From contig NC_088645.1 in NCBI RefSeq assembly GCF_964019385.1, positions 15,484,064 through 15,548,063 of the forward strand: a stretch of DNA of 64,000 bases, read 5' to 3'. Below the pieces are notes generated by a model that was given only the letters and a program-made list of their open reading frames with translations, did not search any database and was not told the origin of the DNA. Source of the DNA: Sycon ciliatum. Taxonomy: Eukaryota; Porifera; Calcarea; Leucosolenida; Sycettidae. The position numbers were made by a program, and so were the translations under genes. Below are positions 1 through 64,000 of this stretch, piece after piece. Numbering within the stretch: the stretch's first letter is position 1; every line of letters begins with the position of its first letter.

Positions 1-970
1 TGTATACTGGTATAGACCTGTGAACACTGGGATGTATACTGGTATAGACCTGTGAACACTGGACTGTATACTGGTATAGACCTGTGAACACTGGACTGTA
101 TACTGGTAAAGACCTGTGAACACTGGACTGTGTACTGGTATAGACCTGTGAACACTGGACTGTATACTGGTATAGACCTGTGAACACTGGACTGTGTACT
201 GGTATAGACCTGTGAACACTGGACTGTATACTGGTATAGACCTGTGAACACTGGACTGTATACTGGTATAGACCTGTGAACACTGGACTGTGTACTGGTA
301 TAGACCTGTGAACACTGGACTGTATACTGGTATAGACCTGTGAACACTGGACTGTATACTGGTATAGACCTGTGAACACTGGACTGTATACTGGTATAGA
401 CCTGTGAACACTGGACTGTGTACTGGTATAGACCTGTGAACACTGGACTGTATACTGGTATAGACCTGTGAACACTGGACTGTGTACTGGTATAGACCTG
501 TGAACACTGGACTGTATACTGGTATAGACCTGTGAACACTGGACTGTGTACTGGTATAGACCTGTGAACACTGGACTGTATACTGGTATAGACCTGTGAA
601 CACTGGGCTGTATACTGGTATAGACCTGTGAACACTGGACTGTATACTGGTATAGACCTGTGAACACTGGACTGTATACTGGTATAGACCTGTGAACACT
701 GGACTGTGTACTGGTATAGACCTGTGAACACTGGACTGTATACTGGTATAGACCTGTGAACACTGGACTGTATACTGGTATAGACCTGTGAACACTGGGC
801 TGTATACTGGTATAGACCTGTGAACACTGGACTGTATACTGGTATAGACCTGTGAACACTGGGCTGTATACTGGTATAGACCTGTGAACACTGGACTGTA
901 TACTGGTATAGACCTGTGAACACTGGGATGTATACTGGTATAGACCTGTGAACACTGGGATGTGTACTGA
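1..970. repeat. 32-bp tandem minisatellite (about 30 copies)
   Basis: The unit is 32 bp, made of TGTATACTGGTATAGACC followed by TGTGAACACTGGAC, repeated head to tail from the first base to about 970. Variation is confined to a few positions: base 4 of the unit (A or G) and the last two bases (AC, GC or GA). The array begins outside the window. The last unit decays at 957-975. It has no coding potential. Confidence 0.97.
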
Positions 971-975
971 TAGGT

Positions 976-3137
976 ACAATGCATAAACAGACCCGATACT
1001 GCAAAAGCAAAAAAATCGGTCGTGTTTTATTTTCGGTAAATTCGGTGCCAACATTATCACCGAAAATAAAACGCACTGAAAATTCCGGTACTAGTACTAG
1101 TACACTTACCTGGAAAACGGGTTCACCGCAAATTTCCCTCCACCGAACCGCCAATTTTGGAGAATGCCGAAAATATTACACCACCAAAAATTTCTGCGTT
1201 TACAGTATATGGAGCGGCACTGCTGCTGGGGACATGATGATACGAAAGGCCAGAAACTAGTGACAGGTAAACAACACAATATACAATATACCTTAGCTTG
1301 TTGTCCGTGGAAGAGGATGGATTGGCCTCCAGAGTTACTTCAGCATCAGGTAGTATATTGCCTAGCCTGCCAAGACCAGCTATGATAGAATGAATGCTTG
1401 AGGCAGAACAAAGACTTGGTGTACCTAAGTGCACAAACAACCCAGAATAGAGAAGAACATGCGTGCACCCACCCAAGTGCACATGCATGCAATTAATTAT
1501 TCAACTCGCGAACAGAACACTTCATGTTTTGAGGACTGATCAGTGTAGAGAAAAGTTCAAACCTTGCCAGAGTTCTTTCAACTCATCAGTCAGCTACGTG
1601 AAGCCACAACGTAATAATCACGCCACACTACAACTGTGTGTCGGGTTTAGACTGCTTTCAAATTGGTGGTAACTGGCTATAATATGAACATTAAACAGAG
1701 AGTTGTATGGTCAATGTCTCTGTCTCTGTCTCTCTTTCAGTAGTAACAATACAATACGACACACCTCCACCGAAGTATATAGAGAAGATATCCGAGGCAC
1801 CTGACGCTTTCAGCTGACCAGCAGCATCTTGCAGTATACACTCGACCATGCTCTGTTCAAAATCCTTGTCCACAGACCTATCAGCATGCACAAAAGCACA
1901 CAATATTTTCTTTCAATAGTACTCCTATCGTTGGGACGACGGCAGATATGCTCAAAGATGTAGCATACAAGGCTCTGCAAGTCCTCCATATAGGAACAAT
2001 CACCAAGAGGACAAGACACTGAAGACGCCACCATTACACTACTTGGAAGTACAAATACTTCAACCAGATGCGGTGGAATACCTCATCCGCATACTAGCAT
2101 TGGTTCCGATCGTGTAGGGACAAGATAAACATGGACATCCTTTCAGGGTTTTCTTTAAAAAAATTAATAGTATGCGCCGTTAACACAAGGGGCAAGATGT
2201 GTAGAGAGTTCAAATGCTAATGTCATTACTCTGTCAACTGTCAAATCATTTACCAAGAGCTTTTCGACCCATCCGTGCATACATGGGAATGAAGTAAAAC
2301 AAACAAAACAGAACTACCTAATACACTCCAATAGAATGGCGAAAAAGTGAGTTTGAGACCTAATGAAACCTAGCACTTGTTTCGCCATAACGGAGTATGA
2401 GGGAGAGAAACAAAGGGCCTGTTTTGACGACCATAGACACAGCTCTAGCTCAGTACTAACAAGTAATATACATACATACGGTAAAGAGTTTCAGCGCCAT
2501 GTGTTGCTTCCACACTCATTGCACTGGTTTGTGGCTGTGGATGTACAGTGCCGCTAATGTATGATGGTGCGGCAAATCGCACATCGGGGTGATAATGTCG
2601 ACGTGCTCATTGCACAGCTACGGGATGAGAATAGATCGAAAAGCTTTTGGACAACGCTTTGACAGTTGACTCATATTTTGTCACCAAAATCCCTAATCAA
2701 AATGCATGCTTTGCCATCTTTCCTCAAGTTGAACCTGTAGAGCTCATTCATCTTCTAGAGAGCACGCCTGCCTCCAACAGTACACATTTACAGCTACGCA
2801 GAGACAAAGATTTCCAACATGTGGCATGCACACAAAATGTTGACAAGACTCGTGCGTTACGAGTATCCCGCGACCGTAGCACACCTTAAGTTTGAGCGAA
2901 CACGACGGGAAACGTGTATATCTTCAGCACAGATTAAGCAGAGAGTGCAAAAAGTGCTATGGCAACTGGATGTACCTACGACGTTCCCAGGACAACCATC
3001 TGATTTGCACGAACCCTGTGAACGAAGAGCTAAACATGTTTTGGGCGATGTAAGTCCAAGAACGTGAGTAATGTGCTCAAGTCTATGCATCGCTGTCTTA
3101 TGACATAGACCTGAATCTCATTCGTATATTCTACCTA
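976..3137. other. Region without a recognised gene; possible decayed exons
   Basis: No family could be recognised. There is a hairpin with 16-bp arms at 1022-1037 and 1059-1074 (15 of 16 bases paired, built on TTTTATTTTCGGT). A good acceptor-like pyrimidine tract ends at 1740. Open stretches at 2647-2889 and 2819-3064 on the plus strand end at a donor-like GTGAGT (3065), so 2819-3064 might be an exon of an unknown gene. Nothing in these peptides points to a function. Confidence 0.3.
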
Positions 3138-3279
3138 CAGTGCTGCTCAATGAAATCCAGTCGCGTCACTCAAGTACACGCCGGGCGTTGCGCAGCCCTA
3201 CCTGTGAACACTGGGCTGCGAAATTGTGCAAGTCGCAAACTTGAGTGACGCTGTGACTGGATTTCATTGAGCAGCACTG
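3138..3279. mobile_element. Tc1/mariner-type MITE (TA duplication)
   Basis: This is a 142-bp element with inverted ends of about 38 bp starting CAGTGCTGCTCAATGAAATC; the two arms differ by a 3-bp indel and a few bases. It is flanked by TA at 3136-3137 and 3280-3281, the target preference of Tc1/mariner elements. The loop contains a second hairpin (GCAGCCC/GGGCTGC) enclosing a 19-bp sequence identical to the minisatellite at the start of the window. No coding capacity. Confidence 0.8.
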
Positions 3280-3523
3280 TATGTGTGAATGAGCTCAGTA
3301 CTGATAAACAAGGACTGCCATATCCTGTGATGCTCACAAATTCCACAAGAAAAAAGCAAGAAACAAGCCCAAGACTCATCACCGCAGCACCTACCTGACA
3401 TATTTGTTGAAGTTGCAGTATGAACAAAGCTGACGACAGAATGGCCACTGAAATGATAGAAACACATTCATGATTTTCAGAAGTTATTTGCATGAATTAT
3501 TGTTTGAACAACATTAATATTCA

Positions 3524-5300
3524 ATGTGTTGGTCACTGAATACCACTGCTGACGTACGTAAAATAAATTCTGAGATCCTCTACATGTACAGGCAGGATAT
3601 AATAAAATTTAATACGTTATTGAATGGAAACCAGGATTCACAACTACCCAATGATGCAGAGTCCATTCAGATACGACGACGTAACCACGCTCATCGGAAA
3701 TGGCTGCAATCTAAGTGCCAGACTGATTACGATGCGTTTAAAGAAGCCAGGCGTATCGTGACTCGTATGAACCGTGAATTGAAGACGAATTTTTTTCAGT
3801 CTAAGTTCACCAGTGTTCAAGGTAATCCCAGGAAAACGTGGAAGGTTTTGAACGAGTTATCCGGAAGACAACGTGTTCAATCCGTTCCACAATGCTCTGC
3901 AAGCAACATTGGGTGTGTATTTGCTGATGTTGTCAGTGATCAACAACGAGCACCTGAACTGTGTCTTCCACAGGGCCCAGTGGGACCTAAGGGTTTTACA
4001 TCCTTCAGTTCGGTGTCAATAGGTTGTGTGCGTAAACTGTTGGGTTCCTTGGACACCAGCAAAGCGACAGGCAGTGATGGAATACCCGCATTTCTTCTGA
4101 AGTCCTGCGCTGATTTGCTAGCTCCCTCCTTAACATTGATATTTAATGCATCTCTTGCTGTTGGTTCTGTGCCGGACGGCATGAAGTTGGCACATGTCAC
4201 GCCGGTATTCAAGGCTGGAAATCCTCAAGATCAGGGAAATTATCGCCCTGTGGCTCTCCTGCCAATTGTGTCGAAGCTGTTAGAACGAATTGTCCATAGA
4301 CAACTATCCTCATTTCTAGACAAGGAGAATTTGTACCCTCCCTGTCAGTTTGGCTTTAGACCTCAACATTCAACGGAAGACGCTCTAGTTTTCGTCACGG
4401 ACACGTTTGTTCGCGCTCGCGATGCCGGACAAATTACTGGTGCTGTGCTCGTGGATATGTCCAAAGCATTTGACAAGGTCAGGCACCAAGTGCTCATTAA
4501 TGATTTGTTTGAGCTTGGCATATCTGGTTCAGCATTAGTTTGGTTTGCCGACTATTTGTCCAATCGTCGCCAAATAGTGCACATTGCTGAGAACTATAGC
4601 CCTCCTTTCCCCTGCATGTGTGGCGTTCCCCAGGGCTCTGTTCTTGGTCCGCTGCTTTTTGTACTCTATGTTCGTTCGATCCAGTCCATTGTCTCCGAGT
4701 TTTGTGTGAAAGTTATTCAATTTGCTGACGATATTCTATTGTATGTTTGCGGTACGCAGAAGAATGCGCTTAGCAACTCCCTGTCTGCAGCTGTCTCAGC
4801 CATTAGTACCTGGCTGTCAAACCGCAATTTAATTATAAATGCCCGGAAGACACAAGTGCTCTTCCTGTCTACGCCACATATTACTGACCACCAATTTGCA
4901 GTCTACTGTCATGGAGTGCAGCTCAAGCAAGTGACATGTGCAAAGTACCTTGGAATACATTTGGACCAGGATCTTTCTTGGAGGACTCAAGTTGATTCTA
5001 TGGTCACCAAACTTGCCAGTAAAATTGGTATTCTGTTCCGAAATCGACACAATATTCCGCTGACTTGCCGAGAAACCTTTGTAAAGTGCCTAGTGTTGCC
5101 AGATTTTCTATATGCATCAAATTGTTTTTCTGCTGGCCTTTCCTTAACCCAGTTAGGTAGGCTTGAACGAATGCTAAAGCGAGCTTTGCGTTCAGTGTAC
5201 GATACTGGTTTTTGTAGCCCATCAAGCCCTTTATTTGCGAGACTTGGTCTAGATCGTTTGGCATCCATGTATTGCAAGAAATTACTGTATCTGACGTGGC
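3524..5300 (+). pseudogene. Non-LTR retrotransposon reverse transcriptase, 5' and central part (interrupted)
   Basis: A CR1/L2/Jockey-like reverse transcriptase. In the first 592 residues the linker before the RT domain is at about 50-110. The RT blocks are RPVALLPIVSKLLERIV (241-257), GFRPQHSTEDAL (277-288), catalytic motif A with D311 (VDMSKAFD), motif B GVPQGSVLGP (367-376), and motif C FADDILLY with D402/D403. A thumb-type KYLGIHLD block follows (474-481). No endonuclease domain precedes it, so the copy is probably 5' truncated; the ATG at 3524 is simply the first in frame. The frame is open until it runs into a DNA transposon at 5301, where eight foreign residues and a stop follow. The continuation is at 9207-9239 and 9479-9693. 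Confidence 0.92.
5296..5300. other. Target-site duplication, left copy (GTGGC)
   Basis: GTGGC immediately precedes the transposon terminus CACTGCTG and is repeated exactly at 9202-9206 after the other end. Five-base GC-rich duplications are characteristic of RAG/Transib-type transposition. Confidence 0.9.
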
Positions 5301-5325
5301 CACTGCTGATTTCATGTGGCCACTG
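5301..5325. repeat. Left terminal repeat of RAG1-like transposon (short spacer)
   Basis: The terminal octamer CACTGCTG (5301-5308) is followed by a 7-bp spacer (5309-5315) and the box GTGGCCACTG (5316-5325). This is the end nearest the stop codon of the RAG1-like gene. The same box also occurs at 5296-5305, formed by the target duplication plus the first five bases of the element. Confidence 0.75.
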
Positions 5326-5577
5326 AGCAAGATGGCGGAAATTTCGTCACGTGCATGAAACATGACCATCACCATGGTAGTTTCCGACAGCGTCACGACG
5401 CTGACACAGTGAGATGTAGAAAATAAGAAAAAATCTGTGACCTACCAAAACAAAAGTGCAAAGATCATAGCCGGGTTCATCATGCTACACTTACCAGACT
5501 AGACTGTAGTACGAACTCGGAGGAAGACCAAAATAATGTTTGTAGCTGCTGGATGCGATCGGAAGAAGGAGGCTCCG

Positions 5578-8500
5578 TCACTCCTCTCGATCTTCATTGC
5601 ATGCGGAGCTGCTAGAATCGTAGTGCTTTCTCTTTCGACTCTCGGGGAAGAGAGGTACCTGGCGGGGGAGTGTAGACGACAAGTGTTGCTTCACCGTCGT
5701 GCGGAGACGCTGCAATTCATTCACGATACCCTCGTGGCGATGCTGGAGTGAATTGAACTCGTGGTGGATACTCTCGCCACCCTGCTCGGCGAGGAGTCCC
5801 ATACCAACGCCGAACTCTTTCACAGCGCCTGGCAAATGTGCCTCCAGGAGATGCAGTTTGGGCGTGATGTTGCCGAGCCGCCTGGCCACCACCTCACGTC
5901 TTGCTGTTGCCATGAACGTGGACACATCCGACTGGAACTCGGTCACGTCACCAGGCGACATCCGCAAGCACGACGAATATCTCCGCCTGCAAGCAGCAAA
6001 TTGCTGGAACAGGGCCATGTACCGCTCCTGGATCATTTGAGCTGCCGCGATGAGCTCCTGTGTAGAATTTCTACATGGCTCACCAATGACTGAGGAAGGT
6101 GCCGATGTGAGGTCGTGTAGCACAGCTGGCTGGAGGGCATGATGCACATGGTTGCCTACGAAAGCTCGACTGTGGTAGCGTTGTCGGCAGATGTGGTGCC
6201 GTTGAAGAATGATCTCCAAGGAGGACTCGCATGGGCCAGACATCTTCTTTCCGCCTTTATCTATCTCCTCTTTCAACTTCCGGATGTCGGCCTCCAGCAT
6301 TGCTGTAGCTTGTGCCTGCTGTGCGCACTGCACCTGGATCGCACCTGCGGCCGCTTGTAGCTGTGCTTGCGATAGCATGTGGCCATGCAGGGCAAGCCAG
6401 TCCAGCTGGTTCTTGAGACCAGTGGCTGCGTTCTGCGCAGTACGCAGCTCAACTTCCTTGCCACGATATCGCTGGTGAGCAGCAACGACTGCGCAGAACT
6501 CGTTGCTGTCAGTATTAACGGTGGGGCTAGACGCTGCAGCAAGTGACACATCTAAAGCCTGGCAGTCCTTCACCATGGCTTCGAAACCCCACTGGAATAT
6601 GCCCAAGTCCAAATGAAGCACGGGAATAACAGCGTTGCAGATCTCAATGGGCAGGATTACTGGCCGAATACAATTGTCGTATTTCTTGGCATCAACGAGG
6701 TGACCACCTGCTGCTGAGAAGCTACTATACTTCTCACTGAGTGAGGCGAGCGAGCGGCGATCTACAGAGGTGCCAGTGCCGAGCTGCATATCTGCCTTTG
6801 TGATGGTGCAGTGCAGACAGGGATGTACAGCACTGGACCCTGATAGTCCATATTGCACGGTCTGAAATTCGTAGTCACCATACAGCAACACTCTGACAGT
6901 CTTGCCCTGCCACGATGTTGTCTGCAATAGCTTCACTTGCTCGACGAATGGGTGCAGTGCTGTGGTTAGGTTTGCTGGACTGTCCTTTGCAGCGAAGACC
7001 AGGAATGGCACAATATTCCTGATGGCATTTGCCTTCTTCACGTTAACAATTTGGAAGGACATCTTGAAGGAGTCACCACCGTGGTCTCCTCCAACCTTGA
7101 CCCAGACTTCGTCTGCTGGAATAGCACCCTCGTGCCAGTGCAGTTGCTGTGTTGCCTGCAGTTCGTCTAGGTACGAGTGGACTGTGCCAACAAGATCTGG
7201 AAGCATCACGACTGGCCTTGCTACCACAGTACCAGTCTTGTTCACGAAAGGAACATTCTCGGCCACTATATCAAACCGCAGCTGATCATGTAGCTGCTGA
7301 CGCATTGCACGCTCCGACTCTAAGCGGACACCATAGTCTTTCATCCACACTCTCAGCTTTCGCAGCTGGTTCCAGGGCATGTGTAAGTCAGCCTTCAAGG
7401 CGAGTGTGCTGCCAGTGCCTGGTGTCTTAGCTATAATGCCGGCAGCATTGAGGAGTGCATCACGCTCCTCCTTCTCCATATGACTAATGCTAGCAGCTTG
7501 CTGAGCAATCACGCCTTCACTGCTCCCACACACTAGTGTGTGTGTCTGTTTCAGCTCAGCACTACGGCGACGTACTGTTCTGGCCGAAGCATCCTGTGAA
7601 GGAACTGTGGCTACTGTAGTTCGCTTCCAAGTTTGCGACGGACCCCTCCCACGCAATTCCAGCATTCCATTATCGGCTTTTGTTTTGACAAGGTGCCCTG
7701 TGAGCACATCTGACATACTTCCTCTCAACTTTGTAGGTGATGCATTCAGTATGTCTCCAACCTGTGTGGCCTTTGTCACTGTGTGCTTTTGTGTATTGTT
7801 ACATGTTTGGACATGCGGTCGAAGCTGAGACAGGGGCATGACTTCTGAACAGCCATTAAATGCGTCTGCATAATTGTCACAATGTATACATATTTCCGCC
7901 AATACACTCTGACAGCAAACAGATGGCAACACAAGCTGCGAAGCAGACATTGCAGATCTGCACACAGGACAACTTGCTTTAATCCCAAGCCAATGCCAAA
8001 TGCAATCTGTGCAGAAAGAGTGCTGGCAACACTTGGCTTCCACTGCTTTGTTGATGATATGTTTGCATATGCTGCAAGTTATTGCAGATAATTGCTGTAT
8101 GAATCGGCTTGGACTTAGTTCTTGCCCAGTGCTGTAATTCGGCGTAGCGACAGCAATCAGCTGCTCCTTTGTTATATCTTGACCGGCATTTTCCTTTTGA
8201 GCAGCTTGTGACTGTGTGTGTGTGCATGTATGATCAGGGTCTTTCTGGCTTGCTGTGGTGCTATGGGTGCCAATACTGTCATGTGCACATTGCCCTGGCC
8301 GCGGAGTTGCAGAGGCCGATTCTGAACGGCTCTGTGGTTGTTTGCGCACCACGTCTTTCCTTTTCGGCCGGCCAGGTTTCTTACTTTCACTAACAGTGGC
8401 ACATGTCTGGCATGTCTTAATGTCTTCATCAACGTAATCATGCGGATGCCATTGAACAGGGCTACCACAGCCTCCGCCACAACGCTCATACTCAGAGCTG

Positions 8501-8718
8501 TTCACATGGCTCAAGCACCTGCATACTGTTTTGTAGCACAGGCTACACATTCGTTTGGGGTGCACATCCAGCTGGTCATTTCCCACATGCACACCAAAGG
8601 CTTTCTGGATGCCACTAGCATGGCTATCCACTGCGTAGCTCGTACTTTGTTTCGCCTTAGACAGCTTCACGCCACCTATACGGCATAGCAGGGATAGTGA
8701 CTGTGCATGACCTGCCAT
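5578..8718 (-). CDS. RAG1L: RAG1-like recombinase/transposase (1046 aa)
   Basis: Predicted DDE transposase related to the V(D)J recombinase subunit RAG1. The N-terminal zinc region has CSLC (58-61), WHPH (90-93) and CQTC (103-106), as in the RAG1 N-terminus; the expected CxxC near residue 12 reads CRIGG, so one ligand is missing. A C3HC4 RING finger uses C215, C218, C230, H233, C236, C239, C250 and C253, followed by a C277/C280/C290/H302/C306 finger. In the core, D545 (GGDHGGDSF), D704 (LHLDLG) and E982 (EQGGES) align with the RAG1 catalytic triad; CLHC (634-637) and H956/H961 match the core zinc site, with E982 21 residues after H961 (20 in RAG1). A coiled-coil-like insert lies at about 780-825 and a basic SRKRK patch near the C-terminus. 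The ATG has A at -3 and G at +4. Single exon, no internal stop. Other RNase H-fold transposase families share the ESIH-like motif, but the N-terminal zinc module favours RAG1. Confidence 0.85.
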   Translation of the reverse strand: MAGHAQSLSLLCRIGGVKLSKAKQSTSYAVDSHASGIQKAFGVHVGNDQLDVHPKRMCSLCYKTVCRCLSHVNSSEYERCGGGCGSPVQWHPHDYVDEDIKTCQTCATVSESKKPGRPKRKDVVRKQPQSRSESASATPRPGQCAHDSIGTHSTTASQKDPDHTCTHTQSQAAQKENAGQDITKEQLIAVATPNYSTGQELSPSRFIQQLSAITCSICKHIINKAVEAKCCQHSFCTDCIWHWLGIKASCPVCRSAMSASQLVLPSVCCQSVLAEICIHCDNYADAFNGCSEVMPLSQLRPHVQTCNNTQKHTVTKATQVGDILNASPTKLRGSMSDVLTGHLVKTKADNGMLELRGRGPSQTWKRTTVATVPSQDASARTVRRRSAELKQTHTLVCGSSEGVIAQQAASISHMEKEERDALLNAAGIIAKTPGTGSTLALKADLHMPWNQLRKLRVWMKDYGVRLESERAMRQQLHDQLRFDIVAENVPFVNKTGTVVARPVVMLPDLVGTVHSYLDELQATQQLHWHEGAIPADEVWVKVGGDHGGDSFKMSFQIVNVKKANAIRNIVPFLVFAAKDSPANLTTALHPFVEQVKLLQTTSWQGKTVRVLLYGDYEFQTVQYGLSGSSAVHPCLHCTITKADMQLGTGTSVDRRSLASLSEKYSSFSAAGGHLVDAKKYDNCIRPVILPIEICNAVIPVLHLDLGIFQWGFEAMVKDCQALDVSLAAASSPTVNTDSNEFCAVVAAHQRYRGKEVELRTAQNAATGLKNQLDWLALHGHMLSQAQLQAAAGAIQVQCAQQAQATAMLEADIRKLKEEIDKGGKKMSGPCESSLEIILQRHHICRQRYHSRAFVGNHVHHALQPAVLHDLTSAPSSVIGEPCRNSTQELIAAAQMIQERYMALFQQFAACRRRYSSCLRMSPGDVTEFQSDVSTFMATARREVVARRLGNITPKLHLLEAHLPGAVKEFGVGMGLLAEQGGESIHHEFNSLQHRHEGIVNELQRLRTTVKQHLSSTLPRQVPLFPESRKRKHYDSSSSACNEDREE

Positions 8719-9201
8719 TTTTTAGCAGAACCACTACCCAAGTACGTCCATCAGTTTCCGGAATTCGCCATCGGATTGAAAAGAAACCAAAAGAATTTAC
8801 CACCTAAAGGGTCTAGCTTTGACAGGAAAATGAAAACAGGACGCTGAAAAATGGCAAAAGAACGTAGACAGAGCATTCCAATGAGGTACAAAGCGTTCGT
8901 GCAACAGAAGACGAGAAATATTCTCAACAAAACCTTCGTGTCGTTCGAAGAAGAATCGACTGGAGTCGCTGTTTTTTCTTCTCGTGTGAGTGCATCGTTG
9001 CCTTGTCCCTCAGATGTGCTGTATTAGAAGCACTTTCGAGGCACAGAAGTAGCTCAGACACATGGAAATCCGACATGTTCAAGCCTGTCTCGATCGACCG
9101 GTGAGAAGAAATTTGAAATTCTCAGGAGTCGACACAACCACTGAAGGCCGCCTCGTACCCAGGCACCAGTGGCCACGTACGGATCGTTTGGAACAGCAGT
9201 G
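8719..9201 (-). promoter_or_regulatory. 5' flank and right end of RAG1-like transposon (long spacer)
   Basis: This 483-bp noncoding stretch lies upstream of the RAG1-like start codon and must hold its promoter if the element is autonomous; no TATA box or other core element is obvious. Read inward from 9201 it begins CACTGCTG (9201-9194), then a 17-bp spacer, then GTGGCCACTG (9176-9167). Confidence 0.5.
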
Positions 9202-9206
9202 GTGGC
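9202..9206. other. Target-site duplication, right copy (GTGGC)
   Basis: Direct copy of the GTGGC at 5296-5300, abutting the terminal CAGCAGTG. Confidence 0.9.
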
Positions 9207-9239
9207 GCTGTTTGGAAGGCCGCTGTAGTGTCATATTAA
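9207..9239 (+). pseudogene. Reverse transcriptase fragment between two insertions
   Basis: These 33 bases continue the reverse-transcriptase frame from 5300; the joined residues across the site read LTWRCLEGRC, matching the position where related elements have a conserved LxxKCLxG-type segment. It ends in TAA at 9237-9239, the target duplication of the adjacent MITE. Confidence 0.8.
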
Positions 9240-9475
9240 GGGGTCGTCGCAAAAGTTTTTTGTCGTCCCTGAAACGAACATGATTCATTTGGGGGGGAGG
9301 GGGTGCGAGCCAAAATCACAAGTCGACCGACACTGTACATATGACATGTACATGCATGCGATTTTCGTCGTCCAGCATAGCAAGCTGTGTTCGTTTCAGA
9401 GGGAGGGGAGGGGGTCCGAGTACGAAATGAACGATGTTCGTTTCAGGGACGACAGAAAACTTTTGCGACGACCCC
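9240..9475. mobile_element. PIF/Harbinger-type MITE, 236 bp, TAA duplication
   Basis: Inverted repeats of about 50 bp start GGGGTCGTCGCAAAAGTTTT and differ at only a few positions. TAA is present at 9237-9239 and again at 9476-9478, a 3-bp TWA duplication as in PIF/Harbinger elements. Removal of the element and one TAA restores the host frame (residues VILSQMFERL across the junction). The short reading frames inside are by-products of the inverted repeats. Confidence 0.85.
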
Positions 9476-9478
9476 TAA

Positions 9479-9693
9479 GTCAAATGTTCGAGCGTTTAAA
9501 TAATGGTCTTGCAACGCGCAGCCTTGTATCACGCACTCTTAAGTTGCCCATGCTCAGAACTGCCTTTGCCAGTCATGGCGCTTCCTTCCAATGTGCTAAG
9601 CTGTGGAATGATTTGCACCCTCTAGCTCGCTGTGTGGATAACTCCGCCCGTTTTAAGAAACTGTTACCCCAATGCCTTGCTTTTTCACGCTAG
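9479..9693 (+). pseudogene. Reverse transcriptase C-terminus
   Basis: This completes the retrotransposon protein with a typical non-LTR C-terminal block: SRTLKLPMLRT, then AKLWNDLHPLARCVD and FKKLLPQCLAF before the stop at 9693. Summed with 3524-5300 and 9207-9239 the reconstituted frame is 2,025 bases, exactly 675 codons. About 150 bp of 3' untranslated sequence follows, ending in an A-rich tail with repeated AAAATCC at about 9840-9870. Confidence 0.85.
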
Positions 9694-12067
9694 TAATTAT
9701 GACTTTCAGCTATGCAAAATGCGAACATGATCACCTATCCAATACCGGTAGTCTATTATATTAATTATTCATATCTTTTTGCATCTTTCCCTCGAGTGGG
9801 TCTATTGTTATTAGGCAATTGTCTGTTATAGTCACCACTATAAATAAAAATCCAAAAAAAATCCAAAATATGCTAATTCTATTGTGCGAACACGCAACAA
9901 TTTCACATTCAAAGGCCGAGTATGAACACGAGGGGACAGCTAGCGACAAGAAACAGTTACTAGCATACATAGTTCAAAACATTGTGGCTACATGCCCAAT
10001 GTACCGGTACTTATAACAGCCCAATGTCGATATCATGCCAATTCAAGAAACATTTTCACTTTGAAAAAAGCACATTACAAATATTTCTAATTCAGTACTT
10101 ACATGAACGTACACAGCAATGGCTTCGGGTGGTTGCTGACTCAACTTCGCGAAGCTCACGGCAGCCTGTTTGTACTGGCGATAGCGTAAGGTATTCGGAA
10201 ATACAAAGGCACAGTTTCTTGATAGTCTTCTGACGTCCATCGTACTTCAAGTGCGCACATAAGCACTCCTCAAATCGGATGTGCAGCAGAAAGAAAGCTG
10301 TCAATAAAATAACAGCATTGTCCAGTATTCTCAAATACAGACTGAAAGCATGGCTTTTGTAGAAGAGGCAGTACTAGGGAGAAAGAAACGAACGGATGAC
10401 CACGCGACCAAGCTATCTTGCCACAAACGATGTTGACTTTGATTGAATTTGAATACAACAATGCTGCTCCGCGATTATCCTGATCTGTTTTCAAAATCCA
10501 CAACACGTGCGCATGCAGTACATAACATTGGTACATTGATGTCACGTCAGCTGCATGATTTCTTTTTGTCACTGCAGTTTTTCGCGCGGATTTCGTTTGC
10601 GACATAATCCGGGGCGTCGTCATCTTCTAGAAAATTGGCACTGTATTTTAATTTTTTTAATTTTTTTATTTATTAAAATCCTCTCTACGAGTGTTGTCTC
10701 GACTTCGCCAGGGCCCGAGTTTGACCTTCACCTTTCCACCTTTCTAGCACCTACACGTAAACGGAGTCCATTTTTTGGGCCTCCGTGTTCTTCTTCGCTG
10801 ACTTTCGCTTCTTAGCCTCCATTAATTTTGTAGCATTTTGCATAGCTTTTGGATTTCGGACCACCTAGCGGGGATGGAGCATTGGATACACTGGCCTTCG
10901 CAATTCGCCCTAGAAATCATCCCACTTCCCAGGATATATCTTCAACAGGTAACGAATGAAATCCTTTTTTTGATTTTGGGCCTAATTAGTTTGGTACGAA
11001 GATATAGGGCGATGAGTGCGAGGAAATTGTCGTTCGCTGACAGTAATTCGCATGACCGTATACGGCCCTGCTTAACAAACGCTCAAATACAGATATAGAT
11101 ATTGGTGGGTACGGGTCCGGGTAGTTTGCACAACTAATAAAATTTAATAATGTCAGATGTGCCCAAATCCCCCCCCCCCCCCCCCCCCCCCCACACACAC
11201 ATAAATGATTAATGGGCGCGTTCGACTACACACATTTTCGTCCATTCTAGAATACTCCACGGTGCATGCACCGTTCGATGACACAAATTCCTGTGCCAGA
11301 ATCGACGGAATCCAAATCCATCAATTCTGAAGAGAGAACGGAATTTCTAATTCTCCCGCCAGAACTAATGCACTCGACGTACACGACATGCTAGGTCCAC
11401 GTGCGCGTGAGGGTGTACAGGATTCCACGTGATCTCCTTTTACGATTTTTACATGTACATGTAGTCGTTCGTTTAGTGGCCGCAATCCGTTCATTCTGGT
11501 CATTTGAGAATTCTAAAACCTGGGCCCAGAATGTGTAATCGAAAGCGACCAATGAATTATGTTGTTCATAAAAATTAATACCTCAGGGACTATGCTGCAC
11601 GAAACGAATAAGTCAAACAATAAAATGCAATGCGAGAAAGTTTCGTCTGTCCGTGCAAGGGTGCTTCCATGTACTTACTGTACTACAGTCGTCGCCAAAC
11701 AAATCTGGCCAATGCCATGGATACAGTGGTATGGTACGCGTGTTCAACTAGTAGTAGTTAACTACAGACAGTCAGTACTTCATCGTTCATGGTGGCATGG
11801 CATGCATGCATTTTACAGCACCAGCATGCACAGCACTGAACTCAGAACAGTCTGCACTGCACTGAGTGTATGCAGGCCTGGCATGATGTGCTGTGCACTA
11901 TAGGCAGTGGCAGTGTGCGGTACAGCTACCGGTAGCTATCATAGCATTGGACAGATTTTTTTGGCAACGACTGTAGTACTTCAAGTACTTTTTGTTTTTT
12001 TTTGTAGACCACAGTGAGTTGTATAAACCATGGTATATGACTGGCTTGTGACCAGTACTTGTACCAG
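9694..12067. other. Retrotransposon 3' end, then region without a recognised gene
   Basis: The retrotransposon tail occupies about 9694-9870. A possible minus-strand exon (about 10270 to 10103) ends at a GTAAGT donor, but its peptide is not recognisable. A C24 homopolymer lies at 11169-11192 followed by a short AC run. The remainder is AT-rich noncoding DNA with no further structure seen. Confidence 0.5.
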
Positions 12068-12069
12068 TA

Positions 12070-12758
12070 CAGTCGACTCCACTTACTGTAAAACGAACTC
12101 GCGTATAGCGAATTTCGTGATATGGCGGACCTTTGTCCATGTCCCTGTTTGAACCCATGCACAATTGACCCTTTATAGCAAACAGTTTTCGTTTATAACA
12201 ACTCAAATATTGTAGGGCCGCATGTAAACCAAGTGCACTCGACTCATTCCAGACTATACTGTCATGGGCCACTTGCCATCCATGACTTGCTGTTGTGAGT
12301 GCATTTCTGTTATAACAAACTTCGGCTATAAAATTCTCCTGCACAATGGTGTTCGTTATACATGTAACTCTGTCCCCGGGAAAATTGCAATTCCGCGGCC
12401 GCGTTTTTGTCCGCGTTTTTTGCGATTGTTTAAAAGACCGCGTTTTCCGCGATATTCCCGCGTTTTTTGAACTTTTTTGTTGCACTACACGTACACACAG
12501 TGCACTGTCCGGTCAGCAACGTCTCATCGTGGCGGCTTTTTACTCGAATATGACGAGTGCTTACACCAGAGACTTGTAACTGATTGATTTCACTACATAC
12601 TCACTGAAAATTGCCGCACATCAATAGTATTCACCGCATATTTACCGCATATTTACCGCAAATTCACCGCAAATTATGCCATATTATGCCGCGTTTTTCC
12701 CCGCGTTTTTTGCGATTTTTTTCCGCAATTTTCCCCGGGGACAGGTAACTGGAGTCGA
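12070..12758. mobile_element. pogo/Tigger-like MITE interrupted by a second MITE
   Basis: The left end reads CAGTCGACTCCACTTACTGT after a TA (12068-12069). The right end, read inward, is TCGACTCCAGTTACATGTAT, giving inverted ends of about 28 bp with indels. Internal TATAACGAAC-type motifs fit pogo/Tigger MITEs. The right terminal CTG is degraded, so the outer duplication cannot be confirmed. A 375-bp element sits inside it at 12370-12744. Confidence 0.6.
12370..12744. mobile_element. Nested MITE with CTGTCCCCGGG ends, 6-bp duplication
   Basis: Ends read CTGTCCCCGGGAAAATTGC and, inverted, CTGTCCCCGGGGAAAATTGC. GTAACT flanks both sides (12364-12369 and 12745-12750). The interior is rich in CCGCGTTTTT and ACCGCAAATT motifs near both ends. 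Six-base duplications are not typical of the best-known superfamilies, so I leave the class open. It interrupts the right end of the pogo-like element and is therefore younger. Confidence 0.65.
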
Positions 12759-12764
12759 AAGCCC

Positions 12765-13430
12765 AAAGTCGTGGGCTTTCACAACTCCCTGCTTATCAGT
12801 ATGCAAACTGACCACTCCTTCCTTTGGGTACTAGCTGCCACATGCACTGCAGTCATACAATCCTTAGTCCGGGCCTGAGAAATCCGACCGTGTGAATAAT
12901 AATACTCGGGGGGGGGGGGGGGGGGGGGAGCACCACACGCGCACACCACTCTGCAAACTTGAGCACGACACTACTTTATTCGTGAGGTTGGATTTCTCTA
13001 GTCAGAACTGTAATTTTGCTGATTTAGGTCAAGCTAAGCGGTGAAAACAACCCATGTGTGACCGTGAGGTCAAACTAAGCAGAACAGAGGGTCAAACTAA
13101 GAAGAAAGTAACCCACATGCAGGAAAGGTAAACATGCTTGAAATAACCCAGGGCTACCGCGGCATGTCAATCTTTGTTGGAAAACAATCCACAAGCAAAC
13201 GAGGTCAAGCGACATGCAAAGGAGGCATTTCCATGGGATAATGCGATAAGTGACCCATTCAAACATGCATCAGTCCACTGCATATGGATAACCAGGGCCT
13301 GGGGGGGGGGGGGGGGGGGGGCATGCAAGGTAAGCCCACCAGGATTGTAGACTTCCTCCACATATGGATGAAACGGTATGCTAGTCTGCATTCCAGTGGA
13401 TTTCATACAGTCAAACGGCTCAAGCACACA
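12765..13430. repeat. Dispersed poly-G repeat, third copy of the 39.6/52.9-kb module edge
   Basis: It contains G21 runs at 12908-12928 and 13301-13321. The sequence after the first run (a CA-rich stretch, then GTGAGGTTGGATTTCTCTAG and GATTTAGGTCAAGCTAAGC) is also found after the G runs at 39782 and 53033. It is thus one end of a dispersed repeat present at least three times here. Confidence 0.7.
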
Positions 13431-14078
13431 CCAGCGGGTTACACAAATTTGAAAGTGTAATATACATCATTACCAGCAATTATCACATGGCACGTGATTG
13501 TTGCCCGTACTCCAGCGAATCAGCACCTTTCGCGCCGCGGGCAATAATATGCGATATTGCCCGCAAAAAAATAGTTTATTTGCCCGCAAAAAAATAGTTT
13601 ATTTCAGTGATCGCGTGACTACGATCGTACGACGAGTCGACTCTGTAGACTGTACGACTCTACGACGAGTCGCAGTGTAGCATTGAGACGAAGATGGAAT
13701 TCTTTTTGGAGATGGACATCCCGGCAATGGACATGGCCTCGGACGTCTGCCGTGTGGTGCTTGCAGGGATCATTCGTTCAGTCATGTTGGCAGCCTGACC
13801 GTCGGTAAGCTTGTGGATTCAGTTCTGCTCGAAGTGGTCCTGTGATCACAAACAATTATTTGAAATAACACAAATTCAACTCAGCGTCGTGCGTTTTCAA
13901 ATCCTCGCAAAGTCACTGCCTGTGTGTGGTCTTCATGTGCCACGCAAAACTCTTACCAGGCTCATCTCACCTTTGCTTGAACAACAAACACAACAATTCA
14001 GGAATGTTTTGCAATGAAAAATACAGCTATCTGGAGCTGAAAAAAAGAAGAAAAATTGTCCTCAGCATTACACACCAC

Positions 14079-14133
14079 CAGGGAGTCGTCAAATACTTGC
14101 ACTTGTTGCAGTACTGTATTTGACAACTTCCTG
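14079..14133. mobile_element. Short CAGGGAGTCGT-ended palindrome (hAT-like mini element)
   Basis: It runs from CAGGGAGTCGTCAAATAC to GTATTTGACAACTTCCTG, 55 bp in all with inverted 18-bp ends. The terminus matches the 2.6-kb hAT-type element at 20047. No clear 8-bp duplication is visible. The mirror copy is in the other palindrome arm at about 14930-14985. Confidence 0.45.
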
Positions 14134-15249
14134 ATACACATGTAAACATGAAGAAACTCTTTGTGGTAGCACTCTTAATTTTCAATTGAAATTATGATTC
14201 TGCTGTATTTTATTGTCGTTGCCATGTCTATTGCTATGACGATGCGGTGCCGGCACTTTTTTTCTGTCTCCGTCTTTCAGTACTGTATACTCTCTGATGG
14301 CCTGTAGAAGACTTTTTGTTAGGGTGTAGGAGAAATATCTTCATTTTTCCTGTTTTGATAATGATAGCACATCAATATACATTGTGGTCATAATGTGTTG
14401 GCATTTGGGCTAATTTCAACAGCAGCCCAATGGTCTGCTCTGTGGGCCATGTGATAAATTTGTTATCGCATGGTTGCTGCGGGCCTTATGGCATATTATT
14501 GCCCCTCGAGGTTAGCCCTCGGGCCTACGGCCCTCGGGCTAACCTCTCGGGGCAATAATATGCCATAAGGCCCTTGCAACCATGCGATAACATATACTTA
14601 TCACATGGCCCACAGAGCAGACCATTGGGCTGCTGTTGAAATTAGCCCAAATGCCAACACATTATGACCACAATGTATATTGATGTGCTATCATTATCAA
14701 AACAGGAAAAATGAAGATATTTCTCCTACACCCTAACAAAAAGTCTTCTACAGGCCATCAGAGAGTATACAGTACTGAAAGACGGAGACAGAAAAAAAGT
14801 GCCGGCACCGCATCGTCATAGCAATAGACATGGCAACGACAATAAAATACAGCAGAATCATAATTTCAATTGAAAATTAAGAGTGCTACCACAAAGAGTT
14901 TCTTCATGTTTACATGTGTATCAGGAAGTTGTCAAATACAGTACTGCAACAAGTGCAAGTATTTGACGACTCCCTGGTGGTGTGTAATGCTGAGGACAAT
15001 TTTTCTTCTTTTTTTCAGCTCCAGATAGCTGTATTTTTCATTGCAAAACATTCCTGAATTGTTGTGTTTGTTGTTCAAGCAAAGGTGAGATGAGCCTGGT
15101 AAGAGTTTTGCGTGGCACATGAAGACCACACACAGGCAGTGACTTTGCGAGGATTTGAAAACGCACGACGCTGAGTTGAATTTGTGTTATTTCAAATAAT
15201 TGTTTGTGATCACAGGACCACTTCGAGCAGAACTGAATCCACAAGCTTA

Positions 15250-16123
15250 GGCCGCGGTCACACCGAGCTCGATTCAGCCGTTCAGCCGAAAAAAGCGCTT
15301 GTTTACGTCACTATTACCATGGAAATGGCTGAAAAATGTCCTACAAGCGACTTTCAGCCGTGGCTGACTCTCAGCCGTTTTTTTCCGGCTTGTTTCAGCC
15401 ACAGCTTGTACAAGCGGCTGAAAGCCGAAATTCAAAAAATATTTGAGTGCGCTTGGAGCACACCATGTAGCTAGTTGACATGATGAACTGATATTGATGT
15501 TCTTTCTTGTGTCCGTGGAACCGTGCTATCCCTGTGCCTTTGGTTTTGACCGTGAGTTTGTCTATCCAACTACACTGTATTCAGTTTGATTTGGATTTTG
15601 TCCGACGACCATGGATTTCTGCCGCTGTGCCTCTAGACTGCTGCGTAGGTTGTAGGAGCTGTGGTTTGAGGCCAAGACAAGGCACCATACTCGCGACCGA
15701 ATTCATGAAGAAAGCCGGGTACGAAGAAGAGAGTGGATTGCAACTGAGTTCAAGAACGGCAACCGGCGGGGCAGAAAGCTCGACATCAGGAAACACCACC
15801 CGAACCATCGCGTCCATGCACACCGAACAAATAAACAGAGCACGACTTCGCAATTCAGAATCCGGGCTTCCTTTGCTTCTTCATCAAAACTGAACACTAG
15901 AACAAGTACAGTTTTCATGGTTTTAGATCGCGAACGTTCTGCTTTCCGGTTTCTTGCAAACATTGGTGTGTTTCGAGATATTCAAAATTTGGCGGGTAAG
16001 AAAAACAAGCCATTCAAGCTTTGCACTCAAGGTCTGGTGTGACCGCGTCACAGGGATCACGCAAGCCAGCTGAGCGCCAGCGATAACAAGCCCAAAGTGG
16101 CTTGTTTCGGTGTGACCGGGGCC
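15250..16123. mobile_element. PIF/Harbinger-type MITE, 874 bp, TTA duplication
   Basis: The ends are GGCCGCGGTCACACCGA and, inverted, GGCCCCGGTCACACCGA, with TTA at 15247-15249 and 16124-16126. The opposite palindrome arm (13797-13815) carries the uninterrupted site with a single TTA. The interior has no recognised transposase; one 128-codon frame (15507-15893) has no family match I know. Confidence 0.88.
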
Positions 16124-16452
16124 TTACCGACGGTCAGGCTGCCAACATGACTGAACGAATGATCCCTGCAAGCACCACACGGCAGACGTCCGAGGCCATG
16201 TCCATTGCCGGGATGTCCATCTCCAAAAAGAATTCCATCTTCGTCTCAATGCTACACTGCGACTCGTCGTAGAGTCGTACAGTCTACAGAGTCGACTCGT
16301 CGTACGATCGTAGTCACGCGATCACTGAAATAAACTATTTTTTTGCGGGCAAATAAACTATTTTTTTGCGGGCAATATCGCATATTATTGCCCGCGGCGC
16401 GAAAGGTGCTGATTCGCTGGAGTACGGGCAACAATCACGTGCCATGTGATAA

Positions 16453-19400
16453 CATATACTTATATGACATCCCACAGAGTCCGAAATTCCGTAAAATATT
16501 TGCGCATTTACTGCAGAGAGTGATCTTGGAAGGAAGAAAATTGCTCTGAACTATGGCCATGATCGAAATGTAAGGCATCAAACCAGTGAACCACGCCAAC
16601 AAGACAAACAGTTACACAACGAAAAAAACGAAAGTGAAAAACATTGAACAACCGATGCGATCTCAACTCCAAAGAATCATGATTTTCTTCTCCACTGAAA
16701 AGTATCTGTTACCTTGGTGATCTTGAGGAAATAGCAAGAATTGACCTTCTTCATGGTCATTTCCGAAGCTTCCTCCAAATATTGTCAGCCAACAAACCAC
16801 AGCATTGTCACCTGGCTAGTCTGATCTCTGTCCTCAAGAAGGACCAGTTCCAAAAGATTGCAGGTCCAGTGCGCTTTCTAGCTTCAAAGATCTGGGAAAT
16901 CGCCTCATTCTACACATTTCACTGAGCAGCTTCTCAATTGTTTCTGGCTTGACATTGAACAGCAAGAAGATGAAAAGCACTTCTTTCTCAGTTTTTTCGA
17001 GTAAACTACCTCTCCAACCGCGTGGCTTTCTCTGAAGGCCATTTTGTAGGGGCTTTCCCATGGCCATGTGCTGGATGCATGCCATGTCGATGTACTGACA
17101 TGACAATCATGATGCATGCTGTCATGCACAAGGACGTAGACTACTCACAGTACTCAGTGACTACAGTCAGTACTCTGTACGACTCGTATGAGTCGTAGTC
17201 TAGAGTGACTGAGTCAGGGAGTCGAATTTTATGACTGCCTGTTGACAAATAGCAACTTGTTTGGTGTAAATTTCGTTTAGAGTGGCTGACAGCTTTGCCA
17301 GCTTGATACTTGGTTTCATTCTGCAGCTCACTGGTTTGAGAATACAGTGTTTTTTTGCGGCTTCTTCAACGGATATTGTGCACCATCATCAAGGTGGTTA
17401 CCTATTCGTGATGCAGCTTCAACTAAAAGTACAACAACAAAAGCAACAGCCTACATTCAACAGCCACAGCCCATGACAACCAGAACAACAACAACAACGA
17501 CTACAACAACAACAACAACAACAACAATAACGCCAATTCTCGTTCCTCATATACTGGCACACACAGAGACATAGACAGCAATAGCGGCAACACACAAATT
17601 AAAGGGTAGTTGGCCGCAGCCAGATGTGACACTTGCGCAGCTAGTGGGGAAGCACTAGCCATCGGTATTCGGTATGAAAAGATAGAATCTTGCGGCCTAC
17701 GTATATTGAATGCCTTGAAAAATGCGTCAACATGTTGAAGGTATGACCAGCATCAGCCAAGGACTGATGGTCAAAGCAAATACCAAAATACACTGCTATA
17801 ATATTAAAACACACGATCCTTGAAGGGTGGTGGCGTTCCTACGGATGCGGAAAACTCGGCCTTTAACCGAGTTTGACGCGAACAGTGAAATATACAAGTA
17901 ATAATAAACAGAACTACAAGGACACATTATGTCACCATAATGTCGGCTGCACAACCAGTCACTCATTTGACATAAGAATTTTTGAAGCAGCTAGTTGTCT
18001 GGAAACTGGGCATGCTTCCAGTTTGTGTCGGTACTTTCGAACTCTGGTTGCTGCAGGTGAAAAGAGATTTCTCGCAAACCTATTAAAATGCACGGTTGCA
18101 GGCAGCGGTGTACAAGAATAAAAAGAAACGGAAAGAAATAACAAGGGTGCTTCAACGTTGACTGGGTTCGATCACTGAACACTAGACAAGAATGTTTGCA
18201 AAACAAAGGTAGAAGAACTGGTCAGCCTCAAATGCTACCTCAAGGACACACAGCGTATCCAAAAAGTAAAGAAAAAATGGAAAATGGTGAGCTGGAGGCG
18301 ACTGTCGCCGACATCACTGAGCAGTGCAAATGGTATGGGCAGACAAAAACCAATAGGAGAAGACCTACACAGTACTGAAGGAGATGTCAAGCATGAATGC
18401 CAAACCTACAAGTGAACCTGAAGGAGAGGAGGATGTGGGTGATGCCATCTTGGCTACCCTGGCCAAAGATTTCTCTGAGCTACGGCACCACATACCTGCA
18501 CAGGAAAACCAGCAGAAGCATAACGGAGAGCCTCATCATATCGTTGGGAAACGGCAACAGCAGCGCAACATGAAGAAATAGAAAATGTGTGCTGAAGCTG
18601 CATTCTGGTTTACAAGAATGTTTGGGTCTCACTGCTAAATTACCTCGTACGCATGGCCTGTGTAATTGCTTTAGCCTTTTCTCTGCTCTTTCCGGTTGCA
18701 CAGATGTTTAGCTTGTACAAGTGCTTTCACTTACTCCCACCCACTCTCACCTCTCTTTCCGGGTATATACGGATATCATTGCTTTTTCTTCTATCTTTCA
18801 CACTAGTAATGTACTGCATCCGGACTTCGCTAAAGCTTAGATAAATATTGATACCTAAATCTATAACTTGCAGTGCTTCCAGGAATACAATGCTGGTGAT
18901 GCTATGCTTTACCTCCATTAGCCGTCTGTGCCATTGTGCAGATTTGTATTCAGACAAATTAGTTTCATGCTACAATGCTTTCGTTGTGCTCTGCGGTAAG
19001 CTCATGATTAATCAATGCCCTTTTCTGTGGAAGAGACAAACTGCCGGGCAGCACGATCCCCTCCTGTCATAGATCCAGAGGAGTGCTGCAGGAACGTACA
19101 TAGACTACGGCGAATCATAGGCTTGAAGGTAATCAGGTAGTGAGCCCGTGGGCCTTGTCCATGTACGTTCATGCAAGCATCCCAACCTGGAGGAAAGAAC
19201 TTCACAGGGAAATTCTTCGGTCCCAACCCCCTTTGTCCAGTTTCTGATTCGAAAGTCAGAAATAGACTATTTCATTTCAAGGAGGAAAACTTCCTTCTGC
19301 CAGCGGAGAGGGCTCGACACAATAATGTGGAGCACTATTACACGTAAAACTCCATTGTGCCTTTTGTGACTATTTCACTTCTATTTTTCACTGCACAGCA

Positions 19401-20038
19401 GTGCAAGCTCCATCAGCAGCCTCAAACATTCGTCATCTGAGAAAGGGCCCAACATTCCCCGAACCATCAAAATATCTACAGCAAAAAAAAGGGAGATTTT
19501 CAAATTCATGCAAGAATACATTCAATAAATTCACCCAAAATGAAATGAAATCACCTGATAGATCGTCACTGATATCTGATATCTTCATACTCCCAAGTTC
19601 ATAGAGGATAACGTCTCTCCATTTCACAAGGTGCTGCACGCTGCCACCCTAAAGCAACAAAATTCACAGTGCAACGAACAGCTCAATTGTGTCGACCTCG
19701 CGACCTGATTTATTACAATAAAATAAACGTACCTTCTTTCCCACTGTCGATCCGGTAAGAAGCAGCGAAAACTTCAGGCCCCTAAGACTGCTTGAATTTT
19801 CTCCACAGCGGACTGCTGCTGAAAACATCAGCTTGGCGTAAAAACCAGGCTCATTCTGTCTATGAGATACCTAGCGTAAATGAGAGCCTTCTCGTCGCCA
19901 GCCACAACAATAATAACAACAAAAATCACCTCCACCGAAAAAGACATGCAGATAAGAGAGCTTGTTGTGTACAGCGTGAGTTCAAAAAATCCTTTTTCAT
20001 TGAGATCACAAAAAAAACTTCACACTCGATCGCGCGAG
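16453..20038. other. Region without a recognised gene; microsatellite and small open frames
   Basis: Contents seen: a dyad-rich stretch at 17140-17225, including a short CAGGGAGTCGA...CTGCCTG palindrome at 17216-17242; a CAA-type microsatellite at 17470-17530; and short open frames at 18196-18378 and 18384-18581 (plus) and 19226-19008 (minus). The last encodes a plausible but unrecognised peptide containing FPVKFFPPGWDACMNVHG. No splice structure could be assembled. Confidence 0.4.
17470..17530. repeat. CAA/ACA trinucleotide microsatellite
   Basis: Interrupted (ACA)n run with occasional ACG and ATA substitutions. Confidence 0.9.
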
Positions 20039-20486
20039 CTCAGCACCAGGGAGTCGTAAAATACCGGGAGGCGACACGCCACACATTTCACGATCCGAGG
20101 ATTGCCGCACTCGACCCGCGAAATTTGAAGCCTGATTGAAACGTCGTCGTCATCTTCTTTTTCTCAATTGTTTTTGCTATATGCTTCGAGGCTATTCTGG
20201 ATCTCCAGAGCGAAAGCTGGTTGTTTCTGATACGTACCACGCATTACCTTAGGTTGAGCCGTGGCTTTTAATTTTTTTTTGGAAGTTCACTGCTTTGGAG
20301 ACGACGGAATGTCAAGGTAAGTTATTCACGAAATGTACTCAAATTTGAATTGAGTCAATGCGAATGACACCCTGTTTTCGGAATAGTTCTCCACTAAACA
20401 CACCATGCCCATGGCCCCTTCATGTTGTCCAAGTTCCATTCTAGGTTTGTGTGAAGTTTCGAGATGAAGTTCGACGATGTACTCAC

Positions 20487-20815
20487 CTTTCCATGGAAGG
20501 GAAAAAAAAGTAGCATATCAAACAGAATCCATGCAGTATTTGATGCCACTATCCTCATTCTTCTGCATTCAAAGTGTTTCACATCTATATGGCCCATGAA
20601 CTGCAAACAATATTTGTCATTTCTTAACTGTTCATAGCTGTTCATAACTGTTCTGAACACATTGCCTTCAGGAAACGTAAGGCCGAGTCGCCTCACCGAC
20701 TGAGCAAAGTTCTCTGCGACGAAAGTCACACTATCGGCGAATGCACTCAAGGTGAATACCCGTCAATATCCTGTATACTGCTTGTACCGCTTATCACAGT
20801 AGCATACACACAAGC

Positions 20816-20900
<85 letters not shown>

Positions 20901-21105
20901 CATGCTCGTGCACACACAAGCGCAAAATTCACATATCACTGGTTCAGTTGTTTTTATCTGTGTCGTATTTTGTCTTATACAGAGCTTCCGAGCCACGCCG
21001 AGTCACCTGACCAACTGAAGAAGGTTCTGTGCGACGAAAGTCACACTATCGGCGAATGCACTCAAGGTGAATACCCTGTGGACTGCTTATACCACTTATC
21101 ACAGA

Positions 21106-21198
<93 letters not shown>

Positions 21199-22389
21199 GC
21201 GCAAAATTCACATATCACTGGTTCAGTTGTTTTTATCTGTGACGTATGGTGTCTTATACAGAGCTTCCGAGCCACGCCGGGCCACCTGAATTCTCCAAAC
21301 AAGGCTGAAGGCTTGTCACGGCATCCTTGCCAAATAAAGGTATAAGCTGCAGCAAGTTGTCGTTGCGACACCTTGCTCCTTCCAGTGCACGCCGCACGGC
21401 CACCAAGCACCAACCACCATGGTACTTTTCAGCAAGGTGAGACAAATTGTCAATCACCGGTTCGGGGATGGCTTCAGCAGCTTTGGATGGTGCTATTGAC
21501 GCTTTCCGTGGCATGCAGGTAGCTTATCAGATTCGCTAGCACTGCAGATGTAACTTCCAAATCTGAAGAAGAGAAAAGAAAAAGACAACATATAAGGACT
21601 GGTGGTTGCAGAGACTGTACTAGTATTCAAAAGCCAGCGTTTGCATACCTAGTCTGCATACCTAGTCAGAAGCCAATTTTTTTCCAACATGCATGCAAAA
21701 CGGCAAACGCACTGACCTTCACAATTGATTTTCACTTCGGGAATAGCTGTTGCGATGACGGACAGCATTTGTTGCCATGCTTGCGAAATATCAGCACCCT
21801 TGCATGCCTTCAGCTGGCACACTTCCTGGCGTAGCAGATTTGCAGTACCTGATGCCTTGTGTAACAGTGTCATAATAACATGCAGGAATGACTCCGTCGC
21901 CTCAGTAACACTCGCCTGTCTCATCGTCAGCAGTTTGCAAATTCCATGGATCACTGCACCTTCCATAGGCCTGTACACCATGATGGCACTACCACTCTTA
22001 CATCGATCTGCACATAGACAAAGTATGGTTTGAGGATGGAGGTTTACATCATCTACGGTGATGATACATACTAGGTACACACGTAAATTTTCAGGACTTC
22101 AATAAATATCCTGTCACAGTGAACAGACAATGCATCGTGGGCAGACTAGGATGAAAAGGATGGTGTCGACCACCTAATTTATCGGGTCAGTTCGGGCACT
22201 TAGGTATGCTACAGATTATACATTCGTGTCCACAAGGAAGAGACAAAAACATGCAAACGAAAGAATCTCACCTGTAGCCCACAGCTGAACATCCCCACAA
22301 CTCAGGTCACCAAGTGAATACGTGGCGTCATCTACATCTTCCACGGTGGACTCATCACTTTGGCAGTCATCTCTGTCAAGCTCCATCAT
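20487..22389 (-). CDS. Multi-exon gene of unknown function inside the hAT-type element
   Basis: Exon 1 (22389-22272) starts with ATGATG and encodes an acidic segment (MMELDRDDCQSDES...), ending CAG/GTGAGA in phase 1. Exon 2 (22007-21717) follows the acceptor TCTATGTGCAG and joins in frame; it is 291 bp, helix-rich, and ends at GTCAGT, again phase 1. After a strong pyrimidine tract and CAG at 21579 a further exon is likely, either stopping after about 30 codons or, by another acceptor, using the frame open at 21514-21254. A last open segment (about 20750-20487) ends at GTGAGT. Exons 1 and 2 are firm; the rest is uncertain because a tandem duplication has rearranged 20.7-21.3 kb. No domain was recognised. 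Confidence 0.5.
20690..21290. repeat. Tandem duplication (about 0.3 kb unit) with CA microsatellites
   Basis: The block at about 20708-21005 is repeated at about 21026-21290: GCGACGAAAGTCACACTATC, a CA run, then CGCAAAATTCACATATCACT through AGAGCTTCCGAGCCACGCC. CA runs lie at about 20815-20898 and 21108-21196. The duplicated part overlaps candidate exons of the minus-strand gene, and the second copy has a stop codon in the exon frame. Confidence 0.85.
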
Positions 22390-23210
22390 CCTTTACTTCG
22401 AAGGCCAAGGCACAAAGTATTACTACTTAGAAAAACAAAACGAACTGCTGACACTGGATTCGTTGTGTGCAGGATAATTTTATTGAGTTTTCAAATTTTT
22501 TGGACCAAACAGCGAACGCGTCCTTTTGCATGACCTGCGCCGCTTTGACCTCATGGGAAGTCCCTCGCCATGCAGCGCGTGAGGTCTCAGCACTCGTGCC
22601 CGAGCTGAGGCAATCATCCGACGCGGTTGTGCATCTCGTGTCGCCTCCCGGTATTTTACGACTCCCTGCTCAGCACCAGCAGTGACGTTTGGGTGGAAAT
22701 ATTTTATTTGAAAAACTTTTGTCAGGCGCGATGTCGCTGATTGCTGGTGATGATAATAATAATGAATTTCATACATTCAAAGAGGCCACGTACTGCCAAA
22801 TGAAAGACCTCAGAAATACAAGGCAAGTCAAAATGAAACCGAAGTTCACACGATCCGTGTCTTTACCCTGGGAATGGGGGGGGGGGGGTGCTTTAAGCAA
22901 AATGTGGCTCTCAGAATAATTTCATTATTCCTCCACTCCCCGGCACCATTGCAGTAAAGTGATACATCTAAGCAGACCGGTGACTATTGTTGTCCAAGTG
23001 TTCTGGAGAAAGAGTGGTGGGAATGGGCATTGAAATGACACTGGTCAGAACGAATTCCCTATCTTTCAATTGGCAACCATACACTTGATAGCAACCATAT
23101 TATTGGAATGGAAACAATAATATTTCAGTACAGTAGAGTCCCGCGCTGAAGAACATGGAGCCCAAGAACGTCCAGCCTGAAATCCTAAGAACGCCACAGC
23201 CAAAAGTTAA

Positions 23211-24066
23211 AGGGGAAGTATACCCTAAAATTTTCACCAGTTGTAGTCTTCGGGGTGCTGAGTCGAATGGTCTTGGTCCGAGGAAGCTGAGACGCTCCCT
23301 TCCTCCTTTATTCCCAATCGAACTCGCGCACTTCCACCGAAACTGGGTGACTGCGCCCTACTAGATGGGGATTTGTATGCAATGTGTCACTAAAAGCGCC
23401 ATTTCGTTCTTATAAAAGCACGGATGACCGCCATTGGCCCATATGTTGTAGTCTTTTGGACGCCGAGTCGACTGGTTGTGGTCCGAAAAGGCTGCGATGC
23501 AGCGTTCCTCCTTTTTTCCCAATCGAACATGGTTGAACAAGCGGTCACGTGCTCCTGCGTACACCAGTCACCTGGTCACCGTGCCTGCAGGGTACAACTT
23601 ACTAGCCTGTTTGACCTTTTTTGGGTGCAGTCCTGTCACTCGAGTTGAACTCGAGTTGAACCTTGGTGTGAAAGTTGTCGCCTGCTGGCGCGGTGACCAG
23701 GTGATTTGGGCACCCAGGAGCACGTGACCGCTTGTTCAACCATGTTCGATTGGGAATAAAGGAGGAACGCTGCATCGCAGCCTTTTCGGACCAAAACCAG
23801 TCGACTCAGCGTCCAAAAGACTACAACATATGGGCCAATCGCGGTCATCCGTGCTTTTATAAGAACGAAATGGCGCTTTTAGTGACATTTTGCATACAAA
23901 TCCCCATCTAGTAGGGCGCAGTCACCCAGTTTCGGTGGAAGTGTGCGAGTTCGATTGGGATTCAAGTAGGAAGGGAGCGTCGCAGCTTCCTCGGACCAAG
24001 ACCATTTGACTCAGCACCCAGAAGACTACAACTGGTGAAAATTTGATTTTAGGGTATACTTCCCCT
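23211..24066. mobile_element. Foldback MITE, 856 bp, TTAA duplication
   Basis: Almost the whole element is an inverted repeat centred near 23640, with ends AGGGGAAGTATACCCTAAAA and TTAA on both sides (23207-23210 and 24067-24070). TTAA is used by piggyBac and Kolobok transposons; the AGGG terminus is more like Kolobok, but this is not decisive. Each arm contains two diverged copies of an about 80-bp block (GTTGTAGTCTT...CCCAATCGAAC), so four copies in all. Open frames here are produced by the arms and are not genes. Confidence 0.85.
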
Positions 24067-24127
24067 TTAAGAACAGCGGTGTTGGTTTTCTGGCAGCTTT
24101 TGGGATACATAAACAATTCGTACTGGA

Positions 24128-24478
24128 TATTAATAGAGCGGTTCCGCACTACGTAACGTTGAGCAACTTTGCATTGGTGGGCGGGAAAACCCGTGAATTC
24201 ACGAGTTTGCACTCCACTTACGGAAAGTTGTCTACTTAGAGTACATAGATAGGGCTCTGATAATGTAGGTGCTCTGTAAGTGGAATGGGGTACAAATTTA
24301 TGACTCTCTCCCCAGGTCGATCCGGTTGTACACTGCCGCCTTCGGAGTTGCCAAGGTCAGCTACATGATTTGAAAACTCTGTATGGCGGAACACAGATCC
24401 GCATGCAGTTTACGTACGACTTTCCGTAGACTGACTACGTTTTTTTACTAACGTATGCGGAACCTCTCTATTATAATG
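24128..24478. mobile_element. Probable short MITE with TAATAGAG ends
   Basis: TAATAGAGCGGTTCCGCAC near 24130 is inverted as GTATGCGGAACCTCTCTATTA near 24455-24475 (about 21 bp, a few mismatches). A TA duplication is possible but cannot be fixed because the flank is AT-rich. Confidence 0.5.
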
Positions 24479-25343
24479 CAGCCAGATTGCTAAAAAAATA
24501 AGAACGTCCCAGACTAACCCCTTGGAAACAGCGTTCTTGGACGCGCTAACTGTTACTCTACTGGCTTTTCCGTCATTCTCTTCAAAGGTCATTATTTTCT
24601 CTGGTTTGTTCATTCCACCTTTTTGGTGCGTCCTGGTTGCTGCGAGACCGAGACCTCATGGTAGGGATTTCAGTTCCGGTCGCTGAGAAGCGAAAAATGC
24701 AGTCACAGCTCCCCTGTAGAAAGTGAATGGGTGCCTCGTGGCTGCAGTTCAGGATGCAGTTCGAGGCCCAAGTATCTTCTCCCGCGGCCTTTTCGGCCTT
24801 GTCAATGCTACTTTAGGTAGCTGAGGTCATTACCTTTCCAATGGTGCCACACATGCCATGCTTCCAAAAATAATGCCTCCGCGCTTCGCGTGGACGCACT
24901 TCGAAGTACTAATTTCGACCAGATGCGTACTCGACCCTGTGAGGAACACCCGATTTTCGTGTTCAGCTGCCTCAAATTAGTCTAAAACAAGAGAATTCTA
25001 AAACATTTAGGCTCACGCTGTATCGCGGTGGAAGGAAAATGATCACAGAAACCAGCCCATGGCGATTTCCTGGTGGTTGACGAAAGAAATCGAGTGAACT
25101 GCGCGCACACTGTAGAAGCGGTGACGGTGAAAACGTGCGACTTGTGCAAGTAAGCGTGCATGGCATGGGTGCACACTGCATGGCATGCACACATCATGTA
25201 TCGCCATGTATGCACCAGATAGTGCAGTGCTGGATGGAAACCACACAGCGCACATACGCACTTGCGTTTACTTCTGTGACAGTCTTCGCCCCCATTTTCC
25301 GATCTTCAATCGACTATGTAGTATCCCTGTACGGAACTTGACG

Positions 25344-25358
25344 TATATTTAGTGTATC
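25344..25358. other. Target-site duplication of SINE, left (15 bp)
   Basis: TATATTTAGTGTATC occurs here and again at 25711-25725, exactly flanking the SINE; a duplication of this length indicates LINE-mediated retrotransposition. Confidence 0.85.
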
Positions 25359-25710
25359 AGGCAGGCAGGCACAGTGGGTTGGTCTAAGACCATGATTGAG
25401 AAACGAGAGGTACCAGGTTCAAGTCCTGCTTGGAAGCGGAATGATTTTTTCCAACCGTGCTGCGACCCACAGTTAATCGGGAACTCGTGGCCTGGCATGA
25501 GTAATACATGGATGTGGCAAACGGGATCGAGGCCTTTGGCCTCTGGTTGGTGGATCTGATCTATCCTCCCCCACCGTTAAGGAGCCGCATCTGACGCCTG
25601 ATCATGGGGTGGTGGCGTCCCACGGAAGCGGAAAGGTGGTTCTTGACCAGGGAGTTGTACGACTCTTTGTTCTTGACCTGCCCGGTACGCGAACCCCGTC
25701 GAATTTATTT
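25359..25710 (+). mobile_element. tRNA-derived SINE, copy 1
   Basis: The head carries a polymerase III A box (TGGTCTAAGAC, 25380-25390) and B box (GGTTCAAGTCC, 25416-25426) at tRNA-like spacing. A tRNA-unrelated body of about 250 bp includes GGAGCCGCATCTGACGCCTG. It is flanked by perfect 15-bp duplications. A second copy is at 34190-34490, sharing most of the body. This copy contains a 22-bp insertion at 25648-25669 that the other lacks. Confidence 0.88.
25648..25669. mobile_element. 22-bp hAT-like micro-insertion within the SINE
   Basis: The insert is CAGGGAGTTGT joined directly to ACGACTCTTTG, two imperfect inverted 11-mers matching the ends of the 2.6-kb element at 20047. TTCTTGAC precedes it (25640-25647) and follows it (25670-25677), a perfect 8-bp duplication. 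The second SINE copy has a single, uninterrupted GCTTGAC at this place, so it serves as the empty site. Confidence 0.75.
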
Positions 25711-26199
25711 TATATTTAGTGTATCCCCGTATGTTAGCATACGGGGTCTGTTGCATACAAGCTGCTTGCCATTTCTGTTTTCATGAGATTTTATAACAAC
25801 AAAGCCGAACAGAAGAGCTGTTCAACCTCCAGGTTTGTACCGGAGAAAGTTCTTTTATTGCCGCTTCTCTTTCTTATATAATTATATTCCAGGTGTGTAC
25901 CTGAGAGAAAGTTGAATTAAAAGCTAACTCGTGTCGATTGCACCGTGCCTCCACTCGGCTGCCACTACAAATATAACTCGACTGAGATTGCCTTGGAATT
26001 TTGGGTTCAAACTTTCACAGGCTGTTTTTCACACCTTCTCTGTTTAGAAAAACTAGCGTTTTATGCGAAACTCACAAATTTGGTTTTCGATTGAACTCCC
26101 TACTCATGGTCAGCTGAGCTCCAAGGCCTCGTCACCACAGGCTCTCGTTCTTCTTGAGCTGTGGCTTTTGTAAAAACAAAACAAAAAAACAACATACAT

Positions 26200-27645
26200 T
26201 TGAATGCAGCCACTATTGTACAATTAAATGGAGCCCATATGACATACATTTGAGGGCTAGGCCCAGACAGATCCTGCCGGCAATTCTTTCCGCAAAATAT
26301 CGAAGAATTGAAAGAGCGGAAATTGCCGGCCAAATCGGAGCAAAATATCGAGATGTTGGGTAAAATCGATGCCTGATACTTGGATTTCCTTGTTTCTTAC
26401 CCGTTCAGCAGGATACACTGCCCAGGACGAGATCATGTCACCGGAATATCACTGGGATTCACTGTGGATCGACATGTTTTTGGAAGAACTCAGGGCCACG
26501 TGCGTGGAAACCCATGTTGAGAAACCGACCCTGCAATTTTTATGAAACGTTGTACGGGATTGTACGTGAATTGGATAAAATACACGTTTTTCCGGAGCAA
26601 AATTGAGCAAAATATCGAGATTCTTGTGCCGGGCTCGGCAAAATATCGAAGATTTTGCAGCAAAATATCGAGGCGAGCGGAGCAGAATCTGTCTGGGCCT
26701 ATTGAGGGCAGCCCATACATTTGAATGGAGCTCATACATGTACATTTGAAGGCAGCCAATTATTTGAATGGAGCTCAGAATGCAACCCATACATTTGAAT
26801 GCAGCGCATACATTTGAATGCAGCTCATACATTTGAATGGAGCCCATACATTTGAATGGAGCCCATACATTTGAATGGAGCCCATATACTATTTGAATGG
26901 AGCCCTTACACTATTTGAATGGGGCCCATACATTTGAATGGAGCCCATACATTGGAATGCAGCTCATACATTGATTTGAATGCAGCCCATACATTTGAAT
27001 GGAGCCCATACATTTGGATGGTGACCATACATTTGAATGGAGCCCATACATTTGAATGGTGCCCATACATTTGAATGCAGCTCATACATTTGAATGGAGC
27101 CCATACATTTGGATGGGGACCATACATTTGAATGGAACCCATACATTAGAATGGAGCTCATACAAGTACATTTGAATGCAACCCATACATTTGAATGCAA
27201 CCCATGCATTTGAATGGGGCCCATACATTTAAATGGAGCCCATACATTTGAATGCAACCCATACATTTGAATGCAGCCCATACATTTGAATGGAGCCCAT
27301 ACATTTGGATGGGGACCATACATTTGAATGGAGCTCATAAATTTGAATGGAGCCCATACATTTGAATGCAACCCATACATTTGAATGCAGCCCATACATT
27401 TGAATGGAGCCCATACATTTGAATGCAGCCCATACATTTGGATGGGGACCATACATTTGAATGGAGCTCATACATTTGAATGGAGCCCATACATTTGAAT
27501 GCAACTCATACATTTGAATGCAGCCCATACATTTGAATGCAGCCCATACATTTGAATGCAGCCCATACATTTGAATGCAGCCCATACATTTGAATGCAGC
27601 CCATACATTTGAATGGGGCCCATATGTACATTTGAATGCAGCTCA
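26200..27645. repeat. 19-bp satellite (CATACATTTGAATGGAGCC), interrupted
   Basis: The head-to-tail unit CATACATTTGAATGNAGCC, with N = G or C and occasional length variants, runs densely from 26710 to 27645; a few decayed units lie at 26197-26250 on the other side of a MITE. Because 19 is not a multiple of 3 and the unit lacks stops on the minus strand, the minus strand shows long open frames repeating MYGLHSNVWAPFKCMGSIQ every 57 bp. These are unlikely to be genes. Confidence 0.93.
26258..26701. mobile_element. hAT-type MITE, 444 bp, inserted in the 19-bp satellite
   Basis: The ends read TAGGCCCAGACAGATCCTGC and, inverted, TAGGCCCAGACAGATTCTGC. The 8-bp duplication TTGAGGGC is at 26250-26257 and 26702-26709. 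The interior near both ends is rich in GCAAAATATCGA. The terminus is related to the MITE at 51405. Confidence 0.88.
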
Positions 27646-28975
27646 TACAAGCAGCATGCCGGAATCAAAATGGCGGCCAAACCTGACAAATTTGGGCATA
27701 GGTCTGTTCCTTTCCCCCGATTTTTGTATGATTTTTGGATTTCCCTTATATGTATGCGATTATACCCGAATTATAATCTAGATCTATATTTCAAAGACTT
27801 CAAATGAGTTTAGCGTTTCCCTCCCCATTGACAGGTGTTCCGTTCCATTTTTGGGTCAGCAATGAGACCAGGACATGAGTAGGTGGCCAGTTTGAAAAAC
27901 CAAATTGTGTGCAAGTAAACTGATGAAAAGTGACGGGCTCAACTCATGATCCATGCTCATTGCTGATTCATTGACAATTTTGAAATGATAAAAGGAGGGG
28001 AAGCTGCTGGCGACTCCATGACGTGTCTGGCCTTCATTGACGCTCCAAGCCGTGCTGATAGCCTGTACAGTCATGCGGGTTGATACATCTGCGAATTGAA
28101 GTGAAATTTAGCTATACAATCTAGACATCTACATGCCGCGAAGGGCGAATCTGCCTGTGAAGTACATGTACTTGTATGCCATCACCACAAATCCCAGGTA
28201 GGGGTATTTCAAATTTCCACTGACAAGCAATCTGCAACTAGTTCCCAAATAGAAGGGGGGGGGGGAGGAGGTGCTGCTGGAGAAAAGGTCTTGAAAGACA
28301 GAGCGGGGTCACTCTCACAACATCAAAATTCCCTTTCCTTCCCTTTTAGCACATAGTGGAGGCTTCACACTATTGAGACGTATGCATGCTGCAGGTGCAA
28401 ATTCCCTGTGCACGACTCCCTGCTGGGGTCAATCCGTAATTTAATTCCTACACCCAGTCAGTATAAAATTGCCCTCTTCAAATACCAGCCCTACTTGAAG
28501 TGTTTACCATGGTCCAATGGGGGGGGGGGGGGGGGGGGGGGGTGAAAGATTAGCTAGGATATGGGACGTATATGTATGAAATGCGGAAATTGCTGGTACG
28601 CTAGAACTTGGTACGGCAATGGCTGTCCTAACTAAAATGTAGAAAGATATGCCTAAATGATGATTGTATAGGCTCAGGAATTACTTTACCTTTTTGAGAG
28701 CTGTGGTGAAGGCAAATGCCGGTCTTCATCCAACCCAAATGGTGATCATGCAGCTGGTGAGCCATAGCTGTGCACGCATGGTGATCATGTTACTGACATC
28801 CGCAGGGCAGAGAATGACGATGCCAGCATCAGCATTGTGACACACAGGACGCGACCAGTCTTGTGATTGCTGGCATAGACAACCCCGGCACTAGCGTGAT
28901 ATGACTGACATTTGAGGAACAAGCGATGCAAATAATTTGGTATCTCTGATCACAGCCGTAGTGTTGAGGAAGTCA
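27646..28975. other. Region without a recognised gene
   Basis: Unique-looking DNA with G runs at 28255-28265 and 28519-28542 and a lone CAGGGAGTCGT-like end (inverted) at about 28414-28424. No exon model or repeat could be supported. Confidence 0.4.
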
Positions 28976-28977
28976 AT

Positions 28978-29045
28978 GCTGGTGGTGAGTTACCGGGCTG
29001 GTGGTGAGTTACCAGGCTGGTGGTGAGTTACCGGGCTGGTGGTAC
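28978..29045. repeat. 19-bp tandem repeat, about 3.5 copies
   Basis: GCTGGTGGTGAGTTACCGG repeated head to tail. Confidence 0.9.
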
Positions 29046-29124
29046 AGAGTTGGCTGATGCCAGTTGTAGCGAAGGATCAGTAGCAGCAAAGTATCCAGCA
29101 TCAATAGCAGTGAGATATCCACGC

Positions 29125-29560
29125 CGAGGTGGCCAGCATCGGTAGTAGCGGGGTGACCAGCATCGGTAGTAGCGAGGTGACCGGTATTGGTAGTAGCGAG
29201 GTGACCAGCATCGGTAGTAGAGAGGTGACCGGCATCGGTAGTAGCGAGGTGGCCGGCATCGGTAGTAGCGAGGTGGCCAGCATCGGTAGTAGCGAGGTGG
29301 CCAGCATCGGTAGTAGCGAGGTGGCCGGCATCGGTAGTAGCGAGTTGGCCGGCATCGGTAGTAGCGAGGTGGCTGGAATCGGTAGTAGCGAGTTGACCGG
29401 CATCGGTAGTAGCGAGGTGGCCGGCATCGGTAGTAGCGAGGTGACCGGCATCGGTAGTAGCGAGGTGGTCGGTATCGCTAGTAGCGAGTTGGTCGGCATC
29501 GATAGTAGAGAGGTGGCCGTCATCGGTAGAAGCAATGCTGGCCGACATCGGTAGTAGCGA
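29125..29560. repeat. 24-bp minisatellite (about 18 copies)
   Basis: The unit is CATCGGTAGTAGCGAG followed by GTGGCCGG, 24 bp and thus frame-preserving. Several frames are open across it on both strands (for example GIGSSEVA or LATTDAGH repeats). No exon borders, signal peptide or non-repeat coding flank was seen, so I treat it as noncoding. Confidence 0.92.
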
Positions 29561-29819
29561 GATGTCCCCAGACTGGTACTAGCAGATTGGCCGTCATCGG
29601 TGCTAACGAGGTAGTGGTCACCGGTGTAGTGATTGAAATAATGGCGAATGAGATGATCTCGCTGGGCAGGTATGAAGCAAACAGTTATTGATTAGCAATA
29701 GGTGCAGTATAATGGTTATAATAGTTTGCAAACACTCAAGCAATTCTCGGCAAGCACAGTAGAAATAAGGAGATTGCAACATGCAGAAACGAAATTGTGC
29801 AACGTACCATTTTATTGGC

Positions 29820-30210
29820 TTATACTTAGCCGTGCTGTGGCGAATCCGGGTCCCTTGGTCTTGCATATCCAGCTGAGTGGGAAAATAAAGTTACACAGCT
29901 TCACACAATGGATTAGAAGCATACACCCATGTGACAGCAGCCAATGATGACCATTGTCACATGGGGAACTACCAAGCCAAACAGCAGAATGCATACCCTA
30001 CCAATGTCTACATACGCACTACCCAAATATACATTACGATGGTGAAGCGGGTTAGCGAGGCTGTTGTGCTGTCCGTACAGCGCTTGAGCCTACCTGAGTG
30101 GGAATGAATGAGCATGACACAATTGATTGGTTACATACACCCACACAACAGCAGCCTGTGACAGCCACTGTTGTATGGGGATAGTACGAGTAACAGACAC
30201 GGGTACAAAA
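29820..30210. repeat. Diverged direct repeat pair
   Basis: Two loosely similar stretches, about 29820-29970 and 30050-30210, share TGAGTGGGAA, CATACACCCA and GCAGCC...TGAC...ATGGGGA in the same order. They probably come from one unclassified repeat. Confidence 0.4.
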
Positions 30211-30290
30211 CAACATGGTGTTGTACAATACACCAAGCATGCACTACAAAACAACATATTTACCAATGGTAGGTCTGATGACTTGACGCT

Positions 30291-30358
30291 GTAGCGCTGG
30301 TTGGATGTAGCGCTGGTTGGATGTAGCGCTGGTTGGATGTAGCGCTGGTTGGATGTAG
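30291..30358. repeat. 16-bp tandem repeat, about 4 copies
   Basis: TGTAGCGCTGGTTGGA repeated head to tail. Confidence 0.93.
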
Positions 30359-30359
30359 G

Positions 30360-32287
30360 AGAGATGACCTACAGGGCTCTTACCTTGCCCTGATCTATGC
30401 CTAACTACCCTAGCTAAAAATGTGAATATGATCATAATAATGATGATGTGAATACAGTAGAGTGTGAGTAAGGGATACGAAACAAATGTGAAGAATTGTT
30501 ATAGTGTGACATGGATGTAAACTAGTGTTCAGTGTTTGTTGTGGTTGATTGTCTGGTTCGCTCCAGCCGCCAGTTGCCGCCACTGCTTGACCGTTGCACT
30601 AATTATCAGCAGAGTGTGTGCCGCTCCACCTCGCTCCCCGCCGGCCACATTGTGTAGTACTCACTGAGTGTGCAATAGTGTACTGGTCCCTGAGGTGTGT
30701 GTGGGAACAGACATGCAGGTGTGGAAATAGTAAGATTGATATTGCTATACAATAATGCTACATGCAATGGGAAAGGTCAATCTTCTACCACCAACAGATG
30801 AATTCATGAGAACTTCTACCAAACGTAATTTGACATCGTGCGAGATAGGTAATGCAATGCTATTAGGGTGGGAATTACAATATTGCAGACTACGGTCCAT
30901 ATTGGGCATGGGTTGTGACACAAGAGATCATATAGGGCAACGGTCGTGATGGCATACATAATATAGGAAATACCTCAAATGCATGAAAATCCACTGATCA
31001 ATAGCAGGGATTGCCTTTCATGTTGCGGTTCTTTGCCGTAACATTTTGACTGGCAATCCCCCATAAAGCAGACCAGGAATTAAATGTTTCCGATTTGATT
31101 CGCAGGCAAATTCAACTTCTACATCAGAGAATTTCAGAATACTTCTCCTTTCAACTCCATTTTGAGGCAAAATTTGATCGCAGCCAGTCATGGAGTCGCC
31201 AGCAAGCTCCTCCCCCCCCCCCCCCATCCATCCCTCCAAGACCCTTCCCTGAGCACCGGGGGAATTGGAACGGAACACCTGTCTTTTTTTTGGCAGCTAC
31301 ATAGCAACAAGGAAATCTTGCTGCTATGAAGTGCCCCTCCCAAGTCTATAAAGAATAAGAAATCATAAAGTCAAGCACGGGTGGCAAATGACAGTCCTGG
31401 AACAAAAACACACAAGAGGGAGACACACCACCATACATAACATCAGGGGCAGTTATGCAAGCATTCTCAGAAGACTGAATCCTAAACGAGGCCCCATCAT
31501 AATAATTATTGTGATTGCTCATTCAAAGTCTCCTAGGCTAGGGCAAATCTGGCCCCTTCACTGCCTTGTTTGTAGAGTGGCAAAAACAATGCAAACAACT
31601 GCACATCCGTCACTATATGGGTCATGCAATCTCTTCTTGCTCACATTTGAGGTTGGCCAAAGCCAGTCTAGGGAGTCTGTTTTTTTTGCTGGCAGTTGAA
31701 AGTCCAAAACCTTGATTTTGAAAGCGTTTGACTTGGGCTTTCCAGCCTAAACACGGCCTATGTTGGGATTTCCTAACTGCAAAGGTGATTTTTATACTGA
31801 ATTGACTGTAAAGTATACTTCAAAGTACATTGGCCTACAGCTGTAAAGCTTGAAGGAGCCTAAATGGATACTTATCGTGACACCGCAGCAGATCCTGTTT
31901 CACAGCCTCCACAGGTTGTCCGTGGCAAACTCGACTAGACACACACGAGAAACGGTGACACAGAGCAGAGTCCTTCTAGGGAAACTATTCAACAGGCCTG
32001 GAGAAACTGGTCCAGTTGGCCAGGCCCTGGTCGGACCAACCTTTGCGCCACCAACACGTGAGGTGGCCATGTGCACTCGCCGTATCATGCACAATGTGTG
32101 AAGAGCTATGGTAGGGCCGGAGCAATCCAAAACTGCTTCCGCCGGTCCCGTTCGATACACCTTGCCCGATCTTGCACACTCTCAAAACTTGGTCAGCTGT
32201 TCCGCCGGTTGCAAAAGACCTCTAGAATTCACATTGCCCACGATCTCAACATAACCAAAAACCACTGTTTTTTTTTCACGAGGCAGC
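30360..32287. other. Region without a recognised gene
   Basis: Mostly unique sequence. A C14 run is at 31212-31225. Short open frames on both strands show no recognisable domain and no convincing splice signals. Confidence 0.35.
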
Positions 32288-32290
32288 TTA

Positions 32291-32676
32291 GGGTGCGTTT
32301 GGTTGGTACAATCTAGAACAGGATCGAACAGCTGGTGCACATGGAGCAGCCCCATGCCAACCAAACGGTACTCCAGAAACAGAGCACATTTTTGTGAAAA
32401 ATATGCCAAACTTGGTGCATTCTTCAAAATGTGTATGGGTCACCATGGTCCCTGTGTACGGTACGACGAGTCCAACCTAAAAGCACGTGATCATTTGGGA
32501 CCAAAATCGATGTTCCCACCAGGTTTCACTGTGAAAAAGTGAAACTGCTCAGTCTGCTCCGGCCTCGAGGCCGGAGCAAGCAGAACATGTTCTGGCCGAC
32601 CCAGAACAGGTGCAGTCCCAACCAAACGCGCTGTTCTGGTGAATCCTGTTCTAGGTCGTACCAACCAAACGCGCCC
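32291..32676. mobile_element. PIF/Harbinger-type MITE, 386 bp, TTA duplication
   Basis: The ends GGGTGCGTTTGGTTGGTAC and, inverted, GGGCGCGTTTGGTTGGTAC continue for about 36 bp through CTAGAACAGGAT. TTA is at 32288-32290 and 32677-32679. Internal CCAACCAAAC repeats extend the symmetry. Confidence 0.88.
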
Positions 32677-33173
32677 TTAGTTATACAGTACAAACAATGC
32701 CTGCGTGCTTACCTGCAAGGAAGAAAGTGGACAGCAGCAAGCAAGTTATTGCTGAAGAAGCCTTGCTCCAGCGTAGTTGGCCAATGTACTAACAGATCTG
32801 AACTCGTAGTCTGAGCCGCTTTGTCCTGGTGGCAGGCGAGCAGACTGACTAGCAATGCAGGTCAATAATGTTGTCCAGTTGCTGGCGCTTTCCGGAGGAT
32901 GTGCTTCAGCCCGACATCTGACTGCACATTGCTCAGTGGTTGCAAAGCACAGCAAACAAAATAAACAAATCAATGTTTGATCCCCTGAATGTATTCATCC
33001 ATTGCAGAACACCAGTGGAGAGGAGCATGGCACTCTTGCACTATGGACTTAAGCCAAGTAGACACACTGTATCCTATGCTATCCCCCCCCCCCCGCCCCA
33101 CATACACACACGCACACCTGCCTCATTCTGCACTCAAAGGGTTTCATTAGGGGGCAAGCACCATCTTTCCTGT

Positions 33174-33695
33174 TGCCAGGCCGATTTTTCAGCCGACATT
33201 GAATCGTACAAAAAATTGTCAAGATCGACACCAAAATCACCTGGTATGAGCGGAGTTGTTGTTCAAGATTCTGGCAAATCTGTAGCGATTTTTGGCAAAG
33301 AGGTACTGACTGGTCGATAAGTCGGCCGATATCTAGCGATTGCACATGGTGGAGCAGGCCACCAACTAATCACTGGCGGCTTTTCGCTATGGCAGCAGAG
33401 AGCGGCGGTGCATATCGTGAACTGTCTGCACTGGATCGCTTCTAGACACCATGCCGTTTCAGGCTTTTGGTCCTGTAACGCATGTATTAAAAAAACTCAT
33501 TTTCCCTCTAGAGTCAAGCTACTACGGTCTAGCATGGCTGTGTAGCAAGTGTACGTATGTGCACAGACAGGCCAGCAAGCGAAATTGCTTGGTATTGTAT
33601 GTCAACACGTAGATCGACTCGTTCTACAGAGTCGGCTGATTTAATGTCGGAGCCTGTGTCGGAGCATCGGCCGAAAGATCGGCCTAGTGGGAACC
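33174..33695. repeat. Inverted repeat, possible MITE
   Basis: AGGCCGATTTTTCAGCCGA near 33179 is inverted as TCGGCCGAAAGATCGGCCT near 33668-33686. The outer ends do not align and no target duplication is clear, so element status is uncertain. Confidence 0.4.
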
Positions 33696-33699
33696 TGGC

Positions 33700-34189
33700 T
33701 TAAGTATGCGCTTCAGTCTGTGGACTTGAGAGCCAATTGATACAGGGTGGGTTTCAGTCAATGTTTGGCCCTATGTGTTTACAAGGGCACTGCTGGGTAG
33801 AATCCTAGTATTAGTTGTGTGATGATTGCCTCGCGGCATGAAACTCGAAGTTAAAACTAACTTGAAAGTCCCCGCTGAGTCTGCTATAAACAAGCATTTC
33901 GTGCAATTTTAGCTTTTTCAGACCATTTCCATTTCAAAACCCAATTTCGCAATGCCTACCCAACAGTTAAATGGATATCGGCCGCAGAACCCTACATTGG
34001 CCTCTCCTAAATCGGCTATTTTTTTTAGTAATTCTTTTGGTTCCACTAGTTATGGCAACACCTTTCGGCTAGAAATCAGCCAAACCTGTGTTGAGTTTGC
34101 AATGTTTTCTTTAAGACTAAGCAAAAGAACATGATCCTTCTTTTGCAAAACCCCATCTTCTATCAATTATTGCCCGCCTAAGTTGCATT
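33700..34189. other. Intergenic sequence, nothing recognised
   Basis: No repeat, exon or regulatory structure could be supported. Confidence 0.4.
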
Positions 34190-34490
34190 AGGCAAGCAGG
34201 CACAGTGGGTTGGTCTTAGACCATGCTTTAGAAACGAGAGGTACTAGCTTCAAGTCTTGTTTGGAAGCGGAAGGATTTTTTTCCGACTGTGCTGCGATCC
34301 ACAGTGAATTGGGAACTTGTGGCCTGGCACGAGGAAAACATGTGGCTAAATGGGATTTCGGCCTTTGGTCTCCGGTTGATGGATCTGGTCTCTCCTCCCC
34401 CACCATTTAGGAGCCGCATCTGACGCCTGATCATGGGATGGTGGCGTCCCACGGAAGCGAAAAGGTGGTGCTTGACCCGCCCTGTAAGCT
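34190..34490 (+). mobile_element. tRNA-derived SINE, copy 2
   Basis: Same family as 25359-25710: A-box-like TGGTCTTAGAC, degenerate B box GCTTCAAGTCTT, and shared body GGAGCCGCATCTGACGCCTG and GGTGGCGTCCCACGGAAGCG. It lacks the 22-bp insertion of copy 1. No clear target duplication, so it is probably older. Confidence 0.8.
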
Positions 34491-34762
34491 AACCAGTGTC
34501 AAGTCCACAGTTGAAGCGGGGAATGAATCCCTTCCTGAATTTGAATGATTCAGCAGCAGAAGAGGATTGAAGATAACTAGCAACACCGTTTAACAGTACC
34601 TTTTGGTCGTGAGCAATGCCTGGTGCTCTTCCATAGCAATCCCAACGAGGGGCTAGCAGCCATAACTGTTCTGTAGCAATCATCATAGTGATCCGGTGGT
34701 CAAGTTTGCTGGAGGAATGTGCAATGCACAACAGTGGAGATGGATGACAATGCACACAGCTT

Positions 34763-35341
34763 CTACTCCCCTGTGCGTCCGCAGCAATCCCACTGGTCAG
34801 CATCAGCCGTCAAGTGCCAGTTGCCGGTCTGACGGTAGTCCGTCCCATGTGAGCTCATTGACGACAGCCTGTCTGCAGAGAAACAAAGTAAAACAGCAAA
34901 GAAAGGAGAGAGGTGGTCACATTGTTGACCGAAACCTACCAGAAACAATAATCCACAGATCCATGGAGAAGATGATCAAGAATGGGGTCTTCACCTGGAT
35001 TTCAGGCAAGACCTGTAAGGAAATTGCAAATGCACAAATGTACATGTATAATGCCGTGATAGAAGGAAGCAACAACATGTCTGAAGAGGTCATGATCCCA
35101 GATCTAGGGCCAACAGTCGACAAATTGCTTACCAGTGATGCGGAGAATATTACCTGTAGAGTTTCAAGATGAAGATTTCCCATTCCTCAAAGTGGCGGCT
35201 GCTGAGTAGATTCTCAATCCGGACTGCCAGTGGAAGATCAGAATCCAGAGGCCTAACAAATTCTACGAGGCCATAGCAGCGGAATGGAATGCTATCCCGG
35301 AGGCGGTAGGCGGTTATTGAGAAGTCGAGTTGAATGCTCAT
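34763..35341 (-). CDS. Candidate spliced gene of unknown function
   Basis: Three segments have good borders. Segment 1 (35341-35154) starts with ATG, encodes MSIQLDFSITAYRLRDSIPF and onward for 62 codons, and ends CAG/GTAATA. Segment 2 (35012-34940) follows TTTCCTTACAG and ends CTG/GTAGGT. Segment 3 (from 34872) follows TTTGTTTCTCTGCAG, joins segment 2 in frame and stops at 34763. Segments 1 and 2 do not join in frame (phase 2 against phase 0), so an exon is missing from the model, the first segment is wrong, or the gene is broken. No known domain. Confidence 0.35.
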
Positions 35342-38300
35342 GGCAATCCATCCGCATGTTGCTCAGCATTCACACAGACACAGACATATACAAACAGAAC
35401 AAATAACCTCCATTACATCACGATGTGGGAAAGCAGATTTTTCATCGACCACCACACCCTAACTGTGCTCTCCAGCCAACCTCGACCCTACGTTGCCATA
35501 GCACACCACCAGCAAAGCGACACATCCGTTGGTACTGAATTCCTTCATACAGCTGTTTCGAGTATAAAACTCTCAACGTTGTGTCGAGGTCGACTGGAGA
35601 GCGCAGTTATGGTGTGATGGTTGATAAAAAGATTTGTACAGAGCCGAATGCTGCTGCTTACCACTTTATCTAGTGCGGGAAAGCAGGCAGAGATAAAGTT
35701 AATGCCATGTCAGATGATAGCGAGAGGGCCCGGGGGGGGGGGGGGGGGGGGGGGAGGGTTGACCTCAGATCAGAGTGTTCAATAGCTGGCAGTGGCAGGA
35801 GGAGAACTGGTCAACCGTCTACTGGTCACGCGTACACACATGGAGAACCCACCATCATAGAGCACACAGTAAGCAGCAATCAGGAACATTGAACATTAAA
35901 TAGTTCGCAGCACCATTTCCCCAAAGAAGGCCTCAGGGTTGGGGATGTGTAAAAGTGCAATTATCAACTTTATGCCTGCAAAGGGCTCATACACCACCAA
36001 CAGGAAACATAAAATTGTCAAATCTCACAACCGTCTGTCGGAGGATTAACACATCCAGCGATAGATAAGAGCATGGCACACTTTGTGCCATGGTTTGACA
36101 TGGATTTAAAAAATGCAAATCGTGATGGGTGTTGTCGCCAGTCGAATTCAGTATGGAAATTGCAAGAAAATGTCAAATGCGCTTACAGTCCATTCAGTAA
36201 AAGGTGATATTCTGGCTTTTCGCCATAAATGGATCAAATTTTGAGTTTTTTCACAATTTTTCTGCAATCCCCCATGGAGTGCTCTTCCAATTATGTTTCT
36301 GAAGTCCATTTCTCCGAAAAGCAAGCCACAACAAGAACAGGATTTCGGTCACGTTTAGTCTTGTAAGCACTGAATTGGGAAAGGCTATGAAAATCCAATC
36401 CGTTTCACTCCACTTCGAACCCCAATTGAGGTACCTTTTTTGGACCCTTTTTCTCACAACAAATTTCGCGGCACTGCACTGTGTGCGATAAAACCACGAA
36501 AAATCGACAAGTACGGAAGCTCGCCAGAGCCAGCGCTCATCTTTTTACGAATGGACATTTCGGATATTGGATTTAGATATCACACAGAAACCGTCATCAC
36601 TGCCCGCTGTGACTTAGAGTTAACTGGTTAGCAGTTTAGCAGACTGATCATTTCACAAAAGAATAAAAAAAGAAGAAGAAGAAATCATGAAATCATAATG
36701 GGCAGCATGAGACCTCGGTGCCAATCATCCAATATCCATCAACTTGGGCAGTAGGCTCGCATGGTATTCACTGAGAACATATTGCGGAGGCGCCATTTCG
36801 AACAAACAGCTACCACGCGATTTGTGATGCTGGTAAGCAGCAGAATGTTCAACTAGACCGACATGTACACGACTATTGTATACCAATATCGATCTACATG
36901 GCATTTACGGTAAAGCAACGCAGCCCTCCCAAGATGAGCGATTTCCAACACAAAATTATCATACAGCGTTGGTGTTAGCGAACACAACATATGTCTGTGC
37001 ACTGGCGTGGATATACAACACTGTCTGACGTCACATGAATATCCACTCATGAAATATCCACCAGATAAGCAAGAGCACAAGCCAACATACCCTTTTGCTT
37101 TGCGAGCGGTGTCGCACTCTGTAGCGATCGGACGCACTCCGTTGCGTGTAATCCCGTCATCCTGGCAAGTCCGCGTCACTATTCAGACCGAGTCCACGAC
37201 GCTCCAAAGATGACTTGCAGAGAGGAAAAGAGGAAGTGGAAGAAATGAGTGACCGGAACAGTTTTGACTTTTTCAGGAAGCGCACTCTACCTTGTCCCGG
37301 CGACCGCCCGCAACAACGGAAGGGGTTCTACATTCTACAGCACCACAACTGGCAAGGCAGTCCAGTGCCGACAGACGGGTGCCTCGCTCTCCGACCATAA
37401 CAAATTAGCCACACGTTATCAGAAGTACGCCACAAATTAAAAAAGTACCAGGTAGAGAACGCAAGTTGAACCCACACTGCCATGCGTCGCTCTTCGCTGA
37501 CAAGTGCTCATCAGGACGAGGTGCATAGTTTTCATTACTTGTGGACTAATGGTCTGGACACGCCTCAACAAGTGTAAGCCGAAATAGCGAGTGAAGAATT
37601 TAGCGAGTGAAGAATTTAGCGACAGTTCAGACACTGCAAACCACAGAGGAACAGACCAATGTCAACAGGTCGATAAATGTACTGCATGTAGGCCTACTTT
37701 TATGGTGTCTGAAGTAGATCTACATGCACCCTTACTTACATCAGTCTTCTTGCAACAGAACACGCGCTTCCACGGAACTCACGCATGCGCAGATCAACTG
37801 AGAATGGCAGTGACTTCTTCACTCGCCTTGGTTTCGAGGAAAAAAAGAGAACAAAACAGCGAAGGCATCAAGGTTGGGTACAGCTGCAATGGAGCAGCAG
37901 TGAAACACTGCATGTACAACAGCCGTGTGGTTGGCGGAGAACAGATACCTGCCATGGCCCAAATCAAACAAAATGAAGTTGATTCGGAAAGAAAAAAAAG
38001 ATTTCTAGATAAAGCCATGGCTAACGACGCCAAACACTTACCGACAATGAAGCCGCTGCGTGAAACGTCTCATGCGACTGCTGTTACATAGCGTAAATCT
38101 GTCTTTACATACATGTACCAATACCACTCACCATTTTGCCAGTGTTCTCAAAGACGCATGGCTTTTCGTCCAGTCCCTATTCTGTTTCAGGCCTCAACCA
38201 TTCCGTTAGCGAGCGGTTTAGGTACTAGTGCGCCAATATTAGAGGCTACCCGAAACTAACTTTTCACGATGGAGCATCGTATACGCCAAGAAAATACAAG

Positions 38301-39000
38301 TCACAGCTCAGTTTGCTTCAGGTACAAGAGCACAAAGCGCCAACCACCACTTAGGAAGAGGAAACTCAGAGAAAACTGAAACGCAACCGTCAGCGACAAC
38401 AACATCGAGGAAAATGAGTAGGTAGGCCGCTGCTCGAAAGAAATTCTGCAGCTGTGTACCAATTCCGGGAAGCTAGAAAGCGTTGCAGTGCAGGATGTGC
38501 ATGGGGTCATGGGGTCACGGGGTCATCTCCCGGTAGACTGCTGGATAAGCAGTTGTATGTGCACGAAGCTACGCCTAGCGCCTACGTAGCTACGGAGATG
38601 GTGGGAGACGAATGTTCGAGAAGACTGGATACATCCATGGAGAGTATTACGTACTCGCCGTTTATTGGTCAACGCGGGCTGGGAGAGCACGTGGCAGACG
38701 TGACCCGAGTGACTGGAAAAATAATCATAATGTTGGGACATGTCTACCATGGGCGTCGCGCATCGGAGCATCGCGTCCCGGTTTACTGTACTACTAGTCT
38801 GCTAGTCTAGTCTGTAGTCTACTGTCACAAGCGTCCATCGCCGAAGAACGGGGGGGGGGTGAGGGGGTCAACCACGGAATCGGAGACGGTAGACCGTTCT
38901 TATTTGTACATACAGTCAATGCACAGTTGAGTCACCGTGTATCCACATACCAGTACAGGTATGCTGTGCTTTGTGGTGTGCTACTGTACTCTGACTGTAG
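35342..39000. other. Region without a recognised gene
   Basis: It contains a G23 run (35732-35754), a short tandem duplication of GCGAGTGAAGAATTTA near 37588-37620, and an open frame of 166 codons at 37591-38091 (plus) that resembles no family I know and has long antisense openness as well. No firm exons. Confidence 0.35.
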
Positions 39001-39001
39001 C

Positions 39002-39430
39002 CTTCTTCTTCTTCTTCTTCTTCGGCGCCCTACACCACGGTACAGAGTACAGTAGATCTACACTACAGTGGTCAAGTAGATCTACTACAGCGCTGTACAG
39101 CAAGTCTACAGTCGTAGATCGATCGCTAGCCTAGCACCCATGCGGGCCATAGCCAGCCAGCTACAGAATCTAGTAGTAGAGGCTAGTCCCAGGCTACATG
39201 TAGATGCTTACACCCGGTACCTGGTAGATCTACACGGAGTCTGTACAGCCGAGACGAGCACTGTCACGTATATGTACCAGGTATACCTGGCAGATCTACA
39301 TTACTATTGTAACCTCTTGCCGTCTTGGTACATGTAGTACTAGTAGCGACATGTAGATCTACTGCCGTACTGTACTGGTAATGGTATGCTTGTCCTTGAT
39401 GGCTTGGGGTCAGATCCAGATCTACACGCA
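39002..39430. repeat. CTT microsatellite and cluster of GTAGATCTAC palindromes
   Basis: A (CTT)n run at about 39003-39024 is followed by six AGATCTAC occurrences between 39053 and 39425, several as the full palindrome GTAGATCTAC. Spacing is irregular, so it is not a simple tandem array. Confidence 0.6.
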
Positions 39431-40307
39431 ACTCGATTGACCGAGCTTCCTTTAGTTTTGACATGCACAACACATACACAGCACATGGTGACTTTTTTTT
39501 TGCCTGATGCCAGTGATGGTCGTGCAATGGTGAAACTGGAGTTGCAATAAAATTGTGTTCCACTTTACTTGCATGGCTATGTTATGTAGATAATAATTAT
39601 TGTTTGCGCTATCGAGGAAAATGTCAATGCAATGACATTGTATGCATTGTAGATCTGCATTTTAGTGACGAAAATGCTCAGCTTGTTTCCATGCACTCAC
39701 CTTGTACGTGCGGTTCAAGCTACCAAATCATAATAATTATTATGGACTTGCCCAGAGAAACCCGACCTCACGAACAATAATGGGGGGGGGGGGGGCTACG
39801 CGACCCCAGCACCACACACACACCCCTCTGCGAACTTGCATGCCGCGCTACATTACTCGTGAGGTTGGATTTCTCTGGCCAGAGCCGTAATTTTGCTGAT
39901 TTAGGTCAAGCTAAGCCATTAAAATAACCCACGTGCGACCGTGAGATCAAACTAAGAAGAAAATAACACACACTGCAGCATTAGAAGCCTATCCAGCATT
40001 CACAGAATTCAAGATTCCGTACAAGAATGTTCGAATTTATTCCGGCATATGCTGGAAAGTTGGTGGAACCTCAAGTCTGTTGCCTTTCTACAAGAACAAG
40101 AAGCATGTAAACCGACTGCTCCCTCCACTGGTTATTCATGCATACACTGCAGCACAGTTCCGACAGAGAGTGGACAGCAGGCACACTACTTCCATGCAAC
40201 CTAGATTATGTCCGTGAGGAGTATACCTCCGTGACAAATCCAGTCAGCCACCCAAGAGCAAACCACTCAGCGGCACCTCTCACTCTGACAAAACCACTGA
40301 CAGCAGC

Positions 40308-40313
40308 AGGAGC

Positions 40314-40354
<41 letters not shown>

Positions 40355-40356
40355 GT
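40308..40356. repeat. GCA trinucleotide microsatellite
   Basis: (GCA)n run, about 14 units; the corresponding place in the second copy (53708-53730) has a much shorter run. Confidence 0.9.
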
Positions 40357-40554
40357 AGAGCACACTGAGGAGTTTAAGTTTGTTTTATTTGAAAGGTGGC
40401 CAAAGCCAGCAGCCACCGCAAGGTGTCAGAAGACCAGCAATAGCGACACCTTGCATGGATCCCAGGTTGATGATAATCTGGGTATACAAAATAGAACACA
40501 TGCATGCATGCACACACGGAAACCCGCACACACACCAACACGCATGTACGCACG

Positions 40555-40603
<49 letters not shown>

Positions 40604-40734
40604 ACAAATACATGCCCACAAACATGGGTGAGCATGCGGTTACAGATTTAGGCAACAAGCCGTGAACGTGATACCAAGTACTCCTCTGGCATATCAAGAT
40701 CTACAATGATCATCCGAAACAAAGTGAGTGTCAC

Positions 40735-40944
40735 TTGACCCCCTGTTTGAACCATAAGGTCTACTGCAATACCTATTTATCTGAGATACGACACAATGAT
40801 CACACAGCAATGACGCAACAAAGTCCTTTTCCGTCGTTACTCACAGTTTTGTGTGAAACACTCATCACACATCATGATACAGCATTATCTGAGATACGTA
40901 TGGTCAATGCCAGGTACCAATGCGATAGGATAAGAAACGTTTGA
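40735..40944. other. Conserved block of unknown nature in the duplicated module
   Basis: It is nearly identical to 54169-54378, with the plus frame open in both copies (LNHKVYCNTYLSEIRHNDHT...); the two predicted peptides differ at two positions over about 65 residues. No domain is recognised and no start context or splice site is decisive, so coding status is unproven. Confidence 0.35.
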
Positions 40945-41164
40945 GTGTAGTACTGCACAGCCGTACACAAAACCAGTAAATGAATGCCAAAATATGATCT
41001 TCACGCTTCGAGTACATGCCAGGGACACGTACACTTTGTTTTAGCTCCACAGCACTTGAACGAGAAAAACATCCAGCTGTCAGATTTCATTTGCCACCAC
41101 AATGCATGTGTGTGCCCACGAGGCTGCAGATAGCTGCATGTCGTTACCGTACCGCTGGAGTATA

Positions 41165-41372
41165 CAGCGCACTGGAGTATAAGCCATACCATCGTAGTAT
41201 AAGCCATACCATCGTAGTATAAGCCATACCATCGTAGTATAAGCCATACCATCGTAGTATAAGCCATACCATCGTAGTATAAGCCATACCATCGTAGTAT
41301 AAGCCATACCATCGTAGTATAAGCCATACCATCGTAGTATAAGCCATACCATCGTAGTATAAGCCATACCAT
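41165..41372. repeat. 20-bp minisatellite (about 10 copies), copy A only
   Basis: The unit TAGTATAAGCCATACCATCG is repeated almost without variation. In the duplicate at 54600-54690 only one AGTATAAGCCATACC is present, followed by about 60 unrelated bases. Confidence 0.95.
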
Positions 41373-41535
41373 CGTACTGTATAAGGCGCTACGACTGTTT
41401 TTTGTGTGTGTAAACTACTGGTGTTTAAAGCGAGGCTTGTACTGCGTAAAGTACGGTACCTGTAGCGGCTGGTCAGTCTGTATTCCATTTCCACCACTAT
41501 GACACATGCAGTCAGTTTTGGACTGGAGTTCTTAC

Positions 41536-41694
41536 CTTCAAAACACTTTCCAGCCACCGTCACATTGAATGTCGAGTAGCAGGCAACATCCGCCACATCT
41601 CTGATTTGATACTGCTTGGACATGACAATGATGATGATGTCAGGATAGATTGATTCAGGTATAGCCACGACGACATCCTGGATGTACCCTTGAC
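41536..41694 (-). CDS. Probable internal exon (phase 1-1), copy A
   Basis: This 159-bp open segment lies between acceptor ATATTTATACAG and donor GAAG/GTAAGAAC. It encodes 52 full codons plus split codons at each side (QGYIQDVVVAIPESIYPDI...STFNVTVAGKCFEG). Both borders are phase 1, typical of movable extracellular modules, and the peptide has alternating hydrophobic strands, but I cannot assign a family. The corresponding segment at 54848-55002 keeps both splice sites but has lost 4 bp. Confidence 0.55.
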
Positions 41695-41999
41695 CTGTAT
41701 AAATATTACACATTGCCAGACAGTGGACACGACAAAGTACAATCTTATGAGATACTAACAGATCCTATAGAAATATATACTGGGATCGTATGTCATGCCA
41801 CTCTATTCACTATTTTGCACGCGTTTCTGCTAAACACTGTCTTGTATGGGCCAGGTACAGGTGATACATGATTGTAACGTTGGAAAGCTATTCATGCATG
41901 CTTGTCCACCTGGCAAAATCTAAGGTGCTAGGCACACGGAAAATGTGTAGGCAGGCGTAGAACGCCAAGAAAAAAACTGTTCCAAGCACGAACACACTC

Positions 42000-42052
42000 A
42001 TACACACACACACACGCACGCACACACACGCACGCACGCACACACACACGTG
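42000..42052. repeat. CA/CG-rich microsatellite
   Basis: Imperfect (CA)n with CGCA interruptions; counterpart at 55325-55412. Confidence 0.9.
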
Positions 42053-42269
42053 ACGGCATGTGCACAGAAAACCCATAAACATGCTCCAACAGTATCTAAC
42101 CTTCTTCATCCTGCTGTCACAGTTAATGCATTTCTTAAATTGATTGTCTCTGCCGTGATGAGGCCTGATACAGGCATAGCAAAACAAATGGAAAAGATTT
42201 TCATTTCAGGACTGAAATATTAGTAATGTTCAATAGAAAGTATTTGTACAGCTCTGGCCAGAGAAATCT

Positions 42270-42455
42270 AACTCATGAGCAAAGTAGTGTCACATTCCAG
42301 TGCACAGAATAGTGTGTGTGTGTGTGTGTGTGTGCGTGCGTGTGTGTGTGTTGTGTGTGTTTTGTGTGTGTGTGTGTGTGTGTGTATGTGTGTGTATGTG
42401 TGTGTGTGTGTGTGTAACTCATGAGCAAAGTAGTGTCACATTCCAGTGCACAGAA

Positions 42456-42500
<45 letters not shown>

Positions 42501-42529
42501 CGTGTGTGTTGTGTGTGTTTTGTGTATGT

Positions 42530-42560
<31 letters not shown>

Positions 42561-42570
42561 CATGCGCGTG
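42270..42570. repeat. GT microsatellites with 144-bp internal duplication
   Basis: AACTCATGAGCAAAGTAGTG and the following bases occur at 42271 and again near 42416, each followed by a long GT run. Copy B (55630-55850) has the unit only once. Confidence 0.9.
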
Positions 42571-42724
42571 TGTGTGTAGTGCTAGGGATGTGTAGTGCCC
42601 TGCGCTATGTTAATGCATGAGTTACGACTCCTACGGGAAGTACCATATGAAAATACAATCCTCCCGAAAATTAAAAAAATACAAAGCTACCAAAACATTC
42701 GTCTTCTTAAACGTACTACAGTTC

Positions 42725-45700
42725 CAAACTTCCCTTGAATGAGTGTGGGGTTGAAAGCAAGGCCAAGCCACTGTTCAATGCCAAGCATCTCTTGTCCACA
42801 GAATCACTGCCCATGGAGTATCAAAGCTATGCGAGCTGTTCATTTGCAAGCGTTCCACAGCCACACACTCACACTTCCCATTTGGGAGTGAGGTTGAATT
42901 CAAAACTGAGCCATCATACATTGCCAAGCAACATCCATCCCGAATAACCGGGAACGGAGACACAAGGTTGGCAAATCATTCATTTTTCAAGACAACCGGA
43001 GCTTAATACTTCCCTTGAAGGAGTGATGATGAACGCAACACTGAGATTCCATTTACTGCTAAGCAACACACGTCTCGAATTAGAGAAAAAGAGTAACCAA
43101 GCTTCCCCCATTCATCTTGTCAAGCATACCAAAAAGCCTCACACTTCCCTTGAAGGAGTGAGGTTCAATGCAAGACCTACCAATTATCTAATGCCCAGCA
43201 ACACATGCCCCGAATCAACGGGAACAGAGTCACCACACTGACCAACGGTTAATCTTGTCAAGCATAACAGAACCCCACACTTCCCTTGAAGGAGTGAGGT
43301 TCATTGCAAGACCGCCCCATCATTCACCGCCAAGCAACACATGCCTCGAATAAACAGGACTAAGTTGCCACCACACTGCCCAACTGTTCATCTTGTCAAG
43401 CATACCAAAGCCCCACACTTCCCTTCTAGGAGTGAAGTTCAATGCAAGACCGAGCCATCATTCACTGCCAAGCAACACATGCACCGAATCAACACGATCA
43501 AAGTCCCCACACTGCCCAACCGTTCTTCTTGCCAAGCATACCAAACGCGCACACTTCCCTTGAAGGAGTGAGTTGTAATGCAAGACGTAGCCATCCTTCA
43601 CTGCCAAGCAACACGTACCCAAATCAACGGGATCAAAGTCGCCACAATGCCCAATCGTTCATCTTGTCACGCACACCAAAGCCCCACACTTCCCTTGAAG
43701 GAGTGAGGTTCAATGCAGAAAAGAGCAATTATTCATTGCCAAGCAACGCATGCCCCGAATCACCAGGAACAAAGTCCCCGAACTGCCCAACCATCCACCT
43801 TGTCCAGCATACCAAAGAATCACACTTCCCTTGAAGGAGTGAGGTTCAACACACAAGACCGAACCATCATTCACTGCCAAGCAACATATACCTCGAATCA
43901 ACGGGATCGCAATCTCCGCACTGCCCAACCGTTCATCTTGTCAAGCATACAAAAGCCGCACACTTCCCTTGAAAGAGTGAGGATCAATGCAAGGCCGACC
44001 GTTCATTCACTGCCAAGCAACGCACTCGCCAAATCAAAGGAAACAGAGTCCCCACACTGCCCAACCGTTCATCTTGTCAAGCATATTAGGGCCCCACACT
44101 TCACTTGAAGGAGTGAGGTTCAATGCAAGACCGAGCCATCATTCACTGCCAACCAACAAATGCCAAGAATCAAAGGGATCAAAGTCGCCATACTGCCCAA
44201 CCAGTCATCTTGTCAAGCATACCAAAGCCCCACACTGCCCTTGAAGGAGTGAGGATCAATGCAAGATCGACTGATTATTCACTGCCAAGCAACTCAGACG
44301 CCTAATCAAGGGGAACAGAGTCCCAACACTGCCCAAACCGTTCATCTTGTCAAGCATACCAAAGCCCCGTACTTCCCTTGAAGGAGTGAGGTTCAATGCA
44401 AGACCGACCCATCATTCACTACCAAGCATAACATGCCCCGAATCAACGGGATCAAGGTCCCCACACAGCCCTCCCGTTCATCTTGTCAAGCACATCAGAG
44501 TCCCACACCTCCCTTGAAGGAGTGAGGTTCAATGCCAGAGGTTCAATGGAGGATCGATCCATCATTCACTGCCAAGCAACACATGCCCCGAATCAACGGC
44601 ATCAAAGCCTCCACACTGCCCAAACGTTCATCTTGTCAAGCATAGCAAAGCCTCACACTTCCCTTGAAGGAGTGAGGTACAATGCAAGACCGAGCAATCA
44701 TTCACTGCCAAGCAACACATGTGTAAATCAACAGGATCAAAGTCGCCACACAGCCCAACCGTGCATCTTGTCAACCACACCGAAGCCCTGCACTTCTCTT
44801 GAAGGAGTGAGGTTCAATGGAAGATCGATCCATCATTCACTGCCAAGCAACAAATGCCCCGAATCAACGTGATCACAGTCTTCGCACTGCCCAACCGTTC
44901 GTCTTGCCAAGCGTACCAAAGCCCCACGCTTCCCTTGAAGAAGTGAGGATCAATGCAAGATCGACCGATCATTCACTGCCAAGCAACGCACTCACCTTAT
45001 CAAAAGGAACAGAGTCTCCAAACTGCCCAACCGTTCATCTTGTCAAGCATATTAGGGCCACACACTTCCCTTGAAGGAGTGAGGTTCAATGCCAGACCGA
45101 GCCATCAATCACTGCCAACAAACACATGCCCCGAATCAACGGGATCAAAGTCGCCACACTGCCCAACCGTTCATCTTGTCAAGCATACCAAAGCCTCACA
45201 CTGCCTTTGAAGGAGTGAGGATCAATGCAAGTTCTACCGATTATTCACTGCCCAGCAACTCACACGCCCAATCACGGGGAACAGAGTCCCCACACTGCCA
45301 AACCGTTCATCTTGTCAAGCATATCAGAGCCCCACACTTCCCTTGAAGGAGCGAGGTTCAATGCCCGACCGAGCCATCATTCACGGCAAACCAACACATG
45401 CCCAGAATCAACGGGATCAAAGTCGCCACACTGCCCGACCGTACATCTTGTCAAGCATACCAAAGCCCAACACTTCCCTTGAAGGAGTGAGGTTCAATGC
45501 AAGATCGACCCATCATCAGTCGCAGCACTGCCCAAGCGTTCATTTTGTCAAGCATACCAAAGCCTCACACTTCCCTTGAAGGAGTGAGAATCAATGGAAG
45601 ATTGACCGATTATTCACTGCCAAGCAACTCGGACGCCTAATCAAGGGGAACAGAGTCCCCACACTGCCCAACCGTTCACTTTGTCAAGCATACCAAAGCC

Positions 45701-48700
45701 CCACACTTCCCTTGAAGGAGTGAGGATCAATGCCAGAGGTTCAATGGAAGATCGATCCATCATTCACTGCCAAGCAACACATGCCCCGATTCAACGGCAT
45801 TATAGCCTCCACACTGCCCAAACGTTCATCTTGTCAAGCATAGCAAAGCCTCACACTTCCCTTGAAGGAGTGAGGTTCAATGCAAGACCGAGCCATCACT
45901 CACTGCCAAGCAACACATGCCCCGAATCAACGGGATCAAAGTCGCCACCCTGCCCAACCGTTCATCTTGTCAAGCATACCAAAGCCCCACACTTCCCTTC
46001 AATGCAAGATCGACCGATCATTCGCTGCCAAAAGACAAACACGGCTAATAGAAGGGAACATAGTCCCCACACCGCCCAATCGTTCATCTTGTCAAGCATA
46101 TCAGAGTCCCACACTTCCCTTGAAGGAGTGAGGTTCAATGCCAGACCGACTCATCATTCACTGCCAAGCAACACATGCCCCGGATCAACGGGATCAAGGT
46201 CCCCACACTGCACCACCGTTCATCTTGTCAAGCATATCAGAGTCCCACACCTCCCTTGATGAAGTGAGATTCAATGCCAGAGGTTCAATGGAAGGGAGAT
46301 CCATCATTCACTGCCAAGCAACACATGCCCCGAAACAACGGCATCAAAGCCTCCACACAGCCATTAACGTTCATCTCGTCAAGCATAGCAAAGCCTCACA
46401 CTTCCCTTGAAGGAGTGAGGTTCAATGCAAGACCGAGCCATCACTCACTGCCAAGCAACACATGCCCAAAATCAACGGGATCAAAGTCGCCACACAGCCC
46501 CAACCGTTCATCTTGTCAACCATACCAAAGCCCCACACTTCTCTTGAAGGAGTCAGGTTCAATGGAAGATCGATCCATCATTCACTGCCGAGCAACAAAT
46601 GCCCCGAATCATCGGCAATAAAGCCTCCACACTGCCCAAACGTTCATCTTGTCAAGCAAACCAAAGCCCCACACTTCCCTTGAAGGAGTGAGGTTCAATA
46701 CAAGACCGAACCACCATTCACTGCCAACCTACAAATGCCACGAATCAACGTCGCCACACTGATCAAAGTCGCAACACTGCCCAACCGTTCATCTTGTCAA
46801 GCCTACCAAAGCCTCACACATCCCTTGAAGGATTGAGGATCAATGCAAGATCGACCGATTATTCACTGCCAAGCAACTCAGATGCCTAATCAAGGGGAAC
46901 AGAGTCCCCACACTGCCAAACCGTTCATCTTGTCAAGCATATCAGAGCCCCACACTTCCCTTGAAGGAGTGAGGTTCAATGCAGGACAGCGCCATTATTC
47001 ACCGCCAAGCAAACAATGCTCCGAATCACCAGGAACAAAGTCGCTGAACTGCCCAACCGTTCACCTTGTAAAGCATACACAAGCCCCACACTTCCCTTGA
47101 AGGAGTGAGGTTCAATGCAAGACCGACCCATCATTCACTGCCAAGCAACACATGCCACGAATCAACAGGATCAAAGTCTCCACACTGCCCAACCGTTCAT
47201 CTTGTCAAGCATACTACAGCCCCACACTTCCCTTGAAGGAGTGAGGTTCAATGCCAGACCGACCCATCATTCACTGCCAAGCAACGCATGCCCCGAATCA
47301 ACGGGATGAAGGTCCCCACACTGCCCTACCGTTCATCTTGTCAAGCATATCATAGTCCCACACTTCCCTTGAAGGAGTGAGGTTCAATGCCAGAGGTTCA
47401 ATGAAAGATCGATCCATCATTCACTGCCAAGCAACACATGCCCCGAATCAACGGCATCAAAGTCTCCACACTGCCCAAACGTTTATCTTGTCAATCATAG
47501 TAAAGCCTCACACTTCCCTTGAAGGAGTGAGGTTCAATGCAAGACCGAGCCATCACTCACTGCCAAGCAACACATGCCCCGAATCAACAGGATCAAAGTC
47601 GCCACACTGCCCAACCGTTCATCTTGTCAAGCAAACCAAAGCCTCCCTTGAAGGAGTGAGGTTCAATGCAAGATCGACCGATCGTACACTGCCAAAAGAC
47701 GAACACGCCTTATCAAAGGGAACATAGTCCCCACACCGCCCAACCGTTCATCTTGTCAAGCATATCAGAGCCCCACACTTCCCTTGAACGAGTGAGGTTC
47801 AATGCCAGACCAAACCATCATTAGCTGCCCACCAACAAATGCCCCGAATCAACGGGATCAAAGTCGCCATACTGCCCAACCGTTCATCTTGTCAAGCATA
47901 CAAAGCCTCACACTTCCCTTGAAGGAGTGAGGATCAATGCAAGATCGACCGATTATTCACTGCCAAGCAACTCAGACGCCTAATCAAGGGGAACAGAGTC
48001 CCCACACTGCCAAACTGTTCATCTTGTCAAGCATATCAGAGCCCCACACTTCCCTTGAAGGAGTGAGGTTCAATGCAGGACAGCGCCATTATTCACCGCC
48101 AAGCAAACCATGCTCCGAATCACCAGGAACAAAGTCGCCGAACTGCCCAACTGTTCATCTTGTCAAGCATACACAAGCCCCACACTTCCCTTGAAGGAGT
48201 GAGGTTCAATGCAAGACCGACCCATCATTCACAGTCAAGCAACACATGCCACGAATCAACAGGATCAAAGTCTCCACACTGCCCAACCGTTCATCTTGTC
48301 AAGCATACAACAGCCCCACACTTCCCTTGAAGGAGTGAGGATCAATGCAAAATCGACCGAATATTCAATGCCAAGCAACTCACACGCCTAATCGAAGGGA
48401 ACAGAGTTCCCACACTACCCAACCGTTCATCTTGTGAAGCATATCAGAGCCCCACACTTCCCTTGAAGGAGTGAGGTTCAATGCCAGACCGACCCATCAT
48501 TCACTGCCAATCAACACATGCCCCAAATCAACGGGATCAAAGTTCCCACACTGCCTAACCGTTCATCTTGTCAAGCATATCAGAGTCCCACACTTCCCTT
48601 GAAGAAGTGAGGTTCAATGCCAAGCCGCCATCATTCAAGATCAACTAACACATGCCCCGAATCAACGGGATCAAAGTCCACACACTGCCCAACCGTTCAT

Positions 48701-50795
48701 CTTGTCACGCACACCAAAGCCCCACACTTCCCTTGAAGGAGTGAGGTTCAATGCAGGAAAGAGCAATTATTCAATGCCAAGCAACGCATGCCCCGAATCA
48801 CCAGGAACAAAGTCCCCGAACTGCCCAACCATTCACCTTGTCCAGCATACCAAAGCCTCATACTTCCCCTGAAGGACTGAGGTTCAATCCAAGACCGAGC
48901 CATCATTCACTGCCAACCAACACATGCCCCGAATCAACGGGATCAAAGTCGCCACCTGCCCAACCGTTCATCTTGCAAAGCATACAAAAGCCCCACACTT
49001 TTCTTGAAGGAGTGAGGTTCAATGCAAGATCGAGCCATCATTCACTGCCAAGCAACACATGCCCCGGATCAACGGCATCAAAGCCTCCACACTGTCTAAA
49101 CATTCCTATTGTCAAGTATACCAAAGCCCCACACTTCCCTTGAAGGAGTGAGGTTCAACACACAAGACCGAACCATCATTTACTGCCAAGCAACATATAC
49201 CCCGAATCAACAGGATCGCAGTCTCCGCTTTGCCCAACCGTTCATCTTGTCAAGCACACCAAAGCCGCACACTTCCCTTGAAGGAGTGAGGATCAATTTA
49301 ACTTCGACCGTTCATTCACTGCCAAGCAACGCATTCCCCTAATGAAAGGGAACAGAGTCCCCACACTGCCCAACCTTTCATCTTGTCAAGCATATCAGAG
49401 CCCCACACTTCCCTTGAAGGAGTGAGGTTCATTGCAAGACCGAGCCATCATTCACTGCCAACTAACACATACGCAGAATTAACGGGATCAAAGTCTCCAC
49501 ACTGACAACCGTTCATCTTGTCAAGCATATCAGGGCCCCACACTTCCCTTGAAGGAGTGAGGTTCAATGCAAGACTGACCCATCATTCACTGGCAAGCAA
49601 CACATGCCCCGAATCAGCGGGAACAGTCATCACACGGCCCAACTGTTCATCTTGTCAAGTATAACAGAATCACACACTTCCCTTGAAGGAGTGAGGTTCA
49701 ACGCAAGACCGAGCTATCATTCACTGTGAAGCAACGCACGCCCCGTATCACCAGGACAAAGTCACGACACTGCCCAACCGTTCACCTTGTCAAGCATACC
49801 AAAGCCTCACACTTCCCTTGAAGGAGTGAGGTTCAATGCAAGACCGAGCCATTATTCACTGCCAAGGAGCACATGCCCCGAGTCAACGGGATCAAAGTCC
49901 CCACACTGCCCAACCGTTCATCATGTCAACAATACGAACGCCTCACACTTTCCTTGAAGGAGTGAGGTTCAATGCAAAACCGACCCATCATTCACTGCCA
50001 AGCAACACATGCCCCGAATCAACGGTATCAAAGTCCCCACACTGCCCAACCCTTCATCTTGTCAAGCATAACGGCAACCCCACACTTCCCTTGAAGGAGT
50101 GAGGTTGATTACGAGACCAAGCCACTGTTTAATACCAAGCAACACACGTCCCGAATCATCGGGAATGGAGTCACAAGGCTGCCCAAACCGTCCAGTTGTC
50201 AAGCGTATCAGAGCCCCACACTTCCCTTGAAGGAGCGAGGTGGAAAGCAAGACTTAGCCATTCTTCAATGCCAAGCAACACACGTCCCGAATCACCGGGT
50301 ATGGAGTCACAAGGCTGCCCAAACCGTTCATTTGTCAATCAGAACAGAGCCCCACACTTCCCTTGAAGGAGTGAGGTTGAAAGCAAGACTTAGCCATTCT
50401 TCAATGCCAAGCAACACACATCCCGAATTACCGGGTATGGAGTCACAAGGCTGCCCAACCGTTTATTTGTCAAGCGTATCAGAGCCCCACACTTCCCTTG
50501 AAGGAGTGAGGTTGAATGCGAGACCAAGCCATTGTTCAACACCAAGCAACACACTTCCCGAATCACCGGGTATGGAGTCACAAGGCCGCCCAAAACGTTC
50601 AGTTGGCAAGCGTATCAGAGCCCCACACTTCACCGTTGAAGGAGTGAGGTTGAATGCGGGACTAAGCCATTGTTCAAATTGTTCACTGCCAAGCAACACC
50701 TCCCCCGAATCACCGGGTATGGAGTTGCAAAACTGTACCAGTCGTTTACATCATCAAGCAATGCAGAGCCTCGCAACTTCCCTGAAGGAGCAAGG
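42725..50795 (+). repeat. 136-bp satellite array 1 (about 59 units)
   Basis: Head-to-tail units of 136 bp built on CTTCCCTTGAAGGAGTGAGG, CATTCACTGCCAAGCAACAC, and ACCGTTCATCTTGTCAAGCA. The first few units (42725-43080) and last few (50060-50795) are diverged, and central units are more alike, as expected for arrays maintained by unequal exchange. Since 136 leaves remainder 1 on division by 3, each unit shifts frame and each frame stays open for 85 codons before the TGA in CCTTGAAGG; the resulting 85-residue frames recur every 136 bp and are not genes. Confidence 0.97.
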
Positions 50796-50799
50796 GTGA

Positions 50800-51330
50800 A
50801 AAGCTAGATGTACAGAAATTATAATCATTATAAAACAACAGGCGGAAGACACAAGGGCATGCATAATACAAGGCACTCTGTGTAGCTATGTATTGATTCG
50901 AGATTGTTGCCTACCTTATTCGAAGATGGAAGCCGGTCCTGCTCTCTTTTATTATTTCTGGAATTTCTTGCTTCAGAATGTTTCTCAAATCTAGCCAGGC
51001 TATTCCGACCTCTTCGGCCTCAACCTCTGCTAAATTGGTATCACAATTGCTGTCAAAGTCTCAAACCCTGGAGGTTGCACGTTGGCAGCTCCGTTATTAC
51101 TCAAGGAACCGCTAATCAAATAATTCATTGGCCTGCACTCCAAGGAGACTTCAAAACGCGAAGAAGAGGTCTGCAACTGTGCAAGATCTTGCAGCTGCAT
51201 CTAATTGCAAATGTCGCGCATGCGTATTGCGTTCATATTGCGGTGGCCCGGCCAGTGCTAGTGGGAGCGCGGGCCGGGGCCTCCGTCGCGGGGGGGGGGG
51301 AGACGAGTTAGTTTTCGCTCCACCGCGCCT
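50800..51330. other. Unique spacer between array 1 and the nested MITE block
   Basis: An open frame at 50904-51311 on the plus strand encodes no recognised domain. A short G run is at 51290-51299. Confidence 0.35.
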
Positions 51331-51404
51331 TGAATATTACGGAGGATTAGCAAAACGAAATTCGCATTCGCGTTCGCTCTCCAAGGAAAGTCGAACTCCG
51401 TGAC

Positions 51405-51884
51405 TAGGCCTTGACAGATTATGCTAGCATAATTTTTCGCATAATTCCTACCAAAATCGAATAATCGCATAATTCGAGGCAAATTGCATACGAAACGCAA
51501 AAAATTGGAATAATCCGCCTGTTCGCATCAAATTCCATACAGTTGTACATGTTCTACAAGTACAAGTAGATGCACCAGGAAGTCGTAGGTTTACGACTCC
51601 CTTGAGAACATGTCCAGTCCACTACAATCAGTGACGGTCGTAGCTCGGTCGGATGGTGCGTTGAGCCGTTGACCCCGTTGAACTTTTGCTACTACAGTAC
51701 AACGCCCTCTACAAAAAGGTCTCCTGTTATTTTGCACAGAACCATTATACATTAGCAGCATATGTGAGCATAATGCGGCATAATATGATAACTTTTAGCA
51801 TAAAAATAGCATAATTCTGCAATTTTTTCAGCAATGCGAAAAGCATAATTTCACGAAAATATTAGCATAATCTGTCAAGGCCTA
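51405..51884. mobile_element. hAT-type MITE, 480 bp, duplication TCCGTGAC
   Basis: Both ends read TAGGCCTTGACAGATTATGC. TCCGTGAC is at 51397-51404 and 51885-51892. The interior is rich in GCATAATT motifs. The end resembles that of the MITE at 26258 (TAGGCC..GACAGAT..TGC). Confidence 0.9.
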
Positions 51885-52194
51885 TCCGTGACGGAATTCG
51901 CGTTATTGGTGTACTAGCTGTGCTAGTACTTGTTAGCAACAATCCGAACTAGCGCACACACTGCACTGCATTGCTTTGTACATGTACTGCATTCAAGACT
52001 GACGTCATGCGCTTTGTTTTGCTGCGATATCACAAATGGCACCAGCCCATTTTGCGGAAAAGAAAAACAAATCTTGCTTGCCCTGTTGTGCTCTTCCAGA
52101 CAACGGATCGTGCTTCAGCAGTGTTACTGTGTTTCTTTTCAACAGAATTCGCACATGCATGACGTAACGTCGTTGACACGACCTAAATTCTTTA

Positions 52195-52518
52195 GGGCTT
52201 GAAAGTGCTACGTCACAGCATAGCAACAATTTCAAAAATTCAAAAATTGGATCCAGTTTTTGTATGGATCCAAGCACATTTCAAGCCGTCTTACTCTCAG
52301 CAAGGTGATGTAACCAGTGAAACTGACTGATTTGGCTACTGGGGGCGGGGTTACAACTGGTGGCGAAATAAAAGTCACACCTGCATGCGACATGAGTGGG
52401 TTGCTATGCACCCACATACTTAGGCAATAGCAAAGTCACACCTTAGTGGATCCAAAAATAGAAATCTGATGTCAACTTACTACTCCCTGGCCGTTTTGAC
52501 GTCATCACTTTCAAGCCC
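52195..52518. mobile_element. MITE, 324 bp, TA duplication
   Basis: The inverted ends GGGCTTGAAAGTG, then a short mismatch, then ACGTCA, are flanked by TA at 52193-52194 and 52519-52520. The TA target suggests the Tc1/mariner group. Confidence 0.65.
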
Positions 52519-52799
52519 TATTGAGTGCAGACAGTACAGCGTGGTAAATATACAATGTATATACAATGTATATTTACCATGTCATGTGGCTGCCCTGACA
52601 CGAATCCGCGATTCGTGTTCCGACTACTTTTCCGAACGAAAAATGCGAAAGTTCGCAATCCAGTTCGCAAACTGAAAAATGTTTGCGAACGCGAATTTCG
52701 TCTTGCTAATCCTCCGTATTATTCAAGCTTTCTACTTTCTACATGATGTAATCGGGATCCGGACGACCCCTTCGAACGGGCCGTCCGTAAATACATTAT

Positions 52800-55679
52800 A
52801 CCGGTAATCGTTTGCGCTATATACAATGACTATGTATGCATTGTAGATCTGAATTTAGCGACGAAAATGCTCTTCTTGTTTCTTGTTTCCATGCAATGAC
52901 TCACAATGCAGTTCAAACTACCAACATCATGGGCTTTCACTATTCCGTGCTAAATGACAACTCCTTCATTTTGGTACTCATATTGACACATGCACAATGA
53001 CGTGGCCAGAGAAATCCGACCTCATGAACAATGGGGGGGGGGGGGGGGGGCTATGCGGTCCCAGCACCACACACACACACCACCGCTGTGCGAAATCCAA
53101 CGCGGCGCACTGCGCTACATTAATTTTAATCATGAGGTTGGATATCTCTAGTCAGAACTGGAAATTTGCTGATTTGGGTCAAGCTACGCCATGAAAACAA
53201 CCCACGCACGACCGTGAGGTCAAATTAAGGAAATAACCCACATGCAGCAAGGAAGGTCAACCGTGAGGTCAAGCTAAGCAGGTCAAACTAAGAAGAAAAT
53301 CACCCACATGCAAGAAAGCCGGGGTCAAGGTTGAAATAACCTCAGGCTACACCGGGAGGTCAATCTTTGTTCAGAAGTCGCAAGATTCCATACAAGAATG
53401 TTTGAATTTATTCCATATGCTGGAAAGTAGGTGGAAACTCAAGTCCGTTGCCTTTCTACAAAAACAAGAAGCATCGCGGCAAACTGATTGCTCCCTCCAC
53501 TGCATGGTTACTCATGCATACACTGCAGTACAGTTCCGACACAGAGCGGACAGCGAGCATATTATTTGCAGACAGCGAGCATACTACTTGCATGCAACCT
53601 AAGTTAGGTCCGTGAGGAATATTATAATAGTATACCTCCAGGACTAATCCAGTCAACCACACAAAAACAAATTGCCGCACCCCTCACTCTGACAAAACCC
53701 GCACCGGCAGCAGCAGCAGCAGCAGCAAGAAGTAGAGCACAGTGGCGAGTTTAGGTTTGTTTTATTCAGAATATTGAAAAGTGGCCAATGCCAGTAGCCT
53801 CAGCAAGGTGTCAAAAGAGGAGGCCGACAGCAACAGCAATACTTTGCATGGATCCCAGGTTGATGATAATCTGGGTATACAAATTAGAACACATGCATGC
53901 ACACACGGACACCCGCACACACACATACACACACACACACACACACACAAACACGCCAGCACACACACATGCACGCACACACGCACACACACACACGCAC
54001 ACACACACACGTACATATCCATGCACACAAACATGGGTGAGCTTGCTATTACAGATTTAGGCAACAAGCGGTGAATGTGATACCAAATATTCCTCTGGCA
54101 TATCAAGATCTACAATGAACCCTAGATCATGGGTCATTCAAAACAAAGTGAGCATCACTTGCCAACGGAAGCCCCTCTGCTTGAACCATAAGGTCTACTG
54201 CAATACCTATTTATCTGAGATACGACACAATGATCACACAGCAATGACGCAACAAAGTCCTTTTCCGTCGTTACTCAGAGTTTTGTGTGAAACACTCATC
54301 ACACAGCATGATACAGCATTATCTGAGATACGTATGGTCAATGCCAGGTACCAATGCGATAGGATAAGAAACGTTTGAGTGTAGTACTGCACAGCCGTAC
54401 ACAAAACCAGTAAATGAATGCCAAAATATGATCTTCACGCTTCGAGTACATGCCAGGGACATGTACACTTTGTTTTATCTCCACAGCACTTGAACGAGAA
54501 AAACATCCAGTTGTCAGGTTTCATTTGCCACCACAATACATGTGTGTGCCCACGAGGCTGCAGATAGCTGCATGTCGTTACCGTACCACTGGAGTATACA
54601 CCGCACTGGAGTATAAGCCATACCCAGATTGTTTTGTCATGAAATACAGACATCTGCCCCATTTTGCACCGTTAATTCGACCATCGTACTGTATAAGGCG
54701 CTACGACTGTTTTTTGTGTGTGTAAACTACTGGTGTTTCAAGCGAGGCTTGTACTCCGTAAAGTACGGTATCTGTAGCGGCCGGTCAGTCTGTATTCCAT
54801 TTCCACCACTATGAAGCATGCAGTCAGTTTTGGACTGGAGTTCTTACCTTCAAAACACTTTTCAGCCACCATCAGAACGTTGAGTAGCAGGCAACATCCG
54901 CCACATCTCTGATTTGATACTGCTTAGACATGGCGCTGATGACGATGTCAGGATAGATTGATTCAGGCATAGCCACAACGACATCCCGGATGTATCTTTG
55001 ATCTATATGAATATTACACATTGACAGACAGTGGACACGACAAAGTACAATCTTATGAGATAGTAAGAGATCATTCAATAGAAATATATACTGGGATTGT
55101 ACTGCGGGTCTTTCTATGAGTCTGTCATGCCAGTCTATTCACTATTTTGCACGTGTTTCTGATAAACACTGTCTTGTATGGGCCAGGTACAGGTGATACA
55201 TGATTGTAACGTTGGAAAGCTATTCATGCATGCTTGTCCAGCAGGCAAAATCGAAGGTGCTAGGCACACGGAAAATGTGTAGGCAGGCGTAGAACGCCAA
55301 GAAAAAAACTGTTCCAAGCACGAACACACACATACACACACACACACACACACGCACGCAAACGCACGCACGCACGCAAACGCACGCACGCACACAAGCA
55401 CGCACACACACGTGACGGCATGTGCACCAAAAGCCCATAAACATGCTCCAACAGTATCTAACCTTCTTCATCCTGCTGTCACAGTTAATGCATTTCTTAA
55501 GTTGATTGTCTCTGCCGTGATGAGGCCTGATACAAGCATAGCAAAACAAATGGAAAAGATTTTCAATTCAGGACTGAAATATTAGTAATGTTCAACAGAA
55601 AGTATTTGTACAGCTCTGGCCCTGAGAGAAATCTAACCTCATGAGTAAAGTAGTGTCACATTCCAGTGCACAGAACAGT

Positions 55680-55725
<46 letters not shown>

Positions 55726-56005
55726 GTGTGTGTGTGTGCATGTGTGTGTGCGTATGTGTGTGTGTGCGTGTGTGTGTGTGTGTGTGTGTATGTTGTGTGT
55801 GTGCGTCTTGTGTGTGTGTGTGTGCGCACGTGCGTGTGTGTGTGTGTGTGCTAGGGCTGTATTGTACCCTGCGCTATGTTAATGCACGAGGTACGACTTC
55901 TACGGGAAGTACCATATGACAATACAAGCCTCCCAAAAAATCTAAAAAATACAAAGCTAACAAAACATTCATCTTCTCAAACGTACTTCGAAGTACTACA
56001 GTTCC
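52800..56005. repeat. Segmental duplication module, copy B
   Basis: Same order as copy A: a GTAGATCTG-containing start, the G18 run (53033-53050), a short GCA run, CA runs (53900-54020), the conserved block 54169-54378, an exon remnant, CA/CG repeats (55325-55412), GT repeats (55676-55850) and the satellite edge. The offset to copy A is about 13.2-13.4 kb and varies with microsatellite length. Confidence 0.85.
54848..55002 (-). pseudogene. Counterpart of the 41536-41694 exon with a 4-bp loss
   Basis: It has the same splice-site positions (acceptor TTCATATAG, donor GTAAG) and the same first 43 or so codons, but the length is 155 bp against 159. The loss falls just after the conserved ACYSTF residues and brings a TGA into frame, so copy B cannot encode the same product if the reading frame is real. 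Confidence 0.5.
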
Positions 56006-59000
56006 AAACTTCCCTTGAATGAGTGTGGGGTTGAAAGCAAGGCCAAGCCACTGTTCAATGCAAAGCATCTCTTGTCCACAGAATCACTGGCCATGGAGTA
56101 ACAAAGATATGCGAACTGTTCATTTGCAATCGTTCCACAGCCACACACTCACACTTCCCATTTGGGAGTGAGGTTGAATTCAAAACTGAGCCATCATTCA
56201 CTGCCAAGCAACATCCGTCCCGAATAACGGGGAACGGAGACACAAGGTTGGCAAATCATTCATTTTTCAAGCCAATCGGAGCTTAATACTTCCCTTGAAG
56301 GAGTGATGATGAACACAACACTGAGATTCCATTTACTGCTAAGCAACACACGCCTCGAACTAGGGAAAAAGAGTAACAAAGCTTCCCAACCATTCATCTT
56401 GTCAAGCATACCAAAGCCTCACACTTCCCTTGAAGGAGTGAGGTTCAATACAAGACCGACCAATTATTTGATGCCAAGAAACACATGCCCCGAATCAACG
56501 GGAACAGAGTCACCACACTGCCAAACCGTTCATCTTGTCAAGCATAACAGAACCCCACACTTCCCTTGAAGGAGTGAGGTTTATTGCAAGACCGCCCCAT
56601 CATTCACCGCCAAGCAACACATTCCTCGAATCAACAGGACTAAGTTGCCACCACACTGCCCAACTGTTCATCTTGTCAAGCATACCAAAGCCCCACACTT
56701 CCCTTGAAGGAGTGTGGTTCAATGCAAGACCGAGCCATCATTCACTGCCAAGCAACACATGCACCGAATCAACACGATCAAAGTCAGCACACTGCCCAAC
56801 CGTTCATCTTGTCAAGCATACCAAAGCCGCACACTTACCTTGAAAGAGTGAGGATCAATGCGAGATCGACCGATCATTCACTGCCAAGAAAAGCACACGC
56901 CTAATCAAAGAGAACAGAGTCCCCGCACTGCCCAACCGTTCATCTTGTCAAGCATATCAGGACCCCAGACTTCCCTGGAAGGAATGAGGTTCAATGCATG
57001 ACCGAGCCCTCATTCACTGCCAACCAACACATGCCCCGAATCAGCGGCATCAAGGTCACCACACTGCCCACCCGTTCATCTTGTCAAGCATGCTAGAGCC
57101 CCGCACTTCCCTTGAAGGCGTGAGGTTCAATGCAAGTTCGCGCCATCATTCACTGCAAAGCAACGCACGCCCCAAATCAAAGGGAACAAAGTCACCACAT
57201 TACCCAACCGTTCGTCTTGTCAAGCATATCAGAGCCCCACACTTCCCTTGAAGGAGTGAGGTTCAATGCAAGACCGAGCCATCATTCACTGGCAACCAAC
57301 ACATGGCCCGAATTAACGCCATCAAAGCCTCCACACTGTCCAACCGTTCATCTTGTCAACCAAACCAAAGCCCCACACTTCTCTTGAAGGAGTGAGGTTC
57401 AATGCAAGATCGATCAATCATTCACTGCCAAGCAACACATGCCCCGAATCAACGGCATCAAAGCCTCCACACTGCCCCAACGTTCATCTTGTCAAGCATA
57501 CCAAAGCCTCGCACTTCCCTTGAAGGAATGAGGTTCAATGCAAGACCGAGCCATCACTCACTGCCAAGCAACACATGCCCCAAATCAACGGGATCAAAGT
57601 CGCCACACAGCCCAACCGTTCATCTTGTCCACCATACCAAAGCCCCACACTTCTCTTGAAGGTGTGAGGTTCAATGGAAGATCGATCCCTCATTCACTGC
57701 CAAGCAACACATGCCCGAATCAACGTTCAGCTTGTCAAGCATACCAAAGCCCCACACTTCCCTTGAAGGAGTGAGGTTCAATTCAAGACCGAACCATCGT
57801 TCACTGCCAAGCAACATATACCCCGAATCAATGGGATCAAAGTCGCCACACTGCCCAACCGTTCATCTTGTCAACCAAACCAAAGCCGCACACTTCTCTT
57901 GAAGGAGTGAGGTTCAATGGAAGATCGATCCATCATTCACTGCCGAGCAACACATGCCCCGAATCAACGGCATTAAAGCCTCCACACTGCCCAAACGTTC
58001 ATCTTGTCAAGCTTACCAAAAGCCCTTCACTTCCCTTGAAGGAGTGAGGTTCAATACAAGACCGAACCATTATTCACTGCCAACCAACCAATGAAACGAA
58101 TCAACGTCGCCACACTGGTAGAAGTCGCCACACTGCCCAACCGTTCATCTTCTCAAGCCTACCAAAGCCTCACACTTCCCTTGAAGGAGTGAGGATCGAT
58201 GCAAGATCGACCAATTATTCACTGCCAAGCAACTCACACGCCTAATCAAGGGGAACAGAGTCCCCACACTGCCAAACCGTTCACCTTGTCAAGCATATCA
58301 GAGCCCCACACTTCCCTTGAAGGAGTGAGGTTCAATGCAGGACAGCGCCATTATTCACCGCCAAGCAAACCATGCTCCGAATCACCAGGAACAAAGTCAG
58401 TGAACCATCGTTCACTGCCAAGCAACATATACCCCGAATCAATGGGATCAAAGTCGCCACACTGCCCAACCGTTCATCTTGTCAACCATACCAAAGCCTC
58501 ATACTTCCCTTGAAGAAGTGAGGTTCAATGCAAGACCGAGCCATCATTCACTGCCAAGCAACACATGCCCCGAATCAACAGGATCAAAGTCGCCACACTG
58601 CCCAATTGTTCATCTTGTCAACCATACCAAAGCCCCACACTTCTCTTGAAGGAGTGAGGTTCAATGCAAGACCGAGCCATCACTCACTGCCAAGCAACAC
58701 ATTCCCCAAATCAACGCGTTCAAAGTCGCCACACAGCCCAAACGTTCATCTTGTCAACCATACCAAAGCCCCACACTTCTCTTGAAGGTGTGTGGTTCAA
58801 TGGAAGATCGATCCCTCATTCACTGCCAAGCAACACATGCCCCGAATCAACGGCAGTAAAGCCTCCACACTGCCCAAACGTTCATCTTGTCAAGCATACC
58901 AAAGCCCCACACTTCCCTTGAAGGAGTGAGGTTCAATACAAGACCGAACCATCGTTCACTGCTAAGAGACATATACCCCGAATCAACGGGATCAAAGTCG

Positions 59001-62000
59001 CCACACTGCCCAACCGTTAATCTTGTCAACCATACTAAAGCCGCACACTTCTCTTGAAGAAGTGAGGTTCAATGGAAGATCGATCCATCACTCACTGCCA
59101 AGCAACACATGCCCCGAATCAACGGGATCAAAGTCGCCACACTGCCCAACCGTTCATCTTGTCAAGCATACGACAGCCCCACACTTTCCTTGAAGGAGTG
59201 AGGATCAATGCAAGATCGACCGATTATTCAATGCCAAGCAACTCACACGCCTAATCGAAAGGAACAGAGTCCCCACACTGCCCAACCGCTCATCTTGTGA
59301 AGCATATCAGATCCCCACACTTCCCTTGCAGGAGTGAGGTTCAATGCCAGACCGACCCATCATTCATTGCCAAGCAACACATGCCCCAAATCAACGGGAT
59401 CAAAGTCCCCACACTGGCCAACCGTTCATCTTGTCAAGCATAACAGAGTCCCACACTTCCCTTGAAGGAGTGAGGTTCAATGCCAAGCCGCCATCATTCA
59501 AGGCCAACTAACACATGCCCCGCATCAACGGGATCAAAGTCCACACACTGCCCAACCGTTCATCTTGTCACGCACACCAAAGCCCCACACTTCCCTTGAA
59601 GGAGTGAGGTTCAATGCAGGAAAGAGCAGTTATTCATTGCCAAGCAACGCATGCCCCAAATCACCAGGAACAAAGTCCCCGAACTGCCCAACCATTCACC
59701 TTGTCCAGCATACCAAAGCCTCATACTTCCCTTGAAGGAGTGAGGTTAAATGCAAGACCTAGCCATCATTCACTGCCAAGCAACACATGCCCCAAATCAA
59801 CGGGATCAAAGTCGCCACACAGCCCAACCGTTCATCTTGTCAACCGTACCAAAGCCCCACACTTCTCTTGAAGGAGTGAGGTTCAATGGAAGATCGATCC
59901 ATCATTCACTGCCGAGCAATACATGCCCCGAATCAACGGCATTAAAGCCTCCACACTGCCCAAACGTTCATCTTGTCAAGCATACCAAAGCCCCACAATT
60001 CCCTTGAAGGAGTGAGGTTCAATAACAGACCGAACAATCATTCACTGCCAAGCAACATATATCCCGAATCAACGTGATCACAGTCTCCGCACTGCCCATC
60101 CGTTCATCTTGCCAAGCATACCAAAGGCCCACACTTCCCTTGAAGGAGTGAGGTTCAATGCTAGACCGAGTCATCATTCACTGCCAACCAACACATGCCC
60201 CGAATCAACGGGATCAAAGTCGCCACACTGCCCAACCGTTAATCTTGTCAAGCATACCAAAGCCTCACACTTCCCTTTTCCCTTGAAGGAGTGAGGTTCA
60301 ATGCAAGACCGAGCCATCATTCACTGCCTACCAACACATGCCCCGAATCAACGGGATCAAAGTCGCCACACTGCCCAACCGTTGCTCTTGTCAAGCATAC
60401 CAAAGCCTCACACTTCCCTTGAAGGAGTGAGGTTCAATGCAAGACCTAGCCATCATTCACTGCCAAGCAACACATGCCCCAAATCAACGGGATCAAAGTC
60501 GCCACACAGCCCAACCGTTCATCTTGTCAACCGTACCAAAGCCCCACACTTCTCTTGAAGGAGTGAGGTTCAATGGAAGATCGATCCATCATTCACTGCC
60601 GAGCAATACATGCCCCGAATCAACGGCATTAAAGCCTCCACACTGCCCAAACGTTCATCTTGTCAAGCATACCAAAGCCCCACAATTCCCTTGAAGGAGT
60701 GAGGTTCAATAACAGACCGAACAATCATTCACTGCCAAGCAACATATATCCCGAATCAACGTGATCACAGTCTCCGCACTGCCCATCCGTTCATCTTGCC
60801 AAGCATACCAAAGGCCGACACTTCCCTTGAAGGAGTGAGGTTCAATGCTAGACCGAGTCATCATTCACTGCCAACCAACACATGCCCCGAATCAACGGGA
60901 TCAAAGTCGCCACACTGCCCAACCGTTAATCTTGTCAAGCATACCAAAGCCTCACACTTCCCTTTTCCCTTGAAGGAGTGAGGTTCAATGCAAGACCGAG
61001 CCATCATTCACTGCCTACCAACACATGCCCCGAATCAACGGGATCAAAGTCGCCACACTGCCCAACCGTTGCTCTTGTCAAGCATACCAAAGCCTCACAC
61101 TTCCCTTGAAGGAGTGAGGTTCAATGCAAGACCGAGCCATCATTCACTGCCAACCAACACATGCCCCGAATCAACGGGATCAAAGTCGCCACACTGCCCA
61201 ACCGTTCATCTTGTCAAGCATACCAAAGCACTTCCCTTGAAGGAGTGAGGATCAATGCAAGATCGACCGATTATTCACGGCCAAGAAACTCAGATGCCTA
61301 ATCAAGGGGAACAGAGTCCCCACACTGCCCAACCGTTCACCTTGTCAAGCATACCAAAGACCCACACTTCCCTTGAAGGAGTGAGGTTCAATGCCAGACC
61401 GACCCATCATTCACTGCCAAGCAACACATGCCCCGAATCAACGGGATCAAGGTCCTCACACTGCCATACCGTTCATCTTGTCAGGCATATCAGAGTCCCA
61501 CACTTCCCTTGAAGGAGTGAGGTTCAACGCCACAGGTTCAATGCAAGACCGAGCCATCACTCACTGCCAAGCAACACATGCCCCGAATCAACGGGATCAA
61601 AGTCCACACACTGCCCAACCGTTCATCTTGTTACGCACCCCAAAGCCCCACACTTCCCTTGAAGGAGTGAGGTTCAATGCAGGAAAGAGCAATTATTCAT
61701 TGCCAAGCAACGCATGCCCCGAATCACCAGGAACAAAGTCCCCGAACTGCCCAACCATTCACCTCGTCCAGCATACCAAAGCCTCATACTTCCCTTGAAG
61801 GAGTGAGGTTCAATGCAAGATCGAGCCATCATTCACTGCCAAGCAACACATGCCCCGAAACAACGGCATCCAAGCTTCCACACTGTCTAAACGTTCCTTT
61901 TGTCAAGTATACCAAAGACCCACACTTCCCTTGAAGGAGTGAGGTTCAACGCACAAGGCCGAACCACCATTCACTGCCAAGAAACACATACCCCGAATCA

Positions 62001-64000
62001 ACGGGATCGCAGTCTCCGCACTGCCCAACCGTTCCTCTTGTCAAGCATAGCAAAGCCCCACACTTCCCTTGAAGGAGTGAGGATCAATGCAAGTTCGACC
62101 GTTCATTCACTGCCAAGCAACGCACTCGCCTAATCAAAAGGAACAGAGTCCCCACACTGCCCAACCGTTCATCTTGTCAAGCATATTAGGGCCCCACACT
62201 TCCCTTGAAGGAGTGAGGTTCAATGCAAGACCGAGCCATCATTCACTGCCAACCAACACATTCCCCGAATCAACGGGATCAAAGTCGCCACACTGCCCAA
62301 CCGTTCATCTTGTCAAGCATACCAAAGCCTCACACTTCCCTTGAAGGAGTGAGGTTCAATGCCAGACCGAGCCATCATTCACTGCCAACCAATACATGCC
62401 CCGAATCACCGGGAACAAAGTCCCTGAACTGCCCATCCGTTCACCTTGTCAAGCATACCAAAGCCCCACAATTCCCTTGAAGGACTGAGGTTCAATACAA
62501 GACCGAACCATCATTCACTGCCAAGCAACATACCCCGAATCAACGTGATCACAGTCTCCGCACTGCCCATCCATTCATCTTGCCAAGCATACCAAAGCCC
62601 CACACTTCCCTTGAAGGAGTGAGGTTCAATGCTAGACCGAGCCATCAATCACTACCAACCAACACATGCCCCGAATCAACGGGATCAAAGTCCACACACT
62701 GCCCAACCGTTCATCTTGTCACGCACACCAAAGCCCCACACTTCCCTTGAAGGAGTGAGGTTCAATGCAGGAAAGAGCAATTATTCATTGCCAAGCAACG
62801 CATGCCCCGAATCACCAGGAACAAAGTCCCCGAACTGCCCAACCATTCACCTCGTCCAGCATACCAAAGCCTCATATTTCCCTTTAAGGAGTGATGTTCA
62901 ATGCAAGATCGAGCCATCATTCACTGCCAAGCAACACTTGCCCCGAAACAACTTCATCAAAGCCTCCACACTGTCTAAACGTTCCTATTGTCAAGCATAC
63001 CAAAGCCTCACACTTCCCTTGAAGGAGTGAGGTTCAATGCAAGACCGAGCCATCATTCACTGCCTACCAACACATGCCCCGAATCAACGGGATCAAAGTC
63101 GCCACACTGCCCAACCGTTCATTTTGTCAAGCATACCAAAGCCTCACACTTCCCTTGAAGGAGTGAGGATCAATGCAAGATCGACCGATTATTCACGGCC
63201 AAGCAACTCAGATGCCTAATCAAGGGGAACAGAGTCCCCACACTGCCCAACCGTTCACCTTGTCAAGCATACCAAAGCCCCACACTTCCCTTGAACGAGT
63301 GAGGTTCAATGCCAGACCGACCCATCATTCACTGCCAAGCAACACATGCCCCGAATCAACGGGATCAAGGTCCTCACACTGCCATACCGTTCATCTTGTC
63401 AGGCATATCAGAGTCACACACTTCCCTTGAAGGAGTGAGGTTCAACGCCAGAGGTTCAATGCAAGACCAAGCCATCACTCACTGCCAAGCAACACATGCC
63501 CCGAATCAACGGGATCAAAGTCACCACCCTGCCCAACCGTTCATCTTGTCAAGCATACCAAAGCCTCACACTTCTCTTAAAGGAGTGAGGTTCAATGCAA
63601 GATCGACCGATCATTCACTGCCAAAAGACGAACACGCCTAATCAAAGGGAACATAGTCCCCACACCGCCCAACCGTTCATTTTGTCAATCATATCAGAGC
63701 CCCACACTTCCCTTGAAGGAGTGAGGTCCAATGCCAGACCGAGCAATCATTCACTGCCAACCAACACATGCCCCGAACCACCGGGAACAAAGTCCCTGAA
63801 CGGCCCATCCGTTCACTTTGTCAAGCATACCAAAGCCCCACAATTCCCTTGAAGGAGTGAGGTTCAATACAAGACCGAACCATCATTCACTGCCAAGCAA
63901 CATACCCCGAATCAACGTGATCACAGTCTCCGCACTGCCCATCCATTCATCTTGCCAAGCATACCAAAGCCCCACACTTCCCTTGAAGGAGTGAGGTTCA
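56005..64000 (+). repeat. 136-bp satellite array 2 (at least 58 units, runs off the window)
   Basis: Same unit and same diverged leading units as array 1 (CTTCCCTTGAATGAGTGTGG at the start of both). It contains higher-order duplications, the clearest a 687-bp block repeated at 59749 and 60436. The end of the array is not in the window. Confidence 0.97.
59749..61118 (+). repeat. 687-bp higher-order repeat, two tandem copies
   Basis: Blocks 59749-60435 and 60436-61118 are almost identical (one difference noticed: CAAAGGCCCAC against CAAAGGCCGAC), including a shared irregularity, a duplicated CCCTT in TTCCCTTTTCCCTTGAAGG. Each block spans five 136-bp units plus 7 bp, the signature of a recent unequal exchange. 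Confidence 0.88.

Follow-up and report, generated by a model that had tools for sequence, protein, structure and literature searches.

A Probable CHAPA-RING Chapaev Transposon with Unlike Ends in the Sponge Sycon ciliatum

Results and Discussion

Positions 5301-9201 of the Sycon ciliatum window (the whole 64-kb stretch of DNA analysed here) hold a complete DNA transposon of 3,901 bp, with CACTGCTG/CAGCAGTG ends and an intact transposase, which on its domains and motifs very probably belongs to the CHAPA-RING subgroup of the Chapaev superfamily, moved by cut-and-paste. The element is probably autonomous, and its two ends differ in the position of a second motif: the distance from the tip octamer is 18 bp at the 5′ end of the gene and 8 bp at the 3′ end, a difference of 10 bp, or one helical turn. 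In having two end types and a motif offset of about one helical turn, the element resembles, by analogy, the 12/23 arrangement of V(D)J recombination signals. The features are given in Table 1, where position 9201 is the 5′ end of the element gene because this gene lies on the minus strand.

Table 1. Positions in the window of the transposon, its parts, and the LINE that it interrupts
Feature	Position	Strand	Basis or remark
Interrupted LINE reverse-transcriptase ORF (target), left part	3518..5300	+	
Target-site duplication GTGGC, left copy	5296..5300	.	
Chapaev-type DNA transposon (probable family), complete, 3,901 bp	5301..9201	-	ends, duplication, empty sites, copy comparison
Tip octamer CACTGCTG, 3′ end	5301..5308	+	
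Second motif TGGCCAC, 3′ end	5317..5323	+	8 bp from octamer
CAAGATGGC	5328..5336	+	reverse complement of ProtoRAG TR5/YY1 nonamer
Transposase ORF, 1,046 aa, single open frame	5578..8718	-	
Predicted catalytic E982 (GGES)	5773..5775	-	inferred; E in 10/10 A2 rows with a residue there
Predicted catalytic D615 (GDYE)	6874..6876	-	inferred; D in 13/14 A2 rows with a residue there
DUF1280 (PF06918) part of core, residues 438-599	6922..7407	-	Pfam
Predicted catalytic D545 (GGDHGG)	7084..7086	-	inferred; D in 15/15 A2 rows, focal included; triad role inferred
RING finger, residues 214-254	7957..8079	-	
CHAPA / RAG1 N-terminal zinc domain, residues about 12-106	8401..8685	-	Pfam weak, E 0.0079; also PDB profile match
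Second motif TGGCCAC, 5′ end	9169..9175	-	18 bp from octamer
Tip octamer CACTGCTG, 5′ end	9194..9201	-	
Target-site duplication GTGGC, right copy	9202..9206	.	
Separate 236-bp element, GGGGTCGTCGC inverted ends, TAA duplication	9240..9475	.	within host LINE copy
LINE reverse-transcriptase ORF, right part	9479..9693	+	9207-9236 same ORF

Element Boundaries and Target Site

The left junction reads GTGGC followed by CACTGCTG (5296-5308), and the right junction CAGCAGTG followed by GTGGC (9194-9206). This is the sole pair in the window with 8-bp inverted ends starting CAC, 0.5-10 kb apart, and flanked by a 5-bp duplication, and the same criteria gave a mean of 0.1 pairs in 20 base-shuffled windows. 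Dropping the CAC condition yields 11 such pairs in the window, so that ends alone are insufficient as proof of a transposon.

The insertion target is a LINE reverse-transcriptase ORF, and removal of the 3,901-bp unit with one GTGGC, together with the 236-bp element and one TAA, restores a continuous LINE frame of 676 aa, which aligns with its uninterrupted relative P0018 with no gap at either junction and at 98% identity (19 mismatches over 638 aligned positions in a separate alignment). The 101 bp preceding the insertion have at least 40 matching DNA places (40 scored of 169 candidates), and among the 20 LINE copies cut out, the focal site included, all 19 others carry the empty site CTGACGTGGC followed directly by GCTGTTT, with a single GTGGC and no insert. 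The complete transposon with a perfect 5-bp duplication proposed in the initial annotation is thus borne out by the exact ends, the intact 1,046-aa ORF, and the empty LINE sites. Similarity running past the boundaries in other copies, which would have spoken against such a unit, is not what we observed: judged by eye, similarity stops at 5301 in the C10 and C1 copies, both of which have lost their right tips, and at 9201 against the C1:51716 fragment.

Transposase and Family Assignment

The focal ORF carries a CHAPA domain and then a RING finger, the order of the CHAPA-RING subgroup of Chapaev defined in Kapitonov & Koonin 2015 (PMC4411706); the elements described in the available part of that account likewise combine CHAPA, RING, and a distant Transib-like core, whereas the present element comes from a sponge. 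DUF1280, which is equated with Chapaev (PMC3985635), was found in the focal ORF (PF06918, E 1.2e-17, Pfam) and in 15/15 A2 members, with RAG1_imp_bd at E <=0.1 in 12 of these 15. The Chapaev diagnostics set out in the accessible portion of PMC4079192, namely C(2)C, LH, and H(4)H motifs (also stated in PMC12730594) and CAC/GTG ends, recur in the focal element, which has CAC...GTG ends, C(2)C at C634/C637, LH at H702, and H(4)H at H956/H961.

A PDB profile search returned full-length RAG1 as the top match (E 7e-21); the matching stretches (N-terminal, RING, and C-terminal) are collinear with the focal protein. At the level of sequence, CHAPA and RING match RAG1 clearly, whereas the match of the core to RAG1 is distant: PDB searches with the core alone, either as a single sequence or as a five-sequence profile, did not find RAG1, and kinship of the catalytic core therefore rests on the C-terminal match and motif order. 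The Pfam RAG1 core PF12940 was absent from the matches listed for the focal ORF at a maximum E of 10, a listing whose filters remove most matches with E above about 0.1. We note that the genome gave a single reported PF12940 match, from 7 scored candidates, and that it was rejected as a true RAG1L locus; it is a related Chapaev C-terminal ORF that shares 37% identity with the focal ORF and passes the PF12940 cut-off (27.6 bits, E 1e-6).

The DDE and zinc residues are kept across the aligned relatives. The RAG1 aspartate aligned with the predicted catalytic D615 is one that we take to be D708, in a RAG1 stretch of non-significant score (-4 to 0.3 bits), and E982 aligns with a glutamate that is presumably E962. 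D704 was rejected as the second catalytic D because C(2)C should come after this residue (PMC12730594) and the RAG1 alignment places D615 at the RAG1 D. Among stop-to-stop frames inside the element, none besides the transposase exceeds 138 aa, which speaks against an unspliced RAG2-like gene.

Kin in the Sycon ciliatum Genome

With 150 DUF1280 matches scored, complete copies are common in the genome: 30/45 scored protein matches have a frame of 1,000 aa or more and no stop within the match, and 45 elements of the group have both ends and a duplication. Complete copies, claimed to be rare for the superfamily, are thus not rare in this genome, and a family in which each copy has a 5-bp duplication, the pattern named as confirmation in the initial annotation, does not emerge either: the duplication is 4 bp in 41 of the 45 elements, 5 bp in three (the focal element, L032 with GGCCG, and C1:56795458 with CCTCT), and ambiguous in one, so that 5 bp does not mark this lineage as RAG-like. 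The TSD search over 30 loci gave a 4- or 5-bp duplication in 18 and none in 12 (L014, L015, L020, L023, L024, L026, L029, L031, L033, L037, L038, L042); L025, one of the 18 but with the same flanks as L018, was left out of later TSD counts. As to the suggestion of a recently active lineage, recent activity is clear on sequence grounds for the sister family F54, where copies >99% identical have differing duplications, and less clear for the focal family, which has a single intact copy, its other copies being broken. Relatives of the focal element were confirmed neither in viral contigs nor in GTDB contigs.

Asymmetry of the Two Ends

An exact 10-bp shift of the second motif between the two ends is seen in 8 of the 11 families with located ends, all families being of common ancestry. 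The second-motif positions (26/16) were taken from the data ahead of the first shift test, and among the first 8 families the +10 shift was best or joint best in 7 and sole best in 6. Five further families were tried, with ends located in three and an exact +10 in one of these, while the ends of B1029 and D1024 were not located. The shift is 9 in C1051, is not clear in A1031, and in F41 is +8 or +6 by score and about +9 by eye; F1152 has four joint-best shifts, and in F43 (L032) only 5/7 bases match at the fixed second-motif places.

Genome-wide, the pattern CACGGCTGN{0,30}GCGACAT was matched 143 times and its reversed counterpart 11 times. Among the 100 matches listed of these 143, the spacer is 18 in 41, 8 in 34, 17 in 4, and of other length in 21, and unlike ends are found in 25/25 convergent pairs (24 of them 8/18, one 8/17, none 8/8 or 18/18), many of these pairs being copies of few families. 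For CACTGCTG..TGGCCAC, with 100 matches listed of 195, 6 of the 7 convergent pairs are 8/18, and the seventh, with spacers 6/7 and 8.9 kb apart, we take as chance. The spacer-8 peak among these listed matches is inflated by an unrelated long repeat: the 28 such places comprise, by reading, 9 known elements, 18 places in the long-repeat string, and one other, and two long-repeat places that were fetched (L067 and L068) are similar on both flanks. Nine of the 11 spacer-18 places among the matches listed look true, the remaining two being other. The initial annotation made no mention of the asymmetry of the ends.

In the mechanism that we propose, the transposase would bind both ends via the tip octamer and the second motif, cleave at CAC by an RNase-H-like D/D/E site aided by the zinc site of C(2)C and H(4)H, and integrate with a stagger of 4 bp (5 bp here); we infer both the identity of the cutting residues and the domain that binds the second motif. 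A second motif placed one turn farther at the 5′ end may let the enzyme assemble pairs made of a single 5′ and a single 3′ end, and the 12/23 rule imposes such unlike-end pairing for RAG. We lean toward the 8/18 asymmetry controlling the pairing of ends.

Alternative Interpretations

The asymmetry could also be real and yet no pairing rule, the second motif being a host-factor or promoter element, or an inherited positional accident with no role in synapsis, and we regard this as quite possible, although below an even chance. It would fit with the relatedness of the families and with a neighbouring YY1-like AAnATGGC whose offset in 3′ ends is fixed (the ATGGC within CAAGATGGC has offset 31 in the 3′ ends of 11/11 families with located ends). 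However, families whose proteins are 42-59% identical to the focal one have kept the spacer lengths despite diverged spacer sequences, the second motif changes between families (TGGCCAC, GCGACAT, GGACAT) and its place is constant, and of the 100 listed places of the GCGACAT class 75 have a spacer of 8 or 18, all of which speaks against this reading.

As for the element itself, the 5-bp GC-rich duplication, the CAC start, and the RAG1 matches of the N-terminal and RING domains might suggest a RAG1-like (RAGL) element or a Transib proper, from the group directly ancestral to V(D)J recombination. We nevertheless consider this very improbable, given the unlisted PF12940 against a DUF1280 match of E 1.2e-17, the 4-bp duplications of 41/45 kin elements, the poor fit of an unspliced RAG2-like gene, and the lack of a RAG1 match in PDB for the core alone. 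The RAG1-like gene claimed initially thus stands as a RAG1-related protein (CHAPA, RING), but very probably on the Chapaev branch. The same 41/45 count could mean that the focal duplication is a 4-bp one with a base added at insertion and no true 5-bp stagger; this seems rather unlikely, as the CAC/GTG ends are exact and abutted on both sides by the 5-bp repeat, and L032 and C1:56795458 likewise have 5 bp. That the arrangement is due to chance or to faulty assembly, for which we found no supporting point, has negligible probability in view of the empty sites in other LINE copies, the intact ORF, and the duplications that other elements bear of their own.

Comparison with Known Systems

Returning to the Chapaev assignment, the 3- to 4-bp duplication rule of that superfamily is followed by the Sycon kin with 4 bp, whereas the focal copy has 5 bp; conversely, the Transib 5-bp rule holds for the focal copy and fails for most Sycon kin. 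The 8/18 end asymmetry is without mention in the part of the Kapitonov & Koonin 2015 account of Chapaev (PMC4411706) available to us. ProtoRAG and RAGL elements, as far as the accessible portions of PMC8289069 and PMC7481187 describe them, share with the focal element CAC tips, bipartite ends with unequal spacers, a RAG1-type N-terminus, and a GCCATCTTG/CAAGATGGC motif in the ends, although ProtoRAG TR5 has the opposite orientation to the focal motif. ProtoRAG differs in having RAG2L, 5-bp duplications, and spacers of 27/31, whereas the focal element has spacers of 8/18, a DUF1280 core, and no RAG2L among its unspliced frames. RAG1 with its 12/23 RSS, and the few 12/23-like Transibs, are similar in their DDE and zinc site and, for the RSS, in spacers that differ by about one helical turn (11 bp, against 10 bp here), but differ in core family, tip sequence, second motif, and usual duplication length (PMC8355894, in part). 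The N-RAG-TP of Aplysia (Panchin & Moroz 2008, via the available part of PMC8355894), compared by description only, likewise places a RAG1 N-terminal-like region in a mobile element, whereas the focal ORF also bears a full DDE core.

Significance

How the 12/23 rule arose is a long-standing question, framed, in the portions of PMC8289069 and PMC8355894 available, by the symmetric ends reported for most Transibs (PMC8289069), the 12/23-like ends of a few (PMC8355894), and the 27/31 spacers of ProtoRAG. Here, a lineage outside Transib/RAG proper combines a RAG1-type N-terminus, RING, and DDE core in one ORF with ends that are 10 bp unlike, and dozens of intact frames occur in one genome where rarity had been expected. 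Sycon Chapaev would thus offer a one-protein system for the function of end asymmetry, RING, and CHAPA. It is conceivable, if on balance unlikely, that an end-pairing rule by a one-helical-turn difference dates back to the ancestor shared by Chapaev, Transib, and RAG transposons, with the 12/23 rule as a later form and recently mobile, intact elements persisting in Sycon. If so, the ancestral pairing rule could be examined in Sycon without RAG2.

Boundaries, Gene, and Insertion Target

The focal element, a Chapaev-type transposon, carries its gene on the minus strand, such that position 9201 is its 5′ end. When the 64-kb window was scanned for 8-bp inverted ends that start with CAC, lie 0.5–10 kb apart, and are flanked by a 5-bp duplication, the focal pair was the sole instance, compared with a mean of 0.1 such pairs in 20 base-shuffled windows; the same scan without the CAC requirement gave 11 pairs in the window. 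Outside the ORF, the element comprises 277 and 483 bp, and no other stop-to-stop frame longer than 138 aa was found inside it.

Features of the window (a minus sign denotes the reverse strand)
Feature	Position	Strand	Details
Focal transposon	5301-9201	-	CACTGCTG and CAGCAGTG at the limits, GTGGC flanking each side
Transposase ORF	5578-8718	-	1,046 aa, single, intact
AAnATGGC-like nonamer, focal 3′ end	5328-5336		CAAGATGGC
236-bp element	9240-9475		inverted ends GGGGTCGTCGC, TAA duplication, in the same LINE copy as the focal element
Tandem array, 32-bp unit	1-969		30 copies, 97% matches
Large satellite-like array, 136-bp unit	43111-50657		repeat period also called at 272 and 408 bp
Large satellite-like array, 136-bp unit	56150-64000

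The insertion target is the reverse-transcriptase ORF of a LINE (RVT_1, E 4.5e-39), and removal of both the focal unit with one GTGGC and the 236-bp element with one TAA restores a LINE frame of 676 aa. P0018, a LINE relative without the interruption, is gapless across both junctions (98% identity), and its comparison with the restored frame gives 19 mismatches at 638 aligned positions. The 101 bp preceding the insertion have at least 40 genomic matches (40 scored of 169 candidates); 20 LINE copies were extracted, one of them (L059) being the focal site, and in all 19 others a single GTGGC is followed by GCTGTTT. Because the P0018 junctions are gapless and GTGGC is single at 19/19 LINE sites, the focal boundaries and target duplication are settled, which bears out the exact ends and the GTGGC duplication proposed in the initial annotation. 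The site of the 236-bp element reads TTAAGTCAAATG in 13 of these 19 copies.

Transposase Domains and Relationship to RAG1

The focal ORF matches the Pfam families DUF1280 (E 1.2e-17) and RING (E 2.4e-7), with a weak match to the RAG1 importin-binding domain under the cut-off (E 0.0079); the RAG1 core is absent from its Pfam matches at a max_evalue of 10, a search in which the filters discard most matches above ~0.1. In an alignment of 15 members (A2, including the focal protein), several of them fragmentary, DUF1280 was matched at E ≤0.1 in 15/15, RAG1_imp_bd in 12/15, and zf-RING_2, the most frequent RING model, in 11/15. Searching the PDB with a 14-sequence profile gave full-length RAG1 as the top match (E 7e-21), through an N-terminal region (33.6 bits), the RING (36.4 bits), and then a C-terminal stretch, in the same order. 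Across the four listed RAG1 chains, the score of this last stretch is just 6.5 to 9.3 bits; the stretch aligns the focal GGES to a RAG1 glutamate, which we take to be E962, and the stretch pairing D615 with RAG1 is nonsignificant (-4 to 0.3 bits). PDB searches with the core alone did not find RAG1. One match to PF12940, the Pfam RAG1 core, was reported in the 538-Mb genome (7 candidates scored), namely, a Chapaev C-terminal ORF with 37% identity to the focal protein that scores over the Pfam RAG1 cut-off (27.6 bits, E 1e-6), and this genomic ORF lends better support to the kinship of the core with RAG1.

The conserved residue set is D545, D615, C634, C637, H702, H956, H961, and E982. Counting the focal row of A2, D545 is present in 15/15 rows, D615 in 13/14 (H in the related protein P0011), C634 in 13/14 (W in P0015), and E982 in all 10 rows having a residue there, while all eight occur in each of seven ORF rows from six genome families. 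D545, D615, and E982 are the putative catalytic triad.

Genomic Copies and Target Duplications

Across the 538 Mb searched (313 contigs), DUF1280 has at least 150 matches (150 scored of 231 candidates) and RAG1_imp_bd at least 122 (137 scored of 255 candidates), some fragmentary in both cases. In a protein search, 30 of the 45 places scored have a frame of ≥1,000 aa and a match free of stops. The focal family is represented by one intact copy, a copy on contig C1 that contains two stops, another on C10 that is broken, and fragments. Copies of its sister family F54 are 98 to 99.9% identical, several with differing duplications, such that F54 has moved recently. P0002, a related protein (eukprot entry), is at no measurable distance from family F59 (L016) of this genome; its scpid/scgid numbering is that of the calcareous sponge Sycon ciliatum. 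In six copies of a sister family (G000 C2:45633521-45636535 and five further places), the protein match of each copy contains a single in-frame TGA, for which a short intron, recoding, and a common lesion are possible explanations. Separately, the entire 6-kb stretches of the transposon loci L018/L025 and of L024/L026 are 99.9% alike at separate places, as either duplicated segments or uncollapsed haplotypes.

Among 45 elements for which two ends and a duplication were identified (sets of 17, 2, 23, and 3), the duplication is 4 bp in 41, 5 bp in three (focal GTGGC, GGCCG at L032, and CCTCT at C1:56795458), and ambiguous in one, which sits within a CA repeat. Of these elements, 22 were selected by requiring a duplication; the remaining 23 were chosen by position, and a duplication is present in all 23. 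A duplication search on 30 loci obtained none at 12.

Asymmetric Ends

Read in the direction of the gene, the 5′ end of the focal element consists of the tip octamer, 18 bp, and TGGCCAC, and the 3′ end of the octamer, 8 bp, and TGGCCAC (8/18, with the 3′ spacer given first). The same 10-bp offset occurs in six related families of this genome (F59, F54, F43 at L032, F44, F1152, and F1034), across which the second motif varies from TGGCCAC to GCGACAT or GGACAT at a constant position. A +10 shift is best or joint best in 7/8 families and sole best in 6/8: four shifts tie as best in F1152, and in F41 the score favors +8 or +6, with ~+9 on CCACT by eye. Matches at the fixed places total 48/56 (5/7 in F43, 3/7 in F41), whereas 20,000 placements at random averaged 14.2 and never exceeded 28. 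This comparison is descriptive, since the places were derived from those very data and the families share ancestry. Five more families were tried and ends located in three, with spacers of 8/18 in E1128, 8/17 in C1051, and no definite shift in A1031, such that the shift is exactly 10 bp in 8/11 families with located ends, 9 bp in one, and indefinite in two.

Genome-wide, the pattern CACGGCTGN{0,30}GCGACAT has 143 matches vs 11 for the reversed pattern; among the 100 listed, the spacer is 8 in 34, 18 in 41, 17 in 4, and another length in 21, and the 25 convergent pairs <15 kb among these comprise 24 of 8/18, one of 8/17, and none of like ends. The pattern CACTGCTGN{0,30}TGGCCAC has 195 matches vs 7 reversed, with 8/18 in 6/7 convergent pairs among the 100 matches listed and a spacer-8 peak inflated by an unrelated repeat. 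Since many pairs copy the same few families, families rather than pairs are the independent units. A long multicopy repeat (L067, L068; CACTGCTGCGAACTTCTGGCCAC) contains an internal octamer, 8 bp, and TGGCCAC with no end at that place, an occurrence that we regard as unrelated or due to chance. Elements with 8/18 ends but a length of ~2.5-2.9 kb (G000 C1:267452-270085 and comparable locations) were also observed, full-ORF elements being 3.7-4.1 kb; these are possibly nonautonomous derivatives in many copies.

In all 11 families with located ends (loci among L013-L124), the 3′ end has an AAnATGGC-like motif with its ATGGC at offset 31; of 60-bp stretches taken at random from the window, 5.0% contain ATGGC at any place. 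At the 5′ ends, ATGGC is found in 5/11 families at offsets 37-41. The nonamer CAAGATGGC, shared by the focal 3′ end and F1152, is the exact reverse complement of ProtoRAG TR5, GCCATCTTG. Because YY1 sites are common in transposons, this TR5/YY1-like match may reflect convergence. In ProtoRAG, TR5 overlaps a YY1 site and its loss reduces recombination, according to PMC7481187.

Possible Mechanism and Placement within Chapaev

On the best reading, the transposase would hold the tip octamer and second motif at both ends and, judging from motif position alone, would pair a long (18) end with a short (8) one. From knowledge of the family, the D/D/E site would cut at CAC, and insertion would proceed with a 4-bp, sometimes 5-bp, stagger, as read from the duplication lengths. 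We would guess that the region ahead of the core acts as the nonamer-binding domain of RAG1 does.

To our knowledge, an 8/18 end asymmetry has not previously been described in Chapaev, and no description was found in the titles and abstract openings covered, often a minor share of the papers counted. Unequal spacers are already known in RSS, ProtoRAG, and a few Transibs, as indicated in PMC8289069 and PMC8355894. Published work places Chapaev with Transib, TransibSU, and Chapaev3 in the Transib superfamily (Kapitonov & Koonin 2015, PMC4411706), equates DUF1280 with Chapaev in one clade with RAG1 (PMC3985635), and groups Chapaev with Transib in a broader clade whose duplications span 2 to 5 bp (PMC12730594). 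As Chapaev traits, PMC4079192 gives CAC/GTG ends, the motifs C(2)C, LH, and H(4)H, and a duplication that is generally 3 to 4 bp long; the focal element has all of these except the duplication length, here 5 bp. CHAPA followed by RING occurs in two Chapaev subgroups (PMC4411706). The focal element is probably a further member of an already known Chapaev subgroup, the range of which its probable sponge host would widen.
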